From contig JABFRW010000125.1 in assembly GCA_013140805.1 (NCBI GenBank), forward strand, positions 1-35,131: a stretch of 35,131 nt of DNA. Direction: 5' to 3'. Source of the DNA: Candidatus Eisenbacteria bacterium. Its GTDB lineage: Bacteria > Eisenbacteria > RBG-16-71-46. Under the pieces are notes generated by a model. It made no database searches. It was not told the DNA's origin and was given only the letters and a program-made list of their open reading frames with translations. The first letter of the stretch is position 1. Each line of letters begins with the position of its first letter. This document shows positions 1-35,131 of this stretch, piece by piece. A program made the translations under genes and the position numbers.

Positions 1-690
1 GCCCATGCCGAGCCGTGTCATCTGCGGCACCCCGAGCACCTGCACGCTCGCGCCCGCCAGGTCGCGCGCGACGCGGGCGCGGCGCGCGAGCGCATCGGGC
101 GGCAGGGCGTCTCCGGGGGTGTTCGCCAGATCGCGCGCCAGACAGGTGCCCGAAGCGATCGCGTCGCCACGCGCCACCGCACGGCGCTGCCGGGCCGAGA
201 TCGGTTTCCAGCGTTCGAAGATCGTGATCCGCACCAGCGGCTTCGGTCCCGGCTCGGTCTTGAACGCGGTCAAGCGTTCATGCCCGAGGCGCGCGCCCTC
301 GACGGTCGCGGTCAGCGCGACGATCGGATCGAGCCCGCCGGCCGAGGCGCCGTGCGCAACGGTGGCGACCGTCCCGGCGCCCAGTTCGCGGGCGCGGCGT
401 GTGGCGGCCGCCATCGCGAGCCTCACGCGATGCGGGGTGAGTGCGGCGCGCGATCCGAGACCCACCACGATCACCCGACGAGTTCGCGGATGCCCCGGAT
501 GCAGAAGCGCGAGCTCGAGCCAGCGACCGGTGAAGTCGCCACTGTCGAGCAGTGCCGCGAGCGCCCCGCGCGTCGCGCGATCGACGGCTCGTGCGGCGCC
601 GCCGAGCGGTCCGCCCGCTTCCAGCACGCCGACCACCCATGCGCCGGCGCGTTGAGCGACCAGATCGCCGCGTCGCACTTCGAGCTTCAA
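1..690 (-). CDS. pepA: Leucyl aminopeptidase (peptidase family M17), N-terminal part, cut by window edge
   Basis: The minus strand reads open for 230 codons from a TTG at 690 to base 1, where the gene leaves the window. M17 enzymes are cytosolic hexameric two-metal aminopeptidases that remove N-terminal residues from peptides. The visible part is the N-terminal alpha/beta domain (about residues 1-170) followed by the start of the catalytic domain, with the family motif ARDLANTPGDALPP near residue 190 and a QMTRLGMG stretch at the edge. The metal-binding residues lie outside the window and cannot be checked. I chose the TTG because GGAGG lies 4 bases upstream; no ATG is suitably placed, and a GTG at codon 5 is the alternative. 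The gene diverges from the lipoprotein gene at 1002. Family assignment is secure; activity is inferred. Confidence 0.88.
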   Translation of the reverse strand, partial: MKLEVRRGDLVAQRAGAWVVGVLEAGGPLGGAARAVDRATRGALAALLDSGDFTGRWLELALLHPGHPRTRRVIVVGLGSRAALTPHRVRLAMAAATRRARELGAGTVATVAHGASAGGLDPIVALTATVEGARLGHERLTAFKTEPGPKPLVRITIFERWKPISARQRRAVARGDAIASGTCLARDLANTPGDALPPDALARRARVARDLAGASVQVLGVPQMTRLGMG

Positions 691-1001
691 GGAGCCTCCG
701 TTGACAGGTGCATGACGCGCGAGCCTACGCGGCTCGAGCGCGTGTCGCCACTTGCCCGACTCGCGCCCCGCTGGCATTGTTCCGCCATCGCGCGGCTCCC
801 CCGCGCCATGGCAGGGAAGCCGGCGGCTCTCCCGGCGTAGTTGCGTCGGATCGTTCCGCGCACGCGAGCGTGACGATCACAGCAATGGACTTGCAGCCGT
901 TGGCCGTGCACGTCGCACGGCGCGGCACCCGAATCTTCACGAACCCGGCCAGGATGGCCGGTCGCGCCACCGGCACGTTCCGGTGAAAGGAGCCCTTTCC
1001 C
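691..1001. other. Divergent intergenic region between pepA and the glycine-zipper lipoprotein
   Basis: This stretch holds no convincing gene. It must contain the promoters of two divergent genes. For pepA, a TAGGCT -10-like element lies on the minus strand at 727-722, about 32 bases before the TTG. For the lipoprotein the only clear signal is the AAAGGAG ribosome binding site just before 1002. Short open frames here are ordinary high-GC noise. Confidence 0.5.
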
Positions 1002-1790
1002 ATGCGTCGACTTTCTTCTCTCGCAGCATTGATCGCGCTGTCTGCCTCGCTCGCCGTCGGTTGTGGTCAGCAGGCCCAGCAGGCCGCGGACACTTCGAGC
1101 GCCGACAGCTTGCTGGCCTCGAACCCGATCGAATCACCGCCGCCGGGCGACATCACGCCGCAGACCGATTTCGAGCAGACGCCGGAATCGCAGACGCCCG
1201 TGAGCTCGACGCCGAGCAGCACCCGGCCGGTGTCCAAGCCCAAGCCCAGGCCGACCGAGCCGGCTCCCCGGTCGGAGCCCGGCGTCTCGATCGCGACCGG
1301 CACTCCGCTCAAGGTCGCGTTCACGGCCAAGCTCACGTCCGAGACTGCGGTGGCCGGAGATGCATGGAGCGGCACGTTGAGCGACCCGGTGACGCTCGGT
1401 GACAACGCGGCACTGCCGGCCGGTACGGTGGTGCACGGCGTGGTGGTCGGTGCCAAGCCGGCGCAGAAGGGTGATCGCGCGGTGCTGGTGCTGGCGATGA
1501 CCTCGCTCGAGGTGAATGGCCGCAGCTACGATGTGAGCGGTCACGCCGACAGCCTGATCGCGGGCTCGACGCGCGGACGCAACGTGGGCGCGGTGGCCGG
1601 CGGCGCGGCGGCGGGTGCGCTGATCGGCAAGGCGGTCGGCGGCAGCGGCAAGGGCGCTCTGATCGGCGGACTGATCGGCGGCGCGGCGGCGACCGGAGCG
1701 GTCGCGGCCTCGAAGGGCTACCAGGTCGAGGTGAAAGAGGGTGCTCAGGTCGTGTTCACCGTCACCCAGAGCGCCAGGATCAAGTTGTAG
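1002..1790 (+). CDS. Glycine-zipper lipoprotein of unknown function
   Basis: 262 residues. A lipoprotein signal peptide ends in LAVGC (Cys21), so the protein should be exported and lipid-anchored. A Ser/Thr/Pro-rich linker (about 22-95) follows, ending in a PKPKPRPTEPAP stretch that could span the periplasm or peptidoglycan. A compact beta-rich segment comes next (about 98-185, beginning TGTPLKVAFTAKLTSE, with an AGTVVHGVVVGAKPAQKGDR stretch). A long Gly/Ala glycine zipper runs from about 195 to 235, with GALIGKAVGG and GALIGGLIGGAAA repeats, the kind of motif that packs helices in membranes. The start is fixed by AAAGGAG 9 bases upstream, and a strong terminator follows the stop. Glycine zippers occur in many envelope lipoproteins, so a structural or membrane-associated role is the most that can be said. 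Confidence 0.8.
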   Translation: MRRLSSLAALIALSASLAVGCGQQAQQAADTSSADSLLASNPIESPPPGDITPQTDFEQTPESQTPVSSTPSSTRPVSKPKPRPTEPAPRSEPGVSIATGTPLKVAFTAKLTSETAVAGDAWSGTLSDPVTLGDNAALPAGTVVHGVVVGAKPAQKGDRAVLVLAMTSLEVNGRSYDVSGHADSLIAGSTRGRNVGAVAGGAAAGALIGKAVGGSGKGALIGGLIGGAAATGAVAASKGYQVEVKEGAQVVFTVTQSARIKL

Positions 1791-1812
1791 TTCGTACTCG
1801 ATCGAAGTCCCG

Positions 1813-1850
1813 AAGCGGGGCGGAGCGGCTCTCCGCCCCGCTTCTGCTTT
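1813..1850 (+). terminator. Intrinsic terminator after the glycine-zipper lipoprotein
   Basis: A perfect 13-bp stem (1813-1825 with 1831-1843) closes a 5-base loop CGGCT and is followed by CTGCTTTT. It lies 23 bases past the stop at 1790, which isolates this gene from the next one. Confidence 0.8.
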
Positions 1851-2069
1851 TCCGCTCCCTGGCATTCAGCGTTGAACCGCGCCGGACTGCGGCTACAACC
1901 CGTTGAACGATCGGGTACACCCGCGCCCCACATCGCCGCCCGCCGCTCGTTGCGGTACAACGAGTTACGGCATCGCGATGCGCGGCACGGGTGCTGCTCA
2001 TGCTGTGAGTGTCCCTGACCCCGCACTCTCGCATGGCCCGCTCGCGGGCTCCGATTGGAGGCACGCCTC

Positions 2070-3005
2070 ATGAAATCACACCGCATTCTCCTCGCGGCGC
2101 CATTGCTGCTCCTGATGCTCGCCGGCTGCAGCAAGAACAGCGATCCGACCGATCCGACTTCGAACAGCGGAACCTCGCAGGATCAGGTCGAACTCACCCA
2201 GCAGGTCACGACGCAGCCGGACTACGCCGAAGACGACGGCATCGCAACGTCCGAGGAGCAGGTCGAGGCATCGTTCGCGTTGTCGCTGGCCGCCGACCTC
2301 GACGTCACCGCGGGCTCTCACCCGGTGCGCTTCTGGCGAGTGATCCGCGACATCGATCGGCGCTTCGAGTTCGAGTTCTCGGACTTCGACTCGGCCGGCA
2401 ATCCGAACCGCGCGATCGTCACGGTTCACAAGCTGCTGCGCGGCAACTTCAACGTGCTCTACGCCGACAGCGTCGGGCCCGACAGCGTGGTGCGCAACTT
2501 GGTGCACAAGCCGCTCGAGGATCGCTGGGTGCGCAAGCTCGTGCTCCATCGCATGCGCCTTCCGAATCACGTGCGCTCGGTGTGGCGCATCGTCGGCACC
2601 AGTGGCGTTCAGGTGACTTCGAAGGACGCGACCACCGACATCGTGAGCCTGCGCGTTCAGCAGGGTGCGCTCGACACCACGATCACGAATCCGCTCGAGC
2701 TGTTCCGTCTGCGCCAGATCATCCAGCTCGACACCGGGGCCGATGTGACGCTGACCGTGACCACCACGCGAGCCGACGACATCGTGCTGCTCTACTCGCG
2801 GGCCGGCCGCGCTCGCTTCCACAACAACGGCGACCTCACGTACTCGGGCACCTGGCGCACCGCGAGCTTCGCGGGTCTACGTCACGCCGGCATCAATGCG
2901 CTCTCGCATGCGACGCTGTTCGACCCGGCCGCTGCGTATGATTCGCAGGCGTGGATCCTGCCGTACCTGGTGCGCCCGAACGATCCGGGCGACTTCGTCG
3001 AGTAA
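2070..3005 (+). CDS. Predicted lipoprotein, unknown function
   Basis: 311 residues from ATG 2070. This start is preferred over an in-frame TTG at 2055 because GGAGG sits 8 bases upstream. The signal peptide ends in LMLAGC (Cys20), so it should be an exported, lipid-anchored protein. An acidic, low-complexity linker (SKNSDPTDPTS, then Gln/Glu/Asp-rich) leads into a mostly beta-rich body from about residue 70 to the end. That body has Arg-rich strands (RFWRVIRDIDRRFEFEFSDF), a TLTVTTTRADDIVLLYSR stretch and a final YSGTWRTASF element. I recognise no catalytic motif or named domain. It may be monocistronic: a terminator lies between it and the preceding gene, and the NYN gene converges on it from the other side. 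Being a gene is secure; function is unknown. Confidence 0.75.
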   Translation: MKSHRILLAAPLLLLMLAGCSKNSDPTDPTSNSGTSQDQVELTQQVTTQPDYAEDDGIATSEEQVEASFALSLAADLDVTAGSHPVRFWRVIRDIDRRFEFEFSDFDSAGNPNRAIVTVHKLLRGNFNVLYADSVGPDSVVRNLVHKPLEDRWVRKLVLHRMRLPNHVRSVWRIVGTSGVQVTSKDATTDIVSLRVQQGALDTTITNPLELFRLRQIIQLDTGADVTLTVTTTRADDIVLLYSRAGRARFHNNGDLTYSGTWRTASFAGLRHAGINALSHATLFDPAAAYDSQAWILPYLVRPNDPGDFVE

Positions 3006-3011
3006 CGAGCG

Positions 3012-3026
3012 CCGGCCTCACGCCGG
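3012..3026. terminator. Short hairpin between convergent genes
   Basis: CCGGC and GCCGG pair around a 5-base loop between the stop at 3005 and the convergent NYN gene's stop at 3058. There is no T-run on either strand, so it is at best a weak terminator. Confidence 0.3.
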
Positions 3027-3057
3027 AGGATTCGAAGCGGGCGGCGGCGCAACCGGG

Positions 3058-3582
3058 CTAGTGCGGTCCGGCGCCGCGGTCTTCGTCTTCGGCGGGCGAC
3101 TGCTTCGCGCGTTCAAACAACGTGCGCCACTCCTCGAGTTCCTTCTTCGACAGCGTCTCGGGCTTCTCGTTTGCGGCCGCACGCTTGGGTTCCAGCACGC
3201 TCGCCATGAACAGATCCGCGAGCGAGACGTTGGCGCCCATCGCGCGTGCGTGGCGTGCGATCTCGAGATCCGCGGTCACAACGGTCACGCGCTCGCGGCG
3301 CTCGACCTGGTCCTCGACGATCGTCCGGATCAGATCGTCGGCCTTCTCGCCGGACTTGGAGTAGCGCACCGAGAGCCGCCCGCTCACGCTCTCGGTCGAG
3401 CCCTTGCCGGCGCCGTCGAACACCACGATGAAGCGCGCCTCGCCGACCCCGAACGTCCAGGACAGCAGGTTCAGCAGCTTGTGGCGCGATTGCTCGAGCG
3501 TGCGGCCCTCGATCGGTCGCAGCTCGGGCGAACGCAAGATGAGGTTGTAGCCATCGATGATGATGAGATGGTCTTCGGACAT
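3058..3582 (-). CDS. NYN-domain RNA-binding protein / putative nuclease, YacP-like
   Basis: 174 residues. It opens with the PIN/NYN-fold signature HLIIIDGYNLI and continues with RFIVVFDGAGKG and a KADDLIRTIVEDQ stretch, then VTVVTADLEIARHARAMGA. Together these supply the conserved acidic residues of the YacP family. YacP (Rae1 in Bacillus) is a ribosome-associated endoribonuclease; other NYN proteins process RNA. The last 40 residues are charged and helical, probably an RNA- or ribosome-contacting tail. The ATG at 3582 is chosen because the DGYN strand begins only eight residues later, as in the family; there is no strong Shine-Dalgarno sequence. The gene lies 56 bases downstream of the propeller lipoprotein on the same strand and could be cotranscribed. 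Fold is secure; target is unknown. Confidence 0.85.
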   Translation of the reverse strand: MSEDHLIIIDGYNLILRSPELRPIEGRTLEQSRHKLLNLLSWTFGVGEARFIVVFDGAGKGSTESVSGRLSVRYSKSGEKADDLIRTIVEDQVERRERVTVVTADLEIARHARAMGANVSLADLFMASVLEPKRAAANEKPETLSKKELEEWRTLFERAKQSPAEDEDRGAGPH

Positions 3583-3638
3583 GGCGTTCAGTGTAGCGGA
3601 ACGAGCCCGGCGTTCGCCCCCGTCCCGCGACCTGCCGC

Positions 3639-4952
3639 TTAGAACGCGCGGCCGCCCGATGCGGTGTGGATGATCACGCCGCCTTCGCCCACCGCCCAGC
3701 CGCGCAGCGCATCGACGAACCACACGTCGTTGAGCTGCGAGGTGGTGCGTGAGACCTGCGGGAACCAGTTCTGCCCGCCGTCTTCGGTGCGCAACACGAT
3801 GCCGCCCGAGTTGAAGCCGACCGCGTAGCCGATCAGCGAAGTCGGGAAGTGGAGGCCCTCGATCAGGTTCGATGCGCCGACATTGGGTCCGAGCTCCCAG
3901 CTGTCGGGCCCCGTGACCGTGGTGCGCGTGGTCACGCCGCCGAAGCCGGCCGCGTAGGCCATGAACGGGCCCAGCGTCGACACTCCGTTGAGCGCAGAAG
4001 AGGTCACGAACGGCGAGAGGACGTCCCAGCTGTCGCCGCGATCGGTCGTGAAGGCGATCAAGCCGCCGTTGCCGACCGCCCAGCCGGTCGAGTCGGAGCC
4101 GAACGACACCGCGTTGAGTGCGAAAGCGGTCGGCAGATTCGTCTCGTCCCACGTCACGCCGCGGTCGGTGGTGCGAATCAGGGTGCCGTTGGCGCCGACC
4201 GCGAATCCGCGCGTCGCGCTCACGAACACGACGTCGAGCAGATTCTCGCCGGGATTCGCGCTCATCACGCGGGTCCAGTTGTCGCCACCGTCGACGCTCT
4301 TGAGCACCGTGCTGCCGCTACCGACGGCCCAGCCCTCGAGATCGGAGGTGAACCACACGCCCTGCAGGCTGAACGAAGTGCCGGTCGCCGAGGCATTCAC
4401 CCAGTCGGCGCCCGCGTTGGTGGTGCGCATGATGCGGCCGCCGTCGCCGACCGCCCAGCCGAGCTGACCGTCCTGGCGGAAGTAGACGCCGTTCAGGTTC
4501 GAGCCACTGGAGGGATTCGGCTGCAGCACCCAACCGGTATCCGGGTAGACGAACACCACCGCGGTATCGCGCTGCGAATTCGATTCGACGAACAGACGAG
4601 CCACCCCTTCGGCTTCGGCGTGGACGCGGCCAGTCGCGTTCACGGTGAAGACGCTCGGGTTCTCGCTCTCCCAGCTGAAGTTCACGTCGTTGACCAGTAC
4701 GCCAAGCGTGTCGTAGGCGAGCGCGACGAACGAGCGGTCGGTGCCGACCCTGAGCGTGTCGGACTCGGGCGCCACGACGACGCTCGAGAGCGGAACGATC
4801 ACGATCGGTGGCGTCGGCGAGCTCGAGTCGCAGCCGGTGACGGTGCACGCGAAGACCACGGCAGCCCCGAGGGCGGCCAGGGGTTCGAAAGCTCGGGTGA
4901 AGGCGAAGTACACGTGTTTCATGGGGCCATCCAGGGTCGTCGTGGGTGGCAT
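3639..4952 (-). CDS. Lipoprotein with an Ig-like domain and a Ycf48-like beta-propeller
   Basis: 437 residues from ATG 4952. GGGGGAG lies 6 bases upstream of this ATG; a second in-frame ATG at 4922 would give a shorter signal peptide. A lipobox TVTGC (Cys41 from the first ATG) is followed by a bacterial Ig-like (Big2-type) domain at about residues 55-140. Six to seven BNR/Ycf48-type repeats then run to the end, each with a GWAVG(D/S/N)GG core and an RTTDRGVTW or KSVDGGDNW turn. Ycf48/HCF136 helps assemble photosystem II, but in non-phototrophs this repeat family is a generic extracellular propeller; nothing here suggests photosynthesis. It should sit on the cell surface or in the periplasm. 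The ligand is unknown. Confidence 0.82.
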   Translation of the reverse strand: MPPTTTLDGPMKHVYFAFTRAFEPLAALGAAVVFACTVTGCDSSSPTPPIVIVPLSSVVVAPESDTLRVGTDRSFVALAYDTLGVLVNDVNFSWESENPSVFTVNATGRVHAEAEGVARLFVESNSQRDTAVVFVYPDTGWVLQPNPSSGSNLNGVYFRQDGQLGWAVGDGGRIMRTTNAGADWVNASATGTSFSLQGVWFTSDLEGWAVGSGSTVLKSVDGGDNWTRVMSANPGENLLDVVFVSATRGFAVGANGTLIRTTDRGVTWDETNLPTAFALNAVSFGSDSTGWAVGNGGLIAFTTDRGDSWDVLSPFVTSSALNGVSTLGPFMAYAAGFGGVTTRTTVTGPDSWELGPNVGASNLIEGLHFPTSLIGYAVGFNSGGIVLRTEDGGQNWFPQVSRTTSQLNDVWFVDALRGWAVGEGGVIIHTASGGRAF

Positions 4953-5209
4953 CGACCGCTCCCCCGGTGGGCAGCGGCTGCTGGCGGGCGGCTCAAGGTG
5001 CAAGTGCGGGGCCACCGGGCGCCGGCGGAACCGGGCTTGAAACGTCGTGAGTTAGCGGATCGGCCGAGCGGCAGTGCCGGCTCGGGACTGCACGGCGAGC
5101 CTGGATCTGGCCTGCGATTACCCGCACACGCCCGCCGGCGCTTGAGTGGCCGGGCGGTGCCGCCTAGTCTGCCGGGCTCGGCTACTGAGCACTCCCCTCG
5201 GAGGCACGC
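4953..5209. other. Divergent intergenic region upstream of the ABC transporter
   Basis: No gene is seen here. It separates the propeller lipoprotein (minus) from the ABC ATPase gene (plus) and carries the ribosome binding sites of both. A candidate plus-strand promoter lies at 5142-5170. Confidence 0.5.
5142..5170 (+). promoter_or_regulatory. Candidate sigma70-type promoter for the ABC operon
   Basis: TTGAGT (5142-5147) and TAGTCT (5165-5170) are separated by exactly 17 bases, about 40 bases before the ATG at 5210. The -10 matches a TAGNCT pattern seen before several other genes here. It was found by eye and is untested. Confidence 0.35.
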
Positions 5210-6163
5210 ATGCTCTCAGTTCGTGAGGTCACCAAGCGCTACGACGGCCGTGCGGTCGTGAACAGTGTCACGTTCGACGTCCAGATCGGCGAGGTCTTCG
5301 CCCTGCTGGGGCCGAATGGCGCCGGCAAGACCACCCTGATCCGCATGATCACCGACATCCTGCGCCCCGACCAGGGCACCATCACGCTCTCGGGCGTCCC
5401 GGTCCCCGATCTGCCGCAGGGCAGCATCGCCTATCTGCCCGAAGAGCGCGGCCTCTACCGCCGCTCGAAGGTGGTCGAAACGCTGGCGTATTTCGGAGCG
5501 CTCAAGGGACTCGATGCCGCGGCCGCGCGCGCGGCCGCGCTCAAGCTGCTCGAACGCGTCGAGCTGCGCGACTGGGCGGAGAAGCAGGTCCAGGCACTCT
5601 CGAAAGGCATGCAGCAGAAAGTACAGCTGTGCTGCGCCCTGATCGGAAATCCCAGGCTGCTGATCCTCGACGAACCGTTCAGCGGACTCGATCCCGTCAA
5701 CGTGCAGTTGTTCGAGGAAATCCTGCGCGAGCTGCGCGGATCCGGCGCGACGGTGCTGCTCTCGACCCACCAGATGAACAAGGTCGAGCAGGTGTGCGAC
5801 CGGGCACTGATGCTCAACCGCGGTCACATGGTGCTCTACGGGCGCGTCGCGGACCTGCGCCGGCAGCACGCGGATCACGCGGTGACGGTGCGGACCGAGT
5901 CGCGACTCGAGACCGTCCCCGGCGTGCGAACGATCGAGTCGGCGAACGGCGACTACAAGCTGACGCTCGAGCCCGCCACGAAGCCTGAAGCGGTGCTGCG
6001 GGCGTTGATCGATCAGGGCGTATCGATCGAGTCGTTCGCGCTCGCGACCCTGCCGCTCGAGGACATTTTCGTGAAGGTGGTGCGCGAAGGACTCGGCATG
6101 GACCGCGGCGTGAGCGGACCTCCGACCGTCGATGAACACGTCACGGTGGGAGGTGCGCGATGA
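5210..6163 (+). CDS. ABC transporter ATP-binding protein, NatA-like
   Basis: 317 residues. All motifs of an ABC ATPase are present: Walker A GPNGAGKTT (34-42), signature LSKGMQQK (130-137), Walker B LLILDEPFSGLD (Asp154, Glu155) and the H-loop STHQM. The C-terminal ~90 residues form the DUF4162-type tail typical of NatA/YhaQ exporters, ending ATLPLEDIFVKVVREG. It should power the permease encoded next, whose ATG overlaps this stop by 4 bases. The start ATG has GGAGG 5 bases upstream. NatAB-type pumps export Na+, antibiotics or peptides; the substrate cannot be read from sequence. Its only neighbour of note is NAD synthetase, beyond a terminator, so context does not help. Confidence 0.93.
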   Translation: MLSVREVTKRYDGRAVVNSVTFDVQIGEVFALLGPNGAGKTTLIRMITDILRPDQGTITLSGVPVPDLPQGSIAYLPEERGLYRRSKVVETLAYFGALKGLDAAAARAAALKLLERVELRDWAEKQVQALSKGMQQKVQLCCALIGNPRLLILDEPFSGLDPVNVQLFEEILRELRGSGATVLLSTHQMNKVEQVCDRALMLNRGHMVLYGRVADLRRQHADHAVTVRTESRLETVPGVRTIESANGDYKLTLEPATKPEAVLRALIDQGVSIESFALATLPLEDIFVKVVREGLGMDRGVSGPPTVDEHVTVGGAR

Positions 6164-7467
6164 AGCTCGATTGGAAGCGTGTGAAGACCGTCGCACGACG
6201 CGAGTTCCTGACCACGATCAAGCGACGGGCCTTCCTGTTCATGCTGATCGCGACTCCCGCGTTCTACGCGCTGATCATGATGGGAAGCTCGGGGGTCGCG
6301 ATCTCCGAGAGCCGCAAGGCGATCCGGGAGTTCAAGGCCCTCGGCGTGGTGGATTCGTCGGGCCGGCTCGCGGGTTCGGAACGCAGCATCAAGTCGGCGC
6401 TGTCGCCCGAGGATCTGCCGGCGAGCCGCAGCGGCACCCGCTCCGCTCCCGCTCCGGTCATGCCATCCGACACCGAAGTGCGGTTCTACGCCACGCAGGC
6501 CGAGGGCGAGGCCGCGCTGCGGTCCAAGGACATTTCCCAGTTGATGGTGGTGCCGTCCGACTATCTCGAGAACGGTGGCCTGCGCCGCTACGCGACCAGC
6601 AATTCGCCGTTCACGACTTCGGTCGGCCGGTCGGTGGGCCGCTGGCTCTCGGCCAGTCTGATCCGCGGGCAGGTCGACTCGACGCTGGCGGCTCGCGCCG
6701 CGCGCCCCATGGAGCGCGAGCAGTACCTCACGCTCGATCGTGACGGCCGCTTCGTGATCGAGGACGAGCGCCGGGAGCTCCTGAACGTGTTCATGCCGAT
6801 GGCGTTCGCGATGCTGCTCGGCATGTGCGTGATCATCGGCGGGCAGTACCTGCTTCAGGGCGTCAGCGAGGAGAAGGAGTCCCGCATCCTCGAATCGTTG
6901 TTGTGCTCGGTGAGCCCCGACGAGCTGATCGTCGGCAAGCTGCTCGGGCTCGGCTCAGTCGGCCTGATGGTGGTGACGATCTGGGCGAGCGCCGGGCTCG
7001 CGTTCGCCGCACCGATGCTCGCGGCCGCGAAATTCTCGTTGCCGCCGTGGCTGCTCGGGGTGGCGATCGCCTACTTCATCGCCGGCTATCTGTTCTTCGG
7101 CAGCCTCATGATCGGGATCGGCGCGATCACGAACAATATGCGTGAGGCGCAGCAGTTCTCGGTCTGGATCTCGTTCGCGAACTTCGCCCCCATGATCGTG
7201 CTGTGGGCGATCCTTTCACGTCCCGACGGGCCGCTCGCGATGACGCTCTCGATGCTTCCACCCACCGCGGCCACCACCATGATGATGCGGCTCACCGCTC
7301 CCGGCGCCTCGGTGCCGTGGTGGCAGATTGCGATCTCGCTCACGCTGCTCGCCAGCTCCGCGTGGCTGGCGCTCCGCATGTCCTCGCGCCTCTTCCGGGT
7401 CGGGATGCTGCTCTACGGCAAGACCCCGACGCTGCCCGAAATCATGCGCTGGGTGCGGCAGGGCTGA
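6160..7467 (+). CDS. ABC-2 type permease, NatB-like
   Basis: 435 residues. One transmembrane helix lies near residues 25-45, just after the amphipathic motif RREFLTTIKRRAF. A large extracytoplasmic region follows (about 50-200), with a YATSNSPFTTSVGR stretch, and then a cluster of five helices from about 205 to 405. The sequence QGVSEEKESRILESLLCSVSP just after the second helix is the hallmark of the ABC2_membrane_3/NatB family. It forms the membrane channel of the exporter driven by the ATPase encoded immediately upstream (ATGA overlap, translational coupling). The gene ends at 7467 and the next clear terminator is nearly 400 bases further on. Family certain, substrate unknown. Confidence 0.92.
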   Translation: MKLDWKRVKTVARREFLTTIKRRAFLFMLIATPAFYALIMMGSSGVAISESRKAIREFKALGVVDSSGRLAGSERSIKSALSPEDLPASRSGTRSAPAPVMPSDTEVRFYATQAEGEAALRSKDISQLMVVPSDYLENGGLRRYATSNSPFTTSVGRSVGRWLSASLIRGQVDSTLAARAARPMEREQYLTLDRDGRFVIEDERRELLNVFMPMAFAMLLGMCVIIGGQYLLQGVSEEKESRILESLLCSVSPDELIVGKLLGLGSVGLMVVTIWASAGLAFAAPMLAAAKFSLPPWLLGVAIAYFIAGYLFFGSLMIGIGAITNNMREAQQFSVWISFANFAPMIVLWAILSRPDGPLAMTLSMLPPTAATTMMMRLTAPGASVPWWQIAISLTLLASSAWLALRMSSRLFRVGMLLYGKTPTLPEIMRWVRQG

Positions 7468-7882
7468 GACCGCCGGCAAAACTCGGGTCGGAGGCGGGGT
7501 GGTGGCGAATCTGCCGCTCGGGTGTCGCATTTCGCCCAATCTGGGTGCACCCTGCCACCCGCCGCGCCGCCAAAAAAAGGCTTGAAGCCACCCGAGGTGA
7601 GTGCCGACAATCATTTGCGTGGCTGGTGGCCTGCGATTACCCATTCGGAACGGGAGTTGCAAGTTACCAGCCTGGCTCTGGGGCGAGACCCCTGGCCGCA
7701 CTCTCCAGGAGCCCGCAGGCGTCGCGTAAAGGCATGGGTCCGTGAGACCCCCGACGCGAAAGCGGGTCGGAAACCAAAGGTCGAGCACCAAGCGCACGAC
7801 ACCCAGGAATCCCTCTTGAAGGGGTGGACGTCCTCGTCCATCCGCAACGGGACCGCCCGGCCAGTGGCCGGGCGTTTCGTTT
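7468..7882 (+). ncRNA. Structured non-coding stretch, possible small RNA or long 3' UTR
   Basis: About 415 bases with no credible gene but many nested inverted repeats, ending in a strong intrinsic terminator. Pairings visible by eye are GGCGAA with TTCGCC (7505/7532), GCCACC with GGTGGC (7582/7623), GCCTGCG with CGCAGGC (about 7629/7714), GCGTCG with CGACGC (about 7718/7753) enclosing a GGGTC-CGTGA-GACCC hairpin, and a GAAA-tetraloop hairpin at about 7760. A run of seven A's at 7573 is preceded by GCCGCGCCGCC. I looked for the conserved cores of RNase P, tmRNA, SRP and 6S RNA and found none, so the identity is open. It could be an unrecognised RNA gene, or simply the 3' end of the ABC operon transcript. 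Confidence 0.35.
7854..7882 (+). terminator. Intrinsic terminator upstream of nadE
   Basis: A perfect 9-bp stem CGCCCGGCC / GGCCGGGCG with loop AGT is followed by TTTCGTTT. It ends plus-strand transcription 57 bases before nadE, so nadE needs its own promoter. Confidence 0.75.
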
Positions 7883-7900
7883 CCGGGCGGCGGCTCCGGG

Positions 7901-7929
7901 TTGCACGGCCTGAGCGCCCGCCGCAATAT
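7901..7929 (+). promoter_or_regulatory. Candidate nadE promoter giving a near-leaderless transcript
   Basis: TTGCAC (7901-7906) and CAATAT (7924-7929) are 17 bases apart, and the ATG begins 10 bases after the -10. The upstream terminator requires a promoter in this short gap, and no Shine-Dalgarno sequence precedes the ATG. Each element matches consensus at only 3 of 6 positions. Confidence 0.3.
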
Positions 7930-7938
7930 CCGCGCCCC

Positions 7939-9672
7939 ATGTCCCAACTCCGGCTTGCCTTAGCGCAGCTCAATCCCAGGGTCGGCGCGATCGACGCCAA
8001 TGCCGCGCGCGTCGCCGAATGCATCGAGAAAGCGCGTGCCCAGGGCGTCGACGTGCTCGCGGTACCCGAGATGATGATTCCGGGCTATCCGCCCGAGGAT
8101 CTGCTGCTCGAGCCGGCCTTCATCGCCCGCACCATCGACGCGACCCGCGAACTCGCACCGCTGACGCGCGGCATGACCGTGATCGTCGGCACACTCGATC
8201 GCGACGCCGACCTGTTCAACGCCGCGGCAGTCCTTCACGACGGAGCCTGGGCCGCGACCTTCCGGAAACGCTACCTGCCGAACTACGGCGTGTTCGACGA
8301 AAATCGTTACTTCATGCCGGGTCGCGAAGGCTCGGTGCTGCTGCGTGACGGGGTGCGGATCGGCGTGAGCGTGTGTGAGGACATCTGGTACCCGGGCGGG
8401 CCGGTCGAAGAACAGGTGATCCGGGGCGGTGCCGAACTGCTCGTGAATCTCTCCGCCTCTCCCTACCACGCCGGGAAGTTCGACGCGCGACGCCGAATGC
8501 TCGCAACGCGTGCTGCCGACAATCTCGCGGTGGTGGCGTACGTCAACCTGGTTGGCGGGCAGGACGAGATCGTGTTCGACGGCGGCAGTCTGGTGATCGA
8601 CGAGAACGGCGACGTGCTGGTCGAAGGAGAGCGCTTCGACGAGGACTTCCTGGTCATCGATCTCGAGTTGAGCGGCGTGTTCGGTAGCCGGCTCCACGAT
8701 CCGCGCTTGCGAAAAGAGCGCGCCCTCGATGAGAGCACGCCCCTTCCGGTCATCGAGCTGACCGCCGCGCGATCGGTTGCCGCCAGGCCTCCGCTCGCCA
8801 AGCGCGCACCGGTGCTGGTGCGCGAGCCGGTCGCCGAAATCTACGATGCGCTGGTGCTGGGCACGCGCGACTACGTGCTCAAGAACGGCTTTCGCGAGGT
8901 GGTGCTGGGGCTCTCGGGAGGTGCCGACTCGGCGCTGGTTGCCTGCATCGCCGCGGACGCGATCGGCTCGACCCAGGTGATCGGCGTCGCGATGCCGTCG
9001 AGCGTCACGTCGCGCGAATCGCAGGACGACGCGGCCACGCTGGCGCGCAACCTCGGCATGCGGCTCGAGGTCCTTCCGATCGGCGGCCTGCTCGACGGCT
9101 ATCGCGCCTCACTCGCAACGGTGTTCGAAGGTCGGGCGCCCGACGTCACCGAAGAGAATCTGCAGGCGCGAATTCGCGGCAACCTGCTGATGGCGCTCTC
9201 CAACAAGTTCGGCTGGCTGGTGCTGGTGACCGGCAACAAGAGCGAGATCGCGGTCGGCTACAACACGCTGTACGGCGACACCGCGGGCGGCTACGCGGTG
9301 CTCAAGGACGTCTACAAAACGATGGTCTACCAGCTTTCGCAGTATCGGAATGGCCGCAGCGGCTCGCCCGACATTCCGCTGCATACGCTGACGCGCGCGC
9401 CGAGCGCCGAGCTGCGGCCGAACCAGACCGACCAGGACGCTTTGCCGCCCTACGACGTGCTCGATCCGATCCTGCGGCTGCTGGTCGAGGAAGATCGATC
9501 GATCGAATCGATCGCGAAGCTCGGCTTCGACACGGCGCTGGTCGCGGCGGTGGCGCAGATGATTCGCAGCTCCGAATGGAAGCGACGTCAGATGCCGCCC
9601 GGCGTCAAGATCTCGCCGCGCGCGTTCGGCAAGGACTGGCGCCGCCCGATCACGGACGGCTGGCAGCGCTGA
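7939..9672 (+). CDS. nadE: Glutamine-dependent NAD+ synthetase
   Basis: 577 residues from ATG 7939. The frame is open further upstream, but that part lies in the terminator and structured region and does not resemble the family. It catalyses the last step of NAD synthesis: deamido-NAD + ATP + glutamine gives NAD+ (EC 6.3.5.1). The N-terminal nitrilase-type glutaminase domain (about 1-280) has its triad at Glu44 (AVPEMMIPGYPPEDLL), Lys110 (FRKRYLPNYGVFDE) and Cys146 (SVCEDIW). The C-terminal synthetase domain (about 300-577) has the pyrophosphatase loop SGGADS (326-331) and the GNKSE and YGDTAGGYAVLKDVYKT motifs. Length fits the two-domain bacterial form. No Shine-Dalgarno sequence precedes the ATG. 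It is probably a single-gene unit, bounded by terminators on both sides. Confidence 0.95.
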   Translation: MSQLRLALAQLNPRVGAIDANAARVAECIEKARAQGVDVLAVPEMMIPGYPPEDLLLEPAFIARTIDATRELAPLTRGMTVIVGTLDRDADLFNAAAVLHDGAWAATFRKRYLPNYGVFDENRYFMPGREGSVLLRDGVRIGVSVCEDIWYPGGPVEEQVIRGGAELLVNLSASPYHAGKFDARRRMLATRAADNLAVVAYVNLVGGQDEIVFDGGSLVIDENGDVLVEGERFDEDFLVIDLELSGVFGSRLHDPRLRKERALDESTPLPVIELTAARSVAARPPLAKRAPVLVREPVAEIYDALVLGTRDYVLKNGFREVVLGLSGGADSALVACIAADAIGSTQVIGVAMPSSVTSRESQDDAATLARNLGMRLEVLPIGGLLDGYRASLATVFEGRAPDVTEENLQARIRGNLLMALSNKFGWLVLVTGNKSEIAVGYNTLYGDTAGGYAVLKDVYKTMVYQLSQYRNGRSGSPDIPLHTLTRAPSAELRPNQTDQDALPPYDVLDPILRLLVEEDRSIESIAKLGFDTALVAAVAQMIRSSEWKRRQMPPGVKISPRAFGKDWRRPITDGWQR

Positions 9673-9711
9673 CCGGCTCGCGACCGGTCTGAAGCGGTGC
9701 GAGTTGCCTGG

Positions 9712-9746
9712 CGAGAAAACGAAACGGGCGCCGAGTGGCGCCCGTT
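9712..9746 (-). terminator. Intrinsic terminator for the minus-strand lipoprotein operon
   Basis: AACGGGCGCC / GGCGCCCGTT form a 10-bp stem (9723-9732 with 9737-9746) around a 4-base loop. On the minus strand it is followed by TTCGTTTTC. It may also help end the convergent nadE transcript. Confidence 0.75.
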
Positions 9747-9769
9747 CGAGTCTGCGGTGAAGCGATGCG

Positions 9770-10336
9770 TCAGATGCCGGCTTCGAGTACCAGCACCAGC
9801 ACACCGTTCTGCACCGAGATGTCGTACACACCGGCGGTGCCGGCGGCGTAGAGCGTGAACGCGCCGTCGCCCTTCGCCTCGCCAAGCACGATGTTCTTGC
9901 CGGCCTGCGAGAACAGCGCGGCCGACTCGTCCCAGCCCAGCGTCACGGTGCCACCCGGCGTTCCCGCGGCGCCGATCGAGCCCGGTCCCCACAGCCGTAC
10001 ACCGCCGCCCGACTGAATCGCGTTGACGGTCGTGAAATTCGTCACCTCGGGAGTGACCCACACTTCGACCGAGCCGGCGGGGCCGGCGTTGTTCACGAAC
10101 TTCCCGAGCACCGCGAAGTCCGAGATGTTCTTGAGCTTGTCCTTGTTGTCGCTGTAGTCGGAGATCGAGTTGAGATCCACGACCACGCGGCCGACCGCCG
10201 CGGTGACGTTGTTGATGTCCACGTTGCCCAGCTCGAAGTTCACGAGGATCTGCGCCGAGGTCAGGATGCAGCCGTTGACCGCGATCGTGGCAAGCACGAG
10301 GCCCGCAAGGAGCCCGCGGCGAATCTTGTTCGTCAT
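9770..10336 (-). CDS. Predicted lipoprotein, unknown function
   Basis: 188 residues. AAGGAG lies just upstream of the ATG at 10336. The signal peptide ends in TIAVNGC (Cys23), an acceptable lipobox, so it should be membrane-anchored in the envelope. The mature part begins with SAQILVNFELGNVDINNVTA and a Gly/Val-rich strand pattern. It ends in a regular beta-strand alternation (GVYDISVQNGVLVLVLEAGI), consistent with an all-beta domain. The motif DLNSISDYSDNKDKLKNISD resembles a short helical or linker insert. I recognise no family. It lies 11 bases downstream of the beta-barrel gene, almost certainly in one operon, so the two products may act together at the outer membrane. Confidence 0.75.
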   Translation of the reverse strand: MTNKIRRGLLAGLVLATIAVNGCILTSAQILVNFELGNVDINNVTAAVGRVVVDLNSISDYSDNKDKLKNISDFAVLGKFVNNAGPAGSVEVWVTPEVTNFTTVNAIQSGGGVRLWGPGSIGAAGTPGGTVTLGWDESAALFSQAGKNIVLGEAKGDGAFTLYAAGTAGVYDISVQNGVLVLVLEAGI

Positions 10337-10347
10337 GGTGATTCTCC

Positions 10348-10899
10348 TTACGGAACGCTGAAGAAGCGCCAGGTGGCGCCGAGAGTCGCATTCGCGAACT
10401 TCTGCGAGGTCTCGTCGGTCGGGATCATGGTCATCTCGCCACGCACGTCGATCGAGAGGCCCGGAACGGCGGGCAGCCCGATGCCGAGGCCGAGGCCAAA
10501 GCTGTACCCCATCTCCTCGAGCGATTCGGATCCTTCGCGCTCGATCTTGAACTGACCGATGCCGCCGAACGGGTAGAACCGGATCGGCCCGCCGAACGAC
10601 AGCAGCACGTTGGCGCCGAACGAGGTGAGATCGCCGCCGTCTCGGGTGAACGCCAGCCCCCCGAACTCTTCCTCGAGGTCGCCGAGTGCGCTCTGCGCGT
10701 AGTACGGCTCGACCGTGAGCAGCGGCAGCAGGTTGACCGGAACCCGCACGCCGTACAGCGTGCCGCGTTCCGCCTGATCGTTCAGCACCGGAAAACTGAG
10801 TCCGCCGAATGCACCGACGCTCACGCTGGTCGCGCCGGCAGTGCCAGCGGCGAGCGCGATCGCGAGCGCGACGACGGAAGCCAACCAGATCTTTCGCAT
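10348..10899 (-). CDS. Small outer-membrane beta-barrel protein
   Basis: 183 residues. A Sec signal peptide (MRKIWLAS..., cleavage after TAGA, near residue 24) is followed by alternating hydrophobic/polar strands with Gly/Phe/Tyr turns: SVGAFGGLSFPV, YGVRVPVNLLPLLTVEPYYA, GANVLLSFGGPIRFYPFGG, GYSFGLGLGIGLP. It ends in an aromatic terminal strand, ATLGATWRFFSVP. Length and pattern fit an eight-stranded OmpA/OmpW/OmpX-type barrel. It is not fully typical because the last residues are VP, not an aromatic. The start at 10899 has GGAGG 7 bases upstream. It is the first gene of a two-gene operon with the lipoprotein at 9770-10336. Such small barrels are often structural; no transport role can be inferred. 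Confidence 0.8.
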   Translation of the reverse strand: MRKIWLASVVALAIALAAGTAGATSVSVGAFGGLSFPVLNDQAERGTLYGVRVPVNLLPLLTVEPYYAQSALGDLEEEFGGLAFTRDGGDLTSFGANVLLSFGGPIRFYPFGGIGQFKIEREGSESLEEMGYSFGLGLGIGLPAVPGLSIDVRGEMTMIPTDETSQKFANATLGATWRFFSVP

Positions 10900-10980
10900 G
10901 TTCGAACCTCCACGGAAAATCGGAGCGACCACCCGGTGACACGGGAGCGTTCTCAATCGGGAGCGGCTGAGAATCGCCGG

Positions 10981-11009
10981 AATCTACCGCGCGACCGTCG
11001 CACCACCAA
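10981..11009 (-). promoter_or_regulatory. Candidate promoter for the beta-barrel / lipoprotein operon
   Basis: On the minus strand TTGGTG (11009-11004) and TAGATT (10986-10981) are 17 bases apart. The predicted leader before the ATG at 10899 is about 75 bases. It was found by eye. Confidence 0.4.
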
Positions 11010-11047
11010 GCCGACGGAGGCGCTTCACGCGAGCGAGCGCCGCCTAG

Positions 11048-11734
11048 CTATTGCAGGACTCGGACCGAACGAACGCGGCCGGCGCAGAATCTCGTCAGGC
11101 GTTCCGCAACGCTCTCGAGCGTGGTCGACAAGTCCGCATCGGCGCGGTCCGGCGGACAGAACACGACCACCAGGACGTGGGAAGTTTCACCACTCACGGA
11201 CGTTCGCAGTGAATCCGAAGTGGGTGCGCCGAACGGCCCGTCGTCATCGGCGAGCAACAGCCGACCCGCAAGCTGCACGCGCGCCTTGCGAATTCCCTCG
11301 TAGCCCTCGCCCTCGCGACCGACCCGCGCCTGCACTCCGCCGCGCAGCCGCTGCGCATCGTACAGACCGAGCGGGAGCTGGTGGTCGAGCGAACACAGAT
11401 TGCAGACGTCGACGATCGGGCTCACCTCGGGCAGGCCCTTGCCCTGGAGCACGCGGCGCAGCAGAGCCTCGCTGCTCGGGCGCGTCTTGGTGGGGTCGAC
11501 GTCGAGGCGATGGAACATCGCGCGGACCTCGGAAACCCCGGGGATGTTCGCGAACGACTGCCCGGCGGGGAGGCTCTGCCAGCGGGCGATGATGCGATCG
11601 CGCTCGGCGACGAACTCGGGGCCGAGTGCTGCGGCAACCAGCGATTCGCTTTCGATCGCACCGATCGCGACGACCCCGCGAAGCTCGGGCTCGATCGAAA
11701 TGGCGCTCCCCTGCGGTGGTGAATGAAGGGACAT
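11048..11734 (-). CDS. B3/4 (tRNA-editing-like) domain protein
   Basis: 228 residues from ATG 11734. The body matches the B3/4 domain found in the beta subunit of phenylalanyl-tRNA synthetase and in stand-alone proteins. Visible stretches are SLPAGQSFANIPGVSEVRAM, a RRVLQGKGLPEVSPIVDVCN segment, LCSLDHQLPLGLYDAQRL and then FGAPTSDSLRTSVS. Stand-alone B3/4 proteins are thought to clear mischarged tRNA or bind amino acids or nucleic acid; this is not settled. The frame is open 48 codons further upstream, to 11878, but that part looks unrelated to the family. There is no clear Shine-Dalgarno sequence, so the exact start is uncertain. It stands alone, about 150 bases before the beta-barrel operon on the same strand. 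Confidence 0.8.
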   Translation of the reverse strand: MSLHSPPQGSAISIEPELRGVVAIGAIESESLVAAALGPEFVAERDRIIARWQSLPAGQSFANIPGVSEVRAMFHRLDVDPTKTRPSSEALLRRVLQGKGLPEVSPIVDVCNLCSLDHQLPLGLYDAQRLRGGVQARVGREGEGYEGIRKARVQLAGRLLLADDDGPFGAPTSDSLRTSVSGETSHVLVVVFCPPDRADADLSTTLESVAERLTRFCAGRVRSVRVLQ

Positions 11735-12147
11735 GCGAACCCGTGTGCCTCGAAGCGCAGAAGCGGTGCTGGGAAACAAATCGGCGGGCGGCGGGAATTC
11801 CCTTTCCGACCCAACGGTCAAGGACAACGCAAAGGTCGCCGTCACGTTGCGGCCAACATCTTCGTATACGCCGCCCACCGCTCGATGCTGCGGGTTCGCG
11901 GATCACGGTCCGCGCACGTCCTCAACGCTGGAGCACTCGCACGCGTTTTCGAAACAGCGTCATCGTGGCGAGCGGTCAATGTCGCTTTCGAAAAATAGCG
12001 ACATGCGCGCAGGACGCAAGCGAGAAATGACGGGAGGGCGCATTTCTTTCGGCGCGCGATCGCACGTCGCTTGACAGACACGTGCGTGCTGAACTTCGCC
12101 GAATGCGGCGCACACTTGACATCGCGTGCGAAGGTGATGCGTTCGAG
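11735..12147. other. Intergenic region of lower GC with short palindromes
   Basis: About 410 bases between the B3/4 gene and the 3' end of the greA-like gene. It looks less GC-rich than its surroundings. It contains an inverted repeat TGTCGCT / AGCGACA (about 11979-12002), two TTCGAA cores roughly 40 bases apart, and two TTGACA hexamers on the plus strand (about 12072 and 12116) without a good -10. It probably holds the promoter of the B3/4 gene and the greA 3' end. Small frames on both strands lack ribosome binding sites and family resemblance. Confidence 0.4.
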
Positions 12148-14862
12148 CTAGAGAACCGGCTCGCCGGTTTCGGCGGCATGCGGCGGCACCTTGCGCTCCA
12201 CCGACTTCACCTTGAAGCGCCGCACCGCGCCTTCGATCTCGAGTTCCACCTCGTCGCCGAGGTTCTTGCCGAGCAACGAGCGTCCCACCACCGACTGGAA
12301 CGAGATCACGTGATCGCCGTGGTGCTGCTCGCCTTCACCGAGGATCCAGTACATGGCACTGCCGCCTTCACTTTCGAGCATCACCTCGGTGCCGAGTCCG
12401 ACCACGCCGGGCTTGCTCGGCGCATCGTCGACGAACCGCGCCCGCGAAAGCCGCAACTGCAGGTTCGCGACCTGCTGGCTGATGGTCTGTTGCTTGAGCT
12501 TGGCCGAGTGGTACTCGGCGTTCTCCTTCAAATCGCCCAGTTCGCGGGCCTTCTGGATCGCGGCCGGAATCGTGGTGCGCAGCTCGCGCTCCATGCGCTC
12601 CAGCTCCTTCTTCTGTCGTTCCCAGGTCGCGCGGGTCATCACCGACAGCTCGGTGTCGGTCTGCTGGCCGACCTGCGCGAACATGCGCTGCGTGCTCTGT
12701 TCGCGCGAGGCGCGCACCGCGGCGACCGCATCGTGCAGGCCGAGCCGGGCCGCGATCTCGAGCGCCGGGAACAGGTACCGGTCGCTGGAGCGCCACTGGC
12801 GCAGCAGCACCGTGAGTCGCATGCGCTGCTCGTCACCGCACGGCTGGCCGGCGAGCATGCGGTCGAACAGGCCGCCGATCTCGATCCAGCCCAGCACCTT
12901 CTCCGCCGTCGAAGGTTTCGGACGCTCCTCGACCAGCGCGAGTGCCGACCACAGGATGCGCCAGCCGTCTTCGGGCGGCAGCTTCTTCGCGAGTTCGATT
13001 TCGACCATGCGAAGTGCCGCGGCCGGATACCGCGCGGCGTGGTCGAGCAGCGTGCGACGCAACGCCTCGCGGCCGGCCTCGTCGAGGTGCTCGCGATATC
13101 CCTGTGCGCGCTCGCGCACCGCGGCATAGCGCGAGTCGAGCGCGGACAGCAACGCATCGGCCTCGACGCCGGCGGCGTGCGAAGCTTCGAGCAGCGCGAT
13201 CTGTTCGTCCTCGCCCGACAGGTCGGTGATCGAGAGGCCCTGCTCCCACAACGTCTTGAGCACTTCGATCCACTCCGGTGAGCGGGTCGAGTTCCAGCGC
13301 GCGAAGTAGAGCCCGGCTCGCGCGCGATCCGCGCGTTCGCCCTCGGGGTCCTGCATCGCACGCATCACATAGCGACCGAAACGCTTGGTGAGCGCGAGTT
13401 CGGCGCCCGGGTGCTGCGTGAGGAACTTCTTCAAGGTGATGAGGTTCGAGCGCACCGGCTTGCGGGGCTCGAGCGGCGGCAGCGGCACTTCGACCATCGC
13501 GCCGATCTCGGCATCTTCGTCGGCCAGTGCCCACACCTGCTCGAAGGCGCGCGAATGGTCGATGCGCACGTCCTTCTCGGCCGCGCTCTTGGCCTTGCGG
13601 AAGAACGAGGTCCACTCGGTGGCCGGCAGCAGCTGATATCCGACCAGGAACACCTTGAGGCCTTGCGCGTCGGCTTTGCCGCCCAGCGCCTTGAGCGAAC
13701 GCACCATCACTTCCGCGTGCTCTTCGTCGAACATCCGCTTGAGCTGATCGGGACTCTGCAACAGCAACAGGCGCAGATCTCCTTCGTCGAGCGGCGTCAG
13801 GGTGCGGCGTGCGGCGGCGTAAGGCATGCGGTGCCCGCGCGACTTGGGAAAGTCGAGCACCACGACGTCGGCGTCGTTCGACACCACTCGCCCGGCGCCG
13901 AACGAACCGTGGAACACCGAGCGGCCGGCCGGAAGTGCGGCGAGCAGGTCGTAGCGCTCGAGCGCCGCCAGCGCCGAAATCTCGGAGTCCTCGAGCCCGC
14001 TGTCGGCGATCACGCCCGCGGCATCCGGAAGGCTGCGCCCCGGTCCCTCGCGCAGCGCGGTCACGAGCGGCTCGCGAAAGTTCTTCGCCGCTTTCTCGCC
14101 GCCGGCTTCGGCCGCGGCCGCCAGCGCTTTGCGCAGCGGATCGACCAGCTCGGTCGCGCGACCGGCCGCGACCAGACGCGGCAGGGCGATGTCCGCCAGC
14201 TGGCGCGATTCCTTGAACGCCCCTTGAAGCGCGAGCGTCGGCAATACCTGGACGAGTCGCGCGAGCCCTTCGACATCGTCGTGCTCCGCGAACTCGAGCG
14301 CGGCCTCTTCGAGCCCGCCGTAGCGCTTCTCGAGTGCGAACCGCGGCGTCAGCTCGGCGAGCAGCACGCGGCGCTCGGCCGCTTCGCCCACGTCGAGCAG
14401 GCGGACCGCGAGCTGAAGCCCGAGATCCAGATCATCGGGCAGGATTGCCCAGGCGCGGCGCAGCGCCTGCACGCGATCCGGCTCTTTCCCGATCGCTTCG
14501 TGTGCGCGCACCAGCAATCGCGCGCCGGCGCCGGTTTCCTCGAGACCCAGCGACCGATCGGAGATCGCGGCGAGCGGCTCCCAGCTCTTGGCCTGAGCGA
14601 GTTTCTCGCCGAGTGCCAGCAGCGTCTGGTTCGCGCGCTCGATCTCGCCGTGATGCGCGCAGACCGCGGCGAGCAGGTAGTCGACCGCGTGCGTCGCGCT
14701 TCCCTGTCGCAGCCGCGAAGCGCATTCGTCACGGGCGGAAACGAGCGCACCCGTCTCGGCTGCATTTGCTGCGAGCGACTCGAGACGCTCGCGTGAGGCG
14801 GGTGACAGATCGCCACACGCATCGCCGCGCAGGATGACCGAAAGTTCGTCGCGAAGAGCCAT
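12148..14862 (-). CDS. GreA/GreB-family transcript cleavage factor with long N-terminal extension
   Basis: 904 residues from ATG 14862; a longer start at 14931 is possible, and neither has an ideal ribosome binding site. Only the last ~165 residues are GreA. They include the coiled coil (about 738-815), with the tip motif LGDLKENAEYHSAK that carries the Asp and Glu needed to stimulate RNA cleavage in the polymerase secondary channel, and the FKBP-like C-terminal domain (about 825-900). The preceding ~730 residues are Leu/Ala/Glu-rich helical repeats. These are interrupted at about 310-360 by a small beta segment (SVFHGSFGAGRVV...VVVLDFP...GHRMPY) resembling the CarD/TRCF Tudor-like RNA-polymerase-binding fold. 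Ordinary GreA has about 158 residues. Chlamydiae and spirochaetes have similarly long forms, and the order here resembles the chlamydial one. Confidence 0.88.
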   Translation of the reverse strand: MALRDELSVILRGDACGDLSPASRERLESLAANAAETGALVSARDECASRLRQGSATHAVDYLLAAVCAHHGEIERANQTLLALGEKLAQAKSWEPLAAISDRSLGLEETGAGARLLVRAHEAIGKEPDRVQALRRAWAILPDDLDLGLQLAVRLLDVGEAAERRVLLAELTPRFALEKRYGGLEEAALEFAEHDDVEGLARLVQVLPTLALQGAFKESRQLADIALPRLVAAGRATELVDPLRKALAAAAEAGGEKAAKNFREPLVTALREGPGRSLPDAAGVIADSGLEDSEISALAALERYDLLAALPAGRSVFHGSFGAGRVVSNDADVVVLDFPKSRGHRMPYAAARRTLTPLDEGDLRLLLLQSPDQLKRMFDEEHAEVMVRSLKALGGKADAQGLKVFLVGYQLLPATEWTSFFRKAKSAAEKDVRIDHSRAFEQVWALADEDAEIGAMVEVPLPPLEPRKPVRSNLITLKKFLTQHPGAELALTKRFGRYVMRAMQDPEGERADRARAGLYFARWNSTRSPEWIEVLKTLWEQGLSITDLSGEDEQIALLEASHAAGVEADALLSALDSRYAAVRERAQGYREHLDEAGREALRRTLLDHAARYPAAALRMVEIELAKKLPPEDGWRILWSALALVEERPKPSTAEKVLGWIEIGGLFDRMLAGQPCGDEQRMRLTVLLRQWRSSDRYLFPALEIAARLGLHDAVAAVRASREQSTQRMFAQVGQQTDTELSVMTRATWERQKKELERMERELRTTIPAAIQKARELGDLKENAEYHSAKLKQQTISQQVANLQLRLSRARFVDDAPSKPGVVGLGTEVMLESEGGSAMYWILGEGEQHHGDHVISFQSVVGRSLLGKNLGDEVELEIEGAVRRFKVKSVERKVPPHAAETGEPVL

Positions 14863-14951
14863 GCGCTCCGGAGGACTCGGGGAGCTCGCGCCCGCGGCGA
14901 CCACCGCCGCCCATGCGCGAGGGGCGAACATACTGCGTCATGCGCTGCCCC

Positions 14952-14980
14952 GTGGCAAGGCGGGCGCGGTGGGCTAGACT
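14952..14980 (+). promoter_or_regulatory. Candidate promoter for cobO, leaderless
   Basis: GTGGCA (14952-14957) and TAGACT (14975-14980) are 17 bases apart, and the ATG begins 8 bases after the -10, so transcription should start at or next to the ATG. The reverse complement of the same site reads TAGTCT and could serve the divergent greA-like gene. Confidence 0.45.
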
Positions 14981-14987
14981 ACTTCGC

Positions 14988-15542
14988 ATGAAGATTTACA
15001 CCCGTACCGGAGACGATGGCACCACCGGCTTGCTGGGCGCCGGGCGTGTTTCGAAGGCGGAGCCCCGCGTCGAAGCCTATGGCAGTGTCGACGAATTGAA
15101 CGCGCTGCTGGGTCTGGTTCGAGTGGCCGACACCGGGCGCGCTTTCGAAGCCGTGGTGACGGCCGCGCAGGAGTGCCTGTTCACGCTCGGCGCGCGGCTC
15201 GCGGCGTCCGGGCCCGAAATGCTCGCGCGGCTGGCGCCGCTCGAGGAGCGGGATATCGAGGCGCTGGAGCGCGAGATCGACCGCCTCGACGGCACGCTGC
15301 CGCCGCTCACTCAGTTCGTGCTGCCGGGCGGATCGGCGCTGGCGGCGCAACTTCATCATGCGCGAACGGTGTGCCGGCGGGCCGAGCGGCGCGTGGTGGC
15401 GCTGAGCGGTGTTTCGAGCGCCGAGCCGATCGTCGTCCGCTACCTGAACCGGCTCGCCGACCTGCTGTTCGTGATGGCGCGCGCCGCCAATCAGTCCGCC
15501 GGAGTCTCGGACACGCCCTGGACTCCGCGGCCCCGGTCTTGA
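14988..15542 (+). CDS. Cob(I)alamin adenosyltransferase, PduO/MMAB type
   Basis: 184 residues. It transfers the adenosyl group of ATP to cob(I)alamin to make coenzyme B12 (EC 2.5.1.17). The N-terminal ATP-binding signature is present as KIYTRTGDDGTTGLLGAGRV, followed by YGSVDELNALLG and the C-terminal helix RYLNRLADLLFVMARAAN; these contain the conserved Arg, Asp and Asn residues of the PduO family. Length is normal for a stand-alone enzyme, and it should work in the cytosol as a trimer. No Shine-Dalgarno sequence precedes the ATG; a -10-like TAGACT ends 7 bases before it, suggesting a leaderless mRNA. No other cobalamin gene is nearby, so its client (for example methylmalonyl-CoA mutase) must lie elsewhere. 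Confidence 0.93.
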   Translation: MKIYTRTGDDGTTGLLGAGRVSKAEPRVEAYGSVDELNALLGLVRVADTGRAFEAVVTAAQECLFTLGARLAASGPEMLARLAPLEERDIEALEREIDRLDGTLPPLTQFVLPGGSALAAQLHHARTVCRRAERRVVALSGVSSAEPIVVRYLNRLADLLFVMARAANQSAGVSDTPWTPRPRS

Positions 15543-15983
15543 GGGGTCCTGAAATCCCGGCTGGACATCGGAGCGCCGCGAGCCGATACTCCCCGTGCCT
15601 TTCCTGTCGGCCGAGGTGAACGAACGAGCGTCGAGTCGTTGGCGACGCACCCCCTCGCAATGCGACGGATCGGCCCCGTTTCCGTGCCCTGTGCGCGCCG
15701 CTGCGCGCCCAGGTGAGCACCAACGGCGAAAGGCCCGAGCGAGCGCCACGAAGTGGCGAACGCCCCGAGCGGGTGATGGGAGATCGCCCCGGTGATGCGG
15801 CATGCGTGTTCACGAGTGAACCGCCCCGCGGCAACCGCGATGTTGGACTTAGGGTTGTCCGCGAGTCGTCGGCGCGGGAGCCACGCCACCACACCTTTCG
15901 GCTGAAACCGTCACAGCGCGCCGTTCTGCGACGCGCCCGCCCGCAACCGCGGAGTCCACGCTCAGCGCGTGGAGAGAAATCGA
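15543..15983. other. Long leader / intergenic region upstream of rho
   Basis: About 440 bases with no credible gene. A perfect 6-bp hairpin CGCCAC-GAA-GTGGCG lies at 15744-15758, flanked by near-identical CCCGAGCG copies on each side. Many bacteria control rho through a long leader (established for E. coli), so an RNA-based control region is plausible. No promoter stands out. Open frames here are Arg/Pro/Ala-rich noise. Confidence 0.4.
15744..15758 (+). repeat. Hairpin in the rho leader
   Basis: Perfect inverted repeat CGCCAC / GTGGCG with a GAA triloop. CCCGAGCG occurs on both sides (about 15734 and 15763), so the hairpin sits between two direct repeats. Confidence 0.55.
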
Positions 15984-17348
<1,365 letters not shown>

Positions 17349-17492
17349 TTCGTCCCGCTTCGGCGCTGTTTCACGGCGTTTTTCGGCGACTCGCACGCGT
17401 CCGGGAACTTTCTACAAGTTCGGCGTCGCGCATCGTGGGTCACGGTCGGGTTAAGTCTTGCTCCGCACTCTTCCCGATAAAAAATATCGCGC

Positions 17493-17498
17493 TACGAT
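17493..17498 (+). promoter_or_regulatory. Candidate -10 element of an intergenic transcript
   Basis: TACGAT follows an A/T-rich block (GATAAAAAATAT, 17476-17487) that is unusual in this GC-rich window. No convincing -35 is present; TTCCCG at 17471 is the best placed. Confidence 0.3.
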
Positions 17499-17503
17499 CC
17501 ACA

Positions 17504-17650
17504 CCACGGCACATCTACATGGCCGAACGAAATGGATGTGGGAGGGCCGTGGTTGCAGATACTCGGGTGCGGCCCCCGGGCCTGTGATCGCACCTCCCGC
17601 TTAAAGTCGACGCCCCGGACTCGCAAGAGTCGTGGGGCGTCGCTCTTTTC
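17504..17650 (+). ncRNA. Candidate intergenic small RNA ending in a terminator
   Basis: About 145 bases made almost entirely of hairpins. CCACGGC (17504-17510) pairs with GCCGTGG (17546-17552), with ACATC/GATGT pairing inside. GGTGCG (17566-17571) pairs with CGCACC (17589-17594), with GGCC/GGCC inside. The terminator follows. A GGGAGGG in the first hairpin could instead pair with CCTCCC in the second, giving an alternative fold. It matches none of the common RNAs I know (no SRP, 6S or tmRNA core). It could also be the structured 3' UTR of rho. Confidence 0.4.
17608..17650 (+). terminator. Strong intrinsic terminator downstream of rho
   Basis: CGACGCCCC / GGGGCGTCG (17608-17616 with 17634-17642), with a second ACTC-GCAA-GAGT stem inside, is followed by CTCTTTT. 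It may also stop the convergent metalloprotease transcript, although the T-run on that side is weak. Confidence 0.8.
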
Positions 17651-17671
17651 CGGCGGACAGGGCTGGCCGCG

Positions 17672-20386
17672 CTACGGCGTCGCCACTCCGATCGCCCCCG
17701 CCGGGCGTACGGCTTCGACTTCGCGTCCCGCCTCGAGTGCGCGCTTGATGCGGGCGCGCGACTCGAGCAGATGCGCGCGCGTGTAGTCGCCCATCGCGCC
17801 CTCGCCGGCCAGCGCACGCGTCGCCCGCGCATCGATGCGCGCGAGCTGCAGACGCGCCAGGCTGCGCGCGTCGTCGGGTGTGCCGGGGATTCCGCCGACC
17901 ACCATCTGCGCGAGTCGATCGATATAGACGCGCTGGATGTCGCGCCGTGTGTTCGGGCCATCGAGTGCCCGCATCGCTGCCGCAGCACCGCCGCCGACCT
18001 CGCCCCACAGCGCCCGCGTGAGCCGATCGAAGTAATCGCTCATGCGAAACGCGTCCGGCGAACGGCTCTCGGCTTCGCGCAGCCGCGCCAGCAGCATCGG
18101 CTGCGTCAGCCCGTTCAACAGCCCGGTCTGAATCGCGAGCGCCTTGTCGTTCAGGTTGTAGTCGAGCCGCGGCCCGGTCCACACCCCGAAGTTGTCGTCG
18201 ACGCCCCAGTGCATCCAGCGATCCGGCGCGAGGCGATTGAGCAGCTTCGGTGACAGATTGAACGAGTTCGCCGCGAAGCCGCGCTCCGCGATGAAGTCGA
18301 GCGCCTCGCGCTGCTTGGCGGCCGGCACGAGCTGCAGCGGGTCCCTGGAATCCGGCTGGCCGCGGTGATTGCGCGACTGATACTGGCCGCCGACGTACTT
18401 GACGCCGATGCCGAGCGCGATTCCGTACTGCTCGAGCAGGCCATCGACGGCGCGACGCAGCACCGGGTACTCGCCCTCGTCTCCGAGGATGCGGGCCTCC
18501 AGCGCATCGTTCGACCAGATGTCGGTCACCCAGCCGGCGCGATCCTTCGCGAACGACAGCGGATCGTCGCCGAGGTCCCAGATGTTCGAGCGCGGATCGA
18601 GCGCGAACGGCCCATAGGTGTCGGGGTCCGGCGTGTAGACGTGGCCGGGCAGATTCGACTCGTCGGCGATCTTCTTCACGACCGCATAGTCGGCATCTGC
18701 GCTCGCCTGGCCCGACGGCGTGTAGCCGTAGCGGATCATCCATACGTCGGCGGTGCCCGCGACGCTGCCGTAGTAGTCGCCCTGCTTGGTGCGATCGCGC
18801 GAAACGTTCGGCGTCGCGTAGTCCATCACCGATGCCATCATGCCGTTGCCGCGCGACCAGGTCGAGTCGTTCAGCTTGTCGTAGGGCGTCGCAGTGCTGG
18901 CGCGGAAGTTGTGCGTGAGGCCGAGCGCGTGCCCGACTTCGTGGAGCACCGTGTGCGTCAGCATCTCGCCAACGAACCGCTCGTGGATCGGGCCTCCGGC
19001 CGCGATGCTGCCATCCATGACCGCCGCGAGATTCGCGAGCGTCATGCCGACCGAACCGCCGGCGGCTGCGTCGCAACGATGATCGAGCGGCAGTCGCGAC
19101 TCGGCTTCGCGCAGCATCGGCAGTTCGAACGTGCTCGGCGAGCCGGTCAGGTCGCGGTAGATGCGCCACCGGCGCTGCACGATCGAAGCCTCGAACAGGA
19201 TGTCGGAGTCGAGGATCTCGCCGCTGCGCGGGTCGATGCGCGACGGTCCGATTGCGCCGAACGACGGCTCGGACGACGTGATCCAGCGGATGGTGCTGTA
19301 GCGAATGTCGCCCGGATCGTAGTCGGGGTCATCCGCGGGGGCTTCCTTGGCGATGATCGCGTTCTTGAACCCCGCCGCCTCGAATGCCTTCTGCCAGCCC
19401 TCGATGCCGGCCTTCACATACGGCCGGTACTTCTCGGGAATCGTGCGATCGATGTAGTAGACGATCGGCTTGACCGGCTCCGACAGCGCCGCCGTCGGGT
19501 CCTTCTTCTCGAGCCGCCAGCGCGTGATGTAGCGCCGCCAGAAGTGCTCCTGATCGTCGCGGCTGAAGTCCTTCACCGCGTTCAGGAAGTAACCGGTGCG
19601 ATCGTCGGCGAGCCGCGGCGTCATCGGAACGTCGGGCAGCTTCGAGAACGAGTAGTGCATCGTCACGCCGACGTAGCGGTCGTCGGGCACCGTGTTGAGG
19701 TTCAAGTTCTGCCGGTCGTTCGGCGTGTAGGTGAGCATCGCCTCGAACTCGACGTTCTCCGGATACGCCTTTGCGAGGGTCACCGCCGAGCGTTCCTTGT
19801 CGAAGCGGAACGTGCGGGCAGGCCCCTGGCGCAGGAACTCGCTCATGTCGCTGATGTCGCTGACCAGGAACGGCGCCAGGTCGACCAGGAGCGCCTTGCT
19901 CGAATCGTGGACGCTCTCGATCTTGAGCGATGCGATCGCCGAGTTTCCGAACGACAGGTCCTTGGCCCTCTCGATCGCGCTGCCGCTCGGGGCCACGAAG
20001 CGCATGTTCTTCTCCATCACCAGCACGCGATCGCCGGTGCGATGGAACTCGATCATGCGGTCGTTGAAGATCGAGAGCCCGCCGAGCACGAAGTCGCGCC
20101 CGATGCCGCGCGCGATGCTCCAGATGCCGAGCACCGGCTGGTCGAGCTGATCGGCCCGGATCTCCATGTAGAGGTTCTCGCGCTTCTGATAGAGCGTGAA
20201 GAGCCCCTTCTTGACCTCGGTGTCCTTGGTGAGCTTTTTCCAGTCACCGTACGGCTTGTCGGCCGCAGCGGCAGCCGCGTCCGAGGCGCCCTTCTTGGGC
20301 TTGGGAGCTGCGTGGCCGAGCGACGGCAGCAGCGCGATGGCAAGCGCGAGCGCGAGGGCGCTACGCAGGGAGTAGCGGTACGTCAT
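17672..20386 (-). CDS. Exported zinc metalloprotease, DUF5117/DUF4953 family (copy 1)
   Basis: 904 residues. A Sec signal peptide (cleavage about GHA/AP, residue 26) is followed by a Lys/Ala-rich linker and a DUF5118-like segment. A large N-terminal domain (DUF5117-like, about 80-290) carries VLGIWSIARGIGRDFVLGG. The catalytic domain (DUF4953-like) has the zinc motif HEVGHALGLTHNF (His482, Glu483, His486 and a third His three residues on), preceded by YSTIRWITSSEPSFGAIGPS and followed by SVMDYATPN, the Met-turn expected of a metzincin. A helical C-terminal region ends the protein. It should be a periplasmic or secreted peptidase; the substrate is unknown. The ATG has GGAGG 9 bases upstream. 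It is closely similar throughout to the gene at 21334-24087, a clear duplication. Confidence 0.9.
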   Translation of the reverse strand: MTYRYSLRSALALALAIALLPSLGHAAPKPKKGASDAAAAAADKPYGDWKKLTKDTEVKKGLFTLYQKRENLYMEIRADQLDQPVLGIWSIARGIGRDFVLGGLSIFNDRMIEFHRTGDRVLVMEKNMRFVAPSGSAIERAKDLSFGNSAIASLKIESVHDSSKALLVDLAPFLVSDISDMSEFLRQGPARTFRFDKERSAVTLAKAYPENVEFEAMLTYTPNDRQNLNLNTVPDDRYVGVTMHYSFSKLPDVPMTPRLADDRTGYFLNAVKDFSRDDQEHFWRRYITRWRLEKKDPTAALSEPVKPIVYYIDRTIPEKYRPYVKAGIEGWQKAFEAAGFKNAIIAKEAPADDPDYDPGDIRYSTIRWITSSEPSFGAIGPSRIDPRSGEILDSDILFEASIVQRRWRIYRDLTGSPSTFELPMLREAESRLPLDHRCDAAAGGSVGMTLANLAAVMDGSIAAGGPIHERFVGEMLTHTVLHEVGHALGLTHNFRASTATPYDKLNDSTWSRGNGMMASVMDYATPNVSRDRTKQGDYYGSVAGTADVWMIRYGYTPSGQASADADYAVVKKIADESNLPGHVYTPDPDTYGPFALDPRSNIWDLGDDPLSFAKDRAGWVTDIWSNDALEARILGDEGEYPVLRRAVDGLLEQYGIALGIGVKYVGGQYQSRNHRGQPDSRDPLQLVPAAKQREALDFIAERGFAANSFNLSPKLLNRLAPDRWMHWGVDDNFGVWTGPRLDYNLNDKALAIQTGLLNGLTQPMLLARLREAESRSPDAFRMSDYFDRLTRALWGEVGGGAAAAMRALDGPNTRRDIQRVYIDRLAQMVVGGIPGTPDDARSLARLQLARIDARATRALAGEGAMGDYTRAHLLESRARIKRALEAGREVEAVRPAGAIGVATP

Positions 20387-20550
20387 GGGGACGACCTCCG
20401 GCAGTGAGAGCGAGGATCGGTCCGAACGCAGGTCCGGGCTCGAGGCCGCGCAGCATACCGGGCCTCGCCCGCGAACGCGGCTCGCGGGGAACCGGCGCGG
20501 AAGTTCGGCCCACCGGCGGCGGATCCGGGTGCCGGGGCGCGGCGGGGCGC

Positions 20551-20569
20551 GGAGCGGGCACGCCGCTCC
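20551..20569 (-). terminator. Hairpin just after the EF-P stop codon
   Basis: GGAGCGG / CCGCTCC (20551-20557 with 20563-20569) forms a 7-bp stem and 5-base loop 3 bases past the efp stop. There is no T-run, so termination would be inefficient or Rho-assisted. Confidence 0.35.
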
Positions 20570-20571
20570 GA

Positions 20572-21132
20572 TCAGCTCACGCGGGTGACGAACTCCCCGG
20601 TGCGGGTGTCGATCTTCACGAGGTTGCCCTCTTCGACATAGGGCGGGACCTTGATCTCGAGGCCGGTCTCCAAGATCGCGGGCTTGTTCGTGTTCTGGAC
20701 CGCGGCGCCCTTGATGTTCGGCGTGGTCTCTTTGACCACCAGCTCCACGAACATCGGCACTTCGATGCCGACCACACGGCCCTCGAAGTAGTTCGCGAGC
20801 AGCGTCATGCCATCTTTGATGTAGCCGACGGCGTCGCCGAGCACGTCCTTGCCGAGCGCGATCATCTCGTAGCTCTCGGTGTTCATGAAGTGGAACTCGT
20901 CACCGGCGCGATAGCTGAACTGCAGCGTGTGCTCATCGAGGACCGCCTTCTCGACCTTGTCCTCGGCGCTGAACCGGTGCTCGTTCTTGCTGCCGTTCTC
21001 GATGTTGACGAGCGTCGCCTGCACGAACGCGCGGAGATTGCCCGGCGTGCGGTGAACAACGGCCGTCACGCGGTGCGGCTTGCCGTTGTGCATGACGAGG
21101 TTGCCGACCCTCATCTGAGTGGAGGCGATCAT
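20572..21132 (-). CDS. efp: Translation elongation factor P
   Basis: 186 residues, the normal three-domain length. EF-P binds between the ribosomal E and P sites and relieves stalling at polyproline. The N-terminal KOW-like domain is MIASTQMRVGNLVMHNGKPH...; the middle and C-terminal OB domains show FHFMNTESYEMIALG, PMFVELVVKETTPNIKG and the EF-P signature GLEIKVPPYVEEGNLVKIDT. The loop that normally carries the modified Lys or Arg reads TPGNLRAF, so the tip residue is Asn32. Lys/Arg modification by EpmA, EarP or YmfI-type systems is therefore not possible at that position. The ATG at 21132 has AAAGGAG 7 bases upstream. The gene lies between two paralogous metalloprotease genes on the same strand but appears to have its own promoter. 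Confidence 0.95.
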   Translation of the reverse strand: MIASTQMRVGNLVMHNGKPHRVTAVVHRTPGNLRAFVQATLVNIENGSKNEHRFSAEDKVEKAVLDEHTLQFSYRAGDEFHFMNTESYEMIALGKDVLGDAVGYIKDGMTLLANYFEGRVVGIEVPMFVELVVKETTPNIKGAAVQNTNKPAILETGLEIKVPPYVEEGNLVKIDTRTGEFVTRVS

Positions 21133-21161
21133 GAGTGGCTCCTTTGAAGGTGCGGGCAGGG

Positions 21162-21191
21162 ATTGTGCCCGAGGAGGGCCACGAGCGGCAA
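21162..21191 (-). promoter_or_regulatory. Candidate efp promoter
   Basis: On the minus strand TTGCCG (21191-21186) and CACAAT (21167-21162) are 18 bases apart, each matching consensus at 4 of 6 positions. They lie about 30 bases before the efp ATG at 21132. Confidence 0.45.
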
Positions 21192-21237
21192 GGGATGGAG
21201 GGTCGGATCGAGCACTGCGCAAAGCGCCGCGGCTTCC

Positions 21238-21286
21238 CCCAAAAACGAATCGAACGGAGCGGGCCCCCATGCCCCACTCCGTTCGA
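21238..21286 (-). terminator. Intrinsic terminator after the second metalloprotease gene
   Basis: TCGAACGGAG / CTCCGTTCGA form a perfect 10-bp stem (21250-21259 with 21277-21286). On the minus strand it is followed by TTCGTTTTT. It separates the protease gene (stop at 21334) from efp. Confidence 0.8.
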
Positions 21287-21333
21287 GTCACCGCCTCATC
21301 TTTTCGTCCCCATGCTGCCGCTGACTGGTCGTA

Positions 21334-24087
21334 TTACTGCGCAGCCCCTGAAGAAGTTCCACCGGCGGCGTCCGCGCCAATTGCTGACGCGCCCCGGACA
21401 CTGTCCGCCGAGCGTGTCGCATCCATCGCGCGCTTGATCCGGGCGCGCGACTCGAGCAGGTGGGCGCGGGTGTAATCGCCCATGGGAGCCTCACTTGCGA
21501 GCTGGCGGGTGCAGCGCTGGTCGATCCGAGACAACTGCAGCCGGGCAAGCGCCCGGGCGTCGTCGGGAGCGCCGGCCACGGAACCGACCATCAGCCCCGC
21601 CAGGCGGTCGACGTAGGCCCGCTGGACGTCACGGCGGGTGCTGGTGCCGTCCAGCGCCTTGAGCGCCGCCGGGGCGCCACCGGCCACTTCGCCCCACAGC
21701 ATGCGGGTCATGCGGTCGAAGTAGTCGCTCATGCGAAACGCGTCCGCCGAGCGCCCCTCGGCCTCGCGCATGCGCAGCAGCAGCCGCGGCTCGAGCAGCT
21801 CGGTGAGCAGTGCGCTCTGGATCGAGAACGCCTTGGCGCCCAGGTCGTAGTCGTATCGATACGGGCCCGAGAATCCGTTGCCGATTCCCCAGTGCACCCA
21901 GCGATCCTGCCCAACCTTGGAGAGCAGCCCGGAGGGAATCGCGAACGCATCGGCCGCGAACGCGCGGGTGCCGAGGAATTCGAGCGCCTCGCGCTGCGTG
22001 GCGGCCGGGATCAGCGTGAGTGGATCGACGCCACCCTCCTGCCCGCGACGTGTCCGCGAGGCGTACTGGCCGCCCAGGTACTTGACCGCGAGTCCGAGTG
22101 CGATCGAGTACTGGCCGAGCGTGGTGTCGAGCGCGCGACGCAGCGTCGGGTAGTCGCCGTTGGGGCCGACCACGCGCTCCTCGAGCTTGGGGTTCTTCCA
22201 CAGCGACGCCACGTAGGCGGCGCGATCCTTCGCGAATGCGAGCGGATCGGTACCAAGGTCCCAGATGTTCACGCGCGGATCGAGCGCGTCATCGGGGTAC
22301 GCGTCCTGATCGGCGCCGTACTCGTTGCCCGGCAACGCCGACTCGTCCGCGATCTTGCGCGCGAAGACGTAGTCCTCGTCGGAGTTCGCGGCACCGGACG
22401 GCGTGTAGGCGTAGCGGATCTGCCACATGTCGCAGGTGCCGATCGTGGTCGTGTAGTAGTGGCCCTGCTTCGAGCGATCCGAGCTGATGTTCGGCGAGGG
22501 GTACTCCATTACGGAGCCCACGAGGCCTTTGGTGTCGGTCCAGCCCAGATCGTTCAGCTTGTCGTTCGGCGTCGCGGTGCTGGAGCGAAAGTTGTGCGTG
22601 AGGCCCAGGCTGTGTCCGACCTCGTGCATGGTCGTCCACACGATCGCCTCGCCCAGGTATTCCTCGGGCACCGGCGTTCCGGGCGGCATCAGGCCGTCGA
22701 GCAGCATGGTGAGGCTCACCAGCGAGCCGGCGTCGATCATGCCCTCGCCGAGCGCACAGCTGCGCTCGAGCGGCAGGAACGACGGCAACGCGGCGCGCAT
22801 CGCCTTCTGCGGCGCCACCATCGCACCGATCGCTTCGGGGCCCGCCCAGCGCCGGTAGTTGTTGCGGAACCCCTGAATGAACGACGCCTCGAACAGGATG
22901 TCGGCATCGAGGATCTCGCCGGTGCGAGGATCCACGCGCGAGGGTCCGATCGCGCCGAACGACGGCACCGACGAAGTGATCCAGCGGATCGTGCTGTAGC
23001 GCACATCCTCGGCATCCCAGGTGGAATCGTCCGGCGCGTCCGGCGCCACGATGGCGTTCTTGTAGCCCGCCGCTTCGAACGCCTTCTGCCAGTTCTCGAC
23101 GCCTTTGCGGACGAACGGGCGGTACTCCTTCGGAATGGTGTGGTCGAGATAGAACGTGATCGGCTTCACCACCTCCGAGACCGGCGCGTTCGGATCCTTC
23201 TTCTCGAGCCGCCAGCGATTGACGAAGCGCACCCAGAAGTTCTCGGACTCGTCACGGCCGAAGTCCTTGACCACGGTGAGGAACTGTCCGGTGCGCGGAT
23301 CCGCGAAGCGCGGCGTCATCGGAGTGGCCGGCAGCTTCGAGAACGAGTAGTGCACTGCGATCGGCAGATAGCGATCGTCCGACGGCGTCTCGAGACCGAG
23401 TCCGGTGCGATCCGACGGCGAGAACGTGAGTGCGGCCTCGATCTCGAAGTTGTCGGGGAACACCTTGGTGCTGGTGATCGCGGAACGTTCCTTGTCGAAC
23501 CGGAACGGCTTGTTGTTGAACGAGCTCTTCAGATACTCGGTCATGTCGGAAACGTCGCTGAGCAGGAAGTCGCCGAAGTTCACGAGCAGCGCCTTGGTCG
23601 AATCGTGCTCGCTCTCGATCTTGAGCGACGCGATGACCGAGCTGCCGATCGACAGGTCGACCGCCTTCGACATCGGTGAACCGGCGGGCGCCCTGTAGCG
23701 CGTGTTCTTCTCGACCACGAAGATGTGATCGCCTTCGCGATGGAACTCGAGCAGCCGGTCGTTGAGCGGCAGCCCGCCGAGCACGAAGTTCTGCCCGATG
23801 CCGCGCGCGAGGCTGAAGATGCCGAGCACCGGCTGGTCGAGCTGGCTCGGCTGGATCTCCAGCCACAGGCTCTCGCGCTTGCGCCACACGTTGAAGTAGC
23901 CCTTCTGAACCGTGGCGTCCTTGGTGGTCTTCTTCCAGTCCGTGAACGGCTTGTCCTTGTCGGCCGCGGCTGCCGCCTCGGCGGGCTTGCCGCCCTTGGG
24001 TGGCTTGGGCTTCGCGGAAGCGATCGGTGCGAGCAGCACCAGCAGCGCGAGGAGGGCGAGAGCGCGAGTGAGCAGGCGATGCGACAT
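21334..24087 (-). CDS. Exported zinc metalloprotease, DUF5117/DUF4953 family (copy 2)
   Basis: 917 residues, paralogous along its whole length to the protein encoded at 17672-20386. A Sec signal peptide (cleavage about ASA/KP, residue 25) leads into a Lys/Pro/Ala linker, then the DUF5117-like domain with VLGIFSLARGIGQNFVLGG. The metzincin-like catalytic centre HEVGHSLGLTHNF follows (His488, Glu489, His492), and after it SVMEYPSPN in place of the other copy's SVMDYATPN. The C-terminal third is rich in Arg/Ala helices and ends in a Ser/Ala-rich tail. It should act outside the cytoplasm on peptides or proteins. The ATG has GAGG about 10 bases upstream. A clear terminator follows the gene, so the two proteases and efp are probably three separate transcripts. 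Confidence 0.9.
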   Translation of the reverse strand: MSHRLLTRALALLALLVLLAPIASAKPKPPKGGKPAEAAAAADKDKPFTDWKKTTKDATVQKGYFNVWRKRESLWLEIQPSQLDQPVLGIFSLARGIGQNFVLGGLPLNDRLLEFHREGDHIFVVEKNTRYRAPAGSPMSKAVDLSIGSSVIASLKIESEHDSTKALLVNFGDFLLSDVSDMTEYLKSSFNNKPFRFDKERSAITSTKVFPDNFEIEAALTFSPSDRTGLGLETPSDDRYLPIAVHYSFSKLPATPMTPRFADPRTGQFLTVVKDFGRDESENFWVRFVNRWRLEKKDPNAPVSEVVKPITFYLDHTIPKEYRPFVRKGVENWQKAFEAAGYKNAIVAPDAPDDSTWDAEDVRYSTIRWITSSVPSFGAIGPSRVDPRTGEILDADILFEASFIQGFRNNYRRWAGPEAIGAMVAPQKAMRAALPSFLPLERSCALGEGMIDAGSLVSLTMLLDGLMPPGTPVPEEYLGEAIVWTTMHEVGHSLGLTHNFRSSTATPNDKLNDLGWTDTKGLVGSVMEYPSPNISSDRSKQGHYYTTTIGTCDMWQIRYAYTPSGAANSDEDYVFARKIADESALPGNEYGADQDAYPDDALDPRVNIWDLGTDPLAFAKDRAAYVASLWKNPKLEERVVGPNGDYPTLRRALDTTLGQYSIALGLAVKYLGGQYASRTRRGQEGGVDPLTLIPAATQREALEFLGTRAFAADAFAIPSGLLSKVGQDRWVHWGIGNGFSGPYRYDYDLGAKAFSIQSALLTELLEPRLLLRMREAEGRSADAFRMSDYFDRMTRMLWGEVAGGAPAALKALDGTSTRRDVQRAYVDRLAGLMVGSVAGAPDDARALARLQLSRIDQRCTRQLASEAPMGDYTRAHLLESRARIKRAMDATRSADSVRGASAIGADAAGGTSSGAAQ

Positions 24088-24386
24088 GGAAGCGAACCTC
24101 GGAGTGGGATGGACGCCGGAGCGCGCGAAACGAGAGCCCGGCTGCAGACCCTGTCGGCTGAAGGGTGGGAACGGAAGCGCGAATGATAGTGCCGCCCGGC
24201 GCCCGCCGCACGGCTCGGAGACAGGCGCGGCGGAACCCTCGACGGGCGGGAATCGCGGCCGACCAGCGAGCCGTCAACGCGCCAGAACGACTCGGCGCGT
24301 GAGGGTCACTCCCGGCGATCCCCACCCCGCTGCTACAATGCCGGGCCACTTTTCGCATTGGCCTCTATGAGGAGTCCCTCAATCCC
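24088..24386. promoter_or_regulatory. Divergent promoter region, metalloprotease 2 and cyanophycin operon
   Basis: There is no gene in these 299 bases. On the minus strand TATCAT (24188-24183, 5 of 6 matches to TATAAT) is a likely -10 for the protease, about 95 bases before its ATG. On the plus strand TGCTACAAT (24331-24339) is an extended -10 for the cyanophycin operon. Confidence 0.45.
24331..24339 (+). promoter_or_regulatory. Extended -10 promoter of the cyanophycin operon
   Basis: TGC followed by TACAAT matches the extended -10 consensus (TGN plus 5 of 6 in TATAAT). It lies about 47 bases before the GTG start at 24387. No clear -35 is present, as is common for extended -10 promoters. Confidence 0.5.
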
Positions 24387-25223
24387 GTGAGCCCGTCCAA
24401 AGTCCCCGAAGGCCAGAGCCGCGGTTTCATCGTCCCGATCGGCGGCGCCGAGGACAAGATCGGCGACGAGGACATCCTCAAGCGCTTCGTGGGCCTGTGC
24501 GGCGGGCGGCGCGCCCGCATCGCCGTGATCCCGACCGCCTCCGAGCTGCGCGACACCGGACGGCGCTACGAGAAGCTGTTCGACTCGCTGCGCGCCAGCG
24601 ACGTGAAGGTGCTGCCGTTTCTCACGCGTCGCGACTGCGAAGATGCGGACTCGATCGAGACGCTCGAACGCGCTCACGGAGTGTTCCTGACCGGCGGCAA
24701 CCAGCTGCGCCTCTCGACCACGCTCGGCGGCACCCCGATCGCCAAGTCGCTGCGACTCATGAACGCGCGCGGCGTGCACGTGGCCGGCACCTCCGCGGGT
24801 GCGGCGTTCCTGTCCGAGCACATGATCGCCTCGGGCGAAGAGGGCGCGACACCGCGCGCCGGCATGGTGTCGCTGGCGCCGGGGCTCGGACTCACGAATC
24901 GGGTGGTGGTCGACCAGCACTTCCGGCAGCGCGACCGCATCGGGCGCCTGCTCGCCTCGCTCGCCTACAATCCGTTTGCGGTCGGAGTCGGGCTCGACGA
25001 AGACACCGCGGCGTTCATCGGCCCCGACGAAACGCTCGAGGTGGTGGGCAGCGGGGCGGTGACGATCGTGGATCCTGCGAAGCTCGAATATTCCTCGATG
25101 GACGCTGCCAAGCGCGGAGATCCCGTGTGCCTGCTCGGCATCACGCTCCACGTCCTGATCGCGGGCGCCACCTTCAATCTGCATACGCGCGTCGCCTCGG
25201 CCGGGGAACTCGGCCGCCACTAA
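24387..25223 (+). CDS. cphB: Cyanophycinase (peptidase family S51)
   Basis: 278 residues from GTG 24387. GAGGAG lies 12 bases upstream, a rather long spacing, but no other start fits. The enzyme is a serine exopeptidase that cuts cyanophycin (multi-L-arginyl-poly-L-aspartate) into beta-Asp-Arg dipeptides. Visible motifs are GFIVPIGGAED at the N-terminus, IAVIPTASE, FLTGGNQLRL, the nucleophile elbow GTSAGAAFLSEHMI (Ser136), DQHFRQRDRIGRLL and GVGLDEDTAAFI. Length and motif order match CphB of cyanobacteria and proteobacteria. It is the first gene of an operon with the polymer synthetase, so making and breaking the storage polymer are controlled together. Confidence 0.94.
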   Translation: MSPSKVPEGQSRGFIVPIGGAEDKIGDEDILKRFVGLCGGRRARIAVIPTASELRDTGRRYEKLFDSLRASDVKVLPFLTRRDCEDADSIETLERAHGVFLTGGNQLRLSTTLGGTPIAKSLRLMNARGVHVAGTSAGAAFLSEHMIASGEEGATPRAGMVSLAPGLGLTNRVVVDQHFRQRDRIGRLLASLAYNPFAVGVGLDEDTAAFIGPDETLEVVGSGAVTIVDPAKLEYSSMDAAKRGDPVCLLGITLHVLIAGATFNLHTRVASAGELGRH

Positions 25224-25283
25224 AGAGGACGGCTCCTCGTCGTCGCAACGGGCCGCCACGCCGCGGCCATCCCGGAGGATCGC

Positions 25284-28073
25284 ATGAAGCTGCTCGAGAC
25301 CTCGGTCTACTTGGGCCCGAGCATCCACGCGTTGTTCCCGGTGATCCGCTTCACGCTCGATCTCGAGGAACTGGAGCAGTGGCCGACGCTCAAGCTGGGG
25401 CGCGGCTTCATCGACGGGTTGCTCGCGGCGCTGCCGGGGCTTCACGAGCACGGCTGCTCTTACGAGACACCGGGCGGCTTTGTGCGGCGTATGACCGAAG
25501 ACGAAGGCACGTGGCTCGGCCACGTGCTCGAGCACTGCGCGATCGAGATCCAGAACCTGGCCGGCGCCCACGTCACGTTCGGCAAGACGCGCTCGGCCGA
25601 TGGCCCCGGTCGCTACCACGTGGTCTATCAATATGAAGAGGCCGAGGTCGGACTCGAGGCCGGCAAGCTGGCGCTCGCGCTCCTGCGTTCGCTGCTGCCG
25701 GCGCCGCTCAAGCCGAAGGAACCGGCAGAATTCGAGTTCGCCACCGCACGCGACGACTTCATCCGCTTCTCGCAGCGCCGCGCACTCGGGCCTTCGACCG
25801 CGTCACTGGTGCGCGCGGCCGAAGAGCGCGACATCCCGTGGCTGCGCCTGAACCATCACAGCCTGATCCAGTTCGGGCACGGCCGATATCAGCGTCGCAT
25901 CCAGGCCACCATCACGAGCGAGACGCGACACATCGCGGTCGAGATCGCCTCCGACAAGGAAGAGACCAATCGCATCCTGAGCGATCTCGGCCTGCCGGTG
26001 CCGCGGCAGGAGCTGGTGTATTCCGAGGAAGAGTGCGCCAAGTCGGCGCAGAAGATCGGATTCCCGGTCGCGGTCAAGCCCTACAACGGCAATCACGGCC
26101 GCGGCGTGTCGCTCAACCTCGCCGACGGCCCGCACGTGCGCGAGGCGTTCCACAAGGCGCGCGAACACAGCCGGGGCGTGGTGGTCGAGAGCTTCATCCA
26201 GGGCGACGATCACCGCATGCTGGTGGTCGACGGCCAATTGATCGCGGTCGCCAAGCGCATCCCCGGCCACGTGGTCGGCGACGGCACCCACACCGTCGCG
26301 CAACTGGTCGAGATCGTGAACCGGGATCCGCGCCGCGGAATCGGCCACGAGAAGATCCTCACCCGCCTCGAGCTGGACCATCAGGCCGAGCGCTGCCTGC
26401 GCGATCTCGGCTACACGCCCGACTCGGTTCCGCCTGCCGGTGAACGCGTCGCGCTGCGCCTCACCGGCAACCTCTCGACCGGCGGCACGGCACTCGACGT
26501 CACCGACGTGGTGCACCCCGACAACGCCGAAATGGCGATCCGCGCGGTCAAGGCGATCGGACTCGACGTCGGCGGCGTCGACTTCATCACCCGCGACATC
26601 AGCCTGTCGTACAAAGAAGACGGTGGCGCGATCTGCGAGCTCAACGCGGCTCCCGGCTTCCGCATGCACGTCGCTCCCAGCGAGGGCACGCCGCGTGACG
26701 TCGCGGGCCCGGTCATGGACATGCTGTTCCCGCCCGGCACTCCGGTGCGCATTCCGATCGCGACGATCACGGGTACCAACGGCAAGACCACCACCGCACG
26801 CATGCTCGCGCATGTCTTCAAGCTCGCGGGCCATGTCGTGGGGCTCACCACCACCGACGGCGTCTACATCGACGGGCAGCTCACGGTGAAGGGCGACATG
26901 ACCGGCCCGGTCGCCGCCCGAATGGTGCTGCGCGATCCCGCGGTCGACGTGGCGGTGCTCGAATCGGCGCGCGGCGGCATCCTGCGCCGCGGCCTGGGCT
27001 ATCGGAAGTGCAACGTCGGCGCGGTGCTGAACATCAGCGCGGATCACCTGGGGTTGAAGGGCGTCGACACGCTCGAGCAGCTCGCCGAGGTCAAGCGCAT
27101 CGTCGTCGAAGTCGCGCAGGACACCGCGGTGCTGAACGCCGACGACCCCTACTGCCTGCGCATGGCCGATCACACCCGCGCCAAGCACCTGTGCTACGTC
27201 ACCATGAGCATCGACCACGCGCTGGTGCGCGAACACATCCGCGCCGGCGGGCGCGCGGTGGTGCTGGAGCCGGGGGCCGGCGGCAACATGATCGCGATCT
27301 ACGACCATCACGCGCACATCCCGCTGCTGTGGGCGCATCTGGTGCCGGCGACGCTCGAGGGCCGTGCCCTCCACAACGTACAGAACGCCATGTTCGCAGC
27401 GGCGCTCGCGTTCTCGATGGGCGTCAAGCTCGAAGGCATCCGCCAGGGGCTCCGCACCTTCGACACCACGTTCTTCCAGGCACCGGGTCGCACCAATGTG
27501 TACGACCAGCATCCGTTCCGCGTGATCCTCGACTACGGACACAACCCGGCCGCGGTGAGTGCCATGTGCGAGACGGTCGATCGGCTCGACGTGAAGGGAC
27601 GCCGCATCGTGGTGCTCGCAGCACCCGGCGATCGGCGCGACGAGGACATCGTGGCGATCGCGCGCACCGCCGCGCGACACTTCGATCACTACATCTGCCG
27701 CCGCGACGACGCTCTGCGCGGACGCGCGTCCGACGAGGTGCCGCGCATGCTGCGCGCCGCGCTGCTCGAAGCGGGCGTGCCGGCCGAGCAGGTCGAAGTG
27801 GTCGAGAAAGAATCGCCGGCGGTCGAACGTGCGCTGAGACTTGCGCGGCCCGGAGACCTGGTGCTGCTGTTCGGCGACGCGCTGCAGCGTACCTGGGATC
27901 AGGTCGTGGCGTTCGATCCGCAGGATGCCGAGCACCCACGCCCCGCCGGGCACGCGCCGGTGCGCGTGGCGCTGCCGCCGGCGCCGGATCTGGGGCGCGA
28001 GATGGGCGGCGCGATCATCCGCGACGAGCGTGGCGTGCGCCTCGCCGCGCGCGAACCCGAAGTCGCGGATTGA
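25284..28073 (+). CDS. cphA: Cyanophycin synthetase
   Basis: 929 residues, close to the usual CphA length. It makes cyanophycin from Asp and Arg without a ribosome, using two ATP-dependent active sites. The N-terminal domain (about 1-160) carries LETSVYLGPSIHALFPVIRF and WLGHVLEHCAIEIQNLAG. The ATP-grasp domain (about 200-480) carries FPVAVKPYNGNHGRGVS, VESFIQGDDHRMLVVDG and GAICELNAAPGFRMH; this site adds Asp. The Mur-ligase-like domain (about 490-890) has the P-loop GTNGKTTT (about 496-503), VLESARGGILRRGLGY and ILDYGHNPAAV; this site adds Arg. The ATG has GGAGG 6 bases upstream and lies 60 bases after cphB. The stop overlaps the start of the next gene by 4 bases. Confidence 0.96.
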   Translation: MKLLETSVYLGPSIHALFPVIRFTLDLEELEQWPTLKLGRGFIDGLLAALPGLHEHGCSYETPGGFVRRMTEDEGTWLGHVLEHCAIEIQNLAGAHVTFGKTRSADGPGRYHVVYQYEEAEVGLEAGKLALALLRSLLPAPLKPKEPAEFEFATARDDFIRFSQRRALGPSTASLVRAAEERDIPWLRLNHHSLIQFGHGRYQRRIQATITSETRHIAVEIASDKEETNRILSDLGLPVPRQELVYSEEECAKSAQKIGFPVAVKPYNGNHGRGVSLNLADGPHVREAFHKAREHSRGVVVESFIQGDDHRMLVVDGQLIAVAKRIPGHVVGDGTHTVAQLVEIVNRDPRRGIGHEKILTRLELDHQAERCLRDLGYTPDSVPPAGERVALRLTGNLSTGGTALDVTDVVHPDNAEMAIRAVKAIGLDVGGVDFITRDISLSYKEDGGAICELNAAPGFRMHVAPSEGTPRDVAGPVMDMLFPPGTPVRIPIATITGTNGKTTTARMLAHVFKLAGHVVGLTTTDGVYIDGQLTVKGDMTGPVAARMVLRDPAVDVAVLESARGGILRRGLGYRKCNVGAVLNISADHLGLKGVDTLEQLAEVKRIVVEVAQDTAVLNADDPYCLRMADHTRAKHLCYVTMSIDHALVREHIRAGGRAVVLEPGAGGNMIAIYDHHAHIPLLWAHLVPATLEGRALHNVQNAMFAAALAFSMGVKLEGIRQGLRTFDTTFFQAPGRTNVYDQHPFRVILDYGHNPAAVSAMCETVDRLDVKGRRIVVLAAPGDRRDEDIVAIARTAARHFDHYICRRDDALRGRASDEVPRMLRAALLEAGVPAEQVEVVEKESPAVERALRLARPGDLVLLFGDALQRTWDQVVAFDPQDAEHPRPAGHAPVRVALPPAPDLGREMGGAIIRDERGVRLAAREPEVAD

Positions 28074-29830
28074 GCACGCCCGGCATCCCGGGCGACGACC
28101 TCGGGCCAGGCGCCGCACTCGTCGACTCGCGCCGACTCACCGGCGTGAGCCTGATGCTCGACGGCCCCGGCGCGATTCTCGAGGCGCGACTCGCGGGACT
28201 CGAAGCTCGCGACTTCGCGGCCGCGTGGGAATCCGCACTGGACCGCATGCTGGGAGCACTCGACTGGGCCGGCGCCCACCGCGCATGGCGCAGGTTCCCG
28301 GGCGGCGCGAGTTTCGCGTTCGAAGCGCCGATCGATGCGCTCTACGCAGCGACCGAAGTCAACGAGTGGGCATTCGCCGAGGCGGCCCGCGCGACCGGCG
28401 CGCTCGACGAGACCGCCGCATTCGCAGTCGAAGCCGCGCGCCTGCGCGCGGCGTTGCTCGACGAGCGCAAGCCCGCATGGCTCGCGTGGCAGGCGGAGGC
28501 CGCGGGGCGCAATCTCACGTTTCTATGGGACGACAAGCGACTGTCGCTGGGGCTCGGAACCGGCTCCGTCAGTGTCCCCGCCGACGCGCCCCCGCCGCTC
28601 GAGCGCCTGCCGTGGAGCCACCTGCACGACGTGCCGGTTGCGATGGTGACCGGCACCAATGGCAAGACCACCACGGTACGACTGCTGGCCGCGATCGCGC
28701 GCGCGGCCGGGAAGCTGGCCGGCGTCACCTCGACCGATCGGGTCGATGTCGGCGACGAGACGGTCGCCACCGGCGACTACTCGGGCCCCAACGGCGCGCG
28801 TACCGTGCTGCGCGATCGCCGCGTCGAGCTGGGGGTGCTGGAAGTCGCGCGCGGCGGAATCCTGAGACGCGGACTCTCGGTGCCGCACGTCGAGGTGGCG
28901 GTGATCACCAACGTCGCGAACGATCATCTCGGCGAGTACGGCGTCCACGACCTGGACACGTTGGCCGACGCCAAGATGGTGGTGACGCGCGCGGTCCGCT
29001 CCGGCGGACGCGCGGTGCTGAACGCCGACGATCCACGGCTGCTCGAACGTGGCGGGCAGCGCAATGGCGACACCCTGTGGACGAGTCTCGCGGCCTCGCA
29101 TCCGACTGTTCGGGCACACGTCGCGGCGGGTGGTGATGCCGCGTGGCTCGAGGACACGTGCCTGATGCTCGCGCGCGACGGCACGACCTCGAAGCTCGCG
29201 AGCATCGACGAGCTGCCGATCGCGTTCGGCGGTGCGGCGCGCTACAACGTCGCGAATGCGCTCGCCGCGGCAGGCGCGGCGGCAGCGCTCGGACTACCGC
29301 TCGAAGCGATTCGTGCCGGTTTGCGCAGTTTCGCGAGCACTCCCGAGGCGAATCCCGGCCGCGCGAACCTGTGGCGCTTCGGCACGCTCACTGCGATCGT
29401 CGACTATGCGCACAACCCCCACGGCCTCGCAGCGCTGGCCGAGATGGCGGCGGCGGTGCCGGCCACTCGACGCGCGATCGTTCTCGGACAGGCCGGCGAT
29501 CGTGATGACGCTTCGATCCGCGAACTCGCGCGCGCGGCCGCGAGCATGCAGCCGGATCGCGTGTTCCTCAAAGAGATGGAACGCTTTCGGCGCGGCCGCG
29601 AGCCTGGCGTGGTGCTCGAGATCCTGGCGTCCGAGTTTCGCGCCTGCGGCCTGCCGGCCGCGGCAATCGAATCGCACGAGTCCGAGACCGCCGCGGTGGA
29701 CGCGGCGATCGCGTGGGCGCGCGAAGGAGATCTGCTGCTGCTCACCACGCACGCCGAGCGGGATCAGGTGTTCGAGCGCCTGCGTGAACTCGAGCGCACC
29801 GGCTGGCGCCCGCCCGGCGCGGCGGCGTGA
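28070..29830 (+). CDS. CphA-related Mur-ligase-only protein
   Basis: 586 residues from TTG 28070, whose last two bases are the first two of the cphA stop (TTGA overlap); a GTG at 28145 is the alternative. From about residue 190 the protein is the Mur-ligase half of a cyanophycin synthetase. It has the P-loop GTNGKTTT (about 194-201), the CphA-specific signature VLEVARGGILRRGLS, ITNVANDHLGEYG, VLNADD, YNVANALAAAGAA and IVDYAHNPHGL. The ATP-grasp domain is absent; in its place is a ~190-residue region rich in Ala, Arg and Trp (WAGAHRAWRRFPGGASFAFE) that may correspond to the CphA N-domain. Ralstonia and Bordetella also carry a second cphA-like gene. It probably ligates an amino acid or dipeptide in polymer metabolism (inference). 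Confidence 0.85.
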   Translation: MSTPGIPGDDLGPGAALVDSRRLTGVSLMLDGPGAILEARLAGLEARDFAAAWESALDRMLGALDWAGAHRAWRRFPGGASFAFEAPIDALYAATEVNEWAFAEAARATGALDETAAFAVEAARLRAALLDERKPAWLAWQAEAAGRNLTFLWDDKRLSLGLGTGSVSVPADAPPPLERLPWSHLHDVPVAMVTGTNGKTTTVRLLAAIARAAGKLAGVTSTDRVDVGDETVATGDYSGPNGARTVLRDRRVELGVLEVARGGILRRGLSVPHVEVAVITNVANDHLGEYGVHDLDTLADAKMVVTRAVRSGGRAVLNADDPRLLERGGQRNGDTLWTSLAASHPTVRAHVAAGGDAAWLEDTCLMLARDGTTSKLASIDELPIAFGGAARYNVANALAAAGAAAALGLPLEAIRAGLRSFASTPEANPGRANLWRFGTLTAIVDYAHNPHGLAALAEMAAAVPATRRAIVLGQAGDRDDASIRELARAAASMQPDRVFLKEMERFRRGREPGVVLEILASEFRACGLPAAAIESHESETAAVDAAIAWAREGDLLLLTTHAERDQVFERLRELERTGWRPPGAAA

Positions 29831-29854
29831 GGCGGCAGCACCGCGCCGCCTCAC
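29827..29854. terminator. Hairpin between convergent genes, end of cyanophycin operon
   Basis: GTGAGGCGG / CCGCCTCAC form a perfect 9-bp stem that includes the TGA stop of the Mur-like gene. There is no T-run on either strand. It lies between two convergent genes and could slow transcripts from both sides. Confidence 0.4.
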
Positions 29855-29872
29855 CGTGCCGCGCCTCGCGCT

Positions 29873-30385
29873 TCAGTCCGCCAGGCGCGTCATGTCCGAG
29901 ACCCAGTTGATCTCCCAGGTCCTGCCCTCGTCGGTCGAGAACGACTGCTCCCAGCGCGCGGTCGCTGGCGTGATGTTCGACCACCGATAGCGCACCACGA
30001 TCGGGCGTCCTTCGTAGATCTCGCGTCCCTCGAACACGCCGACGCCGTCGACGAAGCGCCCGACCACCGGCGGAAGCAGCGATCCGGTTTCGTGATCGAC
30101 GCCGCCGGATCGGTTTTCCAGCCAGTAGATGCTCCAGCGATCGGCGACCGGGTCGTAGACGCGAAACGACAGTCCGACGAAACCGGGTCGCCACTGCTCG
30201 GCGAGGAACACGTCGTAGTTCCCGATGCCGCCCGGGAACGCCGCGACCTCGATGGTCGCGTCGAAGCGCTCCCATTCGTCGCAGCCGACGAACAGCTTCA
30301 GGAGCTTGCGGTTCGCGCCGCGCCAGCGCCCCGGCCAGAAGTCGAAGTCGTGAGCGTGCTGGCGTTTGGTTTCCTGGGTCTGCAT
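29873..30385 (-). CDS. Small DUF1579-like protein
   Basis: 170 residues, no signal peptide. It opens with the DFDFWPGRWRG motif typical of the DUF1579 / lipocalin-like group, followed by a repeated beta pattern: FPGGIGNYDVFLAEQWRPGF, LSFRVYDPVADRWSIYWLEN, VFEGREIYEGRPIVVRYRWS and WEQSFSTDEGRTWEINWV. This suggests a small beta-barrel that binds a hydrophobic ligand in the cytoplasm; the biochemical role of the family is unknown. The ATG at 30385 has GAGGAGG 7 bases upstream. It diverges from a WYL-domain regulator with 126 bases between them, the usual arrangement for a regulator and its target. Confidence 0.82.
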   Translation of the reverse strand: MQTQETKRQHAHDFDFWPGRWRGANRKLLKLFVGCDEWERFDATIEVAAFPGGIGNYDVFLAEQWRPGFVGLSFRVYDPVADRWSIYWLENRSGGVDHETGSLLPPVVGRFVDGVGVFEGREIYEGRPIVVRYRWSNITPATARWEQSFSTDEGRTWEINWVSDMTRLAD

Positions 30386-30455
30386 GGCAGGCCTCCTCGC
30401 GGGGAATCTCCGATTGCGGGCCATTCGAGCCGCTCGGAGTTCCGTGACGAAGGCG

Positions 30456-30461
30456 AGGCTA
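30456..30461 (-). promoter_or_regulatory. Candidate -10 for the DUF1579-like gene
   Basis: TAGCCT on the minus strand, about 70 bases before the ATG at 30385. It fits the TAGNCT pattern of other genes here, but I see no good -35. Confidence 0.25.
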
Positions 30462-30470
30462 GAGGTAATA

Positions 30471-30489
30471 CAGGGCGACTTCGGCCCTG
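30471..30489. promoter_or_regulatory. Candidate operator (inverted repeat) in the WYL regulator promoter
   Basis: CAGGGC and GCCCTG form a 6-bp inverted repeat with a 7-base spacer. It sits over the -35/spacer region of the predicted promoter of the WYL gene and upstream of the divergent gene. It is a plausible binding site for the regulator itself. Confidence 0.35.
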
Positions 30490-30497
30490 ATTCTGCG

Positions 30498-30503
30498 TAG
30501 TCT
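30498..30503 (+). promoter_or_regulatory. Candidate -10 of the WYL regulator gene, leaderless
   Basis: TAGTCT ends 8 bases before the ATG at 30512, and there is no Shine-Dalgarno sequence, so the transcript should start at or next to the start codon. Confidence 0.4.
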
Positions 30504-30511
30504 TTTCGGCC

Positions 30512-31489
30512 ATGGAACGTCCCGCCTCCTATCGCCCGACCACCCGCGTGCTGACGGTGCTCGAGTTGCTGCAGACCCACGAGCGCATGAGTGGTCCCGA
30601 ACTGGCGCGGCGCCTCGGCGTGGATCCGCGTACGGCGCGCCGCTACATCACGCAGCTCGAAGCGCTCGGCATTCCGATCACGGCGGAACGCGGTCGCAAT
30701 GGCGCCTATGCGCTGGTCGCCGGCTTCAAGCTGCCCCCCATGATGTTCACAGAGGACGAAGCGCTCGCGGTCGCGGTCGGACTGCTGGCCGCGCGCGATC
30801 TGGGGCTCGCGAGTGCGGCACCCGCCGTCGCGAGCGCGCAGGCCAAGCTCGAACGCGTGATGCCCGCAACACTGCGTCATCGGGTGCGCGCGGTCGACGA
30901 GACCGTGGCGCTCGATCTGGCGCGCGCGACCCCGAGTGCCGACAACGCGGCGCTCGTCACACTGACCGAAGCGGCGCGCGAGCGTCGTCGGGTGCGGATG
31001 CGCTATCGCGCCGCCGCGGGTGAGGTCACCGAGCGCGAGTTCGATCCCTACGGACTCGCGTATCGCGGAGGCTGCTGGTACGTGGTCGGGCATTGCCATC
31101 TGCGGCTCGGATTGCGCTCGTTTCGACTCGATCGGGTGGTGACGGCGGCGGCCGGCGAGTCGCGCTTCGAGCGCCCGGCGGACTTCGACGCGCTCGAACA
31201 TCTGACCTTCGCGTTCGCGACCATTCCGCGCGCGTTCGGAGTCGAGCTGCTGCTCGAGACCGACCTCGCGACCGCGCGGGCCCAGCACGCCCACACGCTC
31301 GGTGCGCTCGAGACGGTCGCCAGGGGCGTGCGACTGCGCGGACAGGTCGACGACCTGGCGTGGCTCGCGCGCGAGTTGTCGCGATGGTCGTTCGAGTTCC
31401 GGATCCTGCGGCCGGCGGCGTTGCGGGTGGCGCTGCGGGATCACGCGCGCACGCTGCGCGCGCGGGCCGCTAGGGGCCGGTCGCGGTGA
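30512..31489 (+). CDS. WYL-domain transcriptional regulator, YafY type
   Basis: 325 residues. The N-terminal HTH_11-type winged helix is visible (about 8-65): VLELLQTHERMSGPELARRL, DPRTARRYITQLEALGIPI and ERGRNGAYAL. The WYL domain (about 145-220) follows, with RRVRMRYRAA, EFDPYGLAYRGGCWYVVGHC and the end motif SFRLDRV. A C-terminal WCX-like region closes the protein. WYL domains bind nucleotide or nucleic-acid ligands and control the DNA-binding head. No Shine-Dalgarno sequence is present; a TAGTCT lies 8 bases before the ATG. It diverges from the DUF1579-like gene, its likeliest target, and its last 20 bases overlap the 3' end of the convergent CHAT protease gene. Confidence 0.9.
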   Translation: MERPASYRPTTRVLTVLELLQTHERMSGPELARRLGVDPRTARRYITQLEALGIPITAERGRNGAYALVAGFKLPPMMFTEDEALAVAVGLLAARDLGLASAAPAVASAQAKLERVMPATLRHRVRAVDETVALDLARATPSADNAALVTLTEAARERRRVRMRYRAAAGEVTEREFDPYGLAYRGGCWYVVGHCHLRLGLRSFRLDRVVTAAAGESRFERPADFDALEHLTFAFATIPRAFGVELLLETDLATARAQHAHTLGALETVARGVRLRGQVDDLAWLARELSRWSFEFRILRPAALRVALRDHARTLRARAARGRSR

Positions 31490-34400
31490 AGGCGGCCCAG
31501 TAGAAAGGATGCGTGGTGCGCCTGGATTGTCGACGCGCCTCGAGCGTGGCGCGGCAGGCCTTCGCAACCGCCTCCGCGCCGCCCAGCGCCCCGGCCGCCC
31601 GCGCCTGGTAGAGCGCGCGCATCCATTCGCGCGCGGCCTGGTCCTCGATGCTCCAGTGGCTCGCGATCACGGTACGCGCCCCGGCCAGGTGAAACGCGCG
31701 GCGCATACCGAGTGCCCCTTCTTTGGACCAGTCCGCACCGGCCCCCGAGTGGCAGGCCGAAAGCACCACCCACTCGACTCCACGCAGATCGAGCGTCACC
31801 ACTTCCTCGGCGGTGAGCATGCCGTCGTTGCCGTCCGGGTCGTTCGATTCTCCGGCGTGGTTCGCTCCCGCGAAGGCGAGCCATACGCGGCGCGCGAGCC
31901 ACGGCGAGGGTTTGTCGGCTTCCGCGATCGGCTCGGCGACCGGCCGTCGACGCTTCGAGGTGCGGCTCGACGTTGCCGTGAGGCCTCCGACGCCACGGCG
32001 GCCGGGCGCTGCGGTCGCACAGGTGTCGCCGAGCACCACGCCATGAGTGGCCACGTGAAGAAGGGTGTGGCCCGGCGCCTCGCGCTTGAAGCTGCCCTCG
32101 CTGGCCTCGGCTCCGGTGAGTACGAGCGCGTGATCGGGACCGGTGCCGAGAGTCGCGGCGACGTCCAGCGCTTCGGCTGTTGCGGCCGGCAGCGCTTCGA
32201 GGCGTGGGAACGGCATGCAGGGGTTGGCGGCGCCACGCGATGCAAGCGCGAGCAGCGGCGCGGCCCCGGTGGCGGGCGCCTGGTCGAACGCGGGACCTCC
32301 GAACGTGATCGCGCGACCATTCGAAGTGGCGGCGCGCGGGGTGAGCAGGTCGCGCTCAGCCTCGATCACTCCGATGGTGCGATTCGTATCGACCAGGTAC
32401 TCGCGCGCCCCGACCGGCAGCGCGAGCCACGGCAGATCATCGAGCGGCCCGGAGACCACGTGAATCGTCCGCGCGTCTGCGAGCACGGCCGCGAGCGGAT
32501 CCCAGAGCCGTTCCCGGCACGCGCGGCCCAGCACGCGCAACTCGCGCTCGGCGGCGGACGCGCGGGCACTCGGAGGCTCGGACAACGCCCGAAGCCATCG
32601 CGCACTCGTCGCGCGTGCGGTGCGCAGCGGCCCCAGCGACACCAGCTCGACGCGCGCTGGTGCACCGTGAGCCACGAACGCCACCAGCCGCGACGCGGTG
32701 TCGTCCACCGCTTCGGCAAACGCCACCAGCGCCTCATCGGGTGCGAGGTGGGCGAGAATCTCGTCGAGGCGCGGCTCCGAAGCAGGGCGCGGCATTCCGC
32801 CGCGCGCCTCGGTCGCTCGATAGCGGCCCTCGGCTTGTTCGGCCGCCGCGCGCGCGCGCTCGAGTCGCGCGCTCACCGAAGGGTGTCGCATCGAGTCGGC
32901 GTCGCTCACGATTCGTTCTGCGTAGTGGCGCTCCGCCGCGACCCAGCGCGCGTGTGCGCCGGTCCGCGCCGTGTCGAGTCCGCCTTGCGGGGGGCGTCTC
33001 AGTTCGCGTTCGCGATTCCACCAGCCACGCCAGCGCTGAGAGCGGTCCCACGCGATCGCGGCCGCACCGGGATCACGAGTGCGCACGAGATCGGTCAATT
33101 GCGGTAGTGCTTCGCTCCACTGGACGGAAAGCCCCAGCGCCTGGCGATCCGGCAGGCGGCTTGCGTTGAATGCCATCTGGGCGCGCGACATCGCGTCGGC
33201 CGCGAGCGCCGTCTTCCATGCGCTGTCCGGAGCGCCGAGTCGACGCAACGCGATCGCCTGGGCCACCCGCGCACGCGCTTCGACGGGCGTGCCGGTGAGT
33301 TCGAACGAATCGACGAGTGCGCTCACCTCGGCGACCTCGGTGGCGAGCGGTGTCAGAGCGCCCTGCTTCGCCAGCACCGACATCTTCAGGAGTTCGAGGT
33401 CGACGCGCATCGGCCCTTCGGTCGCACCCAGCGGACGACACTGTTCGAGCGCCAGTTCCACCGCGCGCCTCGAGCCTTCGAGATCCCCTCGATCCCTCAG
33501 GATCACAGCCTGCCACTGAAGCGCGAACGCAACCCCCGCGGCATGATTGCCGGGACGGTTCTCCATGGCCGCAAGTGACGCGGCGAGGTAACGGAGTGCC
33601 GAAACCGTGTCGCCATCGGCGAAGCAGGCGATCCCCAGCATCGAACGAGCCGTCTCGGTGGTGCTATGTCCGGCTCCGAAGAGCGCTTCGAGCGGAGTCA
33701 CCAGCGGCTCGAGACGCCGGCGCGCGGCGACGTGATCTCCGAATTCGATCAGCCGGCTGCCGAGATTGAGGCGATGGATCAGGGTGCTGCGGGCGTTCTC
33801 TCCGAGCAGGCGCTCGCTGGCCTCGACGGCGCGCTCCAGCCACTCGACCGACTGCGCCATGTCGCCGCGGTTCTTCTCGAGAGACGAAAGACTGCCGAAC
33901 GTGCCGGCGAGCTGGCTCGCTCCCGCCGCTCCGACCGCCTGCCAGGTCTCCGCAGCACGCAGCAGGATCGGCTGAGCCTCGTCGAGTCGCTGCAGCCCGA
34001 CCAGCACGCCACCCAGCTCCGAGTAGACCAGTCCGAGCAACCGCGTCCGCGATGTCGCGAATCGCTCGTGAACCGTGAGCGCGCGTCGCAACTCGACTTC
34101 GGCATTCGCCAGTTCCCCGGCTCGACGCAGGAGCTGACCGCTCACGAGGTCGACCTCGGCGAGGAGCGAATCGGAGCTGCGAGAATCGATCGCCGCCGAT
34201 CGCGAAGCACGCAGGGCCCGGGCGCGCGCCAGATGTGACGGCGCTTCGCCGTAGCGCTCGTACCCGCCGAGAATCCGGCTGAGCAGCAGTTCCGCGTCGG
34301 CCAGCGCCAGCGGGTCGCGCGAAATCGATGCCTCGCGGATGCGCACCAGTCGCGTCCCCCACTCCAGCACCAGCGTGTCGCGATAGAGCCCCTGCGTCTG

Positions 34401-34643
34401 GCGCCCTCGGGCGAGCAGTTCGAGCGCAAGCGCGAGCGAGTTCGAGTCCGCGGGAGTCGCGCGCTCGGCGCGCGCGAGTGCGAGGTGCGCAAGGCTCTCG
34501 GCGGGCGCCCACTGCCGGAGTCCCTGCAGTCGCGCGGACTCGGCGAGCTCTGCGTCTGGTGCCGCGCGTGATGCGCCCGGCGGGCACAACGCGACCCCTG
34601 CCATGACACACAATAACTTTGCGATGCTCAGGATTCGGCGCAT
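31470..34643 (-). CDS. Exported TPR / CHAT-domain caspase-like protease
   Basis: 1057 residues from ATG 34643 (GGAG 9 bases upstream). A signal peptide (MRRILSIAKLL..., cleavage about SRA/AP, residue 27) precedes ~650 residues of helical TPR-like repeats rich in Leu/Ala/Arg, such as LLRAAETWQAVGAAGA and SLSSLEKNRGDMAQSVEWLE. The CHAT domain occupies about 690-1057, with IHVVSGPLDDLPWLALPV, the catalytic His motif LLHVATHGVV (His867) and the catalytic Cys motif VVLSACHSGAG (Cys964). It ends in HPFYWAAFTATGP, the standard CHAT C-terminus. CHAT proteins are caspase/separase-like cysteine peptidases. With a signal peptide this one should act outside the cytoplasm. A second CHAT gene lies 35 bases upstream on the same strand. 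Confidence 0.9.
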   Translation of the reverse strand: MRRILSIAKLLCVMAGVALCPPGASRAAPDAELAESARLQGLRQWAPAESLAHLALARAERATPADSNSLALALELLARGRQTQGLYRDTLVLEWGTRLVRIREASISRDPLALADAELLLSRILGGYERYGEAPSHLARARALRASRSAAIDSRSSDSLLAEVDLVSGQLLRRAGELANAEVELRRALTVHERFATSRTRLLGLVYSELGGVLVGLQRLDEAQPILLRAAETWQAVGAAGASQLAGTFGSLSSLEKNRGDMAQSVEWLERAVEASERLLGENARSTLIHRLNLGSRLIEFGDHVAARRRLEPLVTPLEALFGAGHSTTETARSMLGIACFADGDTVSALRYLAASLAAMENRPGNHAAGVAFALQWQAVILRDRGDLEGSRRAVELALEQCRPLGATEGPMRVDLELLKMSVLAKQGALTPLATEVAEVSALVDSFELTGTPVEARARVAQAIALRRLGAPDSAWKTALAADAMSRAQMAFNASRLPDRQALGLSVQWSEALPQLTDLVRTRDPGAAAIAWDRSQRWRGWWNRERELRRPPQGGLDTARTGAHARWVAAERHYAERIVSDADSMRHPSVSARLERARAAAEQAEGRYRATEARGGMPRPASEPRLDEILAHLAPDEALVAFAEAVDDTASRLVAFVAHGAPARVELVSLGPLRTARATSARWLRALSEPPSARASAAERELRVLGRACRERLWDPLAAVLADARTIHVVSGPLDDLPWLALPVGAREYLVDTNRTIGVIEAERDLLTPRAATSNGRAITFGGPAFDQAPATGAAPLLALASRGAANPCMPFPRLEALPAATAEALDVAATLGTGPDHALVLTGAEASEGSFKREAPGHTLLHVATHGVVLGDTCATAAPGRRGVGGLTATSSRTSKRRRPVAEPIAEADKPSPWLARRVWLAFAGANHAGESNDPDGNDGMLTAEEVVTLDLRGVEWVVLSACHSGAGADWSKEGALGMRRAFHLAGARTVIASHWSIEDQAAREWMRALYQARAAGALGGAEAVAKACRATLEARRQSRRTTHPFYWAAFTATGP

Positions 34644-34678
34644 TCGCCGCACTCCGCTCGAAGGACGGTGAGATTCGG

Positions 34679-35131
34679 CTACGGGCCGCTCGCGGTGAAC
34701 GCGGCCCAGTAGAACGGGTGCGTGGTGCGTTTGGACTTCCGGCGTGCGGCGAGCACCGTGCGGCTCGCCTGACGGAGCGCCTCGCCGGTCGATCGATGCG
34801 CGGAGTCGGGCCGCGCATAGAGCGCGCGCATCCAGTCGCGGGTCGATTCGTCGGCGACCGACCATTCGCTCGCGATCACGGTGCGAGCACCCGCCATGCG
34901 AAAGGCGCGGCGCATGCCGAGCGAGCCCTCGCGTGGCCACTCTTCGCCGAGTCCCGACTGACAGGCCGAGAGCACCACCCACTCCACTCCTCGCAGATCG
35001 AGTGCGGCGACTTCTTCGAGCGTCAGCAGTCCCTCGTTCTCGTCGGTGGCATTCGAGCGTGCCCCATTCGCGCCCGCGAGCGCCAGCCACACCTGCCGGC
35101 CCCGCAGCGAGGCGGCCGGCGGCGACGGCGC
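34679..35131 (-). CDS. CHAT-domain protease, C-terminal part, cut by window edge
   Basis: The frame is open for 151 codons from the right edge to the stop at 34679; the 5' part lies outside. It covers the last part of a CHAT domain, including VWLALAGANGA, LTLEEVAALDLRGVEWVV, the catalytic Cys motif LSACQSGLGEEW, MRRAFRMAGARTVIASEWSV and the terminal HPFYWAAFTASGP. The catalytic His lies beyond the window edge. It is very similar to the same region of the downstream protein (31470-34643), so the two genes are tandem paralogues, 35 bases apart and probably cotranscribed. Whether this copy also has TPR repeats and a signal peptide cannot be seen. Confidence 0.88.
   Translation of the reverse strand, partial: APSPPAASLRGRQVWLALAGANGARSNATDENEGLLTLEEVAALDLRGVEWVVLSACQSGLGEEWPREGSLGMRRAFRMAGARTVIASEWSVADESTRDWMRALYARPDSAHRSTGEALRQASRTVLAARRKSKRTTHPFYWAAFTASGP

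Follow-up and report, generated by a model that had tools for sequence, protein, structure and literature searches.

The minus strand of the window (the whole 35,131-nucleotide stretch of a Candidatus Eisenbacteria contig that was analysed) encodes a 904-residue GreA protein in which a Gre factor with an intact acidic tip follows a long helical extension, and this extension contains a Tudor-like barrel of the UvrD/PcrA type that is separated from the Gre domain by a spacer of near-constant length. We consider it probable that the protein is a two-point anti-arrest factor, with the Tudor on the β lobe of RNA polymerase, the solenoid as a fixed-length spacer, and the Gre coil in the secondary channel. 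Long GreA forms are already annotated in spirochaetes and chlamydiae (NCBIfam), and the window protein is a further member of this little-studied kind; what appears to be new, judging from sequences and models, is the reading of its extension. Searches of the open-licence literature returned nothing on a Tudor domain within GreA. Together, the docking-type Tudor, the fixed spacer, and the wide spread turn an annotation into a testable mechanism, which would bear on the rescue of arrested polymerase in bacteria without a short GreA and would link it to UvrD and repair.

The long greA gene and its Gre domain

The preliminary description had placed the gene at 12148-14862, which was correct, and its strand is minus (Table 1). 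An alternative start in the same frame is possible upstream, at 14931. An ATG equivalent to that at 14862 was in frame in 15 of 16 same-family relatives, the sixteenth being cut at its N-terminus, and L003, L004, L009, and L012 had no start further upstream than this ATG. The GC content by codon position (0.75/0.46/0.85, in a surrounding window of 68% GC) fits a real gene. The window's long GreA was matched in 46 of the 59 genomes drawn, and the fusion of extension and GreA was kept in same-family relatives at 53-63% identity; a separate upstream protein for the N-terminal part was rejected on these grounds. Residues 1-735, searched without the GreA part, matched the extensions of the spirochaetal model PRK14720 (E 5.9e-13) and the chlamydial model PRK06330 (E 2.5e-9), which indicates that the extension is homologous to the spirochaetal and chlamydial ones and, with the conserved fusion, upholds the initial view of one continuous protein.

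Table 1. Positions in the window of the long greA gene and the parts of its product
Feature	Residues	Window positions	Strand	Basis
Long greA gene	904 aa	12148..14862	-	ATG 14862, stop 12148-12150
N-terminal TPR-like alpha-solenoid, lineage-variable length	1-295	13978..14862	-	AlphaFold2 helices, TPR models, PDB fold search
UvrD/PcrA-type Tudor-like barrel	311-358	13789..13932	-	Profiles, segment model, residues
Spacer of near-constant length (conserved segment followed by helical repeats)	359-735	12658..13788	-	AlphaFold2, spacing
Gre N-terminal coiled coil (PF03449, GreA_GreB_N)	741-809	12436..12642	-	E 6.9e-17
Acidic tip GDLKENAEY (D777, E780)	776-784	12511..12537	-	Translation
Gre C-terminal domain (PF01272, GreA_GreB)	819-889	12196..12408	-	E 4.5e-12

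Both Pfam domains of Gre factors exceeded their curated cut-offs (61.9 bits versus 24.5 for the coil and 46.2 bits versus 26.9 for the C-terminal domain) and the GDLKENAEY tip was intact, as expected from the earlier proposal of a normal C-terminal GreA. When the whole model was used for a PDB fold search, GreA and GreB were within the top five hits (target TM 0.75-0.80). The acidic residues of the tip drive the RNA cleavage of Gre factors, and D777 and E780 were kept in 105 of 106 Gre matches among the 108 members that we collected, the chlamydial-type L248 included.

The possibility of a second, short greA was checked in the host genome (96% complete): PF01272 matched one place only, and neither this search nor that with PF03449 found a short gene. 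Across 40 genomes of the same phylum that were at least 80% complete, PF03449 gave 33 matches in 32 genomes, with 29 of the matches in open frames of 879-1230 codons; the four shorter pieces (G034, G037, G030, and G005) are interpreted as long forms truncated where a contig ends. No PF03449 match was found in eight of the 40 genomes, and a real absence of Gre is likely in G026, G029, and G032, which belong to one family (G032 being a single contig). Five PF01272 matches over the cut-off lay outside long GreA in this phylum. Four of them were rejected as short greA candidates (L112-L115), being alignable only to the Gre C-terminal part and lacking the coil, and for the fifth, in G001, PF03449 detected no second coil in the genome. 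Consequently, no coil-bearing Gre other than the long form was found by PF03449 in these 40 genomes.

The Tudor-like barrel of the extension

The full-length AlphaFold2 model (30-sequence alignment) had a mean pLDDT of 89.6 and a pTM of 0.50, at which the placement of the domains is unsure. Helices were predicted for residues 1-309, strands within 315-357 (315-318, 322-329, 333-338, 341-347, and 355-357), mostly helices from there to about residue 730, and then the Gre fold. The pLDDT and the strands make the β segment at 310-360 a confident prediction, and the helical extension of about 730 residues that was first described is recovered as a predicted alpha-solenoid over the first ∼735 residues, interrupted by the barrel.

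The preliminary description had likened residues 310-360 to the CarD/TRCF fold. Its Tudor-like character stood, with Tudor-like strands in the model and a close structural match to 7egt (below), but the closest family by profile, fold, and key residues was PcrA/UvrD, and CarD/TRCF was rejected in that position. The window's own 65-residue segment had no Pfam match with an E of 1 or less, so the Tudor homology is visible only through relatives; CarD_TRCF_RID (PF02559) likewise had no match in the window protein or the segment at this threshold. When 40 aligned segments from three phyla, in which H318, G324, F338, and L355 were invariant, were scanned singly against Pfam, PcrA_UvrD_tudor (PF21196) matched 22, DUF3553 19, CarD_TRCF_RID 13, and the RapA Tudor four; the best E was 9.3e-5 for PcrA_UvrD_tudor versus 0.0011 for the weakly matching CarD_TRCF_RID. 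Profile comparison by hhalign gave 96.3% (E 1.7e-9) for the 40-segment alignment against the UvrD Tudors of the same phylum (27 sequences), versus 53.6% (E 1.3e-4) against the TRCF domains of the same family (17 sequences), and 11.9% for these UvrD Tudors against the TRCF domains. Other settings yielded 90-93% for UvrD and 7-11% for TRCF, with 93.3% and 7.5%, respectively, for the whole segment. As a control, 22 windows along the protein were compared in the same way; the UvrD Tudor was matched at 281-345 (90%) and 321-385 (41%), and the other 20 remained below 1%. Nine of the ten PDB sequence matches at E up to 1 were UvrD/PcrA.

A model of the Tudor segment by itself (pLDDT 92, pTM 0.78) retrieved six UvrD/PcrA Tudor chains first by Foldseek, with the weak E values (0.013-0.058) of a small domain. 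In VIA-align, UvrD/PcrA occupied ranks 1-3 (Z 7.6, 6.9, and 6.8), the best being 7egt with an rmsd of 1.1 Å over 47/47 residues, followed by other barrels (myosin X 6.7, channel domains 6.4, CarD 6.3, RapA 6.0, and Mfd 5.4). Since unrelated barrels came close to the UvrD rows, a Z under 8 can reflect the common barrel; Z alone is insufficient, and the Tudor is assigned to UvrD/PcrA because sequence profile, fold, and residues all agree. PDB entry 7egs, by its title, contains the C-terminal domain of UvrD together with the lobe of E. coli RNA polymerase.

Residues H681, W684, K712, and L714 of PcrA were each reported to be required for RNA polymerase pulldown (PMC5397179). Both the profile and the PDB alignments placed H318, F321, H344, and M346 on these four positions, the histidine being identical, F321 and M346 similar, and the lysine replaced by H344. 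H318 was conserved in 101 of 103 Tudor copies (30/30 in the same phylum, 30/30 in spirochaetes, 22/22 in the phylum of genome G058, and 19/21 in the survey described below). For the same four groups in that order, position 321 was aromatic in 28/30, 30/30, 18/22, and 17/21, position 344 was H, K, or R in 29/30, 30/30, 16/22, and 15/21, and position 346 was M, L, I, F, or V in 30/30, 30/30, 22/22, and 20/21. The long-GreA Tudor resembles the C-terminal Tudor of PcrA/UvrD in its fold and profile and in showing H-x-x-W/F-G-x-G ... F ... basic-x-hydrophobic, but it is internal and joined to Gre rather than to a helicase. In most copies histidine takes the place of the key lysine of PcrA, so the parallel is weaker. 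A clear Tudor was missing from seven of the 108 collected members; six of the seven had Gre in the same frame and one was cut by a contig end.

Spacing, relatives, and spread of the extension

The helical parts of the extension resembled TPR arrays: TPR models matched up to five of 30 relatives, a core profile of the extension matched designed TPR proteins in the PDB, and most of the whole-model PDB matches were TPR superhelices (Ctr9 and Ski3, for example), which we take as generic. In the 99 members with both domains, Tudor and Gre were 333-399 residues apart (median 380, s.d. 10.7). Lengths before the Tudor fell into classes near 15, 130, 210, and 297 residues (s.d. 82) in 85 members, a sample from which cut members had been removed by hand. 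That the spacer stays constant between two domains which in other proteins dock on a single enzyme suggests that long GreA docks at two points.

The window protein is a relative of the spirochaetal long GreA (PRK14720, 906 aa), homologous and co-linear over the N-terminal block, the Tudor, the spacer, and the C-terminal GreA, but not a member of that model, as it scored 150.5 bits versus a cut-off of 714 and shared only 16-23% identity in the core. A member of the phylum of the Spirochaetaceae record L083 was also below this cut-off (L128, 628.5 bits). The chlamydial form (PRK06330, 718 aa, named 'transcript cleavage factor/unknown domain fusion protein' in NCBIfam) shows the same succession of Tudor, spacer, and GreA but has a shorter N-terminal block, and the window protein reached 90.8 bits versus its cut-off of 697. 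L248 (705 aa, from a 1.0-Mb genome) scored 1241 bits for PRK06330, which makes it chlamydial in type; it matched the extension core and lacked part of the N-terminal block. The domain order had been called chlamydial at first; kinship with the chlamydial and spirochaetal long GreA was confirmed, but the architecture is that of the full-length spirochaetal protein (904 versus 906 aa). Short GreA/GreB proteins of E. coli and many other bacteria share the coiled coil, acidic tip, and C-terminal domain but have no extension, and the host genome yielded no such form. The GreA that co-purified with Borrelia RNA polymerase (discussed below) is presumably the long form.

Fusions of the extension core with Gre occur in many lineages beyond spirochaetes and chlamydiae. 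Throughout the phylum of L083, the long-GreA profile matched 80 of 80 genomes (some, among the matches listed, by the Gre region only), and all 30 fetched loci, the best matches of the 80 genomes searched, were 892-922 aa with both parts. The phylum of G058 had the Gre part in 23 of 26 genomes, with 21 of these in frames of 729-801 codons, and no profile match there started before about residue 160-175. We surveyed 339 genomes with the core profile, which had been built with spirochaetes and the G058 phylum so that matches there were expected. At E up to 1e-6, 78 genomes matched (31/40 in the phylum of the host and 47/299 outside), with G171 and G318 being duplicate contigs of G076 and G086. 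Outside the host's phylum, 28 genomes with 20 family labels reached 1e-20; of the 19 that fell short of this, 15 matched in the TPR part alone.

Thirty-three stretches were fetched from survey-type genomes, and 24 of them encoded a fusion of the matched core with a full Gre; a clear Tudor was absent from five of these (L242, L243, L246, L247, and L256), and L253 was cut. L254 had the coil and acidic tip without a Gre C-terminal domain, as did L257, where coil and tip lay beyond an in-frame stop. Two Tudors and a degenerate coil were present in L244, which has a separate, intact greA immediately downstream, and also in L251, with no Gre C-terminal domain in the fetched stretch. The TPR-only matches L255, L261, L262, and L263 were excluded from the member counts as chance repeats, and L259 and L260 as repeats of spirochaetal contigs already counted; L256 stayed in the set of 108 members despite having no Tudor match. 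L264, fetched for another reason, had only a weak Gre-C-like stretch. A contig scan with the Gre tip motif as its sole pattern returned short GreA except for L083 and, given that pattern, says little about spread.

A quick tree of the Gre domain (92 rows) showed the long forms in groups separated by short GreA. The careful tree (90 rows, the long-branch rows L252 and L256 being left out) had all 50 long rows on one side of a branch with support of 88/90, which is not decisive. Its 40 short GreA rows were every second of 79 from the tip-motif scan, ranked by likeness to the host's family, so this sampling was biased. The extension-core tree (53 rows) grouped the host's phylum with two surveyed genomes (99/99) and left the deep order without a decision. 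A single origin of the fusion is neither shown nor rejected by these trees.

Proposed docking on RNA polymerase and alternative readings

The Tudor of PcrA is reported to bind a hairpin in the SI1 insert of the β subunit with the pattern [VIL]-D-x-x-T-G-E-[VIL]-[VILT] (PMC8318588), a site distinct from the β1 site of Mfd/CarD (PMC8318588, PMC5397179). RpoB of the host genome has ADDATGEIL here, with its first residue, A, outside the published pattern. Examination of nine of twelve fetched loci gave eight RpoB proteins of the family that cover the site, and TGEIL was present in all eight; five fit the strict pattern with V first, and the others have A (the host genome) or M (two). UvrD-type Tudors (PF21196) were detected in 26/26 genomes of the phylum at E up to 0.01, 24 of them over the cut-off, so competition for the β-lobe site is possible. 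The host genome is one of the two with matches below the cut-off, so the protein to which the docking site would normally belong is divergent there as well. From the secondary channel, TraR contacts the β lobe-SI1 (PMC6970531), which places the two presumed docking sites close to each other on the E. coli polymerase.

On the basis of the computed homology, fold, conserved residues, spacing, and RpoB motif, we infer how the protein would bind and function. The Gre coiled coil would enter the secondary channel of RNA polymerase and its acidic tip would stimulate cleavage of backtracked RNA, as the intact motif and the family suggest. The UvrD/PcrA-type Tudor would dock on the β-lobe hairpin bearing the TGE 'helicase interaction motif', and the helical spacer of ∼380 residues would fix the distance between the two contacts, making the factor a tethered companion of the elongating polymerase rather than a transient visitor. 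The double contact with polymerase that the preliminary description had suggested is compatible with this evidence. The N-terminal TPR-like block, with its stepwise variable length, probably binds further partners. A bolder version of this proposal is possible but doubtful: long GreA would represent a widespread, overlooked class of two-point elongation factors, with the Tudor occupying the β-lobe site of PcrA/UvrD while the Gre coil rescues backtracked polymerase, such that UvrD backtracking and Gre reactivation compete; the solenoid would be a ruler between SI1 and the secondary channel, and in L254 and L257 the extension would have taken over the anchoring role of the Gre C-terminal domain.

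Rather unlikely, in our judgment, is that the extension serves as a scaffold for UvrB or other non-polymerase partners, with contact to polymerase left to the Gre domain alone. Repeats of the TPR type are a generic means of binding partners, the PcrA Tudor is reported to bind UvrB also (PMC8318588), and UvrB of the host genome carries a related motif, VDPLTGQVQ, but this motif has Q in place of the glutamate, and the near-constant Tudor-Gre spacing is more easily explained by both ends sitting on one rigid target. GreA has, moreover, been reported to co-purify with RNA polymerase in Borrelia (PMC7237435), a result that does not specify the part that binds.

We regard as unlikely that the barrel is a CarD/TRCF-type RNA polymerase interaction domain acting on the β1 region. 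Consistent with such a domain are the 13 CarD_TRCF_RID matches, the best TRCF value by hhalign, and the Z scores of CarD and Mfd given above, together with the PF02559 counts in the host's family, where 17 of 20 genomes had one match each, in frames of 719-1251 codons, so that no short free CarD was seen (the single match of the host genome is another protein, in a frame of 1233). The UvrD/PcrA profile nevertheless matched more members and matched them better, the TRCF value collapsed under other hhalign settings while that of UvrD held, and the key residues follow the PcrA pattern. PcrA itself is reported not to compete with Mfd for polymerase (PMC8318588).

We consider it very improbable that the long form serves in regulation or structure, with its Gre part a relic that no longer acts as a cleavage factor. 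A 2024 review doubts the comparability of C. trachomatis GreA (715 residues) to E. coli GreA, calling the chlamydial protein 'not functionally comparable' (PMC10995303), and in a few relatives parts of Gre have been lost (L244 and L251), but the near-universal retention of D777 and E780, in L248 as well, and the lack of any other coil-bearing Gre among the matches in the phylum argue against it. The chlamydial protein may, contrary to the doubt in that review, work like GreA, as its intact acidic tip argues.

Separated and partial extension–Gre arrangements

The extension and Gre parts of the long GreA are naturally separated at L244, a locus in genome G259, where the extension protein (471-2672) carries two tandem Tudor domains and a coil that lacks the acidic tip, and where its gene is directly followed by an intact greA of 159 aa. 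At a second locus, L254 (genome G274, 1408-3015), a Gre coil with an intact acidic tip is fused to the extension, and no Gre C-terminal domain was seen in three downstream frames. The long GreA was not found in the same-phylum genome G026; a frame of 1315 aa in this genome (L264, 543-4487) possesses a Gre-C-like stretch at residues 824-899 that was matched weakly (13.7 bits).

Gene arrangement around the long greA and elsewhere in the window

The long greA and the cobalamin adenosyltransferase gene are divergent, with ∼125 bases between them. The two met-zincin-like proteins are paralogous and are encoded near each other, and the WYL/HTH regulator gene adjoins that of the TPR-CHAT protein.

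Other genes of the window
Product	Position	Strand
Cobalamin adenosyltransferase	14988-15542	plus
Met-zincin-like protein (DUF4953/DUF5117/DUF5118), first	17672-20386	minus
Met-zincin-like protein (DUF4953/DUF5117/DUF5118), second	21334-24087	minus
Cyanophycin synthetase-like protein	25284-28073	plus
WYL/HTH regulator	30512-31489	plus
TPR protein, 1206 aa, C-terminal CHAT domain	31470-35090	minus
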